From assembly GCA_024762925.1 (NCBI GenBank), contig JANTGM010000031.1, positions 1 to 54,085 on the forward strand: a DNA stretch of 54,085 bases, given 5' to 3'. This DNA is from Kofleriaceae bacterium (lineage in GTDB: Bacteria > Myxococcota_A > Polyangia > Haliangiales > Haliangiaceae). This document shows positions 1-54,085 of the stretch, piece after piece (the first letter of the stretch is position 1; the number at the start of each line of letters is the position of its first letter). The notes beneath the pieces were generated by a model. That model searched no databases, was not told the origin of the DNA, and saw nothing but the letters and a program-made list of their open reading frames with translations. The position numbers and the translations under genes are program-made.

Positions 1-63
1 CCCCCCCGCGGAAGGCTCTGTCCCCCCCGCGGAAGGCTCTGTTTCCCCCGCGGAAGGCTCTGC
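1..63 (-). repeat. 21-bp tandem repeat inside rbfA
   Basis: Three consecutive 21-bp units (1-21, 22-42, 43-63) share the core CCCCCGCGGAAGGCTCTG on the plus strand. The third unit differs only at its first two bases and its last. Because 21 is a multiple of three, the repeat stays in frame with rbfA and encodes a heptapeptide (Glu-Pro-Ser-Ala-Gly-Gly/Glu-Thr) on the minus strand. The first copy touches the window edge, so more copies may lie outside. Confidence 0.9.
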
Positions 64-438
64 CACGTGCCGCATTTCGTCGTCGCGGATGATTTGACTG
101 AGCCGCACGCCAAACTCGCTGCTTTGATCGTGCATGAATCGCAGCTCGGGGGCGCGTTGTAGCTTCAGGGTACGTCCCAAGGGGCCTCGAAGCTTGCCAG
201 CGGCCTTGTTGAGAACAACCACAGCCGACTCCCCCGCTGCGTCGTCACCACCATAGAAGGCAATGTAGACGTGAGCGAGCCCCATGTCTTTGTTTAGTTC
301 AACGTGGTTGATGCTGACAAATCCCGCGCGCTTTACCCGTGGATCGTTAAGCTCCGAACGAATCAGGTCGCCGAGAGCCTCGCGGATGGCTTGCGCCACC
401 CGTGGTCGCCGGGGATTCCCTGAGTTGTCTGCGCCCAT
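1..438 (-). CDS. rbfA: Ribosome-binding factor A, 3' end outside the window
   Basis: RbfA is the cold-adaptation and 16S rRNA maturation factor that binds the 30S subunit. The frame opens at ATG 438 (MGADNSGNPRRPRVAQAIRE) and is open to base 1 with no stop, giving 146 visible codons. Family features are the N-terminal basic start, VAQAIREALGDLIRSELNDP, the VSINHVELNKDMGLAHVYI strand region, the LNKAAGKLRGPLGRTLKLQ helix and the ending PELRFMHDQSSEFGVRLSQI, a KH-like fold. After about residue 124 the protein continues as a Pro/Ser/Gly/Glu heptad repeat instead of ending, an unusual tail. It is the last gene seen of the rimP-nusA-ylxR-infB-rbfA operon and lies 18 bp after infB. Identification is strong; the true C-terminus is not visible. 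Confidence 0.9.
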   Translation of the reverse strand, partial: MGADNSGNPRRPRVAQAIREALGDLIRSELNDPRVKRAGFVSINHVELNKDMGLAHVYIAFYGGDDAAGESAVVVLNKAAGKLRGPLGRTLKLQRAPELRFMHDQSSEFGVRLSQIIRDDEMRHVAEPSAGETEPSAGGTEPSAGG

Positions 439-456
439 CGTCAGCTTGCCCTGTGC

Positions 457-3336
457 TTAGAGGGTCGCTTTTTCTTCGACCACTTCGTAGGACTCGATAA
501 CATCACCAATCTGTAGCTCGTTGTACCCATCGAGCATAAGACCGCATTCGTAGCCTTCCTTGACCTCAGATGCTTCGTCCTTGAAACGGCGCAGGCTCGA
601 AACCTTGCCTTCGTAGACTTGCACCGAGTCGCGGATGACGCGGAGATGCGACTTGCGAGCGACGCGGCCCGAGGTGACCATGCAACCAGCGACAACACCG
701 CGGCGAGGAATCGTGAAGGTCTCGCGAACCTCCATGCGTCCCTGCTCGACCTGACGTTGAATCGGCGAGAGCAGACCTGCCATGGCAGCCTTCACGTCAT
801 CGAGACAGTCGTAAATGATGTCGTAGAGTTTGATCTCCACGCCCTCTTTCTCTGCCAGCTTGCCTGCCTTGCCCGCGGTCCGAACGTGGAAACCAACGAT
901 GATGGCATTTCCGTGAGCGAGGTTGACGTCGGTCTCGGTAATGCCGCCAACGCCTGCAGAGATAACCTCAACGGAGACCTTCTCCGTAGAGAGCTCAATG
1001 AGGGCTTTCTTGAGAGCTTCAACCGAGCCTTGAACATCCGCCTTGAGCACAACCTTGAGAACTTCTGCTTTGTTCTCGCCGGCCTTCATGTTCGACATGA
1101 GCTTCTCAAGAGAGACCTTGCCAGAGCTCGCGAGTTCCTTCTTGCGCTTTTGCTGCTGCCTGGATTCGACAACCTGTTTGGCCATCTTCTCGTCTTCGGT
1201 AGCATTGAGTGTATCGCCCGCGCTCGGAACCCCGTTAATGCCAAGGATTTCGACAGGAGTACCTGGGCCGGCTTCCTCAAGGGGGTTGCCCGCATGGTCC
1301 ATCGCCGCCCGGACTTTGCCCAGACACTCACCAACAACGATCGTGTCGCCGAGTCGCAAGGTTCCCTCCTGAATGAGCACCGTGGAAATCGGTCCTCGAG
1401 AGCGATCCAGCCGTGCCTCGATGACTGTGCCCAAGGCCGCCTTGTTTGGGTTGGCCTTCAGATCCAGGAGTTCAGCATTGAGCGTAATTGCCTCGAGCAG
1501 CGAGTCGATGCCATCACCCGTTAGAGCAGAACAGTCTACATAGATCGTGTCTCCACCCCACTCCTCGGGAATGAGTCCATGGTCTGCGAGCTGCTGCCGT
1601 GCACGATCTGGGTTGGCGCCTGGCGCATCGCTCTTGTTGACAGCGACAATAATCGTCACCCCCGCAGCTTGGGCAAGCTTCAGCGCCTCAATGGTTTGCG
1701 GCTTCGCACCATCATCTGAAGCGACAATGAGAATCACAATGTCGGTGCACTGAGCGCCACGGGCACGCATCTCAGTAAACGCCGCGTGACCTGGGGTATC
1801 GATGAAGACAATCTCTCCAAAGCCATCACCGGCATCCACCTTGTACGCACCAATGTGCTGGGTGATACCGCCCGACTCGCCTGCGGTGACCTTCTCCTTG
1901 CGAATGTAGTCGAGAAGCGAAGTCTTGCCGTGATCGACATGGCCCATGACCGTGACCACAGGAGGGCGCGTGCTCTTGGTTTCCTCTTCATCGGGCTCGC
2001 TGGCAAACACGTCGTCCTCTTTGAAAGCGACGTTCTGCACTTCGTAATTGAACTCGGTGGCAAGAAGCTGCGCCGTATCAAAGTCGATGGAGGCGTTCAG
2101 AGAAATCCCTACCATGCCCATGCCCCAGAGTTTCTTGAGAAGCTCCTGAGCTTTGATGCCCATGTTCTTACCGAGGTCACCGACTGTAGTGGTCTCCTCA
2201 ATTCGAACCACACGCTTGTGCTCTGCGGGCGTTGTGATTTGGGTTTGGCGTCCCGACCCTTTGGGTTTGGACTTTTTGAAGTTGCGACCTCGGCCGCGCT
2301 GATTCGCCTGATTGAAGCGATCGCGACGAACTTGTGCTCCGCGGGTCGAAGCGAGGGGCCGTTCAACGACCTTGATCCGCGTTGATGGGAGTTTGATCAC
2401 CGTACCAACCGCTGGCCGACCATCTGTTGGAGCCGGAGCGGCCTGGGCCTGTTCGGCAACCTTCTTGGCCTTAAGCTCCGCACGTTCTTGCTCTCGCGCA
2501 CTTGCAAGGTCGCGGGCGCGCTGCAGTTCAGCTTCAAATCGCTCTTTTGCTGTTGTTGGCGTGGCTTCGGGCTCAGGAGCCTCTGCAGCTGGACTTGCTG
2601 GGGCCGCTGCTGGGGCGCTGACGATTGGAGTTGGCTCGGGCGCTGGCGCAGCAACAACGCGCTGATGCCCCGGAAGGTCAACGCTCTCTGGACCTGCCAC
2701 AACAACCTGCTTGCGCGGCGCTGGTGCCGGCTCGGGTGCTGGCGTAGCAACCACCGGTGCGGGTGTTGGAACCGGTGTTGGCGCTGGCGCTGGCTCCGGA
2801 ATCGGCTCAGCTGTGGCCTCAGCAGGAGCTGCGACGACGGGTGCCGGAGTTGGAACGACGGGAGCTGGCGTTGCGACAGCGGGCGCTGGCGCTGGCGTAG
2901 CCACCACAGGAGCTGGCGTAGCCACCGCTGGTGCTGGCGTTCGAACCACTGGTGTTCGAGTTATCACAGCTGGCGGCGCTTTGGCTGGAGCGGACGTCGT
3001 TGCCGCTGCATCAACGGATGCCTTCCGACGCCGGACCATGGGTTGCACTGCAACAGGCTTTGCAGGCTCACTCTGGCTGGAATCCTTGGCGCGCCTTCGC
3101 ACAACCGGCTTCGCCTTCGAAGAGGACTTTGCCTTCTTAGAAGCGCCCTTCGGATTGGCAGCAACGCCTGTATAGCCGAGAGTCTTCTTGAGCTTACCAG
3201 CCTCGTCAAAGGTCAGTGAGGACATGTGGCTCTTCACGCTGAATCCTAAGTCCAGAGCCATTTTGACAAGCTCCTTGTTGGGAATATCAACCTCACGGGC
3301 CAGTTCATATATCCGGATTTTGGAATCGCTACTCAT
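457..3336 (-). CDS. infB: Translation initiation factor IF-2
   Basis: IF-2 is the GTPase that places fMet-tRNA on the 30S subunit and promotes 50S joining. The protein is 959 aa when started at ATG 3336 ([16 protein letters not shown]). A GTG 12 bp upstream is possible, but the ATG overlaps the ylxR stop (ATGAGTAG) as expected for coupling. Order: N-terminal IF2N motif ([21 protein letters not shown]), then a long Lys/Arg then Pro-Ala-Thr-Val linker, a second IF2N-like motif ([20 protein letters not shown]), and the G domain from about residue 455. Its motifs are GHVDHGKTS (G1), GGITQHIG (G2), DTPGHAAF (G3), NKSD (G4) and SALTGDG (G5). Domains II-IV follow, including the fMet-tRNA-binding C-terminus. 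The linker is built largely of ATPAPVV-like heptads. Identification is certain. Confidence 0.98.
2700..2965 (-). repeat. Pro-Ala-Thr-Val heptad repeats in the IF-2 linker
   Basis: On the minus strand this part of infB encodes repeated [23 protein letters not shown] segments. At the DNA level many copies are imperfect 21-bp units of the type GGAGCTGGCGTAGCCACC (plus strand), most clearly between 2830 and 2960. The stretch lies in the flexible N-terminal linker before the G domain, where length varies widely between species. It is degenerate rather than a clean microsatellite. Confidence 0.8.
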
Positions 3337-3619
3337 TTGAGCCCTCACTTCTCACGTTCAGAATCTGCTGGTGAATCGACGCGATAGACGCACCAGGTAT
3401 CGCTGTTCGAAAGGACCGGCTAAAGCCGCCCTTTTTCGCTCCTGCAAGGCAAGAGCTGCGAGCGTGCACGTAGGCACCTCGCCCGTCGCGTCGACCAAAA
3501 TCATCGACGCGAAGCTTCGCTCCCTCGCGAGTCACGCGCACAAGTGCCCGTTGCTCGTCGACGGTGTGACAGCCTACGCACGTTCGGCGCGGGCCGTCGA
3601 TGTGGAGACCAGGCTTCAT
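3329..3619 (-). CDS. ylxR: YlxR-family (DUF448) RNA-binding protein
   Basis: The 96-residue protein has the family pattern [19 protein letters not shown] at residues about 11-29 (a CxxC pair) and the [20 protein letters not shown] segment that forms the basic RNA-binding patch. YlxR proteins sit between nusA and infB in many bacteria and have been linked to RNA binding and to RNase P or transcription control; the precise role here is inference. Its ATG overlaps the nusA stop by 4 bp, and its own stop lies inside the first codons of infB, so translation of the three genes is probably coupled. The C-terminal tail (residues 75-96) is not conserved. Confidence 0.92.
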
Positions 3620-5031
3620 CCCTCGGTCACCTCAGAGTTTGTCTCATCTGCAGCGGTCGCTTCGGCAGCAGCCAAATCCGCAGCGGGTGAAGCAGGTGCT
3701 GCTGCTGGAGCTTCGCCTCCGCGCATGAAGGCCTCAGCACCGGCAATGATTGCAGCAGCACGTTCGGTGTTGGCGACTTCTGGGAGTTGCGCCATCTCCT
3801 CGGGCAGTGCGCGGCTCAAATCGCTCACCGAGCGCCAACCAAACTGGAAGAGCGTATTTGCCAACTCTTCATCTACGCCCTCGATTGCCGCCATTTGCGT
3901 CTTTGCACGGGCCTCAAGCTCAAGAATCTTGGATTCAGAGTGAATATCGATGCGCCACCCCGTTAGCTGTGAGGCAAGACGAACATTTTGGCCCTTCTTG
4001 CCAATGGCGAGGGAGAGCTTGTCGTCGGGAACGATAAGTTCCATGCGGTGTCCTTGTGCATCGATGATCACACGAGAGACCTCAGCTGGAGCAATGGCGC
4101 TGCAAACGAAGCGAGCGGGGTCATCATCGTAAGGGACAATGTCAATCTTCTCGCCGCGAAGCTCCTGGACCACTGCCTGAACACGCGAGCCCTTCATCCC
4201 GACGCATGCGCCAACCGGATCGACGTCGCGGTCTTTCGAAGAAACGCCGATTTTGGCGCGAGCACCCGGCTCACGAGCTGACGACTCAATGCGAACAATC
4301 TTCTCGAAAATCTCGGGCACCTCTTGCTCAAAGAGCTTTTCAAGAAGCCCCTTGTGGGTTCGAGACAGAATGATTTGTGGACCGCGCGCGTTGCGGTCGA
4401 TATCGAGCAGCAGTGCGCGAATGCTGTCACCGCTTCGGAACGACTCCCGAGGAACCTGCTCACGCGTTGGCAGGATTGCCTCGGTCTTGCCTAGGTCGAC
4501 GATCAGGTTGCCGCGCTCAAAGCGCCGAACGATGCCACTTATCAGCTCGCCCTTACGATCCTTAAACTCGTTGTAGACATTGTCACGCTCGGCTTCGCGC
4601 ACGCGCTGGTAGATGACCTGTTTCGCGGTCTGGGCCGCGATGCGCCCAAAGTGCCGGTGTGCACCTTTGAGATCGATGAGTCCGCCAAAGCGTTGATCCT
4701 GTTCAGCAGCACGATCTGCGTCTTCGTCTCGGTAGAACACTTGGAAGAGGAGTTCATCGCCAAGTTCTGCTTCGAGACCGTTTTCCTGGGCTTGCGCTAG
4801 GGAAATCTCGCACCCCTCTTCGGGGTCGTCTTCAACAACTGTGACGATGAGAACAAGGTCAACGCAACCCGTCTCGGCGTTGAAGGTGGCTTCGAACTGG
4901 CGGATGGTTCCGAAGGTTTTGAGAGCGGCAGTGGTAATTGCTTGCTCCAAGGCCTGAATGAGAACCTTGGGATCCAGGCCCTTGTCACGCCCAACTTGTT
5001 CAATAACCATCGTTAGATTGGCGGCTTGCAT
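3616..5031 (-). CDS. nusA: Transcription termination/antitermination factor NusA
   Basis: NusA binds RNA polymerase and nascent RNA and modulates pausing, intrinsic termination and rRNA antitermination. The 471-residue product carries the NusA N-terminal domain (from [20 protein letters not shown]), an S1 domain ([21 protein letters not shown]), KH1 with [19 protein letters not shown] and the [20 protein letters not shown] strand, and KH2 with [22 protein letters not shown]-terminal helix-hairpin-helix-like segment (about residues 385-440) is followed by an Ala/Glu-rich tail. The ATG at 5031 is preceded by a good ribosome-binding site (AGGAGA). It sits 12 bp after rimP and overlaps ylxR by 4 bp. 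Confidence 0.97.
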
Positions 5032-5043
5032 ACTTTTCTCCTC

Positions 5044-5604
5044 TTATGCCCTCTTCCCCTGGCCCTTCATGAGGGCACTCCAATCGGGGACAAGTCTCGC
5101 CGAAGACAGATCGGCAAGTGGCAATTCGAACTGGGTGTCATCAACATCAATCGTGACAGTGGTGTCGTCCTCCGATACCGAGACCAACACACCTTTGTAG
5201 TTGCGGCGACCATCGAGGCCGTTGCGCAATTGGACCTTCACTTCGCTTCCAAGATACCGGCGAAAGTGCTCGGGCAAGCGAAGTGGTCTATCGAGTCCCG
5301 GCGACGAAACTTCGAGCTCATAACGGGACGTAATCGGATCCTCGACATCGAGAATCGCCGACACTTCGCGGCTTAGCCGGGTGCACTCATCGAAGCTGAT
5401 ACTCTTGCCCGAGTCGGGCGGGTAGTCGATGAAGATTCGGAGCACAGCTCCTCCCTGACCTTGCTTAAACTCGACCTCAACCAGCTCATATCCCGCATCT
5501 GTGCAGATGGGCGCCAACAATTCGCGCAACTGCTCGGAGCCTGGGGCACGAGTTGCGCTAGCTCCGAGTTCGGCGTCACCGATATTTGTGCGGGAAGTTG
5601 ACAC
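5044..5604 (-). CDS. rimP: Ribosome maturation factor RimP
   Basis: RimP helps assemble the 30S subunit. The 186-residue protein has the N-terminal alpha/beta domain (LRELLAPICTDAGYELVEVE, then LRIFIDYP), the conserved CTRLSREVSAILDVEDPI helix and YELEVSSPGLDRPL loop, and the C-terminal SH3-like domain (about residues 115-186). The first about 20 residues are a non-conserved extension. The only plausible start in frame is GTG 5604: a stop lies a few codons upstream and there is no Met before residue 40. No clear Shine-Dalgarno precedes it. It is the first gene of the rimP-nusA-ylxR-infB-rbfA operon. Confidence 0.95.
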   Translation of the reverse strand: MSTSRTNIGDAELGASATRAPGSEQLRELLAPICTDAGYELVEVEFKQGQGGAVLRIFIDYPPDSGKSISFDECTRLSREVSAILDVEDPITSRYELEVSSPGLDRPLRLPEHFRRYLGSEVKVQLRNGLDGRRNYKGVLVSVSEDDTTVTIDVDDTQFELPLADLSSARLVPDWSALMKGQGKRA

Positions 5605-5844
5605 TGGTATGAGATCGATTCGTTACAAAATTCGGCCTTGGACAAGACAGGATTGGGAAAACAAAGGCCCAGAACTAAGGAAGGTGGAGCAGCCGAAGCC
5701 GTCCACCCAGGATGAGCCTCATATGTAGGGGGCGAATTACCATGGGCATTGTGGGTTTGCAAGGGTTTGGCTCCGGTGAGCGCTTTGTCACGCCGATCCT
5801 GTGCATCTGTTCGTACCGAGGGAATTCTGCTAAACCACAGGGCG
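5605..5844. other. Intergenic region between divergent rimP and nitrilase genes
   Basis: These 240 bp separate two divergently read genes, so both promoters should lie here; I could not identify convincing -10/-35 pairs. One inverted repeat is visible: GGTGGA (5683-5688) and TCCACC (5702-5707) enclose a GC-rich 13-base segment. On the minus strand it would fold in the leader of the rimP operon. No tRNA cloverleaf was found, unlike E. coli, where metY precedes rimP. A longer plus-strand reading of the nitrilase from 5749 lacks family similarity upstream of 5845. Confidence 0.5.
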
Positions 5845-6723
5845 ATGACAACTCCTGCTACAGCGAGCAACAAAGCGGCGGTGATTCAGCTTTGTTCGGA
5901 CGGCGATCTATCTGGAAATCTAGCTACTTGCGAGCGTCTTGTCGCCCAAGCAGCAGACCGAGGCGCATCTCTTGTGGTGCTCCCTGAGTGCTTTGCCTTC
6001 CTCGGTGAGCGCGAGCAGGACAAATTCGCGGTTGCCGAGTTCCTCTCTCTGGGAGCCATCCCGGATTCTGCTGGCCCGATCCTTCGCAGCATCACCCAAA
6101 TGGCCATGAGCCACGGCCTCTGGGTCATCGCCGGAGGAATCCCCGAGCTGCGCCCAGAAGACGCGTCGCTCTCAGAGAAGACGACTGCGTACAACACGTG
6201 TGCTGTGGTGAACCCGGCTGGGGAACTGGTTTCGGCGTATCGCAAAATTCACCTTTTTGATGTCGACATCCCCGGCGGAGCGACGCTGAAAGAAAGTGCA
6301 GCGACCTCCGCAGGCAGCGATGTGCTCACCGTGGACACCAGTGTTGGCAGAGTTGGGTTGTCGATTTGCTACGACTTGCGCTTTCCCGAGCTCTACCGCC
6401 AGCTCACCTTGGACAAAGGAGCTGAGGTTCTCGTCGTTCCGGCCGCCTTTACCGCCCACACGGGTGCTGCCCATTGGCACACACTTCTGCGGGCCCGAGC
6501 CATTGAAAACCAATGCTGGGTACTCGCAGCGGGGCAAACCGGTCGCCACAATGCAAAGCGCCATTCCTATGGCCACTCACTCATCATCGATCCTTGGGGC
6601 GTTATTCGCGGTGAGGTCGAAGAAGGTGATGGCATTGCGGTGGTTGAAATCGACGCGGCCTTCACAAGCGAGAAACGCACTCACCTGCCCTGCCTAACGC
6701 ACAGCGTTCTTCGCAAGAGCTAA
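5845..6723 (+). CDS. Carbon-nitrogen hydrolase (Nit1/omega-amidase-like)
   Basis: A 292-residue nitrilase-superfamily amidase. The catalytic triad is visible: Glu48 in VVLPECFAFLG, Lys134 in AYRKIHLFDVDIPGG and Cys175 in GLSICYDLRFPELYR. The KIHLFDVDIPGG and CYDLRFPE signatures point to the Nit1/Nit2 branch, which includes deaminated-glutathione amidase and omega-amidase. The substrate is therefore probably a metabolite-repair amide such as deaminated glutathione or 2-oxoglutaramate; this cannot be settled from sequence. The start ATG 5845 is preceded by AGGG at suitable spacing; the frame is open further upstream but without homologous sequence. It is followed after 5 bp by a small gene on the same strand. 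A cytosolic location is expected, as there is no signal peptide. Confidence 0.9.
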   Translation: MTTPATASNKAAVIQLCSDGDLSGNLATCERLVAQAADRGASLVVLPECFAFLGEREQDKFAVAEFLSLGAIPDSAGPILRSITQMAMSHGLWVIAGGIPELRPEDASLSEKTTAYNTCAVVNPAGELVSAYRKIHLFDVDIPGGATLKESAATSAGSDVLTVDTSVGRVGLSICYDLRFPELYRQLTLDKGAEVLVVPAAFTAHTGAAHWHTLLRARAIENQCWVLAAGQTGRHNAKRHSYGHSLIIDPWGVIRGEVEEGDGIAVVEIDAAFTSEKRTHLPCLTHSVLRKS

Positions 6724-6728
6724 GCCCG

Positions 6729-7184
6729 ATGTCGAAGGAACCCAAAGAGCCCTCACAGGAAGAGCCAGCGGCAAGTGCTAAGGCTATCGATGACGAGCCG
6801 ATTCCAAAGCTGCCTCGAGCCCCACTGCTGGGCAAGCCATCGACAGCCGCAATGGTTCGCATTGGCATGTTTGGCACGCTTTTCTACGCGATTATCGTTA
6901 TGCGCAAACCCTGTGCAGAGGGCGCAGGACGCTTCCTCATGAACTTTGATGACGCTCCTGATGCCGGCTCACCCCCCGCTGTTGACGAGCGCTATCCGGG
7001 GTTTGAGCTAATCTCGGCCGAGGAGGCGCTGAAACGCTGGCCAGATAGTCCTTCGCACGACGCTGGTGTGAACATCGATGGGGCAGCACCGAGCGACAAC
7101 GCGGCCACAGGTGAGACGGCTGCAGCCGGAATGCCCACAGCTGACGCGAGGGCTGGTGACGCGTCCTCCGGCGAGACGCCCTAA
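6729..7184 (+). CDS. Small unknown protein with one possible membrane segment
   Basis: I do not recognise this 151-residue protein. Residues 1-40 are Glu/Pro/Ala-rich and acidic. One hydrophobic segment at about residues 44-58 (MVRIGMFGTLFYAIIVM) could span the membrane or be an amphipathic helix. The C-terminal half is Ala/Gly/Asp-rich and low in complexity, apart from a short patch, YPGFELISAEEALKRW. It begins 5 bp after the nitrilase stop, so the two are probably co-transcribed. Codon use is similar to its neighbours. Low complexity makes homology-based naming risky; it may be a lineage-specific membrane-anchored protein. Confidence 0.65.
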   Translation: MSKEPKEPSQEEPAASAKAIDDEPIPKLPRAPLLGKPSTAAMVRIGMFGTLFYAIIVMRKPCAEGAGRFLMNFDDAPDAGSPPAVDERYPGFELISAEEALKRWPDSPSHDAGVNIDGAAPSDNAATGETAAAGMPTADARAGDASSGETP

Positions 7185-7235
7185 CCTGCCTGCCCGCCCG
7201 AGACGCGCTTGCATTGGGCGAACTCTATCGGTCGC

Positions 7236-8822
7236 TTAGAAGCGGTAGCGTAGAGTGTAGTTCGCGCAGGTGGGCGGACCACCTCGGTATTGCACGGACA
7301 TGAACGTCCAGTTGGTAGTGTCCCCAAGGCTGGTTTCGATTAAGTCCTCAATTGCCGTCATACCGCTGGTGGCTGTCGCACAGCAGGCTCCGACAGACTT
7401 GCCCATAAATTCGATTGTCGGTGAGAGGGAACTACAGCCTTGCTGGCTGTCTTCTGAATCTTCGATGTAAAAGATGCAGAGGTCCGCCGAATAACCATCT
7501 GGCACACTCAACTCGAAGGAAGGCTCCATGATTCCGGTGAGCGCATCTTCGACACGAACCTGGTACCAATCGTTGGTATACGCATCGAGTTGGTTGGTGA
7601 CCGTGGTGAATTCGTCCACGGTATCATCGGTGGGGGTGAGTTGAGTGGCGGTTTCGTGGGTCTCATTTCCATCGGCGCAAGAGAGTCCGTTTGTGGCATC
7701 ACAAGTAAACGTGCCGCCACAGGCACAGGTCTCTGATGGCTGGTAGGGGAGCTCACCACAGAGCCCACAGGCATTCGCAGATTCGACTCCTGGAGCAATG
7801 CTTGCACAAAGAGGATCCGCGCCCCAGCATCGGATCTGTCCGTTCTCCAGTACACCGCATTGGCCAGAAAACTGAAGCAAAGGTCCCGGCTCGGGGGGGC
7901 CAAGTAGACCGTATTCATCGAAACATTGGATGGTGCCGCTAGGAGTTCGTGCACAGCCTGCCCCCGCCCTCTGTCTGACCCTAAGGGCGAATCCTGATAA
8001 ATCCACATCCTCAAAGGCGATATTGGGTAGGGAAAACTCGTAGCCACCTTCTAGCAGCCGCCAGCAGTGAGCGATACCCGAAGAGTCGAGAGCACAACTA
8101 CGACCGTCGGAAATACTAACCTTAGTCGCCTGAACGGCGGGAGGAGCGATAAGCTGGCTATCCCCCCAGCAAATCACGTTGCCATCGGAGGCAACGGCAC
8201 AGGCCAAATCTTCTTCCAGCGAGACATCAAGAAATGAACCCGATGGGGCTGCCAGGGGACCGTCCAGTTCGTTCCCGTCATCGTCCCAACAGGAAAGACT
8301 GGAGGTATCACTGAGAATGCCGCAGCCGACACGTTGCTGGCCTCTCCGCCAGACATCGATTTGGCTGAAGCTACCTGTCGGCGCTCCGAAGTCTCGCCAC
8401 GCTTCCGTATCTATCAGGTAGCCCCAGCAGCGAAGTGTGCCATCGGTCTTGATTCCGCAGGCAGCGTCTTCACCATTGCTTAAGCTTACGAATACATCAT
8501 CAGGGGTTTCTCGTAGGACTTGATCGATCCAGCAAAGCGCCTTGCCATCACCTCGTAAAGCACATTTCTGGCCGTAGTCGCCGCTTACCCAGATATAGTT
8601 TTGAGCTGCATCCGAGCATTCGCCCCACTCGCCCCAGCTCTCTCCTTCGCAGGTCCGCATACGAGTTCCCATACCACAGGCCTCTTCTTGAGTTTCGCCG
8701 TCTGTGCAAGCCAGGTTTGGGGCAGCATCGTGAGAGGCTGCGCCGCCTTTGTCACCACACCCAAGGAGAGGAAGGAGGGCAAGACAGCTGAAAATGAGGA
8801 ACGACTTGGTCATTGAGGGCAT
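7236..8822 (-). CDS. RCC1-like repeat lipoprotein A
   Basis: A 528-residue exported lipoprotein. The signal peptide ends in the lipobox LPLLGC (Cys at about residue 22). Next comes one Cys-rich module resembling a thrombospondin type-1 motif (ACGMGTRMRTC ... WGEWGEC, residues about 45-70). By my count seven repeats of the form C-(6-8)-C-W follow (for example CALRGDGKALCW, CGIKTDGTLRCWG, CAVASDGNVICWG), residues about 85-340. This fits one seven-bladed RCC1-type propeller with a Cys pair per blade. A Cys cluster (CGLCGEL, CACGGTFTC) and a beta-rich C-terminal domain (DWYQVRVED, SADLCIFYIEDSE) end it. It is a paralogue of the gene 12 bp upstream. The start could be Met1 or Met4. Function is unknown; a surface-binding role is inference. 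Confidence 0.85.
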   Translation of the reverse strand: MPSMTKSFLIFSCLALLPLLGCGDKGGAASHDAAPNLACTDGETQEEACGMGTRMRTCEGESWGEWGECSDAAQNYIWVSGDYGQKCALRGDGKALCWIDQVLRETPDDVFVSLSNGEDAACGIKTDGTLRCWGYLIDTEAWRDFGAPTGSFSQIDVWRRGQQRVGCGILSDTSSLSCWDDDGNELDGPLAAPSGSFLDVSLEEDLACAVASDGNVICWGDSQLIAPPAVQATKVSISDGRSCALDSSGIAHCWRLLEGGYEFSLPNIAFEDVDLSGFALRVRQRAGAGCARTPSGTIQCFDEYGLLGPPEPGPLLQFSGQCGVLENGQIRCWGADPLCASIAPGVESANACGLCGELPYQPSETCACGGTFTCDATNGLSCADGNETHETATQLTPTDDTVDEFTTVTNQLDAYTNDWYQVRVEDALTGIMEPSFELSVPDGYSADLCIFYIEDSEDSQQGCSSLSPTIEFMGKSVGACCATATSGMTAIEDLIETSLGDTTNWTFMSVQYRGGPPTCANYTLRYRF

Positions 8823-8834
8823 TCTTGGAAGGGG

Positions 8835-10379
8835 TTAGAAGCGATAGGCGAGTTCGTACGTGTCACATGTGTTGTCGCCGGCGATATAGCTCACCTCCAT
8901 GTCAACCGTACCGTCGTCGGCGGTGCTGCTAACATCCAAGGAGAAGGTACCTGTTTCGCCGCCCCGCACAGCCACGCATCCATCGGAGCTCTGAGAACTA
9001 TTATCAGGTGTGTAGGTAGCGCATAGCAGTGCACTATGGCCTGCGGGCATGGTGAGCTCAAACTCAGGTTCGATAAAGGCCCCAAAGGTATCGGCGACGC
9101 GCACGGTAAACCAATCGTGATCATATAACTCGAGAGTGGCTTGTGTCGTTTGCCAGGTGTCGATGGAATCGTCTGTATCAGGAAGACTCGTGGCAGTCGT
9201 TCGCTCACCATCTCCATCATCACAGCCGTTATCGCAGCTATAGGTGCCTCCGCAAGCGCAGGTTTCGCCCTCGCTGGTGAAGGGAATGGAAACGTTGCAT
9301 TCTCCACACACTCCAAAGGGTTCGAGCCCCGGGGTGGGCGTCTCCAGAGGGTCATTGCAGGCATTGCCGTTCCAACAACCGATGGTGCCACCGGGGGTGA
9401 CGCCACAGCCGTATTGAAGGCCCGAGTAGGTGCCAGGTATCGGCGCTCCGAGATCAAATCCCTGGTATGTCCAACATTGGACATGCCCGGCGCTGTTGGC
9501 GGCACAGTCGTTGCCAAGTTCGACAAAGGGCCCCGGAATCGTCACTAAGGGCTGAGTGGAATCCCAGCAATCCACACTGCCATCACTTGCCAAGGCGCAA
9601 TTGCCGATAACTTGAGTATAACTCTTAGTACCCGGAAGCCCGTCGGTACTGTAATTGGCCCAGCAGACCACATCTCCATCGGTTTGGACGCCGCACCCTC
9701 TGGAGAGAAACTGAAATTCTCCAGGTGGAGGTACGTCAACCCCAGAGCTAATCGCGGCACCCGTCTTGTCCCAACACTCAAGGGTCTTGTCAGCGCGAAT
9801 GCCGCAGCCAACAAGGAGGTCGTCGCTAAGGCTAGCAGGCTCGACGCTAATGAATGTGTAGTTGCTGGGGGGGGGCGGCATCAACATCGGGTTGGCCAGA
9901 TCCGCCCGGTCCCAGCACGATACCGCGCCCTCATTGGTACGCCCGCAGATTCGACGGTAGCCGCTGGATACCTGTACGAAGTTTTCGCCGAGAAGAGTGT
10001 CTGGGAAGACGAGAATTTGCCCATCGCTGCGAAGAGCACAATCACCCGTTTCGCAGACTGCCACAAAGTTTGCACTCGGGTCCGAGCAGCGACTCCACTC
10101 GTCATACTGGCCATCGGTGCATGAGCGAGTGCGGGTTCCTGTACCGCAGACCTCATCCTCGCTAGTGCCATTCGTACACTCATCCGGATCTGCGCAGTTA
10201 TCCCATTCGCCCCAGGTCTCGGCTACACATTGCCTCTCCTGGGTTCCCTGATTATTGAAGCCACAGGCCTGGCTCTCCATGGCTCCTGTTTCACAGGGAG
10301 CTTCCGAGGGGTCGTCTCCACAGCCTATGGCGATAAGGGCGCTACCCAAAAGAGAGAATAGAAAACGGTATTTGCACAT
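8835..10379 (-). CDS. RCC1-like repeat lipoprotein B (paralogue of A)
   Basis: A 514-residue lipoprotein started at ATG 10379 (MCKYRFLFSLLGSALIAIGC), which gives a clean signal peptide and lipobox AIGC. Longer upstream reading adds 66 residues that do not look like protein. It differs from A in having two thrombospondin-1-like modules (GTQERQC...WGEWDNC and GTGTRTRSC...YDEWSRC). Seven C-x-C-W propeller repeats follow (CGRTNEGAVSCW, CGIRADKTLECW, CGVQTDGDVVCW, CALASDGSVDCW and others; the first lacks CW). The same Cys cluster and C-terminal domain are present (DWFTVRVAD, SALLCATYTPD), ending YELAYRF against YTLRYRF in A. Close spacing and shared architecture indicate an old tandem duplication read as one operon. 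Confidence 0.85.
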   Translation of the reverse strand: MCKYRFLFSLLGSALIAIGCGDDPSEAPCETGAMESQACGFNNQGTQERQCVAETWGEWDNCADPDECTNGTSEDEVCGTGTRTRSCTDGQYDEWSRCSDPSANFVAVCETGDCALRSDGQILVFPDTLLGENFVQVSSGYRRICGRTNEGAVSCWDRADLANPMLMPPPPSNYTFISVEPASLSDDLLVGCGIRADKTLECWDKTGAAISSGVDVPPPGEFQFLSRGCGVQTDGDVVCWANYSTDGLPGTKSYTQVIGNCALASDGSVDCWDSTQPLVTIPGPFVELGNDCAANSAGHVQCWTYQGFDLGAPIPGTYSGLQYGCGVTPGGTIGCWNGNACNDPLETPTPGLEPFGVCGECNVSIPFTSEGETCACGGTYSCDNGCDDGDGERTTATSLPDTDDSIDTWQTTQATLELYDHDWFTVRVADTFGAFIEPEFELTMPAGHSALLCATYTPDNSSQSSDGCVAVRGGETGTFSLDVSSTADDGTVDMEVSYIAGDNTCDTYELAYRF

Positions 10380-10987
10380 AGAAACTCTCGTAGAGCCAAA
10401 GGCCCAGCATAACGTATGAGAACAGTACTCTACAGGAATCGATGGCGAATGAGAACTGCTTTGGATGCTTGCCGAGGATTGCCAGTACCTGCGTCCAACG
10501 ACATGGATCGTCTCTACACTCTTAACTCTCCTGGCATTGGCTTGTGAGTACTCGGGAGAGGTGTTCAAGAGGAGCACGAGTAGTATGCGCGTTTTCTTGG
10601 GCCAGTCGAGAGTGTTCGCTACAGAATGAAGACGGCAGGATAAAGACGGATCCCGAAGGGGAGCCGTTCAGTATTATTCTGAGCTACTCGGCGAATATTC
10701 CCGTTCGATGGTTGATGACGTGCATGGGGTCTACGGGAACGGAACAAGCCCACTACATCGGTCGCAAAACAGAAGACCTTGACGCCCTGTTTTTCTTGCA
10801 GTGCGAGAAGAGCCAGGTCTGCTTATCAAATCTCCGATCCATCACAAAAACTCCGCTTCCTGCCAGGACCATGGCTACGCTATGTGACATTACTCTCACC
10901 TTTCTCTCGATGAATGATAACGATTGCCACCTTTAGCCTTCGGAGAAGGACAAGCCAACATCTATGCCATGTTACCGTGCCATCATC
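10380..10987. other. Gene-poor stretch between divergent lipoprotein genes
   Basis: About 600 bp between the start of lipoprotein B (minus) and the small Cys lipoprotein (plus). A plus-strand frame of 130 codons (10544-10936) exists, but it has no ribosome-binding site, no repeat or domain, and a composition unlike the surrounding genes, so I do not call it a gene. The stretch looks richer in A+T than the housekeeping blocks. Promoters for both flanking genes must lie here; I could not pick one with confidence. Confidence 0.45.
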
Positions 10988-11482
10988 ATGATCAAACTAT
11001 CTCTACTAGCTCTATTTACCTCTTCTCTTTGTGTTGCTGCCTGCGGCGGCGGAGATGGTGGAGGCAGTGGCGTTGATGCTTCGAAAGATCTGTTATCACT
11101 CTCCGATAGTGAAATTGAGTCTCTTTGCGAGTACTCGGTATCCACCAGCGATGCGGCGCACTTGAAGGAAATCAACTGTTACTCTCAAGCGGTCTTCACC
11201 ACTCAAATGATGGGCGATTGCGAGACCGAATTTGAGGCTTGCATGGCAGAGCCCGATGGCGAAGAGTTCGATTGCTCAACCGCCGCTGATGATATGTTTC
11301 CGGATTGTGCTGACCAGGTGACGGTGGGTGAGATGGAGACGTGCTTTGAGGCTCAGAGCGCGGCCACAAACGCGATCAGTATTTCGTGCAGCACCGATCC
11401 TGAAGATATCAACGATCTCTTCGACCAGGAGCCACCAGCAGGCTGCCAGGCGATTATTGCCAAGTGTCCTGATCTATTCTAG
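10988..11482 (+). CDS. Small Cys-rich lipoprotein, function unknown
   Basis: A 164-residue secreted protein. From ATG 10988 the sequence MIKLSLLALFTSSLCVAAC is a typical lipoprotein signal peptide with lipobox VAAC, followed by a Gly-rich tether (GGGDGGGSG). An in-frame ATG at 10964 has a distant AAGGA upstream and would only lengthen the n-region. The mature part is acidic with about nine cysteines (for example CETEFEAC, CSTAADDMFPDC, CQAIIAKC), so several disulfides are likely outside the cytoplasm. Small Cys-rich acidic lipoproteins of this kind are common in Myxococcota, but I cannot assign a family. It is divergent from lipoprotein B and stands alone. Confidence 0.75.
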   Translation: MIKLSLLALFTSSLCVAACGGGDGGGSGVDASKDLLSLSDSEIESLCEYSVSTSDAAHLKEINCYSQAVFTTQMMGDCETEFEACMAEPDGEEFDCSTAADDMFPDCADQVTVGEMETCFEAQSAATNAISISCSTDPEDINDLFDQEPPAGCQAIIAKCPDLF

Positions 11483-11942
11483 AGCGGAGGCGCTCCGTCG
11501 CGCAGCTTGCCAAATCTCTTGCTTCGCGACGATGCCAGCCCTCATTTCGATGTCTCGCTTGGCCACAACCTGTCCAGCTTCCATGTGCACGCGAAGTCAT
11601 TAGGCTCTGCTAGGCTTTGAGCGAAGAACTCTGGACAATCTAGGTCAACGTCAGAACAACCTCGGCATCTGCGTCACGGAGATGCGCTGAGCCTACTCCT
11701 AACCCGCGCTGCAACTCTCGCAGAGAGTCCTCAATGATCGGCTGCTCGGCGAGCAGAGTGCGCCGCTTGCCTTCAGCGGCGCGCTGTCGGCCAGCATGGC
11801 GCGGGCGGTCTCCACATACTGTTTGGACTGGTACCCTCAGTCGGTCTCGATGGTCTGCGACTCAAGCAGTTCGCCCCCTCTTCGCGTCTGGCCGATATTC
11901 CGACTTGTTTCGCCGTAGGCGCAGCGCAATCGGGACACCTAG
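11483..11942. other. Intergenic stretch holding a possible decayed reading frame
   Basis: About 460 bp with no intact gene. Bases 11483-11640 show nothing I recognise. The remainder contains protein-like minus-strand reading broken by a stop and an apparent frame change, listed separately. No terminator hairpin with a T-tract was found for the lipoprotein gene that ends at 11482. Confidence 0.4.
11640..11940 (-). pseudogene. Possible decayed protein-coding remnant
   Basis: Reading the minus strand from GTG 11940 gives a protein-like stretch (including GGELLESQTIETD), an in-frame TGA, then GYQSKQYVETARAMLADSA. Near 11770 the sensible frame shifts by one and continues as KRRTLLAEQPIIEDSLRELQ and then HLRDADAEVVLTLT, up to a TAG at 11640-11642. 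Neither frame alone is a convincing gene, but together they read like one broken helical protein. I cannot name the family. The alternative is chance, since G+C-rich DNA yields open frames easily, so confidence is low. Confidence 0.3.
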
Positions 11943-12635
<693 letters not shown>

Positions 12636-12799
12636 GCGTTCTTTCCGACTTGGAACTTACCGGTTCTATTCAACCAGTATCAAGAGATACCTAGCGAGGG
12701 CACATGGAGAGTAGAAGTAGCCTCTATAGCTAGCGGCAGCTCGACCGCTCCCTACACATCATGGAGGCACAATGACTCCAAAACTACGGCGATGGTGCT
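12636..12799. other. Gap between recJ and the poly-Asp gene
   Basis: 164 bp with no open frame of note and no T-tract terminator. Only a weak 5-bp inverted repeat (AGCGG ... CCGCT, near 12734-12750) is visible. A promoter for the poly-Asp gene probably lies here. Confidence 0.35.
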
Positions 12800-14533
12800 C
12801 TAACCCGCTTCGCCAGTTAGCCAGAGATTCTTGATGGACAGCTCAAGGCGCTTGCGTCCTGCCCATTGAGTAACAGCAGGCATGTATGCGACGTCGATGC
12901 GATTGCCGGCACCAGGATCCTTCTCACCCAAGCCAAAGGCAATCCCAGACAGCTCGCGGCCGTGCTCGTCCTTTAGCGTGAGTTTGAGGTGGGAGCCATC
13001 TCCAACACGACGAGAGTCTTTCACCTCGACGTTGCGACTCATCAAGAGCGGCTCCGCGTTGCCCTTGCCAAAGGGGGCGAGCGTCTGCAGTTCGTTTGCC
13101 AAGCGCTCGCTCACTTCACCCGCACCAACCTCGGCATCACACTCATAGGCAATCACAGTCTTGGGCCCTTGTGCTGTGACAGCCTCTAAGAAACGCTCGC
13201 GGAAGCTGTTGATGTGAATGGGAAGCATGCTGAGACCAGCCGCCGCTGCATGCCCACCGAAGCGCACGAGATTCTCGCTAGCCGCCTCGAGAGCATTGTA
13301 GAGATTGATTCCACCAAAGCTCCGCGCTGACCCGCGAGCTTCGCCGGTCTCAACGTCGATGGCGATGACGACTGCAGGCCTGTGAAACTCATCGACGAGT
13401 CGCGATGCGATAATTCCAACCACACCATGGGCCCACCCCTCACCAGCCACAACAATGGCGGATTGCTCGAGTGGCGATTGCGATTCCAGCAGTTGCATCG
13501 CTTCGACAAAGACCTTGTCTTGCTCGGATCGGCGCTCGTTGTTGAGGGTTTCGATAAGGCGAGCAGCGGCCTGTGCCGTGTAGCGATCTGGCGCGCGAAG
13601 CACCTCAAGAGCCGCCCCTGCATCTCCCAATCGGCCTGGCGCGTTTAGGCGAGGCCCAAGTTTCCAGCCAATGGTTCGCTCGGTTACAGGTTCCGAACGT
13701 TTAACCCCAGCCACCTCAAGCAACGCATCAACACCAGGACGAGCGCGGCGGTTGAGATGTCGCAGGCCCTCGCTCGTCATGATGCGGTTTTCTTCCGACA
13801 GCGGAACTAGGTCGGCGACGGTGCCCATCGCAACAAGGTCAAGCCACGTCGTGACGTTGGGTTCGGGACGCTTGGCGGAAAAATGTCCGACGCTCCGCAG
13901 CTCCGTGCGAAGAGCGCCCATTACGTAGAACGCCAACCCCACCGACGCCATACCTCGGAACGGAAACTCAGAGTCCGCACGAAACGGATTGATGAGGGCA
14001 AGGGACGGATGCGGGCGGTCTGCTGAAGGCACCGTGTGATGATCGATAATGATTACCGGGACACCATGCGCCGCCGCTCGCTCAATCGAGGGGATATCCG
14101 ATGTTCCGCAATCGCCGGTGAGAATCAGTGTGCAGCCAGCGTCCACGAACTCCTGGGCAGCTTCCACAGTGAATCCATAGCCTGCCTTGCGGCTCGCAAC
14201 CCGAGTAACCACTCGCATTCCAAAAGACTCAAGCGCCTCGGTGAGTAGCGTCGCAGTCGTGACTCCATCGACGTCGTAGTCGCCAAACACGCCAACCCGT
14301 TCGCCTTGTTGCGCCGCCAGGACAAGCCTTGGGAGAGCATCTGTGAGGCCCGCAAGACCAACAGGAGGCCGTAGTTTCGAGAGCCTTGGCTCAAGAAAGG
14401 CTTTGGCTGGTGCCCCCTTCTCCAAACCTCGGCCAAGCAGGCAACGGGCGGTCACTTTGTGTACTCCGAGTTCCGTCATCAGCTCATCGACGAGTGCGTC
14501 GTCGTGAACTCGGATGCTGCAATCGGTGGACAC
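12800..14533 (-). CDS. recJ: Single-stranded-DNA-specific exonuclease RecJ
   Basis: RecJ is the 5'-3' single-strand exonuclease of recombinational and mismatch repair. The 577-residue protein shows the DHH-superfamily motifs: GDYDVDG at about residue 84 (motif I), GDCGTSD (motif II), IDHHTV at about 163 (motif III, the DHH metal site), VAMGTVADLVPL (motif IV), and the DHHA1 domain with GWAHGVVGIIASRL and FGGHAAAAG at about 425. A C-terminal OB-fold-like domain (about 460-577) is present. The length matches the family. The start is GTG 14533, without a strong Shine-Dalgarno. It is read away from the secDF cluster and separated from it by an intrinsic terminator, so it has its own transcription unit. 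Confidence 0.97.
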   Translation of the reverse strand: MSTDCSIRVHDDALVDELMTELGVHKVTARCLLGRGLEKGAPAKAFLEPRLSKLRPPVGLAGLTDALPRLVLAAQQGERVGVFGDYDVDGVTTATLLTEALESFGMRVVTRVASRKAGYGFTVEAAQEFVDAGCTLILTGDCGTSDIPSIERAAAHGVPVIIIDHHTVPSADRPHPSLALINPFRADSEFPFRGMASVGLAFYVMGALRTELRSVGHFSAKRPEPNVTTWLDLVAMGTVADLVPLSEENRIMTSEGLRHLNRRARPGVDALLEVAGVKRSEPVTERTIGWKLGPRLNAPGRLGDAGAALEVLRAPDRYTAQAAARLIETLNNERRSEQDKVFVEAMQLLESQSPLEQSAIVVAGEGWAHGVVGIIASRLVDEFHRPAVVIAIDVETGEARGSARSFGGINLYNALEAASENLVRFGGHAAAAGLSMLPIHINSFRERFLEAVTAQGPKTVIAYECDAEVGAGEVSERLANELQTLAPFGKGNAEPLLMSRNVEVKDSRRVGDGSHLKLTLKDEHGRELSGIAFGLGEKDPGAGNRIDVAYMPAVTQWAGRKRLELSIKNLWLTGEAG

Positions 14534-14560
14534 TCCACAAGACTATAGAACCTCTCTGAC

Positions 14561-14592
14561 AAAAAACGCCGCATATCTTTGGATATGCGGCG
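14561..14592 (-). terminator. Intrinsic terminator after secF
   Basis: A perfect 11-bp stem (CGCCGCATATC at 14567-14577 with GATATGCGGCG at 14582-14592) and a 4-base loop. On the minus strand it is followed directly by six T residues (A6 at 14561-14566). It lies 44 bp downstream of the secF stop, and so ends the queA-tgt-yajC-secD-secF transcript just before the recJ start. Confidence 0.93.
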
Positions 14593-14635
14593 CTTGCAAT
14601 GAGGTTTCTATGTCGATCCCGCGATCGGCACCGTA

Positions 14636-15889
14636 CTACTTCTTCTTTGGAGGTGGCCCACTAAACCACCGATTGTGGATAGCGAGCGCAACTGGCGAAG
14701 CAATAAAGACCGATGAATACACCCCCACGACCACACCGATATTCATCGCGAACGCGAAGTTGCGTACCAACCCCGTTCCGAGAAGGTTCATCATCAGGGT
14801 CACGACGAATAGGGTAATTGACGTAAGAAGAGTTCTTGCCATCGTCTCGTTGAGAGAGATGTTGATGACTCGTCCAAACTTCTTGTCTTTGAGGCGCACC
14901 ACGTTTTCTCGAATTCGGTCGAAAATAACCACCGAGTCGTTCACCGAGTAGCCTATGACGGTGAGCAGCGCAGCAACCGTTGTAAGCGACACCTCCTGCC
15001 AAGTCACGGCGAACACACCGATCACGAGAATTGCATCGTGCAGAAGTGCGACGACAGCACCCGGCGCGTAGCGAACGTCAAAGCGGAATGCGAGGTACAG
15101 CATGATGAGCGCCATGACGTAGAAGAGCGACTTGATACCGTCATTGCGAAGCTTCTCACCTGCTCGCGCGCCAACACCATAGACGTTTTGGATCTTCACA
15201 ACAACATCGTCACCAAGAGCCTTTGCAATGAGTTCTTGGTACTGGGCATCGAGTCCGGCCACGGAAAACTGAAGGTTGTACTCTTCGGTGCCCTCACTTG
15301 GGACTGAGAATTCTTCGATATTCTCAGGAGACCACTCTCGAAGCGTCTTGTTGTGCTTGTGGAAGAAGTCTCGTGCTGCTTCCCAGTCGATGGCGCCAGC
15401 GGCACGCACGAACATGCGGTCGCCAGACCAACTCGCTTTTAAGATGCCAGGGTCGGCGAAGGTGGATACGAAGTCCGCCGCGATGGCACGTCCTTCCTCC
15501 TTCTTCACAGCGCCAAACTCAGGCGTACGAACCAGCATGCCCGAGGCTTCGATGGCTCTGCCGTCGGGGCCCTCGGTCTTCCAGGCAAAGTTCGAGACAG
15601 CAAAGCCTGACTTGCCGGCATCGTTGAGAGCGCCGCGAATCATTGCTGCGTCGACGGGATGCGGTGTGCCGTCCTGGTTCTCAAACGCGAGAATCAGTTC
15701 GGTGCCACCTTTGAAATCGATCGTCCAATTTAGGTAGTCGCCACGGGTGGACTTATTCACGAAGAGCATCGCGATGCAGCCAAGCACCACGATGAGGGAC
15801 ACCATCGCCCAAGTCTTTCTCTTCTCGATGAACTCGAAGTTGCCATTGGGCTTAACAAGCTCGCGGAACGGTTTATGCGTTTCTGACAT
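14636..15889 (-). CDS. secF: Protein translocase subunit SecF
   Basis: SecF pairs with SecD in the inner membrane and uses the proton gradient to help release translocated proteins on the periplasmic side. The 417-residue protein has an N-terminal membrane helix (residues about 25-45), the DFKGGTE motif at about 57, a large periplasmic P4-type loop (about 65-235) and five C-terminal helices. The conserved VIGYSVNDSVVIFDRIREN motif is at about 305-325. It ends PPPKKK. The periplasmic loop is longer than in E. coli SecF (323 aa in total), which accounts for the extra length. It starts 18 bp after secD and is last before the terminator. Confidence 0.96.
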   Translation of the reverse strand: MSETHKPFRELVKPNGNFEFIEKRKTWAMVSLIVVLGCIAMLFVNKSTRGDYLNWTIDFKGGTELILAFENQDGTPHPVDAAMIRGALNDAGKSGFAVSNFAWKTEGPDGRAIEASGMLVRTPEFGAVKKEEGRAIAADFVSTFADPGILKASWSGDRMFVRAAGAIDWEAARDFFHKHNKTLREWSPENIEEFSVPSEGTEEYNLQFSVAGLDAQYQELIAKALGDDVVVKIQNVYGVGARAGEKLRNDGIKSLFYVMALIMLYLAFRFDVRYAPGAVVALLHDAILVIGVFAVTWQEVSLTTVAALLTVIGYSVNDSVVIFDRIRENVVRLKDKKFGRVINISLNETMARTLLTSITLFVVTLMMNLLGTGLVRNFAFAMNIGVVVGVYSSVFIASPVALAIHNRWFSGPPPKKK

Positions 15890-15907
15890 TGTGATTCTCG
15901 CGATGTC

Positions 15908-17833
15908 CTAAAGGGAAATCGTCGGAGCCTTTCGGCCCTTGCCTACGTAGTGTTCAAAGAAGAGTCGAGTCACCCAAGTTGCACTGAAGAGTGTGCAGAC
16001 GATGCCAATCATGAGCATGACGGCAAATCCTCGAATTGGACCGGAGCCAAACTGATAGAGCACGTACCCTGCGATGCCGGTTGTGAGCTGCCCATCGAGA
16101 ATCGCAGCAAAGCCGCGACCAAATCCGGCATCCACCGAGCCTTTCACCGACTTGCCCGAACGCAACTCTTCTCGAATCCGTTCATAAATAATGATGTTGG
16201 CATCCACTGCCATGCCGACTGTGAGCACCAGAGCTGCAATTCCGGGCAGCGTTAGTGTGGCGCCAAAGGTCGCCAGGATGGCCATCATGAAGAGGATATT
16301 GAGTGCCAGCGCAACCACCGAGATGACGCCGCAGGTGCGGTAGTAGACGACCATGATGAGAACCACCAAGATCGAACCGAGGATGAACGCGAACTTCGCT
16401 TTGTTCACCGCATCCGCTCCGAGGAGCGGACCAACTTTCGATTCCGAGTCGGCGCGAAGTGGCGCTGGCAACGAACCGGTACGAAGCACGTTTACCAAGT
16501 CTTGCGCTTCGGTCTGCATCTGCTGCGGGTTGTTGCCACCCATCGAGATGGATGAGCTGCCGCCAGCGATCTGGGTCTGAATGGTTGGTGCGCTGTTGAT
16601 CTTGTCATCGAGAATGATGGCCATCTTGCGACCAACGCTCTTGCCCGTGAGTTCACCAAAGCGACGACCACCCCAGCGATTGAACTCGATGAGAACCTCG
16701 GGCTTGTTGCTGGTTGGGTTCCAGTAGACGTAGGAGTTTTGGACCGCCGAACCGGAAAGCTCGACAGCTCGGTACAAGTAGTAGGAGCGCCAGTAGGGGT
16801 CGATCTTTGGATCTTGGGGCTTCACGAGCTCATAGCCGTAAGCATGGTCATCATCTAGGGAGAGTTGAGGATTTCGCGCACCCAAACCCTCCAGGTATCC
16901 GAGCAGGACCTGTCGCCCCGTAACGTTGCAGTAGCGGCCGCGTGGGTCGCGATCCTCGTCGACATCGAGACAACCAATCTCGTCGGCTTCAGCGTGTTCG
17001 AGGAACTTGCGGCGGTCTTTGGCGCGCAGGTAGTAATCAACGTAGACCCGGCCAGACTCATCATGGGTCCACTGATCGATATCAACGGTGATGTTTTTGT
17101 CGAGGGCCTCTTGATCGCTCTTGGCAAAGCCGTAGACGCGCTTCATGAAATCGTTGCGAACTTTGCCATTTACTTCGGCTTCATCGACGATTTTGAATTC
17201 GAGTTTCGCTGTGCGCTCGATGAGGTCTTTGACTCGGCCGATTTCCTCTTCGTCCAAGCCCGGGAGCTCGACGATGATTTGATCGCCCTTGGCAATTACG
17301 GATGGCTCAGCCACACCACGCTCGTTAATGCGCTCGCGAACCGTTTGAATGGCCTGCTCTAGGGCCGACTCTTTGATGCCCTCTGCATAGTCGGAAGACA
17401 CCCGGAAGCACACGCTCTTTGCAGCATCGTCGTTTGCCGGACAATCGCGCATCGCGATGATTTCGTCGTAGTCGCGAGCCACACGGCTCTTGATCTGCTC
17501 GACGTTCTTCGCGTCCTCCAAGATCACGCTTACAGCGCCGACAGGTGTTGGCGGTGTGCTTACGCGACCTTTCATGCCAAGCTCTTCAAGCTGGGCTTCC
17601 ATGTCGCGCTTGAGCTCTGAGGCCTTGTCGTCGACCGCCTTGTCAAGATCGATACTGTAGACAATGTGCAGACCTCCTTGGAGGTCGAGCCCATAGTTGA
17701 TGCGAGTACTAAAGAGCCCACGAAACCAGCTTGGCAGCTGGTCGCGAGCAACGAAGGAGGGCACGAGTGTCATGACTGAGAGGCCGATGAGGGCCACTAG
17801 CCAGAACGTGCGCCATTTGACTTTGCGTTCCAT
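15908..17833 (-). CDS. secD: Protein translocase subunit SecD
   Basis: SecD is the larger partner of SecF. The 641-residue protein has an N-terminal helix, the LDLQGGLHIVYSID motif at about residue 50, a large periplasmic P1 domain containing two beta-alpha subdomains (about 60-460), and six membrane helices. The GMAVDANIIIYERIREE motif is at about 540-555, where the Asp is part of the proton path. A segment of about 80 residues rich in charged residues (about 240-330) looks like a lineage insertion in P1. The length is close to E. coli SecD (615). It is followed by secF after 18 bp and preceded by yajC with a 66-bp gap. Confidence 0.97.
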   Translation of the reverse strand: MERKVKWRTFWLVALIGLSVMTLVPSFVARDQLPSWFRGLFSTRINYGLDLQGGLHIVYSIDLDKAVDDKASELKRDMEAQLEELGMKGRVSTPPTPVGAVSVILEDAKNVEQIKSRVARDYDEIIAMRDCPANDDAAKSVCFRVSSDYAEGIKESALEQAIQTVRERINERGVAEPSVIAKGDQIIVELPGLDEEEIGRVKDLIERTAKLEFKIVDEAEVNGKVRNDFMKRVYGFAKSDQEALDKNITVDIDQWTHDESGRVYVDYYLRAKDRRKFLEHAEADEIGCLDVDEDRDPRGRYCNVTGRQVLLGYLEGLGARNPQLSLDDDHAYGYELVKPQDPKIDPYWRSYYLYRAVELSGSAVQNSYVYWNPTSNKPEVLIEFNRWGGRRFGELTGKSVGRKMAIILDDKINSAPTIQTQIAGGSSSISMGGNNPQQMQTEAQDLVNVLRTGSLPAPLRADSESKVGPLLGADAVNKAKFAFILGSILVVLIMVVYYRTCGVISVVALALNILFMMAILATFGATLTLPGIAALVLTVGMAVDANIIIYERIREELRSGKSVKGSVDAGFGRGFAAILDGQLTTGIAGYVLYQFGSGPIRGFAVMLMIGIVCTLFSATWVTRLFFEHYVGKGRKAPTISL

Positions 17834-17899
17834 GAACTAATCCAGAGCGTTCGAAGCGATGTTCTTACGTAGGGGGGTTAATGAAGAAAAGATCGCGAG

Positions 17900-18205
17900 C
17901 TACGCGGCCTTGTCCTTATCGACTTTATTGTCTTTCACGGCAGCTTTTGGATCGTACTTGCCATCGACGTGGCTGCGAAGAACGCGAATACGAACCTTCT
18001 CTTGAACTTCAACAACGAGCTCGTTGTCTTTTACGCCAGAGATTTTTCCGATGACACCACCACGAGTGACGATGACATCACCCTTACCGAGTGCTGCAAG
18101 CATCGCTTGATGCTCCTTTTGCTTCTTTGCTTGGGGGCGAATCAGGATGAAGTAAAACACCCCGAACATCAGAAGCATCATGAACATTGGACTTGCGGCA
18201 CCCAT
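17900..18205 (-). CDS. yajC: Preprotein translocase subunit YajC
   Basis: A 101-residue protein with one N-terminal membrane helix (SPMFMMLLMFGVFYFILIRPQ) followed by the family signature RPQAKKQKEHQAMLAALGKGD and VTRGGVIGKI. YajC associates with SecDF and SecYEG. The charged tail after residue 80 (Lys/Asp repeats) is variable. The ATG is preceded by AGAGGA at good spacing. Its place between tgt and secD is the classic gene order. Confidence 0.96.
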   Translation of the reverse strand: MGAASPMFMMLLMFGVFYFILIRPQAKKQKEHQAMLAALGKGDVIVTRGGVIGKISGVKDNELVVEVQEKVRIRVLRSHVDGKYDPKAAVKDNKVDKDKAA

Positions 18206-18238
18206 TTGGAATCCTCTTTATCTTGCAGAGCTGTGCGT

Positions 18239-18257
18239 GCTGATTTCTGAAATCAGC
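18239..18257. other. Perfect inverted repeat between tgt and yajC
   Basis: GCTGATTT (18239-18246) and AAATCAGC (18250-18257) form an 8-bp hairpin with a 3-base loop, 34 bp upstream of the yajC ATG. No T-tract follows on the minus strand, so it is not an ordinary terminator. It could be an mRNA-processing or stability element, or an operator for a promoter internal to the operon. Confidence 0.5.
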
Positions 18258-18304
18258 TAATAACGCGAAAAGACGCGTCGACTTAGCATTGGGGGGCGCT
18301 GTGG

Positions 18305-19405
<1,101 letters not shown>

Positions 19406-20473
19406 CTACGCACCTCCTGGGGCAAGGGCATCGGCTTCAGGTGCAACGAGCATTGCATCGCCATAGCTATAGAAGCGATACCCCGTTTCCACCGCATGGG
19501 CATAGGCCGTCATTACGCGCTCGTACCCGGCAAAGGCGCTCACGAGCATGAGCAAGGTGGATTTCGGCAAGTGGAAATTCGTGAGAAGCGTATCCACAAC
19601 CTGAAACTTGTAGCCGGGCGAGATAAAGATGGACGTGCGCCCTGCCCCCACAGTCACAGCCTTGCGGGCCGTTGCAGCGCTTTCGAGGGCGCGCACTACC
19701 GTTGTGCCCACGGCAACAATGGGCCGCCCACTGGCGACAAGCGCCGCGCACTCCGGTGTGATGTTGTAGCGCTCTTCGTGCAATGCGATGTCGTCGAGTG
19801 ATTCCGCGCGAACGGGGGCAAAGGTCCCAAGTCCAACGTGCAGGGTAATGCTTGTGCGGGTGATGCCACGGTCGTCGAGTGCCTTAAGAACTCGCTCGCT
19901 AAAGTGCAACCCCGCGGTGGGCGCGGCAACGGCGCCCTGCTCTGCCGCAAAGAGCGTCTGATAGCGTGCCCGATCGTCTTCGGTGTCACCCTGCGTGCGT
20001 TCGATATAGGGCGGCAGTGGCAACTCCCCGTGTTCCTCGAGAATTGCGAAGACTTCTGAGGGGAACTCGACAAGGATGCTGCCATCGGCCCAGCGCCCTC
20101 CCAGCGCCTTACACGCAATTGTGGTGCCCACGATACTGAGAACGCAGCCATCGCGAATAGGCTTGGAGGCTTTCGCAAGGCAGCGCCACACCAGCGGGTC
20201 TTGGCTTCCACCTGTGAAGGGTTCGAGCAGCAAGAGTTCCACGGCACCTCCGCTGAGCTTCTTAGTCCGCAGGCGCGCGCGAATCACCTTTGTATCGTTG
20301 ACGACCAAGACAGCGTCCCTTGGCAGAAGCTCGACAATATCGGCAAAGCTATGATCCGCGAGACTGCCATCCGCTCCGAGACAGAGAAGGCGCGAGGCAT
20401 CTCGCCGTTGGGCGGGAGTTTGCGCAATGGCCCCTGCAGGAAGCTCGAAGTCGTAGTCAGAGGTACGGCGCAT
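19406..20473 (-). CDS. queA: S-adenosylmethionine:tRNA ribosyltransferase-isomerase (QueA)
   Basis: QueA converts preQ1 in tRNA to epoxyqueuosine with SAM as ribosyl donor. The 355-residue protein begins MRRTSDYDFELPAGAIAQTP, the family N-terminus. It contains VLVVNDTKVIRARL, VAAPTAGLHFSERVL, GLGTFAPVRAESLDDI and the late FISPGYKFQVVDTLLTNFHLPKS region (shortened here). It lies immediately before tgt on the minus strand and starts only 46 bp from the divergent HEAT-repeat gene, so the two promoters share a very short region. The rest of the queuosine pathway is not in the window. Confidence 0.97.
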   Translation of the reverse strand: MRRTSDYDFELPAGAIAQTPAQRRDASRLLCLGADGSLADHSFADIVELLPRDAVLVVNDTKVIRARLRTKKLSGGAVELLLLEPFTGGSQDPLVWRCLAKASKPIRDGCVLSIVGTTIACKALGGRWADGSILVEFPSEVFAILEEHGELPLPPYIERTQGDTEDDRARYQTLFAAEQGAVAAPTAGLHFSERVLKALDDRGITRTSITLHVGLGTFAPVRAESLDDIALHEERYNITPECAALVASGRPIVAVGTTVVRALESAATARKAVTVGAGRTSIFISPGYKFQVVDTLLTNFHLPKSTLLMLVSAFAGYERVMTAYAHAVETGYRFYSYGDAMLVAPEADALAPGGA

Positions 20474-20519
20474 GAGGCGGCACTATGCCCGTAAGGCCAT
20501 GCGGGGTAAAGTGCCGGCC

Positions 20520-23123
20520 ATGTATCGCTCACTACTTTGGCGCGCTGCTGTCGTCCTCGCCCTGTCCACCGTGGCGGTCAACCAGGCCTCGGCGCAACGC
20601 CGCACCGCGGCTGTCGTCAAAAACGCTGACGTCAATGGCGACGCGAGGCCCGACGAAGTTCGCATTGATGAAGATGGCAGCATCACGGTGCACGTGACGG
20701 GCGATGAGGCGGCGGGCGCTTGGACACCACTGGCGGCGAGCGGCAAGGTGATTGGAGGCAGCATCGCTATTGACAGAAAGCTCGACAAGGGCCGCACAAT
20801 CATCCTGGCGACCTCGAAGCTGGGCCGAAGGGGCGGACACAGCTTCACCGAGGCTGTCGCTCTCGCTTGGAGCCCCGGACGCCTTGAGACCTTGTGGAGA
20901 GGCAAGCTCGGCTCGCAGGGAGCGGATGGCGCGAGCAGCCTCAGCATCGAGCTCGGTCGCTATGGGCTCATCAAGTACGTTAATCGCTTGGGCGTCTCGC
21001 GCTGCGATGGAGAAGCCGCTCACCTCGACGCCGAGCGCTACGATTTCAAGAGCGGTCGTTTTCGGCCCGCACGGCAGGCGCTCCGAATGGCCGCAGCAGA
21101 CTCGCGCCCCCCACTTGTCGCGAGCCGCAATCGGCCAGAGTTTATTCCTGCAAATGCCTCGGCGTTTTGGTTTCGCGCGGCAGGAGCCTCATCCTCGATC
21201 ACGGCACAGTCCGCAGCAGAGTTGGTTGCGCCCATTGCGGTTGCGGATGGCAACGATGCCACGGCTTGGGTCGAGAACAAAGGAGGGCCAGGCACCGGAG
21301 AGTTTGTTACATTGCGCAGCAGTGTTGGCGAAGCGCAGATACGCGCCCTTCGATTTGCCCTTGGCCACGGCACTTCCCCCAAAGACTATGGCCGCCCAAA
21401 GCGTCTCGGAATTATTCTTAGCCCCACCGAGAAATACTGGGTAGAGATCCCGAAGGACCCGCGCAAAGCGCAGTGGGTCGTTCTTCCCAAGCCCACCCCC
21501 AGCAGCTGCCTAACGGTTGTTCTCGATTCGGTCTACCCCCGTCGTGCATTGCCGCAGACCGCAATCTCGGAGATCACGATTTTCAGCACCGAAGAGCTGG
21601 ATCCAACACAGGCTGCGCCTCGACTCGCCGAGCGAATTGCCAAGGGCAAGGCGGGCGCAGATACCCAGCGTTTGCTCTCGAGACTGGGCCCCACCGCCAG
21701 CGACGCACTCGTTGCTGCGATTGCCAACTCCAAGCAGGCGTCTCGTGCTACCGCTTCAAACGAGGTCCGAAATCTGCGCCTCGCTTTGGCGAGCATTCCC
21801 GCTGCACCTGTGGAGTTGGTCGCCGGCCTCAGCGATGACACACTCAGCCCCCGCGATCACAGCACCTTCTCCAGTGCCCTGTGGGACATCGGAGCCAATG
21901 CCATCGCGCCTCTAACAGCAGTGCTCCTCGGGCAGACTCTCAGTGGAAGCGCTACAGCACGGGTTGCTCGTGTACTCGCAAAACTACCACAGCCCGCTGC
22001 AGGGCAAGCTCTTCTCAGCGCATTGGGGAGCGGGAACAATTCGGCTCGCGCGGGGTTGGTGCGAGCGATGGCACAACGCGAGGACGCCTGGCAGCAGCTT
22101 CCTGCTGCGCTAGCCCCCTCCACCCCCGCCACAACCCAAGCCGACCTCTTTCGAGCAATGGGGCTAGCGGCCGAACGTCATGCAGTGGGGTCTGCAGAAC
22201 GCATTGCACTCGGCGAAGCAATTGCCAGAGCGGCAAGCCAACCCAGTCTCGGTTACGAGGAGCACTACCGCGCGCTGCAAGCTGCTGGACAAATTCGAGG
22301 AGACGCCGCGACTCGCGCTCTCCTGCTCAACGTTTCGACTCTCTCAAGCCGTGAGGATGCAGAAGGCCTCGCGCTCTTGCGGCGTGCCATTACCTCGCTA
22401 GGTCGAACAACCGAGGAGACGCTTCCACCGCAACTTGCTGAAGAAACCACCAAGGCGATTCGCGTGGCCCTTACTCACAAGGATCCAGGCGTACGCTTGG
22501 CCCTGCTGGCTTCCACAAGTCCTGCACTTGCGCCGACAGCGGTCGAGGCGCGCCTTCGCGAGGACACCTGGCCCGAAGTCCGACGTGCGGCGGCAGCAGC
22601 CTTGTCAACGCGCTGCGAAGAGAGCGGAGACGCATTACGCACGGCAGCGCTGAAAGACCGCAATGCCAAGGTAGCAGGCAGCGCCTTTGCGGGTCTCTTG
22701 CGATGCGAGAACTCCAACAATTTTGCTCTGGCGCTACAGGTGATGGACGACAAAACGCGCCCCCTCCAATTGCGGCTTGGCGCTGCAAGAGCGCTCGGAG
22801 GATTGGCGAGCGCCTCCCTGGGCGATGTGGTCATTGCGCGTTTTTCCAAAGCGCGGAAGAAGGCATTGTCCAGTCGCACGAGTGGCAAGATTGCCTCGGC
22901 ACTCTCGCGCGCGCTTGCGGACCTAGGCTCGCCGAAAGCCATCCGGGCTCTTGAGAGCAGTGCTGCCGACCCCGCGTTTCCTCAGCTGCAAACAGCAGCC
23001 ATCACAGCGCTGGGCGAGCTGTGTCCAGCAAGCTCACTTCAGCTTCTGCAGCGCCTTCGCAGGAGTCACGAGCACAGCGTCTCATCGGCAGCCACCATGG
23101 CCGTCCGCCAGTGCAGGCGATAG
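20520..23123 (+). CDS. Secreted HEAT-repeat protein with NADase-translocation-like domain
   Basis: An 867-residue exported protein. Started at ATG 20520 it has a signal peptide (MYRSLLWRAAVVLALSTVAV..., cleavage near ASAQ); an upstream GTG/ATG reading adds only basic residues. Residues about 30-185 form a beta-rich domain with DVNGDARPDEVRIDEDG, like FG-GAP/EF-type Asp loops. Residues about 225-350 contain ADGNDATAWVENKGGPGTGE, the pattern of the F5/8-type C domain found with NAD-glycohydrolase translocation modules, a carbohydrate- or surface-binding fold. From about 360 to the end come Ala/Leu-rich HEAT-like helical repeats (for example AARALGGLASASLGDVVIAR). No catalytic domain was seen. 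It converges with the giant TPR gene, 36 bp apart. A role in envelope binding is inference. Confidence 0.8.
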   Translation: MYRSLLWRAAVVLALSTVAVNQASAQRRTAAVVKNADVNGDARPDEVRIDEDGSITVHVTGDEAAGAWTPLAASGKVIGGSIAIDRKLDKGRTIILATSKLGRRGGHSFTEAVALAWSPGRLETLWRGKLGSQGADGASSLSIELGRYGLIKYVNRLGVSRCDGEAAHLDAERYDFKSGRFRPARQALRMAAADSRPPLVASRNRPEFIPANASAFWFRAAGASSSITAQSAAELVAPIAVADGNDATAWVENKGGPGTGEFVTLRSSVGEAQIRALRFALGHGTSPKDYGRPKRLGIILSPTEKYWVEIPKDPRKAQWVVLPKPTPSSCLTVVLDSVYPRRALPQTAISEITIFSTEELDPTQAAPRLAERIAKGKAGADTQRLLSRLGPTASDALVAAIANSKQASRATASNEVRNLRLALASIPAAPVELVAGLSDDTLSPRDHSTFSSALWDIGANAIAPLTAVLLGQTLSGSATARVARVLAKLPQPAAGQALLSALGSGNNSARAGLVRAMAQREDAWQQLPAALAPSTPATTQADLFRAMGLAAERHAVGSAERIALGEAIARAASQPSLGYEEHYRALQAAGQIRGDAATRALLLNVSTLSSREDAEGLALLRRAITSLGRTTEETLPPQLAEETTKAIRVALTHKDPGVRLALLASTSPALAPTAVEARLREDTWPEVRRAAAAALSTRCEESGDALRTAALKDRNAKVAGSAFAGLLRCENSNNFALALQVMDDKTRPLQLRLGAARALGGLASASLGDVVIARFSKARKKALSSRTSGKIASALSRALADLGSPKAIRALESSAADPAFPQLQTAAITALGELCPASSLQLLQRLRRSHEHSVSSAATMAVRQCRR

Positions 23124-23159
23124 CTGCCCCTCAACGTTCGCGCTTCTCAGCAAGGCATT

Positions 23160-26100
23160 CTACCCCAGAGCTGCCAACGCTTCCTTGGCGCCGACGTGCG
23201 CGGAGTCAGCACTCAGTGCGCGCTTGAACATATCCTTCGCCTTTGGGCCTTCACCTTGCGCCTGATGAATCTGCCCGAGTTTGAAGTAGACATCCGCCTT
23301 CGTGATTCCAATCGCTGGATCGATGTTCTGAAGCACCATCGATCGGTAGACCCGCCGCGCCTTTTCCCAATCTTGCTTCGCCATGTAGAGCTCGCCAAGC
23401 CCCACCATGGTTCGAACATTCGTAGGGTCGATTCGGAAGGCTTCCTCGTATGCGGTCGTGGCCTTTTCGGCATCCCCCTGTGCGCGGAATATGCCTGCTA
23501 GCCGCTGCTTAAATTGGGCTACCACTTTCATGTTTCGCTTTGCCTTTGCAGCCTCTGCGAGTTGTTCGTACATCGGGGCAGCCTCGTCATGGCGCCCTGC
23601 CTGGAAGTACAAATCGGCAAGAGGCCCTAGGATGCGCGGATTGCCTGGCGTCCCTTGATTCGCCGCCTCGAGGAGAGGAATCACGTGAGCTGGCTGGCCG
23701 AGACGCTCTCCGTAGAGTTCCGCCAATTCGACAGTGAGATCGAGTTTCTCCGCTGGGTCTTGGCAAATTTCGTAGCGTCGGCGAACCATGTCTGCGACCA
23801 GAATCCAATCGTCCTTGTCACGAGCCGCTTCTTCAATCCGCTCGAGTGCGATGGGATGGTAGCCATCAAAGTGCAACGCTTGCCCAAAGTACTCTTGGGC
23901 CTTGGCTTCATCGCCATCCTTGTTCCGCGCAACTTCGCCGAGTCGCACGTAGAGGTCGGCCGCATCCCTTCCTTGAGGCCCAAGAGCAACCGCCCTCTCC
24001 AAGATCTCACTACAGCGTTCCCAATCACTGGCCGACTCATAAATCTTCGCAAGCCGAGTAAGGGCCGCCACGGAGTTTGGATCTCGTACGAGAATCTTCT
24101 CCAGAATCTCAGCCGCTTCGTCTGGGTTGTCCAACTGCCCCTCCCAGATCTCTGCCGCCTGGGCGAGCCATCGCAGTTCGCCCGCATCGTCGCCCTGTAC
24201 TGCGCAGATTTCAGCACGCACCTGATGCAGCTCAACCACATCATGCCAGCGCTCAAGGCTGCGCAAGAGCCGCTCGAGTTGCGCGTTGGCGTCCTCGTGA
24301 GCGCTGTCGATTTCAAGCACGCTACGCATGAAGTCCACTGCCTCTTCAGGAGACTCGCGATCGATCTCCGCAAGTTGCGAAAGTCGCATATACACCCCAA
24401 TGCGCGCCTCATCGCCGTCTACAGCCTCGGCGCGACGAAGGAGAATCTCCTGAACGGCCATGAAGTCCTCGCGTTGTCTGTGAAGCGATTCGAGGGCGTC
24501 AAGCGGCTCCAGGGCATTCGGATCGAGATCGAGTACTGCCTGCCAGGCATCCACCCCTTGCTCCAAATCCCCGAGCTGTTCGACATAGGTCTGAGCAACT
24601 TCGGTGCGAAGAGCCCGGTCAGCTTCCGAATCGGTAGCGTACCGTGATGAGAGCTTTAGCATCTCAATCAGGTCATCCCAGGCGCCCTGCCCGCGATATA
24701 GAATTGCGAGCTCCCGCTGGGCTTCGGCATCGGCCTCATCCAAATCGAGCACTGCTCTCCACGCAGCGATGCACTCCTCTCGCATCTCTAGCTGAAGTCG
24801 CAAGTGTGCCACTTCAACGAGCATCTCGCGCTTTTTCGCCGGATCGTAAGTGAGCTCGGAGCGGTGCCACTGCGTCTGGGCAAGACGTGCCCAATCCCCC
24901 TGTTGCCGACAAATCTGCTGAAGGGCATCAAGCGCTCCCGCATCGTCTGCATCAAGTTTGAGCAGGCTCTCAACATTCACCAGGGCACCCGCATGATCGC
25001 CAAGCTTGTCGATCTTGATGCGTGCACTGCGAGTCCCCAGACGTGCTTGCACATCCGGGTTGTTGCTTCCCGCACAAATGCCATCGAGACGCGCCGCCAC
25101 TTCGCCATAGCGCTGCACCTCTTCACCAAGGCGCTCAAGCTCATCTAGCGCTTGCTCGCTCTCCGGCTCTTCTGCCAGCCAGCCACCAACGGCGTCGAGC
25201 GCTCGGGTTGCATCTCCGAGTTCTTGTTCGGCAATCTCGGCGATGCGCGCATAGATTTGGGCGCGCTCAAACGAGTCGTTCACGCTTCCAATCTTGGTGC
25301 TCAAGAGGTCGGCCAGACGGGCCGAATCTCCATCCTGCTCATACAGAGGTTCGAGGATCGCGATAATTGCTCCACGCTCTTGCTCACTTGTCGCAAGCAG
25401 CCGCTCCAGGGCGCCTCTTGATGCCCCATGATTCGCATCGCGCTCTAGGACATCTCGATAGGAGGCGACCGCATCTGCTACTTGGCCCAGTCGTTGTTCG
25501 CGCACGTCGCCGAGCATGAACAGCAGATTGGCCTGCTCAGTTTCATCCATGGTTGCGTCTGCTCTGCGCGCGTATGTCTCGGCCAATTCGGCATATTGTC
25601 CGTTGCGCTCGTAGATTCGCGAAAGAGCCAGCAGCGTGGGTCCTTCGTCGTCCGCAACTGCGAGTGCTCGAGAGTAGCGCTCTGCCGCTCGATTCAAATC
25701 TCCTAGGCTTTCTTCGTAGAACCTTCCAAGCTTCGAAGCACAGAGGAATTCCACGTTCGAGTCGACAGTCTCGCCAAGAATGCCTTCATAGAGGCTCACG
25801 AGTTCTTGCCAATTGCCCATCGACATCGAGAGGCGCTCAAGTTGCGACTGGACTGCTTCGTTCTCAACTTGCACCACAAGCGCTCGCGACCAAGTCGCAA
25901 AGGCGCTCGCGGTGTCGCCACGAGACATCTCGTGGAGTTCTGCGAGTTCGCCCAGAAGAGCGCCTTCGCGGTCCTCGTCACCATGGGCCGCTCCGATACG
26001 AGTTTCGATGACCTGTGCAAGTGCATCGAAGTTGGCTTCCGCTCGGAACACACCCTCAAGTACCTCGCAGCAGCGTTCCATCGTATCCTCATTCTCGCTG

Positions 26101-29100
26101 TGCCGAAGAAGGGCCGCACGGGCACCTTCATGCGCAGGAGCAAGTTCCAGAACCCCTGCATAGCGCTCAATGGCGCTCTCGAGTTCCATTAGACGCATCT
26201 CGACAAGTTCGGCGGCGGCAAAGGCACCTTGCACCTTGCTATCTCCTGAGGCCAACGTGACCTGCTGGTCGATAACCTCAAGCAAGTCTTGCCACATCGA
26301 CTCCTTCTCAAAGAGCGTGCGCAACCCTTCCAGAGCGCGCGAATCATCGGGATCCAAATCAAGCACGGCGCGCATCTGCGCAATCGCCTCATACACATCG
26401 CCAAGTTTGTTCTCTTGAAGTGATGCGAGCTCAAAGTGCAGCAGACGCCGAGCCGCTGGGTCCTCGTTCGACTCGATCTTCGACAGCAAAACCTGCGCCA
26501 GCTCTGCCCAATTCTCCTCCGCCGTGAAGAGGCGTTCGAGGGCGTCAAGCGCGTCGACATCACCCTCCTCCGCATTCAGAACATTTCGGTAGGCATCGAT
26601 TGCCGCCCCGCGGTCCGAGCGTTCGTTCTCGTGTGTCATTGCGACTCTGCGCAGCAAAGCCACCCGCGCTTCCGCGTCCTCGGCCAGCTCAGCACGGCGC
26701 TCCAAAATCGGAATGAGAGCGTCCCAGTCACGAGTCGTTGCAAGGAGCCTGTCGAGTTCTGAGAGTGCGACCGCATGATCATCTGTGACTTCGAGAAGCC
26801 TTCGGAGACATGCAATGGCCTCCGCTGAGTCGTTCCTGGAAGTCTCATGGATTCCGGCAAGCTGCATGAGCACGGTGCCAACCAATTCAAAGTCGTATTG
26901 GTCTTTGATTCCTTTTTCGAGAACTTCGATCAGAAGGTCGGCCTTACCTTGCGAAAGCCCCAGCGAGACAAAGCGCTGATAGAGTTCGAGATCTCCTGTA
27001 TCTTCAAGCCACGCCTTGCCCAGGGCTTCGAGCGCAAGCCCAAGGTCCCCTCCACGCTCTTCATGGATCTGAGCAATCTCGCGCAGCATCTCGCCACGCT
27101 GAGACTGGTCTTCAGCGTACATGAGCTTGGCGTCGAGGATGACAGCGAGTTTCTGCCACCAGTCCTTCTCACGGTACACAGGTTCGAGGATGTCGGCGAT
27201 TTGCTCGCGATGCGCATCATCCATGACCAGGCGTTCCAGCGCCGTGAGCGCGAGTTCTCCGCCGGGCATGTGCAGCGCTTCTTGGTACTGCTCTATGGCA
27301 CCATCCATGTCCTCTAGATGCTGTTCACGAATCTGCGCGAGCCGCAATCGACTCTCAAGCAGCTGTCCTTCGTCCCGCGGGCGGTCGATTTGGCCAAGCA
27401 GTAGGTCCGCAAGCTCGTACCAATTCTGCTGCACCTCGAGCAGCCGGTCCAGCTGCCCCATAGCCCGCTCGTTGTCGGGATCGATCTCAAGCAGCGCACG
27501 CCAAGCATCGGTTGCTTTGCCGTGATCCTCAAGCTGGTCTTCCTGCACGCCTGCGAGTTTTTCGTAGATTTCCTGACGTCGAACATCGTCATACGAAGAG
27601 TGCACGACTTCTTCATAGAGGCCAACCAACTCGTCCCAGGCTTCCGCGCGCACCAGCATCGTCTCTGTTCTCGAAAACACCTGCAGGGCATCTGGATCCA
27701 TTTGCAGGACTCGTTTGTACGCGACCAGCGCCTCATCGACCTTACCCAACCGCTTATTGTAGAGTTCCGCCAGCGTTTCGGTAACCTCGCGCATCTCTGG
27801 CGAGTCACCGCTCTCGTCATCAACGTAGGCCTGATACACCTCAGCGAGGCCTTCCCAGTTGTGGACCACGCTCACGAGGCGTTCAAGCTGCATTCGAACA
27901 CTCTTGTCGCTCGGACACTCGCGAAACACTCGACCAAGCCAGAGGAAGGCTCCATCAAGATCTTCGAGCTGATCCTCGTGCAGGCGCGCGATGTACTTTG
28001 TTAGTCGCAAGCGATCCGCCGGGTCATCTGCTGCTTCTAGTTTAATCTCGTAGATACGAACGAGCTGTGGCCAGTTTTGCTGCGCGATATGAATTGGCTC
28101 GAGAATGTCGGCTACAGCGCTGCGGGTATCCGGCTCTTCGAGCAGTCGCTCCAGCGATGCCAGCGCGGCTTGGTGTGTGGGGTCGCCACCAATGGCGGCT
28201 CCATAGTTCTCCACAGCGGCATCCGGATCGCGAAGCTGCTCTTCGTAGAGAACTCCCAGCCGACATCGCAAGTCGACAGCCTCTTCCACGGTCATTGCAT
28301 ACCCGAGGCGCGACTCAAGCGCTTCCGCCAAGTCGTGCCAGCGCTCGGTCTTGCGATAGAGATTCTGCAACATCGTTGCGACCTCGCGCGACTCTGGCAT
28401 GAGCTCGAGCACTTGTTCCCAGTGCATCGCCGCATCGCTTGCTCGATCGAGCTTGTCTTCACAGAGACTTCCTGCCTCCGTGAGCGCAGCTGCGCGCGCC
28501 TCAATGTCGTGGGCCGCAAGTTCCGCCTTCTGCACCAAGAGATCATAGAGAGCCACGTAATCTTCACGATCACGATAGATTCCTTCGAGCGCGCGCAGGG
28601 CGCGATCGTCATCTGGCTGACCATCGAGAACAAGCTGGTAGTACTCGCGGGCGGTGTCTTCGTCCTTAAGAACCGCGCGACTGAGATCCGCGATGTCGAG
28701 ATGCAAACGGCGCTGCAAATCTCCGTCGAAGACATCGGGCGCAATGTCTCGATACACAGTGACAAGCGTGGGAAGTGCGTCATTCTCCGCAGCAAGGCGT
28801 TGCAGGTCTGAGAGCAGCTCAGGCAGTTCTGGCTCCGCGAGAGACGAACGCACAGCGCGCTTGAGCACATCAAACGCCGCGCCTGAGTCTTGCAGCGCAA
28901 TCTCTTGAATGTTCGCGATACGCCGAAGATTGGTCATCACCGAGCGCGGGTCATCATTGTCTTCACTCAGACTCTCGAGGAGAGAAATGAGAGCCGCATG
29001 CTCACCGCCCGCCTCGTAGATCGGCTCCAGTAGTTCCGCAGCGCGGTATCGCAAGTCTGGGTCTGAGACAAAGCCCCGCAATCGATCGCGAGCGCCCTGA

Positions 29101-32100
29101 TGGTCCACATCGAGACGCAGGACGTCAGCGAAATGCTCCACCGCCTCGCTTGGTCGCGATAGGTCATCGGCCAACACCACACCTGCCTCAAAGAGCAGCG
29201 AGGCTCGTTCGCTACCCTCGCTGTTTTGCACGCGTCGCTGCAAAACATCCAAGAGATCGTCAAATCGCGTCTCACTTCGATACAGAGAGGAGAGTGAGTT
29301 CAACACATCGCTGTGGTCAACATCAAGGTCGAGAACTTCGAGATAGCTCGCGATTCCCTCGTTGGGTTCCCCGAGCTTCTCAACATATAGCTCTGCGAGC
29401 CGGCACAGGGCAGAGGCTCGCAGAGGGCCAAGCTCCATCAAGTCTACTCTGCGTCGAACAATGTCAGCGAGGTCACGATACTGAGCGCTCGCTTCGAGCA
29501 ATCGCTCGGCTGCAAGAAGCGCCGCCGTATCTTCAGGGTCCTCTGCCAGCACAGCTTGCCACGCAACAAGAGCCGCATCCGCGTCCTCAAGTGCAACTTC
29601 TTCAATTTCGGCGACCCTCGTTAGCAGCGTCTTGCGCTCCTCCGTGGACTCAGCCCAGTCGGCGGCGGAGCGCAGAACAGCAGCCTGCTTCCCAAACTCA
29701 GAAGAACTCGCATAGAGCACATCGAGCCGTGACGATGCGTATCGAATCATCTCGGGATCAGAGGTGTCGAGTGCCAGAATTCGTTCCAAGAGAGCAATCG
29801 TCTCGGTTGGCTGTACGAGGATGTCGTGACGAATGTCGGCACAACTGCGCAGCAACCGTGCCTGTGTGTTGAGGTCGCCCTGATCCACACCATCGATGGC
29901 AGCCTCCAGCCCAGCGGCCAAATCTGCCCAGCCATCAACGACCGGAGCGAGCCGCAGCAATGCAGCGAGGCTCCGCTCGTCGCTGGGATCCCTGGAGAGG
30001 GCTAACAGCCAGCTCTCCATCGCCGCCTGCGGATTGCCAAGAGCCTCGTCCTGAATCTCTGCAATGCGAGCGTAGAGCTCGACCGCCTCTGGATCGCTCT
30101 CTGCGCACTCTGCCTGTACCGTAAGCATGCGGCACAACGAAGCACTGTCGACAGCGGCTTCGTAAATTGGCTCCAGAAGTCGCGCAATTCGGAGACGCAG
30201 TTCCTCATTCTCGAGAAGGCTCTCGCAGACCGCTCGCGCCTCTTCATCTTCGTTGTTGCGAGCGAGTACTTCTTCCGCCAAATCAACGGCGCCATGGCTG
30301 CGACCGAGCTTCTCGGCTCGCAAACGCGCACGGCGGCAATCGTTGGCTGAAAGCGCTGCGCCATCGAGGTAATCGGACCAGTGCCCTAAGAGTTCTTCCA
30401 ACTCTTCCCAACGCTCACTGCGCTCGTAGATTCCTCCTAGAGCCGAGAATGCACGGGACTGTTCTGGGTCCGACTCAATGATGCCTTTGAAGGCAGCCTC
30501 AGCACTTGCCGAGTCATCGAGGACGCCCTCGGAGAGTTCAGCCAGTTGCCAGTAGAGTCGTACACGCTCCGCAACGTCGAAGCTGCGCTCCACCTGCCCC
30601 TCAAGCAAAGACTTGAGCTCCTCCCATTTCTCGTTTGTGCGAAAGATTCGAGAAAGGGCCTGGTGCGCGTCGGGGTTTCCCTCATCAAGGCTCTGAACCC
30701 GTCGCCAGGCCTCCTCGGCCGCTTCCGCGTCATCCAAGATTTCGTCGCAGAGGATCGCCAGCTCCAAAGCGATGCCGAGTTTGACAGCTTCGTCGCATCC
30801 TCGTTCATCACAGACTCCAAAGGCTGCGACGAGCTTCGATCGCAAGTCACCAACGCGATCGAGGAGCTTTCCGAGCATGTCAAGACGCATACGGTTGCCC
30901 GCATCTGCCGGGTCAAGCATGAGGAGTCGGGCCGAAGCAGCATACGCGCGTTCCGGGTCGTTGAGCTCGCCGTCGTAAAGACCTGCAAGGCGCGCTTCGT
31001 AGCCAAGCCTCTCCTCGCCTTCGGCTCCCTGCACCAGCACTTCGATTGCCTGCGCAATCTTGGCGTGGGCCGCTGCTTGTTCGAATGCAGGCAGTAGCAG
31101 TTGTGCGATCTCAGCACGTACTTCAGGCAGCTGCCCTTCTTCCATAAAAAACTGGAGTGCGTCGTACACCGGCTGTGACGGTGCCAGTTCCATGGAGCGC
31201 TTGAAGGCTTCACGGGCGTCATTCGGGCGATCTAGAGGCCCTTGGTAGAGTTCGCCCAAACGGTAGTACAGCGCAGCTTCCGAATCAGAGTCGCCAGCAA
31301 TGCCAACCTCCACTTCGAGAATGCTTACGAGTTGTTCCCAGTCGCCAAGCCCTTCGAAGATGCGACCCAGTGCGCGTAGCGCACGACGATTTTCCGGTTC
31401 GATCGCAAGAATGGCGCGATAACTGGCCACAGCAGCATTTGTGTCTTCGAGCCGTTCCTCCTCGATGTAGGCCACCTTGAAGAGCAGTTCCGCTTTCTCG
31501 CTCCCCTGCCCCATCGAAACACGCTTGCGCAGGATCTTGAGCAGTGCTGGCCACTCGCTCTGCTGAGTTGCAAGTTCTTCAAGCGCATCCATTGCCTGAC
31601 GGTCCTCAGGGCGAAGCTCCAAGACTCCCTGGAAGTACTCGCGTGACGTATCGGGGTCGTGAAGCCGATGCTCCGCGATCGTACCCAGCTCGCGAAAAAG
31701 CTCGATGCGCTCTTCTTCGCCAACGTCCTCGGCCTGGCTGCGCTCTACGAGAATTTCTGAGACTTCATTCCACGCATCGGCTTCGGCACCCAGTCGTTTG
31801 AGTTCGGAGAGCAGCCCTGAATCGTTGGGCCGCATTTGGTAGGCGCGCCCGGTCCACTGAAAAGCCAGTGATTTGGAACCCAGTTGCTCCTCGCAAAGCT
31901 TGCGAATGTCATCGATGAGTGCGAGAGACTCTTCCTCGGAGGCATGCTCCAAGAGAATCTCGTGAATACTGAGAAGACGAGCCCACTTGCCCGCACCGCG
32001 ATACAACGGCACCAGCGCCTGCGCGGCTCCCAAGTGCTTGGGTTCCACGCTTTGCAGCCGCTCGTACACTCGAGCAACTTTGTCGGGGTTGGGGATGTTC

Positions 32101-34391
32101 TCCTGCGCAACACGACCAGCCCTCTCGAGCAGTGCAACTGTCTCGGCGCGATCTTGGAATTTATCTGAGATCGAAAAATACGCTTCAACCAAGTCGTCCC
32201 AGTGCCCCAGTGCCCCGTAGAGCGCCTCGAGGGCATCGTAGTCCCTTGCAGCAGCGTAGAGCTCGCGCAGAACACGGGCGGCCTTTCCGTGGCTCGGCTT
32301 GATCTCCAGAATCTCCTGATACACCTTTGCCGCCTGTGATGGCGCCTTGAGGCGTTCGGCGTACACCGCGCCCATTTTCTCCAGCACTGGCAGTGCAGCC
32401 TCTGGTGTGACCGCCAAAGCCCGCTTGCGCGCTAGCATTTCCACAAACGCGGGAAAGCGTTTTTCCCGCTCGTAGAGGGCACAGAGGGCATCGTAGGCGG
32501 CCGGCGCATCGGGAGCGATATCGTCCGGATCTGTCGTCGAGCCAGGAAGCTCCAGCACCATATTCCAGATATTGATTGCCAGGCGGCTATCACCAAGCTT
32601 TGTTCCCGCCAACGCTGCCATGTTTGCGTAGTGGGCACGTCGCTCGGTCACATCCAGAGTGAGAGCTTCGCGCCCCAGAAGATCGATCAGGGCCCGCCAC
32701 TGCCGACGGCGCGTGTAGATTTCCTTGAGTTTCGAAAGGGCTTCGGCATGGGTAGCATCCATACCTAAGAGTTCTTCTAACGGCTTGATTGCTTGCGCGT
32801 AGTTGCCAAAGCGATCAATCCAGAGAGCTGCCACTTCGCTGAGCAATGCGGCGCGTGCATCGAGTTCGAGACTTTCAAGATGTGCTTTGCGAGTGAGCAC
32901 CGCAATTAGATCATTCCAGCGGCCCAGTTCTCGGTACTTGGCTGCCAACGCGTCGAGCACCTCGAGATTCGACGGCTCCAGCGTGAGAATGCTGTTGTAG
33001 GTGTTGATGACCATGACGTCGAGGTTGAGACGGTCACGGTAGATCTCCACAACCTCGAGCAGGCCCTGAACGCGCCCTTCTGTATCCTCCGCAGGCAGCT
33101 TCTCGACTTGGTCCTTGATCAGATCGAGCAGCGCGTTCCACTTGCCCGTTCGCTCATAGAGCCGCCGAAGCGACTCGGATGCTTCGATATTTGTCGGATC
33201 GCTGCGAAGAATGCTCTTCCAGCTATCGATTGCCTTCTCAGGGTTGTCCATGCTGCCTTCAGACAGCTGCGCAAGCTCCACCATGAGCTCTTGCCGGCGC
33301 TCGGGATCCGCGTTGCCGACGCTCTTGAGCGCCTGGCGGTACAGCTGCATGAGCTTGCCGGCCTGCTCGGTTTGAACGTAATACTCTTTGTAGAAATCGA
33401 GCTGAATTCGATGCGCCGGAGCGAGTTTGCGAAGGCGCGCAAAGTACTCCTCGGCCGCTTCCATATCCTCGAGTCGCTGCCAGTGCAACATCCCGATTTG
33501 AATCAGCATATCTACTTCGGTCTCGGCGCTCCCAGAACGGCGTTTGTTCTTGAGCGCATTGGCATACAGGGAGACGGCCGCGGGCCAGTTCTCTTGCTCC
33601 TGATATCGGTTTGCCAAAAAGCCAACTGCTCTCGAATTGCTCGGATCATCGGCAATGACCTGTTGCATGGCCGTCGTTGCCAATTCCGCATTGTTGAGCG
33701 GCCCCTGCCCCAGCTCCGCCAATCGAACCCAACAGGCAATACGGATATCGGGCTTGTCAGCAATTTCGACACAGCTTTGCAGGTGCTCCTGCAATTCATC
33801 CCAGCGTTTGGCGTCGCCAAGCAAGCGCGCGAGCTGCAGGGCTGCACGGTTGTTCTTGGCGTCGACCTCAAGTGCTTTGCGCAAGTAGGTCTCAACTTCG
33901 CTGGCACCTGGACTGTACCGAGCATAGGTCTCAGCAGCGGCGCGGTAGAGGGTTGTGGCAAGCTTGGGCTCGGTTGTGGCCTCCGCCTCTTCGATGTACT
34001 TGTCTACGATTTGTTCCCAGTGGACCTGAATCAGCTCAAGGTGCGTGAGAAGCTCTTTCACCTCCGTGTTGTCGGGTTGGAGTTGCAGCGCTTCATTCAT
34101 GCACTGCAAGCTCGTATCGGCGTTGAGCAGGTCCTCGAAAACAACCTGCCCCTTGCCCACGAGTAGCGCTGCCTGTCGCTCGCCTCCTGCGTGCGCAAGC
34201 TCAAGATCAAAGAGCTTCACCGCCGTGTCCGAAGCGCCCTTGCCGCGCAACTGTTGGCGCGCTTCATCGAATGCAATCGCGGCTTCCGGGGTGCCCAAGA
34301 CCTGCGGCCCTAGTTTCTGCAACTCCGCAAGCGCTTGTGAGTCGCTGGGATCGCTGCGGAGCATGACAAGGTACTCTCTAAACTCGGCCAT
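23160..34391 (-). CDS. Giant tetratricopeptide-repeat protein (3,743 aa)
   Basis: One uninterrupted frame. Started at ATG 34391 (MAEFREYLVMLRSDPSDSQA) it lacks a signal peptide and membrane helices, so it should be cytosolic; the further-upstream reading from 34481 is unlikely. Almost the whole chain is TPR-like helices in a larger unit of about 70-75 residues, roughly of the form LE-D---A---Y--VL-LDP----AL--LERL----W--L--IL. By estimate there are close to 50 such units. The last about 180 residues are more canonical TPRs (KATTAYEEAFRIDPTNVRTM, KAKDMFKRALSADSAHVGAK). The composition is strongly acidic. TPR arrays are protein-binding scaffolds, and no catalytic domain is visible. Very large TPR proteins are known in Myxococcota-like genomes without established function. 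It is divergent from the ABC exporter genes. Confidence 0.9.
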   Translation of the reverse strand: MAEFREYLVMLRSDPSDSQALAELQKLGPQVLGTPEAAIAFDEARQQLRGKGASDTAVKLFDLELAHAGGERQAALLVGKGQVVFEDLLNADTSLQCMNEALQLQPDNTEVKELLTHLELIQVHWEQIVDKYIEEAEATTEPKLATTLYRAAAETYARYSPGASEVETYLRKALEVDAKNNRAALQLARLLGDAKRWDELQEHLQSCVEIADKPDIRIACWVRLAELGQGPLNNAELATTAMQQVIADDPSNSRAVGFLANRYQEQENWPAAVSLYANALKNKRRSGSAETEVDMLIQIGMLHWQRLEDMEAAEEYFARLRKLAPAHRIQLDFYKEYYVQTEQAGKLMQLYRQALKSVGNADPERRQELMVELAQLSEGSMDNPEKAIDSWKSILRSDPTNIEASESLRRLYERTGKWNALLDLIKDQVEKLPAEDTEGRVQGLLEVVEIYRDRLNLDVMVINTYNSILTLEPSNLEVLDALAAKYRELGRWNDLIAVLTRKAHLESLELDARAALLSEVAALWIDRFGNYAQAIKPLEELLGMDATHAEALSKLKEIYTRRRQWRALIDLLGREALTLDVTERRAHYANMAALAGTKLGDSRLAINIWNMVLELPGSTTDPDDIAPDAPAAYDALCALYEREKRFPAFVEMLARKRALAVTPEAALPVLEKMGAVYAERLKAPSQAAKVYQEILEIKPSHGKAARVLRELYAAARDYDALEALYGALGHWDDLVEAYFSISDKFQDRAETVALLERAGRVAQENIPNPDKVARVYERLQSVEPKHLGAAQALVPLYRGAGKWARLLSIHEILLEHASEEESLALIDDIRKLCEEQLGSKSLAFQWTGRAYQMRPNDSGLLSELKRLGAEADAWNEVSEILVERSQAEDVGEEERIELFRELGTIAEHRLHDPDTSREYFQGVLELRPEDRQAMDALEELATQQSEWPALLKILRKRVSMGQGSEKAELLFKVAYIEEERLEDTNAAVASYRAILAIEPENRRALRALGRIFEGLGDWEQLVSILEVEVGIAGDSDSEAALYYRLGELYQGPLDRPNDAREAFKRSMELAPSQPVYDALQFFMEEGQLPEVRAEIAQLLLPAFEQAAAHAKIAQAIEVLVQGAEGEERLGYEARLAGLYDGELNDPERAYAASARLLMLDPADAGNRMRLDMLGKLLDRVGDLRSKLVAAFGVCDERGCDEAVKLGIALELAILCDEILDDAEAAEEAWRRVQSLDEGNPDAHQALSRIFRTNEKWEELKSLLEGQVERSFDVAERVRLYWQLAELSEGVLDDSASAEAAFKGIIESDPEQSRAFSALGGIYERSERWEELEELLGHWSDYLDGAALSANDCRRARLRAEKLGRSHGAVDLAEEVLARNNEDEEARAVCESLLENEELRLRIARLLEPIYEAAVDSASLCRMLTVQAECAESDPEAVELYARIAEIQDEALGNPQAAMESWLLALSRDPSDERSLAALLRLAPVVDGWADLAAGLEAAIDGVDQGDLNTQARLLRSCADIRHDILVQPTETIALLERILALDTSDPEMIRYASSRLDVLYASSSEFGKQAAVLRSAADWAESTEERKTLLTRVAEIEEVALEDADAALVAWQAVLAEDPEDTAALLAAERLLEASAQYRDLADIVRRRVDLMELGPLRASALCRLAELYVEKLGEPNEGIASYLEVLDLDVDHSDVLNSLSSLYRSETRFDDLLDVLQRRVQNSEGSERASLLFEAGVVLADDLSRPSEAVEHFADVLRLDVDHQGARDRLRGFVSDPDLRYRAAELLEPIYEAGGEHAALISLLESLSEDNDDPRSVMTNLRRIANIQEIALQDSGAAFDVLKRAVRSSLAEPELPELLSDLQRLAAENDALPTLVTVYRDIAPDVFDGDLQRRLHLDIADLSRAVLKDEDTAREYYQLVLDGQPDDDRALRALEGIYRDREDYVALYDLLVQKAELAAHDIEARAAALTEAGSLCEDKLDRASDAAMHWEQVLELMPESREVATMLQNLYRKTERWHDLAEALESRLGYAMTVEEAVDLRCRLGVLYEEQLRDPDAAVENYGAAIGGDPTHQAALASLERLLEEPDTRSAVADILEPIHIAQQNWPQLVRIYEIKLEAADDPADRLRLTKYIARLHEDQLEDLDGAFLWLGRVFRECPSDKSVRMQLERLVSVVHNWEGLAEVYQAYVDDESGDSPEMREVTETLAELYNKRLGKVDEALVAYKRVLQMDPDALQVFSRTETMLVRAEAWDELVGLYEEVVHSSYDDVRRQEIYEKLAGVQEDQLEDHGKATDAWRALLEIDPDNERAMGQLDRLLEVQQNWYELADLLLGQIDRPRDEGQLLESRLRLAQIREQHLEDMDGAIEQYQEALHMPGGELALTALERLVMDDAHREQIADILEPVYREKDWWQKLAVILDAKLMYAEDQSQRGEMLREIAQIHEERGGDLGLALEALGKAWLEDTGDLELYQRFVSLGLSQGKADLLIEVLEKGIKDQYDFELVGTVLMQLAGIHETSRNDSAEAIACLRRLLEVTDDHAVALSELDRLLATTRDWDALIPILERRAELAEDAEARVALLRRVAMTHENERSDRGAAIDAYRNVLNAEEGDVDALDALERLFTAEENWAELAQVLLSKIESNEDPAARRLLHFELASLQENKLGDVYEAIAQMRAVLDLDPDDSRALEGLRTLFEKESMWQDLLEVIDQQVTLASGDSKVQGAFAAAELVEMRLMELESAIERYAGVLELAPAHEGARAALLRHSENEDTMERCCEVLEGVFRAEANFDALAQVIETRIGAAHGDEDREGALLGELAELHEMSRGDTASAFATWSRALVVQVENEAVQSQLERLSMSMGNWQELVSLYEGILGETVDSNVEFLCASKLGRFYEESLGDLNRAAERYSRALAVADDEGPTLLALSRIYERNGQYAELAETYARRADATMDETEQANLLFMLGDVREQRLGQVADAVASYRDVLERDANHGASRGALERLLATSEQERGAIIAILEPLYEQDGDSARLADLLSTKIGSVNDSFERAQIYARIAEIAEQELGDATRALDAVGGWLAEEPESEQALDELERLGEEVQRYGEVAARLDGICAGSNNPDVQARLGTRSARIKIDKLGDHAGALVNVESLLKLDADDAGALDALQQICRQQGDWARLAQTQWHRSELTYDPAKKREMLVEVAHLRLQLEMREECIAAWRAVLDLDEADAEAQRELAILYRGQGAWDDLIEMLKLSSRYATDSEADRALRTEVAQTYVEQLGDLEQGVDAWQAVLDLDPNALEPLDALESLHRQREDFMAVQEILLRRAEAVDGDEARIGVYMRLSQLAEIDRESPEEAVDFMRSVLEIDSAHEDANAQLERLLRSLERWHDVVELHQVRAEICAVQGDDAGELRWLAQAAEIWEGQLDNPDEAAEILEKILVRDPNSVAALTRLAKIYESASDWERCSEILERAVALGPQGRDAADLYVRLGEVARNKDGDEAKAQEYFGQALHFDGYHPIALERIEEAARDKDDWILVADMVRRRYEICQDPAEKLDLTVELAELYGERLGQPAHVIPLLEAANQGTPGNPRILGPLADLYFQAGRHDEAAPMYEQLAEAAKAKRNMKVVAQFKQRLAGIFRAQGDAEKATTAYEEAFRIDPTNVRTMVGLGELYMAKQDWEKARRVYRSMVLQNIDPAIGITKADVYFKLGQIHQAQGEGPKAKDMFKRALSADSAHVGAKEALAALG

Positions 34392-34588
34392 TTCTCGCCA
34401 AATGTATCGCGCCACGCGGCAGCCAGACAACGGCCAGCCATTCGAGAATCGTTGGTCTGTGAATGCGACATGTGCGCACAACTCTCCACCGCCAGGTGAG
34501 CGACGTTTCTAGGGCCGCGATCCGTGCATGGGGCTACGGAGAGCGCTACCGTTGGGCCTGGTAGTTGCGGGTGAGTTCTGAAGGCAAT
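34392..34588. other. Divergent promoter region of the TPR and ABC exporter genes
   Basis: 197 bp separate the probable starts of the giant TPR gene (minus) and the first exporter gene (plus). Both promoters must be here, but I see no convincing -35/-10 pair and no inverted repeat long enough to propose an operator. Confidence 0.4.
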
Positions 34589-36373
34589 GTGGGGCGTATC
34601 AACGCCGGCGAACTGGCAAACGAAGGCCCTTGGTCCCTGCTGCGCGTGTATCGTCGCGAGGTCCTCGCAGCGTGTTTCATGCTCTTGTGCACGGCGGGTC
34701 TCACACTCTCGCTCCCAACCGTGCTTGGCAAGACCGTGGAGGCACTCATCGGCCCCGATCCCGCTGGAGACGTTCCCACTCTTGCCATTTGGATGATCGG
34801 GATTGCGATTGTCGGGGCGTGCACCCGCATCGCATCTCGGGTCTGGCTCTTCAATGCAGCGCGAAACGCTGAATACGACTTGCGCTCAATTGTGTTCCGC
34901 CATCTGCTGACGCTGGACTCCAACTTCTATCGAGAACACTCCACAGGCGATGTGATGTCGCGACTCACCAACGACGTGCAAACCGTTCGTGCGCTTTGGG
35001 GACCGGGGCTTCTAAATATTGTAAACACGAGCTTTCTGGTCACTGTGGCACTTGTGCTGATGTTGCGCGTGGATCCTGTGCTCACCGCGTGGGCGCTGTT
35101 GCCCTACCCAAGCATGGTTCTTCTTGGCATGGGCTTTGGCCGACGTATCTACAAGAGCAGCCGAGCCGTACAAGCCCAACTCGGCACGCTCTCGTCATCC
35201 ATTCAAGAAGACCTGACCGGCATCGCGATCATCAAGTCGTACAACCTCGAAGAGAATCGGGCTCGCAACTTCGAGGCCTCTTCGACCTTGCTTCTCGACC
35301 ACAACATGGCGCTCACAAAGGTGCGTGGCCAGCTTGTGCCAACGCTAGGTGCGGTCGCCGCGCTCGGAACCGTCGTCATGCTCTTCATTGGAGGACGTCG
35401 GGTCATCGAAGGCCACATTACTCTGGGGCAGCTCATCGAGTTCAACGCCTACCTGGCTGCACTCGTCTGGCCAACGCTGGCGATGGGGTGGATGATTTCA
35501 CTCTTACAGCGGGGACGAGCGTCGTGGGAACGGCTGGCTGTGGTGCTCTCGACTGTGCCGAAAATTACCGACGGTGATGGCCCAGCGCTCGATCCCGACA
35601 CAACGCGTGGTGATGTGGAGATTCGGAACCTGCATCTGAGCCTGGGGGAAACCGAAGTGCTCAGCGGTGTGAGTCTGCGTCTCGAGCCTGGCACCACAAC
35701 AGCCATTGTGGGCCGAACCGGTTCCGGAAAAAGCTCGCTAATCTCTACTCTGCCGAGGCTCAACGAAGTCGCCGACGGTAGCGTCTTTCTCGACGGACGC
35801 GACATTAACTCGCTGCCACTAGAGAGTCTGCGATCCTTGATAGGCTTTGCTCCGCAGGAAGCGTTCCTCTTCTCCACATCCATTGGTGACAACATCCGCT
35901 TTGGGGTCGACCGTAGGCCGCTGCCTCCGAAAGATGAAGAAGGCTACACTACTGCGATCGAGGAGGCTGCCAAGTACGCCGGGCTCACTCGCGACCTCGC
36001 CGCCCTTCCCGACGGCCTCGACACGGTGGTTGGCGAGCGAGGAATCACGCTCTCGGGCGGACAGCGCCAGCGTGTTGCCCTTGCTCGCGCACTCGCTACC
36101 CAGCCCAAAGTGCTGGTGCTCGATGATTCCCTATCTTCGGTAGATGCAGAGACAGAGCGAGAAATTCTTAGTCACCTCGGTGAGCTAATGAAGGATCGCA
36201 CGTCGATCATTCTCTCGCATCGGCTGGCAGCAGTGCGACGAGCAGACCAAATCGCCGTTCTTGAGGACGGCAAGCTCGTGGAGCTTGGACAGCATGACGA
36301 GTTGCTCAAGCGCGGTGGTGTGTACGCCGAGATTTACGATACCCAGGTAAAAGAAGGAGTGCTCCTTGACTGA
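34589..36373 (+). CDS. ABC exporter half-transporter with degenerate ATP site
   Basis: A 594-residue type IV (B-type) exporter subunit with six membrane helices (about residues 25-300) fused to an ATPase domain. Walker A GRTGSGKSS is at about 375, the Q-loop is PQEAFLF, the signature is the canonical LSGGQRQR at about 488, and the H-loop is LSHRLA. Walker B reads VLVLDDSLSSVD, with Asp where the catalytic Glu is expected. That is the hallmark of the degenerate-site subunit in heterodimeric exporters (LmrC, BmrC and TM287 type). The start is ambiguous: GTG 34589 has AAGG four bases upstream; TTG 34565 and GTG 34571 are in frame. It overlaps the partner gene by 8 bp. Substrates could be lipids, drugs or peptides. 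Confidence 0.92.
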   Translation: MGRINAGELANEGPWSLLRVYRREVLAACFMLLCTAGLTLSLPTVLGKTVEALIGPDPAGDVPTLAIWMIGIAIVGACTRIASRVWLFNAARNAEYDLRSIVFRHLLTLDSNFYREHSTGDVMSRLTNDVQTVRALWGPGLLNIVNTSFLVTVALVLMLRVDPVLTAWALLPYPSMVLLGMGFGRRIYKSSRAVQAQLGTLSSSIQEDLTGIAIIKSYNLEENRARNFEASSTLLLDHNMALTKVRGQLVPTLGAVAALGTVVMLFIGGRRVIEGHITLGQLIEFNAYLAALVWPTLAMGWMISLLQRGRASWERLAVVLSTVPKITDGDGPALDPDTTRGDVEIRNLHLSLGETEVLSGVSLRLEPGTTTAIVGRTGSGKSSLISTLPRLNEVADGSVFLDGRDINSLPLESLRSLIGFAPQEAFLFSTSIGDNIRFGVDRRPLPPKDEEGYTTAIEEAAKYAGLTRDLAALPDGLDTVVGERGITLSGGQRQRVALARALATQPKVLVLDDSLSSVDAETEREILSHLGELMKDRTSIILSHRLAAVRRADQIAVLEDGKLVELGQHDELLKRGGVYAEIYDTQVKEGVLLD

Positions 36374-38168
36374 GCCCGCGCCAGCAACGCCAAAATCCGC
36401 TCACAAGAGTGAAGAGGTGCTGGGCAAGGCCTACGACAGTCGCCTGATGCTTCGGCTGTGGCGGTATGTGAGGCCGCACTGGGCGTTGCTCGCGCTCGCA
36501 CTATTTCTCATTCCCGTCACGGTCGCCTTCGAGATTGCTCAGCCCTACCTGCTGAGCTTGGCCATCGATGTCTACATCGCTCATCACATTCCCGAGGGTC
36601 TGGGCAGTCTCGCGCTGCTCTTTGTGAGCTTCGTTCTGTTGCAGGCAATCTGCGCCTACGCCCAGCTCTACGCACTGCAACTGGCAGGTCAGCGATCGAT
36701 GCACAGCCTGCGAATGGCAACCTATCGACACATCCTCACGCGTCGGCTGGCATTCTTCGATCGCGTTCCTGTCGGTCGATTGCTCACCCGCATGACCAAC
36801 GATATCGAGAGCATCAACGAAATGTTCTCAAGCGGCGTGGTGACCCTAATCGCAGATGCAATTCGCCTACTTGCGATCGTGGCCATGATGTTCTACTTGA
36901 ACGTCAAACTCACGCTCATCACCTTTGTAACCCTGCCCGCACTGATCGTCCTGGTTGGCTATTCTCGCAACCTCATGCGCGCCTCGTATCGACAGATTCG
37001 GGTCAAATTGGCAGCGATGAACAGCCATGTGCAAGAGCATCTGAGCGGCATAAAAGTCGTGCAGCTCTTCTGCCGCGAACGCGCCACCGCTGAGACCTAC
37101 GAACGCATCAACAAGGAGTATCGCGAGGCCTACACCGGTTCCATTCGAGCCGACGCCAGCATGTACGCCATCGTCGAGGCAATCGGAATTTGCTCTGCAG
37201 CTGCGATTGCTTGGCACTCGGGCAGCGCTATCGGCGAAGGCGGGGTCACTGTTGGCCTGGTTGTCGCCTTCATCGAGTACGTCAATAAGTTCTTCATTCC
37301 AATAAAGGACTTCAGCGCGAAGTATGCAGTGATGCAGTCCGCCATGGCTGCCGCGGAACGCATCGTAAGCCTTCTGGACACCGAGGAAGAAGACGCCCCT
37401 GTCGCTCCGACCGAGGGCGATGAGGTCACAACGGATGCACAGGCCATCTCGTTCTCGGATGTTACGTTTAGCTATCGAATTGGTGAGCAGGTGCTCAAGG
37501 GCCTTTCCCTCGACGTGGCCCCCGGCCAAAAGGTCGCCGTTGTGGGGTCGACAGGTTCGGGCAAATCGACCTTGATCAAACTACTGGCGAGACTCTACGA
37601 GCCTGATGGTGGCAGCATCGCGCTCGCGGGGAGAGACATTCGCAGCATTCCCGCTGCGGAAATTCGTCAGCGCATTACCGTGGTCAATCAGGACGTCTTC
37701 CTCTTTGCCGGCAGCATCCGCGACAATGTGCGACTGGGGCATCATGAGGCCTCTGATGCTGATATCGATCAAGCGCTGGCGCAAATTGGAGCAGACCAGG
37801 TCGTGCGAGCGCTTGCCGATGGTGCAGATGCGCACGTTGCGGATCGCGGCGAGAACCTCTCCGCCGGTGAGCGACAGCTCATCTCCTTTGCGCGCGCGCT
37901 GGTTCGAGATCCGGAGATACTGATACTCGATGAGGCCACGGCCCACGTCGATCCCAAGACCGAATCGGTTATTGAAGCGGGTCTCGACACACTCATGGCG
38001 GGCCGCACAACCCTGGTCATCGCCCACAGGCTCTCCACAATCCGCAACGCCGACAAGATCATTGTTTTGGCCCACGGCGTGGTTGAAGAAGAGGGTAGCT
38101 ACGAAGAACTCTTGGCGAGAGGCGGCGTCTTCGCTAAATTGGAGAAGAGCTTCTCTCGAGACCACTAG
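36366..38168 (+). CDS. ABC exporter half-transporter, catalytic partner
   Basis: A 600-residue six-helix plus ATPase exporter subunit. Walker A is GSTGSGKST (about residue 394), the Q-loop VVNQDVFLF, Walker B ILILDEATAHVD with the catalytic Glu, and the H-loop IAHRLSTI. Its signature is LSAGERQL, a departure from LSGGQ. It therefore complements the upstream subunit: its Walker motifs with the partner's LSGGQ make the active ATP site, while its LSAGE with the partner's Asp-type Walker B makes the inactive one. The start is TTG 36366, supported by AAGGAG a few bases upstream and an 8-bp overlap with the previous stop, so the pair is translationally coupled. An inner-membrane heterodimer is expected. 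Confidence 0.93.
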   Translation: MTEPAPATPKSAHKSEEVLGKAYDSRLMLRLWRYVRPHWALLALALFLIPVTVAFEIAQPYLLSLAIDVYIAHHIPEGLGSLALLFVSFVLLQAICAYAQLYALQLAGQRSMHSLRMATYRHILTRRLAFFDRVPVGRLLTRMTNDIESINEMFSSGVVTLIADAIRLLAIVAMMFYLNVKLTLITFVTLPALIVLVGYSRNLMRASYRQIRVKLAAMNSHVQEHLSGIKVVQLFCRERATAETYERINKEYREAYTGSIRADASMYAIVEAIGICSAAAIAWHSGSAIGEGGVTVGLVVAFIEYVNKFFIPIKDFSAKYAVMQSAMAAAERIVSLLDTEEEDAPVAPTEGDEVTTDAQAISFSDVTFSYRIGEQVLKGLSLDVAPGQKVAVVGSTGSGKSTLIKLLARLYEPDGGSIALAGRDIRSIPAAEIRQRITVVNQDVFLFAGSIRDNVRLGHHEASDADIDQALAQIGADQVVRALADGADAHVADRGENLSAGERQLISFARALVRDPEILILDEATAHVDPKTESVIEAGLDTLMAGRTTLVIAHRLSTIRNADKIIVLAHGVVEEEGSYEELLARGGVFAKLEKSFSRDH

Positions 38169-38200
38169 AGCCTCGATCGGCTAGGAGGCTGAAGCAAGAC

Positions 38201-38287
38201 ATGAGTGAAACGCAGATCAAGTCGCCAATGCAATGTCGGTTCAGGCCCGCGACTCGCTGCGCTATTTCGCCGCGTTTGGGCTTCTAG
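38201..38287 (+). CDS. Possible 28-residue leader ORF before the hybrid kinase
   Basis: ATG 38201 is preceded by a perfect AGGAGG (38183-38188), the best ribosome-binding site in this area. It opens a frame (MSETQIKSPMQCRF...) that stops at TAG 38285-38287, one base before the kinase ATG at 38289. This arrangement would couple kinase translation to the short frame. Alternatively the kinase could begin at GTG 38205 in its own frame, or a frame error in the assembly could have split one N-terminus. No homologue is recognised, so this is tentative. Confidence 0.35.
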   Translation: MSETQIKSPMQCRFRPATRCAISPRLGF

Positions 38288-38288
38288 G

Positions 38289-41126
38289 ATGCCAGTTCGC
38301 ACACACTTCAATGTGGCGATTGTCCAGGCGCCAAAGTCCGTTCGGGCGCAAATGGCGACGCAATTGGGGCCCCTGTTGGTTGAGGGCACCGACCACCCTG
38401 CCGGCTCCACACTCTTTCTGCTTTGGCTTGAAGCTGGAGACGAGCTGGCGGACCTCGAACCGGGGTACGCACGTCTGGCAGTTTCAAGCAGTGCGCAGTT
38501 TGACCGGCTCACCGATGCCTTGGTGGGTGGCCTTGTGCATGGTTGGATTAGCCCGGAGGGGCTCCTACCTGGGCTCATGCGAGCATGCGTCTGCGCTTGG
38601 AAGCGATTTCTCGCTCAGCAGGACGCGCAGGCTTCATCTCCGCCCTCACATCTGGGTCAAGCTCTTGGCAATCCATTCGCGCCCAGAACCAAAGCTACCT
38701 CGCTGGCACCTGCAAGTTCCCCCGATCGGCATTTGCTGTCGCTGATGGTCAATTCGATGGCCGATGGGCTCATCATGACTGAGCGCCATCGTGATGAAGT
38801 GCTCATCAATCCCGCGGCTCGCGCCCTGCTCGAAATCTCACCGACGAGCGTTGTCACCCGCAGCTATCTTCAAGAACGGCTCGGATTCTATCCCTTCGAC
38901 TTGGTCGCCACCACCCCGGATACCAGCGAGCTCGTTCGCGAAGAGCTGAGCATCGGCGAAAAACGTCTACACTCAACGGTGTCCCCCATACGCGAACCTA
39001 ACGGAGAGCTTCTTGGCGTCGTAGTAGTTCTTAGGGATTTCACTGACACTCAAAACCTCGCACATCGCCAAGAAGAGTTCGTAGCTATCGTGTCGCACGA
39101 GCTACGTTCTCCGCTCACGTCGATTGGTGGCGCACTCGACATCGCACTGAGTGACTATGCCGGACGCCTCAACGACAAGCAGCGCCAGTACCTGAGTCTT
39201 GCGCGCGAGTCATGCAGCGCACTCAACCACATCGTTGACGACTTGCTCGATGTGGCGCGCTCCGAGAATGGAGGCATGGCCATTCACTTCGCCCCAGTCG
39301 ATCTCAGCGAAATCGTCACCCAGGCAATGCGCCAGTACCGAGGCTCAGTGGAGGCCAAGCAAATCAATCTGAAGCTCATCGCCGGTGATGGCGATATGCG
39401 AATTTCGGGTGACCGGTATCGGCTCACCCAGGTGCTCAACAATCTGCTATCAAACGCCATCAAGTTCACGCCCCGTGGAGGCCAAGTTGAGATCGAGACC
39501 TTTGGACCGTCGGTGAGTTCTTCCCACGTTGGGATTTCGGTCTACAACAATGGTGATGCGATTGCTGACGAGGCCAAAGAACGCATCTTCGAGAAGTTCG
39601 AGCAGATTCGCAGTTCTTCGACTCGGAGAGTCGGTGGCAGCGGGCTTGGGCTGGCGATTTCGAGGTCGATCATCGAAGCGCATGGAGGTCGTATTTGGGC
39701 TGAGCCCAGAGAGCGTGGCGCCAAGTTCGTCTTCACCCTACCGGCGACTACGGAGAGCCCCGCCCTATCCCCACCTACGGGCGAATTCGACAGCGGCCTG
39801 GAAGCTGTCCCGCGCAGTGGGAAGAATGTCTTACTGGTCGATGCCGACCGCCACTCGAGTCTGATACTCAAAGGAATCCTCATGTCGGCAGGCCACTGCG
39901 TCGAGGTTGCCGACACACCTGACCTGGCCCTTGCACTGGCCCGCAAGCGGCCTCCCGTATTGATTGTCGTACACGCTTCGCCAAAGCACTGGGATCCGCA
40001 TGCGCTCCTTGAGATCATCAAGCACGATGCCGAGACACGACAGTGCTCTGTCTTGGTGCTCAGCCAAGGAGACCTTGCTCCGCTGCGCCTCGCCTGCCCA
40101 AATGTCATGGCTCTGCCAGTGGACCCACCCCGCTTTCACAAAGAGTGCGACCGCCTCATTCAAGAGAGCATGGCCGAAGCTGGCAACCGGGTGCTCGTTG
40201 TGGATGATGATCCGGCAATTCGCACCATCTGCGCGGAGGTCCTGCGTCACGCAGGCATGAGCGTTCGCATCGCGCCCGATGGTATGAGTGCGCTGGATGA
40301 GGCTCGCAGGTTTCGACCCAACTTGATACTGCTCGATGTGATGATGCCTGATATGGATGGCTTTCAAACCGCAGAGAATCTGAAGTCCGATGCACTCACA
40401 GCGATGACTCCAATCATCTTCCTCTCGGCACTGGGTGAGACGAGTGACAAGGTCAAGGCTTTCAACCTTGGGGCTGAGGACTATGTACAGAAGCCCTTTG
40501 TGGCAGCGGAACTCATTGCCCGAGTTCGCAAGGCGCTCGACCGAAGCGATCGAGAGCTGGGCGCGTCGCCAACAACGCAGCTTCCAGGAGGTGGCGCGAT
40601 CGAAGCCGAATTCACAACACGTCTCGGCGATCCAGATGCGGTGTTCTGCTACCTCGATCTCGACAATCTCAAGGCCTATAACGACTACTACAGCTATGCA
40701 AAGGCCGACAGCATCATTCGCCAGACAGGAGATTTGATTCGCGATGTTCTCGCGCAAACCGGCAACCCCGAGGACTTCATCGGCCACATCGCGGGGGACG
40801 ACTTCGTCTTTGCAACATCGCTGGCTCGCGTGGATGGAGTTTGCATTGCCATGTGCAGCGCATTCGACAGACTCGTGCCGCTCAACTACGATCGCATCGA
40901 CCGCGACAAGGGCTACATCGAAACGCGAGACCGCTACGATGAGCTGCGTCGCTTCCCACTCATGAGTGTTTCCATCGCCGCAATCACCAACGCCTCACAG
41001 CGCCGGCTCAATTACACCGAGCTGGCCAAGGCCAGCGCAATAGGGAAAAAGCTTGCCAAGGCTGTCGCGGGTTCCAGCTATGTGCGTGATGAGGAGTTGG
41101 TTTGGCAAGCCTACAAGCCCAAGTAA
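38289..41126 (+). CDS. Hybrid histidine kinase: PAS, HisKA/HATPase, two receivers, GGDEF-like
   Basis: A 945-residue soluble signalling protein (from ATG 38289; GTG 38205 would add 28 residues). Order: an N-terminal alpha/beta domain of unknown type (about 1-110), a PAS-like domain (about 145-255), and HisKA with the phosphorylated His in IVSHELRSPLTS (about 270). HATPase_c follows with NNLLSNAIKFT and GGSGLGLAISRSI. A first receiver lacks the acceptor Asp (VLIVVHAS). A second, intact receiver has VVDDD, LLDVMMPDMDG and the Lys of VQKPF. The C-terminal GGDEF-like domain reads AGDDF in place of GGDEF, and the I-site is NxxD instead of RxxD. No membrane segment is seen. It lies 120 bp after the ABC exporter and may be co-transcribed with it. 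The signal is unknown. Confidence 0.9.
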   Translation: MPVRTHFNVAIVQAPKSVRAQMATQLGPLLVEGTDHPAGSTLFLLWLEAGDELADLEPGYARLAVSSSAQFDRLTDALVGGLVHGWISPEGLLPGLMRACVCAWKRFLAQQDAQASSPPSHLGQALGNPFAPRTKATSLAPASSPDRHLLSLMVNSMADGLIMTERHRDEVLINPAARALLEISPTSVVTRSYLQERLGFYPFDLVATTPDTSELVREELSIGEKRLHSTVSPIREPNGELLGVVVVLRDFTDTQNLAHRQEEFVAIVSHELRSPLTSIGGALDIALSDYAGRLNDKQRQYLSLARESCSALNHIVDDLLDVARSENGGMAIHFAPVDLSEIVTQAMRQYRGSVEAKQINLKLIAGDGDMRISGDRYRLTQVLNNLLSNAIKFTPRGGQVEIETFGPSVSSSHVGISVYNNGDAIADEAKERIFEKFEQIRSSSTRRVGGSGLGLAISRSIIEAHGGRIWAEPRERGAKFVFTLPATTESPALSPPTGEFDSGLEAVPRSGKNVLLVDADRHSSLILKGILMSAGHCVEVADTPDLALALARKRPPVLIVVHASPKHWDPHALLEIIKHDAETRQCSVLVLSQGDLAPLRLACPNVMALPVDPPRFHKECDRLIQESMAEAGNRVLVVDDDPAIRTICAEVLRHAGMSVRIAPDGMSALDEARRFRPNLILLDVMMPDMDGFQTAENLKSDALTAMTPIIFLSALGETSDKVKAFNLGAEDYVQKPFVAAELIARVRKALDRSDRELGASPTTQLPGGGAIEAEFTTRLGDPDAVFCYLDLDNLKAYNDYYSYAKADSIIRQTGDLIRDVLAQTGNPEDFIGHIAGDDFVFATSLARVDGVCIAMCSAFDRLVPLNYDRIDRDKGYIETRDRYDELRRFPLMSVSIAAITNASQRRLNYTELAKASAIGKKLAKAVAGSSYVRDEELVWQAYKPK

Positions 41127-41273
41127 GCGGCACCTAAGACGCGAGGATGGCGCTTACTGGAACAAGTGACTGAAGCCAATGCAGACGAGCAACACCGCTT
41201 GCGGGAGTTCGTTCACAGGCAAAGCGCGAACAACGAGCTTGCTGAGGCACTAGAAACCCAGTTCGACGTTTAG
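41127..41273 (+). other. In-frame continuation after the hybrid kinase stop
   Basis: After the kinase TAA (41124-41126) the same frame stays open for 48 codons to TAG 41271-41273. It reads like a charged helix (LLEQVTEANADEQHRLREF, then NNELAEALETQFDV). A GTG at 41166 could start a 35-residue peptide, but its ribosome-binding site is poor. It overlaps the last 24 bp of pfkA on the other strand. It may be the remnant of a longer ancestral kinase C-terminus, a short gene, or chance. Confidence 0.3.
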
Positions 41274-42335
41274 TGAGCGCGCTGCCAGAACTAAGGGGCC
41301 ATCTCGCTGCACCTGCTTGAGTTTGGCGGTCGCTTGCTCTATCGCCACGTCGACAACTTCGCCCCCGCGATACGCTGCCACTCGTCCATACTTTCCCGCC
41401 GCCAAGAGGTCTACAGCGGCCACACCAAAACGGGTTGCGAGCAAGCGGTCAAACGCGGAAGGCGTCCCACCGCGCTGAACGTGCCCAAGCACTGTCGTCC
41501 TCACATCAAAGGAGGTGCGTTCTCGAATGAGTCGCGCGAGATGGTCACCAGCGCCCCCGAGCTGTGCCTGCTGTGTTGCATCGGCTTCTCGTTTGGTGGA
41601 GAAGTCCTCTCCCCGCGGCTTTGCACCTTCGGCAACGACGATGATCGAAAAGGAACACTCGGATTTGTGTCGCCGGCGAAGGGTCGAGACCACCTTGTCG
41701 ATGTCGTAGTCAATCTCGGGAATTAGAATTGCTTCCGCCCCCGATGATAGCCCTGCATTCATCGCGATCCAGCCAGCGTAGCGCCCCATGACTTCGCAGA
41801 TGATGATGCGATCGTGACTCTCCGCTGTGCTGTGCAACCTATCAATGGCATTCACCGCGATATTCACAGCGGTCTGATAGCCAATGGTGTACTCGGTTGC
41901 CTCAAGATCGTTGTCAATCGTCTTTGGAATGCCAACCACTTCCACACCCATCGCCATCATTCGAAGGGCGATTCCCTGGGTGCCATCGCCACCCACCACA
42001 ATCAGCCCTTCCAGTCCAAGGTCGCGATAGTTTTCCAGGCAGCGCTCTGAGACATCAGCCACCACCTCAGTCCCATCAACGCCAACAACAGGGTATGCAA
42101 AGGGATTGGCTCGATTGGATGAGCCCAGTATGGTGCCACCTCGATCGAGCAGGCCCCTGACCGCGCTTAGGGGCAGCGGCATGGTCTCACACTCGTAGAG
42201 TCCCTTGAACGCATCACAGATGCCAACGACATCAAATCCGTATGTGATGGTTGCGTGCTTTACGACGGCCCGAATGGCCGCGTTGAGCCCTGGACAATCT
42301 CCGCCACCTGTCAAGATTCCAATGCGTCTTCTCAT
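41250..42335 (-). CDS. pfkA: 6-phosphofructokinase
   Basis: This enzyme phosphorylates fructose 6-phosphate in glycolysis. The 361-residue protein has the N-terminal MRRRIGILTGGGDCPGLNAAIRA, VVGGDGT at about residue 113-119, PKTIDNDLEATEYTIGYQTA at about 135, EVMGRYAGWIA, and LGHVQRGGTPSAFDRLLATR near 300. It has Gly in the GGDG motif, which favours ATP (PPi enzymes carry GGDD). It has Lys in PKTIDND, as in PPi-linked and group III enzymes; typical allosteric ATP enzymes have Gly there. It therefore looks like a group III, probably ATP-dependent, weakly regulated PFK; the donor is inference. It is convergent with the kinase gene. Confidence 0.93.
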   Translation of the reverse strand: MRRRIGILTGGGDCPGLNAAIRAVVKHATITYGFDVVGICDAFKGLYECETMPLPLSAVRGLLDRGGTILGSSNRANPFAYPVVGVDGTEVVADVSERCLENYRDLGLEGLIVVGGDGTQGIALRMMAMGVEVVGIPKTIDNDLEATEYTIGYQTAVNIAVNAIDRLHSTAESHDRIIICEVMGRYAGWIAMNAGLSSGAEAILIPEIDYDIDKVVSTLRRRHKSECSFSIIVVAEGAKPRGEDFSTKREADATQQAQLGGAGDHLARLIRERTSFDVRTTVLGHVQRGGTPSAFDRLLATRFGVAAVDLLAAGKYGRVAAYRGGEVVDVAIEQATAKLKQVQRDGPLVLAARSLNVELGF

Positions 42336-42442
42336 AGCCCCACAGTAGGTGATCGCCAGCTATGGCAACAAGCTGAGATGGTGCAAACGGGATCCGCCGT
42401 TTCCCTTTGACTCGCCCTCGCTTGCCGGAGTAACAGTAGCCC

Positions 42443-43000
42443 ATGCCTAGCATGGATGGTCTCAAAGTTGTTCTCTCCAAGATTCACGGGTATGGAATCG
42501 TCGCGCTTCGCCCCTTCAAGGCCGGCGAACGACTCGTCACTGGCGACGGCGTGCTCTACCACGAGGACCAGGAGTTTGATGACACCTACGCCTTGGTCTA
42601 CTCCGACGCCGAAGACGAAAACGAAGATCCAGATCGATACTACGATCTCATCGACCAAACCCGCTGGATCAATCACGCGTGCAGCCCAAACACCGAAGTG
42701 ATGACCGACTTAAACCCAGCAAGCGGCGAACCCTACGCGTGGTGGACGGCACTTCGCGACATCGAGGTTGGAGAAGAACTCACGTACGACTACGCGTTTT
42801 CGGGACATTTGGCAGAGCCCTGCAACTGCGACAGCAGCGCCTGTATCGGGCTGATTGTCGATCCAGACGAGCTGGAGGACGTTCCAGAAAACCTGCAGCC
42901 GCTCATCAAGCACGACCGGCTTAGTGCACGACGCGCACAAGTCGAACTTGCCGACCTGTCTAGCGAACGAGTGGCAAGCGCCGCTGCGGTGTCCCGGTAA
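42443..43000 (+). CDS. SET-domain protein (putative lysine methyltransferase)
   Basis: A 185-residue stand-alone SET protein. The N-terminus KVVLSKIHGYGIVALRPFKAGE matches the SET opening strand (GxG). WINHACSPNTEV is the NHxCxPN SAM/active-site motif, GEELTYDYAF supplies the conserved Tyr, and CNCDSSACIG is a post-SET zinc Cys cluster. SET enzymes transfer methyl groups from SAM to protein lysines; bacterial substrates are mostly unknown. The C-terminal 40 residues are acidic to basic and variable. The start is ATG 42443, or ATG 42452 three codons on, with GGAG upstream. It converges with, and overlaps by 41 bp, the molybdenum hydroxylase large subunit gene. It was probably acquired from a eukaryote-like source at some stage, as for other bacterial SET genes, but this is not shown here. 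Confidence 0.88.
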   Translation: MPSMDGLKVVLSKIHGYGIVALRPFKAGERLVTGDGVLYHEDQEFDDTYALVYSDAEDENEDPDRYYDLIDQTRWINHACSPNTEVMTDLNPASGEPYAWWTALRDIEVGEELTYDYAFSGHLAEPCNCDSSACIGLIVDPDELEDVPENLQPLIKHDRLSARRAQVELADLSSERVASAAAVSR

Positions 43001-45143
43001 GCGCGAAGAGAGCACCCGCAACGGCTCCGGCAATTGGAGGTGTGGCGGGTTCGCCAACGCCTCCATGTGCGGCGTTCGACTGCACGATCGTGGTTTCCAC
43101 CTTGGGCATCTCGTTCATGCGAAGCACCTGGTATCGATCGAAGTTGCCTTCGACGACTCCACCGTTTTCGAACTGGATGTTGCCATAGAGTGCTGCGCTC
43201 AAGCCGTAGACAATGCCGCTTTCCATCTGTGCCTCGATCGTGAGCGGATTGATCGTCTGCCCGCAATCGATGACACAGGTGACCTTGTGAACGCGAGGCT
43301 TGCCCTTCTCAATTGAAACCTCGGCTACCTGAGCACAGAAGGACCCAAACGACTCACACGCGGAGATGCCATGGGCGTGTCCTTCGGGCAGCGTTTTGCC
43401 CCATGCGGCTTTCTCGGCCGCCATTTCCATCACTGCGCGCAGGCGTGGATTGTCCTGCACTGCATTGTCCTTTCCGAGTCTTGCGATCTGGGTGTCCAAG
43501 CGAAACTCCAACGGGTCGCGTCCTGCGGCCTTGGCAGCCTCATTCATGAAGCCATCCACAACAAAGCCGTTCTGCGAGTGGCCAACCGAACGCCAAAACC
43601 ATGTAGATATTGGCATCCTTACATCGCTCCAGGTGAGGCGCATATCCGGTACGGCGTACTTGATGCAACCTTCCACCGAACTGCCATCGATGCCACCACG
43701 TAGCGGACCAAACTGGCTGAGAATCGATGGCGATGCGATGCGATGCTCCCAGGCGACAAGCTTGCCTTTGGCTGGATCCACAGCAGCGCGAAAGGTGTTG
43801 AGGGCTGCAGGGCGGTAGTGATACCCGCGAATGTCCTGCTCTCGATCCCAAATGAGCTTCACGGTCTTGCCCGAAGCTACGGCCGCTTCGACTGCCTCCA
43901 CAACAAAATCGGCCTTGGAGCGGCGACCAAATCCGCCACCGAGCAGTTGCCCATTCAAGAAAACTTGCTCCACATCCAAGCCAATGACCTTGGCGGCAGC
44001 TTGCGCGGCCGAAGTGCCACTTTGGGTTCCCGTCCAGATATCGCATCGGTCTTGCGCTATCGCGACCGTGCAGTTTTCGGGTTCCATCGGCGCATGTGCG
44101 AGGTAGGGAACAAAGTACTCAGCCTCAATGACCGTCTCGCTCTTGCCGAGAAGCGATGTCGCTTTGCCCACGGAAAACGCTTCTTTTCCCGTCCTGACCG
44201 CCTTCTGCATCGCTGACTCGATGCTCACCTGAGACAACGTCGCATTGGGCTGCTCCCACTCGACCTTGAGCGCATCACGGCCCTTCATCGCGGCCCACGT
44301 GTGATCAGCGAGAACGACGACACTAGAAGAAGTCTGAACCACATCGCGAACGCCCTCGACCTTGAGAGCCTCGGAGTCGTCGAAGCTCTTCACGATGCCA
44401 CCTACGCTTGGCGCATGCACGCTCTTGCCAATGAGCATTTCGGGCTGTCGAATATCCATCCCGTACGAAGCAGTGCCGGTCACCTTGGCAAAGGAATCGA
44501 GACGCAGCGTGGGCGTGCCCAGCACCAGCTCCTCTCGAAGTGGCGCATCGGCTGTGAGTGAAAGTCCCGACGCCTTCGTGGCAACCTCTCCGAAGCGCAC
44601 GCTCTTGCCACCCTTGGCCCATTGCACCTGGGATTCAGACGTTTCGCATTCGTCCTCGGGAGCGCCCATCGCCTCAGCAGCTGCTGCGATGAGCAGCTTG
44701 CGCGCAGTAGCTCCAACAACCCGAAAGTTGTCGAACCCTGTGCGAACTGTTGTCGATCCACCTGTGCTTTGCCTGCCAAAGGCCTTGGTGTCGAGAGGGG
44801 CGGTTGTCGCAACTGCGTTCTTCCAAGCGCCACCGAGTTCTTTCGATATCACCATGGGGATTGCCGTGTGCACACCCTGGCCCATTTCGGCCTCTGGCAC
44901 GGAATACGTGATGACATCGTTCTCGGCGATGTGTATCCACGCAGAGAGCGTGCCGCCACCTGAGCCCGCAATGGGTGGCGCCGTGGTCTCCGATGGCGTC
45001 GCCGATGAGATTGCATCAGAACGTTTCTTAGCTACGGCCTCGCCCTTCGATTCCACATTTTCCTTGCTCCTGCAGCTAGGTAGCGCCATGACGAGCAGCC
45101 CACCTTGCCCTGAGAGTCGCAAGAATGACCTGCGGGTGATCAT
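42960..45143 (-). CDS. iorB: Molybdenum hydroxylase large subunit (IorB-type)
   Basis: The xanthine-oxidase-family catalytic subunit binding molybdopterin cytosine dinucleotide, in the isoquinoline 1-oxidoreductase beta/aldehyde oxidase branch. It is 727 residues from ATG 45143, which overlaps the small-subunit stop (ATGA) and has GGGGGAAG upstream. The N-terminus MITRRSFLRLSGQGG is a Tat signal (RRSFLRL), and a Cys at the end of the hydrophobic part (ALPSC) could be lipidated, so the enzyme is periplasmic. Visible motifs are EAEMGQGVHTA, the GQLLGGGFGRRSK cofactor loop and GGVGEPATPPIAGAVAGALF with the catalytic Glu. The substrate is likely an aldehyde or N-heterocycle. Overlaps the SET gene end to end. 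Confidence 0.9.
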   Translation of the reverse strand: MITRRSFLRLSGQGGLLVMALPSCRSKENVESKGEAVAKKRSDAISSATPSETTAPPIAGSGGGTLSAWIHIAENDVITYSVPEAEMGQGVHTAIPMVISKELGGAWKNAVATTAPLDTKAFGRQSTGGSTTVRTGFDNFRVVGATARKLLIAAAAEAMGAPEDECETSESQVQWAKGGKSVRFGEVATKASGLSLTADAPLREELVLGTPTLRLDSFAKVTGTASYGMDIRQPEMLIGKSVHAPSVGGIVKSFDDSEALKVEGVRDVVQTSSSVVVLADHTWAAMKGRDALKVEWEQPNATLSQVSIESAMQKAVRTGKEAFSVGKATSLLGKSETVIEAEYFVPYLAHAPMEPENCTVAIAQDRCDIWTGTQSGTSAAQAAAKVIGLDVEQVFLNGQLLGGGFGRRSKADFVVEAVEAAVASGKTVKLIWDREQDIRGYHYRPAALNTFRAAVDPAKGKLVAWEHRIASPSILSQFGPLRGGIDGSSVEGCIKYAVPDMRLTWSDVRMPISTWFWRSVGHSQNGFVVDGFMNEAAKAAGRDPLEFRLDTQIARLGKDNAVQDNPRLRAVMEMAAEKAAWGKTLPEGHAHGISACESFGSFCAQVAEVSIEKGKPRVHKVTCVIDCGQTINPLTIEAQMESGIVYGLSAALYGNIQFENGGVVEGNFDRYQVLRMNEMPKVETTIVQSNAAHGGVGEPATPPIAGAVAGALFALTGTPQRRLPLVR

Positions 45144-45643
45144 TGCTCTTCCCCCTTTTGCATATACTTTGCGGCTTTGTGCACCGACTTCCGAATGCGG
45201 TTGTAGGTTCCGCATCGGCAAATGTTGCCCCGCATAGCCTCATCAATATCCTGATCGCTCGGCCTTGGATTTCGCTTGAGCAACGCGTAGGTCGTGAGAA
45301 TCTGCCCTGGCTGGCAGTAGCCACACTGCGGCACGTCTTCGGAAATCCACGTTTCCTGAATCGCATGAACCACAGCGGTGGTCCCCTGTTCCGGTTCGCG
45401 CATCGCCGTGAGCCCCTCAATGGTGATAATCTTTGCCTTTCCTACATCGGAAATCGCCAGCTGACAGGACACCATCTCCACGCCATCGAGAAGCACTGTG
45501 CATGCGCGACACTGTGCAACTCCACAACCAAACTTCGATCCCGTGAGACCAAGAATGTCGCGTAGCACCCAGAGAAGAGGCATGTCCTCAGGTGCGCTCA
45601 CCGTCATGGCCTCGCCGTTTATGTTGAGTGAATAGTTCGCCAC
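45140..45643 (-). CDS. iorA: Molybdenum hydroxylase iron-sulfur subunit (IorA-type)
   Basis: A 167-residue electron-transfer subunit with two [2Fe-2S] clusters. The plant-ferredoxin type site is in SKFGCGVAQCRACTVLLDG plus a later Cys (VSCQLAI). The second cluster in the C-terminal helical domain is in PQCGYCQPGQI and GNICRCGTYNRI. It lacks its own signal and would be carried through the Tat system with the Tat-signalled partner, as in other periplasmic members. GTG start at 45643 without a strong Shine-Dalgarno. Typical two-subunit iorAB order with a 4-bp overlap; no FAD subunit and no XdhC-type maturase is next to it. Confidence 0.92.
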   Translation of the reverse strand: MANYSLNINGEAMTVSAPEDMPLLWVLRDILGLTGSKFGCGVAQCRACTVLLDGVEMVSCQLAISDVGKAKIITIEGLTAMREPEQGTTAVVHAIQETWISEDVPQCGYCQPGQILTTYALLKRNPRPSDQDIDEAMRGNICRCGTYNRIRKSVHKAAKYMQKGEEQ

Positions 45644-45691
45644 TGGCCAATGGTACCCGCTTTGGGGCTAAAGGGCGAAGGTGCGTATTGA

Positions 45692-47215
45692 TTATGGACG
45701 CGCGTGGCTGAGCGCCAGCGCGAGTTCGTCGGCAGCAAAGGGCTTTGCCAAGACATCCACGTCATCGCTAGCAACCAGCGCTTCAATGCGCGGGTCTTCG
45801 ACATTTCCCGAGACCATGATGATTGGCAGTTCTGCGTCAATGCTGCGAATCATTCGGCATGCCTCATCCCCACTTCGGCGAGGCATTTGCAAATCGAGCA
45901 TCGCCAAACAGATTGGGACCTTTGAGTTCTCGAGAAGCTCAACAGCTTCAACACCATCGTGGGCTTCGATGACCTCGTAGCCAAGGCGCCGAAGCAAGCG
46001 ACTGGTGTGCCTACGCACCAGAGGCTGGTCTTCTGCAAGCAAGATGTGCCGCCCCTGACCGCGAGGGGCGATGGCCCGGGTTTGTGAATCGGGTGCAGCC
46101 GGCGTATTGGCGTTCTGCGCGCTGGCACCCTGGCAAGGCAGGTAGACGGAGACGGAGGTTCCCTCACCAAGCTTGCTTTGAATATCGATCGACCCTCCGT
46201 AGTTCTTCACGATGCCATATGTGGTCGCCATTCCGAGTCCGGTGCCGTGCCCCTCTCCTTTTGTCGAGAAAAAGGGTTCAAAAACGCGCTGCCGAACCTC
46301 GTGACTCATTCCAACCCCGGTATCTTTAATGCGAAAGCACACAAAGCGGCCAACTCTCTCGCTGTCGGGAGGAAGTTGGTCGCAGACCTCGACCGTTAGG
46401 GTGCCACCATGTGGCATTGCGTCACGCGCATTGATGCAGAGATTCATCAAGACCTGAACCAGTTGCCCTCGTTCTGCGACAACGAGTGACTGACTCGAAT
46501 GCTCCGTCCGAACGCGAATTCTTTGGTCAAAGGTACGCTGGATGAGACGAGTCACTTCGTCGGCAACGTCTGATGCCTTGACTAAGTCGTTTGCTTGATC
46601 ACCCTGTCGCGCAAAACTAAGAAGTTGTCTGGCGAGGTCCGCGCCGCGCTCGGATGCGGTCATGATGTCTGCGGTGGTCTCTTCGAGATTGGAAGCATCG
46701 CCCTCTTCGAAGTCGTCGACGAGGCAGCTGGTTGCACCAACGATGGCCATCAGTACATTGTTGAAGTCATGGGCGATGCCAGAAGCCAGTCGCCCCAGCG
46801 ATTCGAGTTTCTGTGCCTCTAGTGCCCGTTGGTAGTCCGAGTCGTAGGGACGAAAGAGGATGACCTCGCCGCGCCCCAGGTCGATGCGGTCACCAAAGCG
46901 CAGCACCGCTGAGTCGCGTTTTACTCCGTTGACGAGAATGCCATTGACACTCTTGTTGTCATGCACGACCCAACCCTCTTCAACCTTGAGGATTCGCGCA
47001 TGCACACGCGAGATGTGACTACAGGGGATATGCAGGGAGCAATCGCTCCCACGGCCAACGGTTATCTCTTCGTGATCAAGTATTCGAGTGCTGGTATTGG
47101 AGACTCGCTCGGAGACGTGAACGATGCAAGCATGAGGCTCCTTGTGTTCGCCGGCGGCCCTCTCTCGCACCATGACCGATGTCATGGTGTCGGCTTCATT
47201 CCAGCTCTCGCCCAT
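45692..47215 (-). CDS. FHA-domain hybrid histidine kinase with receiver
   Basis: A 507-residue soluble kinase. An FHA domain (about residues 30-120) shows VGRGSDCSLHIPCSHISRVH and DNKSVNGILVNG, which bind phospho-Thr peptides. Then HisKA with GIAHDFNNVL (His about 147), and HATPase_c with NLCINARDAMPHGG, DTGVGM and GHGTGLGMAT, of the NtrB-like subclass. A C-terminal receiver has LLAEDQPLVRR, MLDLQMPRRSGDE (acceptor Asp about 440) and the Lys of LAKPF. FHA joined to a His kinase suggests an input from Ser/Thr kinases; no such kinase is encoded nearby. The start may be Met1 (47215), Met11 or Met15; none has a good ribosome-binding site. It lies upstream of iorA by 48 bp on the same strand, so co-expression is possible. 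Confidence 0.9.
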   Translation of the reverse strand: MGESWNEADTMTSVMVRERAAGEHKEPHACIVHVSERVSNTSTRILDHEEITVGRGSDCSLHIPCSHISRVHARILKVEEGWVVHDNKSVNGILVNGVKRDSAVLRFGDRIDLGRGEVILFRPYDSDYQRALEAQKLESLGRLASGIAHDFNNVLMAIVGATSCLVDDFEEGDASNLEETTADIMTASERGADLARQLLSFARQGDQANDLVKASDVADEVTRLIQRTFDQRIRVRTEHSSQSLVVAERGQLVQVLMNLCINARDAMPHGGTLTVEVCDQLPPDSERVGRFVCFRIKDTGVGMSHEVRQRVFEPFFSTKGEGHGTGLGMATTYGIVKNYGGSIDIQSKLGEGTSVSVYLPCQGASAQNANTPAAPDSQTRAIAPRGQGRHILLAEDQPLVRRHTSRLLRRLGYEVIEAHDGVEAVELLENSKVPICLAMLDLQMPRRSGDEACRMIRSIDAELPIIMVSGNVEDPRIEALVASDDVDVLAKPFAADELALALSHARP

Positions 47216-47297
47216 TGTATAATTCTAGGCCGTATAGGAGCCCACCACAAGCCCGAGAGTTTTACTGAGATCCTATCTTTGGTAGGTGAGCCTCAAA

Positions 47298-47333
47298 GCG
47301 AAACGACCACTTCAGAATCTGCTGAAGTGGTCG
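47298..47333 (-). terminator. Probable intrinsic terminator after the pseudoprotease gene
   Basis: A perfect 12-bp stem (CGACCACTTCAG 47304-47315, CTGAAGTGGTCG 47322-47333) with a 6-base loop, 38 bp after the stop at 47371. On the minus strand it is followed by TTTCGCTTT, an interrupted T-tract. It separates the pseudoprotease gene from the FHA kinase start at 47215. Confidence 0.8.
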
Positions 47334-47370
47334 ATAGCGTGTCGGCTTGCGCCATTCTAACGCAGCCAGA

Positions 47371-48837
47371 CTAGCTGATACGTCGCCGTCTAAAGAAGCC
47401 GAGAACGAACAGCAAACCAAGCCCAGCGAGAAGCGAGTTGCGCTCGCCATCGTGTAGGTGTGGCGAAGAAGCGGCATGGCAAAACCCACCTCCGCCGCTG
47501 CGCAGCTCAACCCGGCAGACTGTCGTGTTGCCATCATCTAGCGATGGCAGACAGAAGAAACCATTGTCGTTGTCACAAGTGTCAGCTGCAGTGTCACACT
47601 CAAAAGCACAGAACGAGTTCTCGCAGAACCCAGAGCGACACTCACCTGGAGAGGTACATGCGGCACCTTGTGAACCAGGTGAGATTCCCTCATACACGCA
47701 GCGGTTCTCGCTACTACATGTCATGCCAGCTGGGCAGCTCCCGACGTCGGCCTGGTCACAGGGCTTGTCGCAATAGGTGAAGCTCGGGTCATCCGTCGCA
47801 GCAATGCACGCACCAAGCTCTTCGCAGTCGCCATCATCCTCGCAGCCTTCACCACCAAAAGAACCAATGGAACAATCCCAATCGCGGGTGTCACAGACTT
47901 CTTCGCAAGTGCCGTTGTAGTCGCAAGCGTCGCAACCACCAGCTTCACAGCCGCCGCTCACGTACTTGATAAACGGCTCCAGAAAATCGGCGGCGACAAC
48001 ATCCACGCGTTGGCGATTCGCGTTTTCATCACACTCTTGCTGGGTTGTTGTGACAGTGACGAGCTCGGGGCCATTCCCAAAGTCCATGAAGCCTGGTCCA
48101 CCGCCATCGGCGTAGCAGGTCGTAGCCTCCGGTGTCCCTGCCGTAAGACGCGTTGGGCTGATGCTGACAATCGGCGTCGACACGACATTGCGTGCAGTAA
48201 ACTCTTCGAGGGTGCCCGCTGCGTCGTCTTCTTTGCCAAAGCCAACAAATTCAATTGGCATCCCAATGTGCTCTTCGCCAAGCGGGTCGGTGTGAAGCAC
48301 AACCGGAGTCACAGCTGGTGACGGCACCTCGGTAAGGTGCAACAGGGCAAAGTCGTTCTGGCCGCGGAACTCCGGGTTGTAATAGCGATGCATCGTCAGA
48401 CCTTTGACGGTCATCGGATCCTCGTTGAAATCGTTGTCTAGGTAATACTCCGTAGAGCCACCGATGCTCCCGCCAAACTGCACATAGACCGAAGCGGCAT
48501 CTAGGAACTCATCGGTAAACTCATCATCGAGCTGAGCTTCGAGATTTGCATTGAGACAACCGGCAGCGGTCAACACCGTCTTCTCTTCGACCAAGACACC
48601 TGTGCAATACCGATGCTCGGTGCGCGCGATCTCGTTGTTGCCGCTGGGCAAGAGAATCGTGATGCCAGCAACAGCGGCGTAATGGTCCTGACCTTGCGCA
48701 GGGCCACCTCCTGTTGTGGCTTGAGAGGTGCTTGCAACCTCGCCCTCGCGAAAGTCTCCCGAGTCGAGTTGGCAAGCAGCCAAGCTCGCCGCCAGGCTCA
48801 GGAACATCGGTGCCGATAAAAGCTGATTTCGTCGCAT
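47371..48837 (-). CDS. Inactive trypsin-like (S1 pseudoprotease) Cys-rich lipoprotein
   Basis: A 488-residue exported protein from ATG 48837 (MRRNQLLSAPMFLSLAASLAAC), with lipobox SLAAC; ATG 48846 is an alternative. Residues about 50-290 follow the trypsin fold, but the catalytic His is Gly (VLTAAGCLN where TAAHC is usual) and the Ser is Gly (ADGGGPGF where GDSGGP is usual). Only the Asp remains (NDFALLHL). It should therefore bind rather than cut. A domain with more than 25 cysteines follows (about 295-450: CDACDYNGTCEEVC, CSSENRC, CRSGFCENSFC). The end is a Gly-rich linker with one Cys, a membrane helix (LLAGLGLLFVLGFF) and RRRR, a MYXO-CTERM-like sorting tail. A partner or ligand role is inferred. 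Confidence 0.88.
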   Translation of the reverse strand: MRRNQLLSAPMFLSLAASLAACQLDSGDFREGEVASTSQATTGGGPAQGQDHYAAVAGITILLPSGNNEIARTEHRYCTGVLVEEKTVLTAAGCLNANLEAQLDDEFTDEFLDAASVYVQFGGSIGGSTEYYLDNDFNEDPMTVKGLTMHRYYNPEFRGQNDFALLHLTEVPSPAVTPVVLHTDPLGEEHIGMPIEFVGFGKEDDAAGTLEEFTARNVVSTPIVSISPTRLTAGTPEATTCYADGGGPGFMDFGNGPELVTVTTTQQECDENANRQRVDVVAADFLEPFIKYVSGGCEAGGCDACDYNGTCEEVCDTRDWDCSIGSFGGEGCEDDGDCEELGACIAATDDPSFTYCDKPCDQADVGSCPAGMTCSSENRCVYEGISPGSQGAACTSPGECRSGFCENSFCAFECDTAADTCDNDNGFFCLPSLDDGNTTVCRVELRSGGGGFCHAASSPHLHDGERNSLLAGLGLLFVLGFFRRRRIS

Positions 48838-48938
48838 CGCAGGCATTCTCCACATACTCGTACTCAGGGTCAACACGCCCAAGGTATAGGAATTGCCCGG
48901 CTTGGATTCAAACCTCGACTACTAACAGCACCTATTTC

Positions 48939-50045
48939 CTAGCCACCTGCGGCAATCAGTCCCTCACAGCAGAGCTGTTCCGCCATGAGAATGCAGCCTT
49001 TTGCCGCTCCCATCTTCGTATTGTGTGACACCAACACGAATTTCCAACCATTTTCCACAGTTGCGTCTGGTCTCAGTCGGCCGACCACGGTGGTCATTCC
49101 ATCCCCTGCGTCACGATCAAGGCGAACCTGAGGGCGGAAGGGATCGGAACTGAGGTGGATGAGCTTCTCAGGTGCAGAGGGGTATCCAGCGCCTAGGACC
49201 GATGCCCCCTGCTCGGCCCACGCGGCGGCAATCTCCTCAGCCGTGACAGCTCGGGAGAGCTTGAGGTGAACCGCTTCTGTGTGGCCTTCCAATACGGCGA
49301 CACGGGTACAGGTTGCAGAAATTCCAAAACTTGCGGGAACCACCGAGTCGCCTTTGAGCTTGCCCAAGACCTTGAGCGTCTCGGCTGCAACCTTCTCTTC
49401 CTCCTTCGGAATGTGCGGAATGATGTTGTCCACAACGTCAAGTGCCACAACTCCCGGTGAGCGACCCGCACCACTCACCGCTTGCATCGAAACCATGTGG
49501 ACAGCTTCGATCCCAAAGGCCTTGTGAAGCGGCGCAAGTGTTATCGCCAGGCCTACTGTCGTGCAGTTGGGATTGGGCGCGACAAACCCCTTCCAACCAC
49601 GCGTCTCGACCTGCTTTTTGAGAAGCGCGATGTGGTCCGGGTTGATACCGGGAAGCAGCAGAGGCACATCATCTTCGTAGCGATAGGCCGAAGCCGTTGA
49701 GATAACGGGCGTCGTCTTTGCATACTGCGCCTCGAGAATCTTGGCGGGCCCGGCGTCCACTGCCGTGAAGACCACGTCCACCTTGGTTGCATCGAGTTGC
49801 TCAGCGTCTTCGACCACCATGGAAGCAAAGGCCTCGGGAAGCTCACCGCCGCCGTACCAAGAAATCTGGCCCGACTCTGAGCGAATCGAGTCCGCATAGG
49901 ACTTGCCAGCGGAGCGGGCAGACGCAGCGAGGCTCACAACCTCGAACCATGGGTGTTCTCGGAGTGCCCCCAAAAACTCTTGGCCTGCGACACCGGTTGC
50001 GCCCACGACGGCGACACGAACTGTTTTCCCTTGAGGTAACGACAT
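48939..50045 (-). CDS. asd: Aspartate-semialdehyde dehydrogenase
   Basis: The enzyme makes aspartate semialdehyde for lysine, threonine, methionine and diaminopimelate. The 368-residue protein begins VRVAVVGATGVAGQEFLGAL (NADP-binding loop) and contains the nucleophile Cys in APNPNCTTVGLA (about residue 159), SMQAVSGAGRSPG, and VAVLEGHTEAVHLKL. NPNCTT is typical of the archaeal/fungal-like branch; the E. coli type reads differently around the Cys. ATG 50045 is chosen because the seven extra upstream residues are not conserved. It stands between the membrane protein gene and the pseudoprotease on the same strand; 75 bp upstream there is only a weak CTAAGA/TCTTAG hairpin. Confidence 0.94.
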   Translation of the reverse strand: MSLPQGKTVRVAVVGATGVAGQEFLGALREHPWFEVVSLAASARSAGKSYADSIRSESGQISWYGGGELPEAFASMVVEDAEQLDATKVDVVFTAVDAGPAKILEAQYAKTTPVISTASAYRYEDDVPLLLPGINPDHIALLKKQVETRGWKGFVAPNPNCTTVGLAITLAPLHKAFGIEAVHMVSMQAVSGAGRSPGVVALDVVDNIIPHIPKEEEKVAAETLKVLGKLKGDSVVPASFGISATCTRVAVLEGHTEAVHLKLSRAVTAEEIAAAWAEQGASVLGAGYPSAPEKLIHLSSDPFRPQVRLDRDAGDGMTTVVGRLRPDATVENGWKFVLVSHNTKMGAAKGCILMAEQLCCEGLIAAGG

Positions 50046-50120
50046 TGGCAACACCGAATGAAGCACGATTGTGCACGGCGGTCAAGACGAGGCTTTCGAG
50101 GACTAAGACTTATTCTTAGC

Positions 50121-50687
50121 TCACCAAAGTGCGGCGAAGGCAACAATGAGCCCGCTGCCCAAGAGGTTCATGACCATAAGTGCGTCAAGAACAACGCCAT
50201 ACGCCTGCATCTGAGCGCGCAGCGGTGCGCGACCGGGCTTGCGTTCCAGATCCAATCCCGCGTCTTCGCACACTTTCGCGACCTCCTCGAAGCGGTCCCA
50301 GTCGTGCCGCGCCAGATACCACGGCGCACCAGAGTTGCGAATCACCGCCAGTCCACGCTCGTAGAGATGAAGCACCTTGATCCGATCGGGCCCAATGCGG
50401 AACCCAAGATCGCCCCAGCCCCACTGAATCCCACCGGCGTCAATACGCACAATCGCGCTGCGGACCGCCCAGCCGACGGCCGCGATGCTCACGCAAACCA
50501 GCGGAAGAACAATGAAGGTCGCAGAGTTGTTGAGGTTCCCCCGAACAAGCGAAAACGTTATCGCCGCGTCAATGCTCGACATGATGAGTACCGCACGCGC
50601 GAGCCGCTTTGGCCCCCGACGCGACCGAAACTCGCCGAGAGCGGGGCCGGCAAAATCGCGACCAGGTGGCGCATCCACCACACTCAC
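50121..50687 (-). CDS. Membrane protein with PH-like segment, function unknown
   Basis: A 188-residue protein. Two hydrophobic segments (about residues 33-50 and 57-77) precede a soluble part (about 78-155) with VRIDAGGIQWGWGDLGFRIG and APWYLARHDWDRFEEVAKV, which resembles small bacterial PH-like beta domains. A third hydrophobic helix (about 165-186) ends the chain. I cannot assign a function. The GTG start overlaps the glnD stop by 4 bp (GTGA), so it is coupled to glnD. A regulator or anchor related to nitrogen sensing would be speculation based on position alone. Confidence 0.7.
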   Translation of the reverse strand: MSVVDAPPGRDFAGPALGEFRSRRGPKRLARAVLIMSSIDAAITFSLVRGNLNNSATFIVLPLVCVSIAAVGWAVRSAIVRIDAGGIQWGWGDLGFRIGPDRIKVLHLYERGLAVIRNSGAPWYLARHDWDRFEEVAKVCEDAGLDLERKPGRAPLRAQMQAYGVVLDALMVMNLLGSGLIVAFAALW

Positions 50688-53383
50688 GTTAGGTCCGCCA
50701 ACGCTCTCAATAGATCCTCGCGCAGCGCCTCGCCTTGAGTCGCCGACAGCTTGTTGCCATCCGCCTGCACGTAGAAGGTGTCTGCGACCCGGTCCCCTTC
50801 GGTGCTCACCATCGCCCAGTGAATGTCCAAGCCGTGCTGGCTCAGGGCTCGTGTTAGTGCATGCAATAAGGCAATTGCATCGCTGGTGTGCACTTCAATC
50901 ACCGAGTAGTCACTTGATTCTGCATCGAAGATTTTGACCTCGGAATCCTCACGCTGCGAGATTTTTGGCTTTTCGAAATAGGTCTCATTGCGACCCGCGA
51001 GCAGCTTCTCGACAAGGTCGGCCCGAGAGGCACTCGCCATCATATCACGCAAGTCGCGTTCAACCTTTGCCCAGCGTTTGTCATCACTCGGAATCGGCTG
51101 CGCGTGTTCATCGCGTAGCATGAAGACTTGAATGGCCACACGCCCTTGGCCCGAATTCATCGATGCGGTGGATGCTGAGTCGATGCTAATGCGATGTGCT
51201 GCCAGCACTCCCGCGACATAAGAGAGCACGGCATGCGAATCTTCCAGGACACAGACAAGCTCGGTTTGCCCGCGCCCCACGATCATGCGCACGCCAATCG
51301 CCGCCTCCACACTTTCGTCTTCCCAACGCAGCACGCACTCCACCAGGCGAGAGAGTTGCCGCGCACTCAGTGCGTTGACAAAGCCCGGTTCGAGTTTGTC
51401 GACGACAGCGGCAGCCCGAGCCGCCCGCCGCGGCTCCCGTCCCTGCTCCGAAACAATTTCCACGGCCCGACGCCGTGCTTGCCAGCGGTGAATCGCTTGC
51501 TCGCTCTCCATCGAGGAGTCGCTCTCAAACGTGTCCAGTGTTCGCAGATAGAGGTCGGATAGCAGTTGGTCCTTCCAAGAGCTGAGATTGCCTGGGGCGG
51601 TCATCGCCGTATCGCAGCGCGTGAGCAGGTAGAGATTCGTCAGAGCACTTGCATTGCCAACAAGCTGCGCGAACTTGCTAATGACATCTGGGTCGCTCAA
51701 GTCTCGCCGCTGAGAAATGTGTGACATGGTCAAGTGCTGCCGAACGAGAAAGTCCACCATCGAGACATCGGCCTCGGCCATGCCCAAGCTGATCGCGATG
51801 CTGGAGGCCATCTTCGCACCGTTTTCGGCGTGGCCGGCGCCTAAGGGTTTTCCTACGTCGTGAAGTAGTGTTCCCAAAAAGACCGCTTCGGTTGACTCGA
51901 GCCGTTTGTATGCCGCCATTGCCGTTGCGCCTTCCGGTCCAAGAAGTCCTGCGCCAGTCTTCTTTAGAAGTTCGACGGCCTTGAGCTGATGATGGTCAAC
52001 GGTGTAGACGTGGTAGAGGTCGTGCTGGACGCGCCCAGTACAGGGGCCGAATTCTGGCATCAGGGCTGCGAGCAAGCCAAGGTCGTGCATCTGCCGCAAC
52101 AAGGACTTTCCTCGTACCCGGCCCGAACTCTGGTCGCGCAAGTCGGTGAGGGCGTCTAGAAAATACCGTGAGGCCTTTGGATCCCCGCTGAGCGCATATC
52201 CACTCTTGGCAACTTGTGCCTCGATGAGTTCTTGGGTGTGACCATAGAGACGCAAATCATGTTGGAGCGCCACGCGAAAGTATCGAAACATCTCTGCGGG
52301 CTGGTCGGCAAAGATGGCTGGATCGCGGACAGCCAGTTTCCCATTCCAACTCAGAAAGCTGTGGTCGATCTTGTGAATGTGCGGCTTGCGGCGCGCTGGA
52401 ACGGTCGCACTTTCGATGAGGCGATTTGCCACTCGCTCGATGCCGCGCCCCACCAAGTAGTACTTGCGCATCAGCGTCTCAACCGCTGGCGCCACTGCGG
52501 GAACAATGCGTCCTTCCGGGGCGACGACGTAGGGGAAAAGCTCCGGGGCAATCGCCTCTTGAATCTCGAAGCTCAGCTGGTCTGTCGCGCGTCCGGCCTC
52601 CAGCTGCACCAAACTGCGAATTTGTAGTAGAAAATCGAGACCGCGCTCTAAGACTTCCAACTGCCGGCCCGTGAGTTCTCCCATGGGGACCAACTCGGAG
52701 AGTGCAGCGACGTCCCATCGTGCGCGTGCCGCCCAGTGGGCCGTTTGGTAATCGCGAAGGGCGCCGATGCCTTGTTTGATGTTCGGCTCCAGAAGGTTGA
52801 GCGAATCCCCGTAGCGGTCGTAGCGCTTGCCTCTCTCCTCCTGGAGCATCAGCAAGAACGTGTTGGCATTGCCACCTGGCGCCACCGAACGCCTCGTCGC
52901 CGTAACCAAGTCCTGGAACGTCGCTGAATCGCCAACCACCAACCGGGCATCCAGAAGAGCAGTGGCCGTGGGGAGGTCATCTCGGGCCAGTGCTGCTGCC
53001 GCGCTGCAGCTCCGCACCGCATGCCCAACCTTCACCTTGGCGTCCCAAAGCGGATAGAGGATCTTGTCCGCGAGTTCGGTCGCAAGCCCCTCCTGGGAAG
53101 CCTCTGCCAAGATCACAAAATCAATATCAGAATAGGGACAGATTTCCTCGCGGCCCCAGCCCCCAAGGGCCACAAGCGCAAAGCCGGCCCCCCGTGCCGC
53201 GGGAATCTCCTCCAGGGCATCCTCCCAGAGTCCCACAACAAGGGAATCGTAGCTTTGAGAGAGGCGACGGCAGGCCTCGATCCCGTCCATACCATCGGCC
53301 AGGTCAGTGGCCATTTGCACGCGAGCACGCGCAATTCGCTTGGCGCCATGCGGAACCTGGACGGAGGTAGTCTCGGCGACCAT
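50684..53383 (-). CDS. glnD: [Protein-PII] uridylyltransferase/uridylyl-removing enzyme
   Basis: GlnD senses glutamine and adds or removes UMP on PII proteins. The product is 899 residues from ATG 53383, near the E. coli length; longer readings run into the divergent gene. Order: nucleotidyltransferase domain with GGWGREEICPYSDIDFVI (about 74-92), the helical GlnD domain, and the HD hydrolase domain with DHHQLKAVELL (about 461) and LLHDVGKPLG (about 505). Two ACT domains that bind glutamine follow (about 705-790 and 812-899, the latter VIEVHTSDAIALLHALTRAL). No PII (glnB) or amtB gene is in the window. The adjoining membrane gene overlaps by 4 bp. Confidence 0.95.
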   Translation of the reverse strand: MVAETTSVQVPHGAKRIARARVQMATDLADGMDGIEACRRLSQSYDSLVVGLWEDALEEIPAARGAGFALVALGGWGREEICPYSDIDFVILAEASQEGLATELADKILYPLWDAKVKVGHAVRSCSAAAALARDDLPTATALLDARLVVGDSATFQDLVTATRRSVAPGGNANTFLLMLQEERGKRYDRYGDSLNLLEPNIKQGIGALRDYQTAHWAARARWDVAALSELVPMGELTGRQLEVLERGLDFLLQIRSLVQLEAGRATDQLSFEIQEAIAPELFPYVVAPEGRIVPAVAPAVETLMRKYYLVGRGIERVANRLIESATVPARRKPHIHKIDHSFLSWNGKLAVRDPAIFADQPAEMFRYFRVALQHDLRLYGHTQELIEAQVAKSGYALSGDPKASRYFLDALTDLRDQSSGRVRGKSLLRQMHDLGLLAALMPEFGPCTGRVQHDLYHVYTVDHHQLKAVELLKKTGAGLLGPEGATAMAAYKRLESTEAVFLGTLLHDVGKPLGAGHAENGAKMASSIAISLGMAEADVSMVDFLVRQHLTMSHISQRRDLSDPDVISKFAQLVGNASALTNLYLLTRCDTAMTAPGNLSSWKDQLLSDLYLRTLDTFESDSSMESEQAIHRWQARRRAVEIVSEQGREPRRAARAAAVVDKLEPGFVNALSARQLSRLVECVLRWEDESVEAAIGVRMIVGRGQTELVCVLEDSHAVLSYVAGVLAAHRISIDSASTASMNSGQGRVAIQVFMLRDEHAQPIPSDDKRWAKVERDLRDMMASASRADLVEKLLAGRNETYFEKPKISQREDSEVKIFDAESSDYSVIEVHTSDAIALLHALTRALSQHGLDIHWAMVSTEGDRVADTFYVQADGNKLSATQGEALREDLLRALADLT

Positions 53384-53467
53384 GGGCTGTAGCGTAACAA
53401 AGAACGTCGGCAAGCTTAACCGGGCTTTGACGAGCCTTCGCAGCTGGTCTAGGGTACGCGGGCAACC

Positions 53468-53995
53468 ATGGCTACCATCGAACTTGCCCACCTCTCGGAC
53501 CACCTCGAAGAAGACGATCTTGAGGCCACCCTTGAAGCAGTACTAAGCGAAAGCGGCACCACATTCACCTCTTCCGACGAGGAAGATAGTGAAGTGCTTG
53601 AGTCCACAATCGACGACGATGTCTTCACCGATTTTCGCGACCGTCTAGAGGCCAATGATCTCGACGCCGACGTCTACGTCCCAGTGGAGTTTGATGACAT
53701 CGTCAACGTGGGCGAGCTCCGGGTGGCTTCGACACACGCACTGCGACTTGTGCTCGACAGCCTTCGGGAAGACTTCTTTGTGGAGGATGAAGAAGCGGAG
53801 GAAACGGAAGAAGACGATATCGACGACGACTTCGAGCGCGACCTCGCAGACAACGATGAAGCTTCGAGTTACTACGCCGACGAAGATGGCGGCATTGAAA
53901 TGAAGGATGAGCAACTTCGCCATGTGTGGCGAGCGGTGTTTCGCGCGAGCCGAGAGTCCATCGAGCGAAACATGCCACTTTTTCTCAACGACTAG
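53468..53995 (+). CDS. Highly acidic small protein, function unknown
   Basis: A 175-residue protein with about a third Asp and Glu. The parts are a short N-terminal helix (MATIELAHLSDHLEEDDLE), an acidic linker, a more structured middle (DVYVPVEFDDIVNVGELRVA, then a helix HALRLVLDSLRED), a second acidic stretch and a C-terminal helix (EQLRHVWRAVFRASRESIER). No signal peptide, membrane helix or cysteine. I do not recognise a family. It is divergent from glnD with an 84-bp gap. The alternation of Asp/Glu runs and conserved-looking helices suggests a soluble nucleic-acid-mimic or adaptor, which is inference only. Confidence 0.7.
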   Translation: MATIELAHLSDHLEEDDLEATLEAVLSESGTTFTSSDEEDSEVLESTIDDDVFTDFRDRLEANDLDADVYVPVEFDDIVNVGELRVASTHALRLVLDSLREDFFVEDEEAEETEEDDIDDDFERDLADNDEASSYYADEDGGIEMKDEQLRHVWRAVFRASRESIERNMPLFLND

Positions 53996-54019
53996 TGTGC
54001 GGCTCAGAGGAATAGAAAT

Positions 54020-54085
54020 GTGCTGGCGACGGGAGCTCGTTCTTTGACAAGGCGCGAAGGACGACCTTGCTGGGGCAAGGAAGGA
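54020..54085 (+). other. Edge segment: boxA-like/hairpin leader or start of a partial gene
   Basis: Two readings compete. CGTTCTTTGACAA (54038-54050) resembles the boxA antitermination element of rRNA leaders, and CCTTGC/GCAAGG (54065-54070, 54075-54080) forms a 6-bp hairpin shortly after it. An rRNA operon or other NusA-dependent leader could therefore begin beyond the edge. Alternatively GTG 54020 opens a frame that stays open to base 54085 (VLATGARSLTRREG...), the first 22 codons of a gene. The window ends before either can be decided. Confidence 0.3.

Follow-up and report, generated by a model that had tools for sequence, protein, structure and literature searches.

What does a bacterium gain from a cytosolic protein of about 3,740 residues composed of little but TPRs? 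The question is raised by tprX, the giant gene in the window (the whole 54,085-nucleotide stretch of Kofleriaceae DNA that was analysed; Table 1). Our preferred reading, to which we give a probability of about 0.55, is that TprX belongs to the GltI family and acts as a giant cytosolic scaffold, most likely for an envelope or motility machine separate from Agl/Glt. GltI has been described as a large scaffold by which, together with GltG, Agl motors are linked to MreB tracks (PMC13104615). The first-pass annotation proposed a cytosolic solenoid whose repeat unit is two TPRs, which our analysis bears out, and a scaffold role in the envelope or motility, which we consider most likely on the grounds of homology to GltI. 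Its statement that the function is unknown was too pessimistic because the closest relative of TprX in the same genome is the GltI of the glt gliding cluster.

The giant frame is real. On the minus strand it is open across 3,773 codons, from a TTG at 34481 to 23160, and the ATG at 34391 that yields the 3,743-residue protein is supported as the start because TprX orthologues, which are found at full length across Myxococcota, begin at the same residue. Comparison with two fragments, 72% and 68% identical to tprX, gave differences of 0.22/0.14/0.54 and 0.24/0.19/0.58, respectively, at codon positions 1/2/3. Divergence at position 3 is two to four times that at position 2, and the substitution pattern points to a gene under purifying selection.

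The product is highly acidic (net charge approximately -313). Its highest 19-residue hydropathy is only 1.38, so the scan of the whole protein gives no indication of a signal peptide or membrane helix, and its Pfam matches are TPR models, overlapped by a few models for other helical repeats, in agreement with the earlier view that TprX lacks an export signal or enzyme domain. An NCBIfam score above the cut-off for MamA is a sum across many TPRs, and this identity was rejected. The phage (PHROGs) and defence (PADLOC) libraries gave no relevant match to TprX. Pfam, AlphaFold and PDB matches agree on the hallmark of a TPR solenoid, an all-helical protein of tandem helix-turn-helix repeats of approximately 34 residues.

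Table 1. Features of tprX and its surroundings, in window coordinates (res, TprX residues).
Feature	Position	Strand	Remarks
TprX gene	23160..34391	-	3,743 residues; ~50 two-TPR units; TPR solenoid; stop codon included
TprX head, res 371-900	31692..33281	-	region most alike in TprX and GltI; conserved
Head motifs KWNALLDLIK ... IYRDRLNLDVMVINTYNSIL ... GRWNDLI	within 31692..33281	-	
13-unit core copy A, ~res 1042-2042	28266..31268	-	self lag 13 (z 4.1); TprX-GltI lag -1 (z 8.4)
13-unit core copy B, ~res 2043-3036	25284..28265	-	tandem duplicate of A; TprX-GltI lag -14 (z 6.5)
C-terminal tail, ~res 3037-3743	23163..25283	-	ends in conserved YRSMVLQN.D..IGITKADVY..LGQIH motif
Extra-helix marker 1, res 1099, LLPAF	31083..31097	-	five-helix unit in model
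Extra-helix marker 2, res 1406, LEPIY	30162..30176	-	
Extra-helix marker 3, res 1788, LEPIY	29016..29030	-	
Extra-helix marker 4, res 2097, LEPIH	28089..28103	-	
Extra-helix marker 5, res 2402, LEPVY	27174..27188	-	
Extra-helix marker 6, res 2778, LEGVF	26046..26060	-	five-helix unit in model
Extra-helix marker 7, res 3013, LEPLY	25341..25355	-	five-helix unit in model
TprX-ABC1 intergenic region	34392..34564	.	173 bp, divergent; sigma-70 consensus not found
ABC1, exporter half-transporter	34565..36373	+	LSGGQ canonical; Walker B degenerate (LDD)
ABC2, partner half-transporter	36366..38168	+	LDE canonical; signature degenerate (LSAGE); 8-base overlap with ABC1
Convergent neighbour	20472..23123	+	predicted exported (N-terminus hydrophobic, by eye); NADase-type glycan-binding domain and HEAT repeats

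The solenoid is built from units of two TPRs. Compared with itself residue by residue, TprX shows score peaks of -0.28 at a lag of 72 and -0.47 at a lag of 144, whereas shuffled sequences average -0.81 (standard deviation 0.04), confirming the period of about 72 residues. A repeat HMM found 51 units between residues 11 and 3742, mostly 71-76 residues apart. Since this HMM was built from TprX itself, shuffled copies serve as its control, and 20 of them gave 0-3 hits each. AlphaFold2 models of the two ends, based on 39 and 40 orthologues, are all helical (residues 1-1120, mean pLDDT 88.6, pTM 0.43; residues 2640-3743, mean pLDDT 89.8, pTM 0.40) and place four helices, or two TPRs, in each unit. 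The earlier estimate of some 50 two-TPR units holds. Local structure is reliable in both models, whereas the low pTM values leave the overall rod shape and global curvature unfixed.

Superimposed on this regular pattern are seven units with a single additional helix of approximately 17 residues, which we call LEPIYE helices. Three of these units fall within the models, and each shows five helices; a further five-helix unit lies at residue 670. The nearest solved folds in the PDB are long TPR scaffolds, namely IFT139, Ski3, CTR9 and OGT. Like TprX, IFT139/TTC21B, Ski3/TTC37 and CTR9, the best Foldseek matches, are long TPR solenoids, and they organise multi-protein complexes; unlike TprX, they are eukaryotic and at most one third of its length. 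The similarity is local only (TM approximately 0.10-0.18), and we claim no common ancestry: judged from the models, the likeness is one of kind of fold and not of kinship.

Kinship is instead found within the same genome. The best TprX paralogue is a giant TPR frame of 3,927 codons on contig C4, which adjoins genes for a TPR lipoprotein, a GltG relative with an FHA domain (353 bits), a GltE relative, a 1,151-residue GltD-like protein and a GltC relative (322 bits). Together these form a gltC-D-E-G-(TPR lipoprotein)-gltI cluster near rpoD (56-90 kb of C4; L053 and L054), and its occurrence in this non-Myxococcus genome suggests that a Glt-type machine is probably present in the source organism. 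The arrangement recurs in a genome from another class, where the giant TPR protein has 4,148 residues, and GltI-type and GltG matches lie within a few kilobases of each other in several other genomes. L053 also contains an open-ended frame of 994 residues (2-2986, plus strand) with an odd combination of FHA domains, a multi-CXXCH cytochrome-like region, a 4Fe-4S ferredoxin and a thioredoxin-reductase-like region. Further long TPR frames in this genome, more distant from TprX, lie on contigs C128, C2, C69, C42 and C34 (2,816, 2,605, 2,577, 2,107 and 1,995 codons, respectively).

The simplest identification of the window gene would be as this organism's GltI (AgmK). The gltI gene of Myxococcus xanthus shares cluster G1 with gltD-E-G, and its 4,132-residue product has no signal or membrane segment (PMC3169522, Table 1), a description that TprX fits in size, TPR content and the absence of such segments. 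We nevertheless consider this identification highly improbable. A different giant TPR gene fills the glt cluster, here and in other genomes, and the position of the C4 paralogue makes it the GltI of this genome. The tprX gene was not seen inside a glt cluster in any genome examined. In a FastTree phylogeny of 31 giant TPR proteins, TprX falls outside the clade of glt-cluster giants; the two form separate clades with support of 1.0, and bit scores agree. The GltI clade is defined here by glt-cluster position, with the M. xanthus protein (MXAN_4863) lying outside the compared set. The two G063 sequences carry each other's labels in this tree. Polyangia and other classes are represented in both clades; the duplication of a common giant ancestor therefore predates the split of the sampled Myxococcota classes. 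TprX is an ancient, conserved and unstudied sister of GltI and not GltI itself. In the papers searched, we found no second giant TPR protein that had been named in myxobacteria.

The two proteins share an architecture. Both are giants (3.4-4.2 thousand residues) made of two-TPR units without signal peptides or membrane segments, both occur across Myxococcota, and both carry a head and a core of 13 units, approximately 990 residues long, in collinear order. BLAST of TprX against itself gave the identity diagonal only, with no internal duplication visible. When each TprX unit was profiled over orthologues and significance was assessed by permutation, the profiles resembled one another at lags of 4 units (z 4.6) and 13 units (z 4.1). 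Against GltI they aligned in two registers 13 units apart, one pairing TprX residues ~164-1900 with GltI residues 45-1981 (z 8.4) and the other pairing ~1822-3047 with 920-2143 (z 6.5). GltI thus has one copy of the core and TprX has two in tandem. The spacings of the extra-helix markers agree with this doubling: 307, 382, 309, 305, 376 and 235 residues between the seven markers of TprX, compared to 307, 378 and 233 between the four in this genome's GltI. TprX also differs in lacking the C-terminal extension of GltI. The simplest history would be one core in the ancestor, followed by tandem doubling in the TprX lineage. Likeness between the two proteins is highest in the head (z up to 7.5), which suggests that the two heads may bind similar partners.

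These features suggest how a TprX scaffold could work. The solenoid would form a long curved rod whose grooves hold several client proteins at set places, with the head binding a partner of the same kind as that of GltI. The doubled core could supply two binding stretches or a longer reach. Because the seven extra helices break the alternation of helices, we propose that they bend the rod at fixed intervals. Just as GltI serves the Agl/Glt motor, TprX would most likely bring together inner-membrane or cytoskeletal parts of an envelope or motility machine, in an assembly of its own. TPR solenoids have many roles, which counts against this scaffold reading.

The genes around tprX offer a different candidate partner. 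In the window it is flanked by queA, tgt, secDF and recJ, the gene for the HEAT-repeat protein, an ABC pair, a histidine kinase gene and a phosphofructokinase gene. Homologues of the HEAT-repeat protein occupy the same place beside tprX in some relatives only. The kinase gene (38205-41126, plus strand) encodes a PAS-histidine kinase-receiver protein with a weak GGDEF-like end, and a small SET-domain protein gene that adjoins the phosphofructokinase gene (42443-43000, plus strand) is kept in several relatives. The divergent ABC pair noted in the first-pass annotation is present at 34565-38168. As in heterodimeric exporters such as TM287/288, SmdAB/MdlAB and MsbA-like proteins, ABC1 and ABC2 combine one consensus and one degenerate ATP site, although their scores fall below the curated NCBIfam cut-offs.

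TprX might therefore be imagined as a cytosolic scaffold or regulator of this exporter that brings in the substrate or holds the transporter at the membrane. The asymmetric ATP sites are those of heterodimeric exporters, and the pair adjoins tprX in at least 18 of the 67 loci collected as described below and in several further relatives. The pairing is limited to some lineages, however. Many relatives have no ABC pair beside tprX, including all four Polyangium, Minicystis and Polyangiaceae loci, and in L088, where TprX is 49% identical, tprX and the histidine kinase gene stay and only the ABC pair is gone. Moreover, queA-tgt-secD-secF is kept on the other side of tprX in many relatives, suggesting a conserved chromosomal neighbourhood. 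The expected conservation of the TPR/ABC pairing thus held in part of the family and failed elsewhere; the exporter is not an obligate partner of TprX, and we regard a role dedicated to it as quite improbable. Among the loci compared, no neighbour of tprX was universal across lineages.

The distribution of TprX bears on whether it belongs to a motility or envelope machine at all. Strong homologues occur in nearly all of 55 relatives, from genus to class. An alignment-based scan of the collection found 67 TprX loci, every one in a record titled Myxococcota, Myxococcales or a family thereof, Deltaproteobacteria or Proteobacteria; they include Polyangium sp. 6x1 and Minicystis rosea DSM 24000 (L137). 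Of 190 genomes from the phylum, 99 matched the head shared by TprX and GltI (E <= 1e-20), and many of these have two giant frames, each of 3.4-4.2 thousand residues. A GltG-family match was present in all 99 of these, compared to 63 of the 91 others; this co-occurrence follows large clades and may reflect shared ancestry only. A model for GltJ (NF033761), a Myxococcaceae marker, had no match above its cut-off in the 190 genomes. Four genomes from different families (G081, G136, G076 and G059, of f29, f37, f31 and f23, respectively) have a GltG-family match, whereas neither type of giant TPR protein was detectable in them; a Glt core may thus exist without GltI and TprX, or with a much diverged form. 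Apparent loss of TprX with retention of GltI in two genomes (G084 and G130) was ruled out, as both have a diverged TprX-like frame. One 95%-complete genome, G108, keeps TprX and has no GltI frame and only weak relatives of GltG and GltC, indicating that TprX can exist apart from the Glt motor and is not simply part of it.

One interpretation of G108 is that TprX serves as a general TPR platform in the cytosol, for a process outside motility and the Glt system, for example the assembly of signalling or metabolic complexes, with its kinship to GltI limited to architecture and origin. A highly acidic protein with nothing but TPRs and no neighbour conserved across lineages is compatible with such a role. 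The head, as the most GltI-like region, suggests a similar partner and so argues against this interpretation, as does the co-occurrence of TprX or GltI with GltG. We consider a general platform possible but somewhat unlikely, and favour the GltI-family scaffold for a separate envelope or motility machine. A bolder extension of that reading, which we offer tentatively and think rather doubtful, is that Myxococcota have two ancient giant TPR scaffolds, with the doubled-core TprX forming the cytosolic backbone of a second machine, so far undescribed, that is associated with a motor or the envelope and parallels Agl/Glt.

GltI is among the least understood components of the myxobacterial gliding motor. 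The retention across Myxococcota of a full-length ancient paralogue, at a cost of approximately 11 kb of DNA, suggests that giant TPR scaffolds are general in these bacteria and no oddity of gliding. The contrast between single and double cores, together with the common head, provides testable ideas on how binding partners are distributed over the parts of GltI. TprX also gives the search for another large myxobacterial assembly a concrete target.

Follow-up and report, generated by a model that had tools for sequence, protein, structure and literature searches.

The question raised by this locus is what a trypsin-like domain is kept for once the residues that would make it a protease have gone. 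The window, i.e., the whole analysed stretch of 54,085 nucleotides from contig JANTGM010000031.1 of a Kofleriaceae bacterium, carries on its minus strand a gene for a putative lipoprotein (P0001) with a peptidase S1 domain. The initial annotation had described the product as a trypsin-like protein dead at two triad positions, and the open reading frame and its translation gave the same coordinates, frame and residues. The protein consists, in this order, of a hydrophobic start with a lipobox, a short linker, the S1 domain, a Cys-rich region and a tail, with the following features:

47371..48837, minus strand: gene of the putative pseudoprotease P0001, 488 aa (open reading frame and translation; Pfam Trypsin, 51 bits)
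48772..48783, minus strand: lipobox LAAC, residues 19-22, with a predicted lipidated Cys22 (sequence motif only)
48706..48717, minus strand: degenerate zymogen activation motif TTGG, residues 41-44 (alignment)
48019..48618, minus strand: Trypsin (S1) domain match, residues 74-273 (Pfam and genome search)
48559..48561, minus strand: Gly93 (codon GGT) at the catalytic His57 position (alignment)
48490..48549, minus strand: acidic insertion after Cys58, about residues 97-116, in place in all three dead orthologues
48352..48354, minus strand: Asp162 at the catalytic Asp102 position, kept (alignment)
48103..48111, minus strand: Ala243-Asp244-Gly245 at Gly193-Asp194-Ser195 of intact relatives (alignment)
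47515..47949, minus strand: Cys-rich region, residues 297-441 (sequence; no Pfam match at E ≤ 1)
47374..47496, minus strand: C-terminal GGGGFC, spacer, hydrophobic helix and Arg4, residues 448-488, of MYXO-CTERM-like architecture (sequence; no TIGR03901 match)
47304..47333, minus strand: terminator-like hairpin of 12 pairs, directly 3' of the gene (stem search)

P0001 scored 51 bits against PF00089 (cut-off 20.6), which places it within the peptidase S1/trypsin fold, and Trypsin was the sole Pfam family found in it at E ≤ 1. The S1 domain is strongly acidic (net -27). The Cys-rich region, unmatched in that scan, contains 22 Cys in 151 aligned residues, in keeping with its first description as very Cys-rich. 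Terminator-like sites numbered four, against 4.2 expected in shuffles, and only the hairpin at 47304..47333 has a long stem.

The catalytic positions were read from a family alignment of 32 rows from 17 genomes, that of the window included, and they are labelled here in chymotrypsin numbering (His57, Asp102, Gly193, Ser195). The His column holds H in 29/29 intact rows and G93 in P0001, the Ser column holds S in all 29 intact rows and G245 in P0001, and the Asp column is D in every one of the 32 rows (D162 in P0001). The corresponding motifs of P0001 are TAAGC, NDFAL and ADGGGP. Together with its two orthologues described below, P0002 and P0003, the protein lacks the triad required of an active S1 protease, since the three positions read G/D/G in P0001, S/D/R in P0002 and H/D/D in P0003. 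A profile of the three orthologues, compared with solved structures, paired the same columns with TAAHC, NDVAL and GDSGGP of MASP-1, an S1 protease whose structure has been solved, and the assignment of Gly to both the His and the Ser positions is confirmed. The remark that these changes need more than one base is correct for the His position, where GGT lies at least two changes from CAC or CAT, and fails for the Ser position, where GGC can be reached from AGC by one change.

Two further signs of lost catalysis had not been mentioned in the initial annotation. Most intact rows have IIGG or IVGG as the activation motif, which has become TTGG in P0001 and is SIGG or missing in the other dead orthologues, and the oxyanion Gly193 has become Ala in P0001 and P0002 and is still Gly in P0003; P0001 therefore has neither the Gly193 nor the Ile/Val16 activation end of an active S1 protease. 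On the other hand, the 29 intact rows have 17 near-invariant columns, and P0001 keeps 13 of them, losing H57, G193, S195 and one further Gly. Those retained include all four Cys, Asp102, Asp194, both Gly that follow position 195 and the GxG, as was proposed from the start for the Asp and the fold motifs. By sequence, the loss has thus hit catalysis and not the fold.

It might be argued that the domain is still an enzyme that works through other residues, given that all three orthologues retain Asp102 and Asp194, and P0003 also His57. Against this, the nucleophile column holds Gly, Arg or Asp, no Ser occurs throughout residues 228-293 of P0001, the stretch expected to hold the nucleophile, and both the Ala at position 193 in two of the proteins and the loss of the activation end in all three speak for inactivity, so that altered catalysis appears highly improbable. 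Nor does the 32-row alignment contain a His common to the three dead orthologues at a column without His in the intact relatives; two columns have a His in P0001 and P0002 only. AlphaFold2 models of the whole protein and of the S1 domain (two sequences each) had mean pLDDT values of 33.3 and 30.4 and were unusable, so this part of the argument, which argues against a substitute triad of His and Ser in P0001, is drawn from sequence alone.

P0002, from a second species of the genus of the window (G019), is 52% identical to P0001 and is dead in another way, with the His changed to Ser and the Ser to Arg (motifs TSASC and ADRGGP). P0003, from another family of the same order (G030), is 38% identical to P0001, has kept the His and changed the Ser to Asp (TAAHC and GDDGGP), and is encoded in tandem with an intact trypsin, P0004. 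Their Pfam Trypsin scores are 43.4 and 57.4 bits, respectively; P0001 and P0002 match Trypsin only, and P0003 also matches Trypsin_2. The S1 domains of the dead three are 247-259 residues long, versus 218-220 in the seven intact relatives compared, with the insertion located after Cys58. In the tree, which was rooted at the midpoint and contains a few long rows, the three group as a single clade (bootstrap 100, SH-aLRT 98) nested in a subfamily of 15 rows, and the loss of the triad is one change of state. A recent tandem duplication in G030 was considered as the origin of the dead gene, and the grouping of P0003 and P0004 as sisters was rejected, weakly (AU p 0.04); the dead line is thus better regarded as old than as a recent duplicate of G030.

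No further orthologue was found among 35 genomes of the order, 377 of the phylum and 317 of the class, sets that overlap. A contig scan with P0001 alone gave no match, and the scan with the three-row alignment gave only L044, from the Kofleriaceae isolate NORP324, which contains all 4305 bases of the G019 locus (L019) and is no fourth orthologue, the DNA of G019 being the same as that of this isolate. All claims based on orthologues refer to these three only, and their source genomes include metagenome-assembled ones. The assembly of the genome of the window is fragmented (246 contigs), and an assembly or sequencing error could be suspected behind the dead triad; this idea is contradicted by a separate orthologue in which both columns are also dead but carry other codons (GGT and AGC at one, GGC and CGT at the other) and the frame is intact, and its chances are negligible.

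The gene lies in a slot whose neighbours in the window, with putative gene names, are the following:

48939..50066, minus strand: upstream neighbour, presumably an argC/asd-like semialdehyde dehydrogenase, conserved left border of the slot
45692..47215, minus strand: downstream neighbour, protein with FHA, histidine kinase and receiver domains (assigned by eye), encoded downstream of the orthologue in G019 as well
42443-42910, plus strand: presumably a SET-like gene, conserved right border of the slot
41253-42353, minus strand: presumably a pfkA-like gene, conserved right border of the slot

The order argC-like gene, slot, SET-like gene, pfkA-like gene and large histidine kinase recurs wholly or partly across the order, and the three dead orthologues are all found at this conserved locus. 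An S1 gene is missing from the slot in G011, G014 and G032. A single intact one is present in G017, G031 and G012 (whose argC-like gene is more distant), G030 has an intact and a Ser-dead gene in tandem, and in G019 and the window the dead gene is the only S1 gene of the slot and is accompanied by the FHA-kinase gene. In a third species of the genus (G020) no dead orthologue was detected, and the argC locus itself was not found either, so this case is not counted as an absence. The search for paralogues also recovered close relatives with an intact triad elsewhere in the genomes of the genus, i.e., C120 in the genome of the window, C671 in G019 and C718 in G020. Stages of the loss are thus preserved at one syntenic locus, from a lone intact gene through an intact gene paired with a Ser-dead copy to a gene that has lost both Ser and His. 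Because these intermediate stages survive, the order of the losses can be read and matched pairs are at hand for testing the role of the dead protein.

Some neighbours deserve a description of their own. Two oxidoreductase genes precede the SET-like gene in the window; positions 42960-45643, inside the argC-SET-pfkA-kinase block, encode by eye the large and small subunits of an oxidoreductase of the molybdenum-hydroxylase type, and these genes are not in that block in L044. The 45692-47215 gene appears, also by eye, to fuse FHA, histidine kinase and receiver domains in one protein. It adjoins the pseudoprotease gene in both species, its counterpart in L044 is 67% identical, and it was not found in the block of the other genera examined.

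The S1 domains of P0001 and P0002 agree at 122 of 251 residues (48.6%, i.e., about 49%), and of the 57 fourfold sites within identical residues only 9 share the third base, which means that synonymous sites are saturated. Free drift would not leave such agreement in the residues, and the dead S1 domain is therefore under purifying selection, although with dS saturated no proper dN/dS value can be given. An intact pair of the same two genomes (G000, that of the window, and G019) has an S1 identity of 66.5%; the dead domain changes faster, and thus part of its constraint has probably been relaxed.

This relaxation could mean that the Cys-rich module is the functional part of the protein and that the S1 domain serves as a spacer and is slowly being eroded. 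The ratio of S1 to Cys-rich identity is 0.84, 0.65 and 0.55 in the dead pairs versus 1.10-1.21 in five intact pairs of the same genus, and the G000/G019 comparison gives an interaction z of -2.19 for S1 against Cys-rich. However, the ratios of the other five intact pairs, taken between genera or from a single genome, are 0.76-1.02, and with five of the ten intact pairs in this range the contrast is only modest evidence. A relaxed constraint on the S1 domain relative to the Cys-rich part is likely, with this modest support; that the domain is a mere passenger we consider unlikely, in view of the residues conserved at saturated synonymous sites and the retained Cys and GxG.

The pseudoprotease reading offered by the initial annotation has gained from the orthologues, which are dead in different ways at one syntenic locus and separated by saturated synonymous sites. 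Catalytic residues have been lost in a conserved orthologous group under selection, which is what is expected of a pseudoprotease, and a protein kept for a non-catalytic role is the best-supported reading of these sequences.

Such proteins are rare in the genomes of the order that were scanned. PF00089 had 17 matches in the genome of the window, 16 of which could be judged, and the only one without the triad residues was P0001; the remaining match is a fragment that contains a stop. Another ten genomes from the order gave 134 matches, of which 130 were examined (two on contig C9 and one on C6 of G017 and one on C41 of G025 were left out): three motif tests cleared 88, the other 42 were inspected by eye, and four are fragments. 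Among the 126 decidable matches only P0002 and P0003 lack a triad residue, which gives a total of 3/142 decidable S1 matches in 11 genomes. Bacterial S1 pseudoproteases have seldom been recorded, and the accessible text of a 2008 survey of 91 prokaryote genomes gives two inactive homologues among 247 trypsin-like proteins (PMC2605481). Our literature search found nothing that joins Myxococcota, pseudoenzyme and serine protease. As to the assemblies themselves, the two trypsin matches on C9 of G017 are equal in length and score to two on C6, which suggests that a stretch of this assembly is duplicated, and a trypsin-like MYXO-CTERM gene in the genome of the window (L016; G000:C193:3315-3551) has a short frame with an in-frame TGA and is possibly a pseudogene or an assembly fault.

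A lipobox is a motif ending in Cys that follows a hydrophobic stretch near the start of a protein, and the LAAC of P0001 at residues 19-22 has this form, as have LVGC and AAGC in the orthologues. At the other end, the three parts of the MYXO-CTERM architecture are present (GGGGFC, helix and RRRR), and the Cys aligns with that of relatives scored by TIGR03901. The tail had been called MYXO-CTERM-like, which holds for its Cys, helix and Arg and does not extend to a match with this model: the tail of P0001 is absent from the 63 matches at E ≤ 1 in the genome of the window (48 above the cut-off, several of them on intact S1 proteins), a scan of the P0001 protein gave 0 families, and the tails of P0002 and P0003 are also unmatched. 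The same model passes P0004 (23.7 bits) and C120 (21.7 bits) at its cut-off of 20. In the tails of the dead clade the motif is altered to GGGFC, and the spacer that separates Cys and helix is longer. By simple rules, a lipobox-like motif is present in 25 of the 32 family rows, a Cys/helix/basic tail in 29 and both in 22, so that the double signal first noticed in P0001 is common in the family and was rejected as a peculiarity of this protein. No description of a lipobox plus MYXO-CTERM double signal was found in the accessible portions of the papers that mention both signals.

In the accessible text on M. xanthus, the invariant Cys of MYXO-CTERM is predicted to be lipidated, and MrtX-dependent cleavage and surface anchoring are shown (PMC11980579). 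The genome of the window encodes an MrtX-like CPBP protease that scores 141.7 bits, below the 180-bit cut-off of NF040593. The open frame of this MrtX-like protease (L144; G000:C2:132934-133599) is 489 aa long, twice the length of M. xanthus MrtX.

We propose that P0001 is an old, conserved pseudoprotease whose S1 domain, devoid of proteolysis, has been kept as a non-catalytic binding or scaffold module of the cell surface, a reading to which we give a probability of about 0.75. A trypsin of the argC-SET-pfkA slot would have given a second copy before the families of the order split, and in this copy the nucleophile Ser and the IIGG activation end would have disappeared and the acidic insertion beside the cleft would have arisen. 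In the genus of the window, the loss of His57 and of the oxyanion Gly193 would have followed, and the active copy would have gone from the locus, with an intact relative elsewhere in the genome. The S1 domain and the adjoining Cys-rich module would belong to a protein that is exported and anchored at the outer surface and that probably binds something instead of cutting it, and the contact surface may be the dead cleft with its acidic insertion, the Cys-rich module, or both.

As a special case of such a binding role, the dead copy might regulate an active S1 paralogue on the same surface by binding, activating, inhibiting or shielding it, in the way that MamE is activated by MamO. The tandem of dead and intact genes in G030 fits this idea, as do the intact relatives of the same architecture in the genome of the window, such as C120, and in magnetotactic bacteria, according to the accessible text of PMC4794232, pairs of an active and an inactive S1 protease evolved on three occasions. 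Nevertheless, no intact relative lies at this locus in the window or in G019, and the tandem pair of G030 was weakly rejected as sisters, so that we hold a regulatory role to be possible and propose it only tentatively.

The pseudoprotease proposed here can be compared with several known systems. The intact P0004, from the argC slot of G030, and C120 share with P0001 the lipobox, the S1 domain, the Cys-rich region and the Cys/helix/Arg tail, and belong to the same 15-row clade, but they have H57, D102, S195, Gly193 and IIGG intact, lack the acidic insertion and carry a tail scored by TIGR03901. Azurocidin, or heparin-binding protein, is a human S1 homologue in which the His has changed to Ser and the Ser to Gly, and it acts as a basic antimicrobial granule protein. 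It resembles P0001 in having an S1 fold with both His and Ser lost, and its chain 1fy3 was matched by the three-orthologue profile (E 7e-6); unlike the basic azurocidin, P0001 has its strongly acidic S1 domain, is bacterial and is predicted to be membrane-anchored. The Cys, transmembrane helix and Arg-rich end of P0001, and the MrtX-related CPBP protease of its genome, recall the MYXO-CTERM proteins sorted by myxosortase, as the accessible text of PMC11980579 presents them, whereas the unrecognised tail, the longer spacer and the sub-cut-off MrtX match set it apart from them.

The nearest tested precedent for the role of P0001 would be MamO, which, in the accessible text of PMC4794232, has a degenerate triad and a non-glycine residue at position 193, binds metal and activates an active partner. 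Both are bacterial pseudoproteases of the chymotrypsin fold, by prediction in the case of P0001, with a degenerate triad and no Gly at position 193, in lineages that also have an active protease; MamO differs, as far as that text goes, in its HtrA/trypsin-2 type of domain, its transporter domain and its di-His metal site, and in not being a surface lipoprotein. By analogy, and more speculatively than the regulatory role itself, the clade could be a bacterial cell-surface counterpart of the MamE/MamO pair, in which a dead S1 lipoprotein, perhaps anchored by lipid at its two ends, would control or aim the active trypsin-like lipoproteins that share its outer surface; G030 (intact and Ser-dead tandem) would then represent an early stage and the genus of the window a late one.
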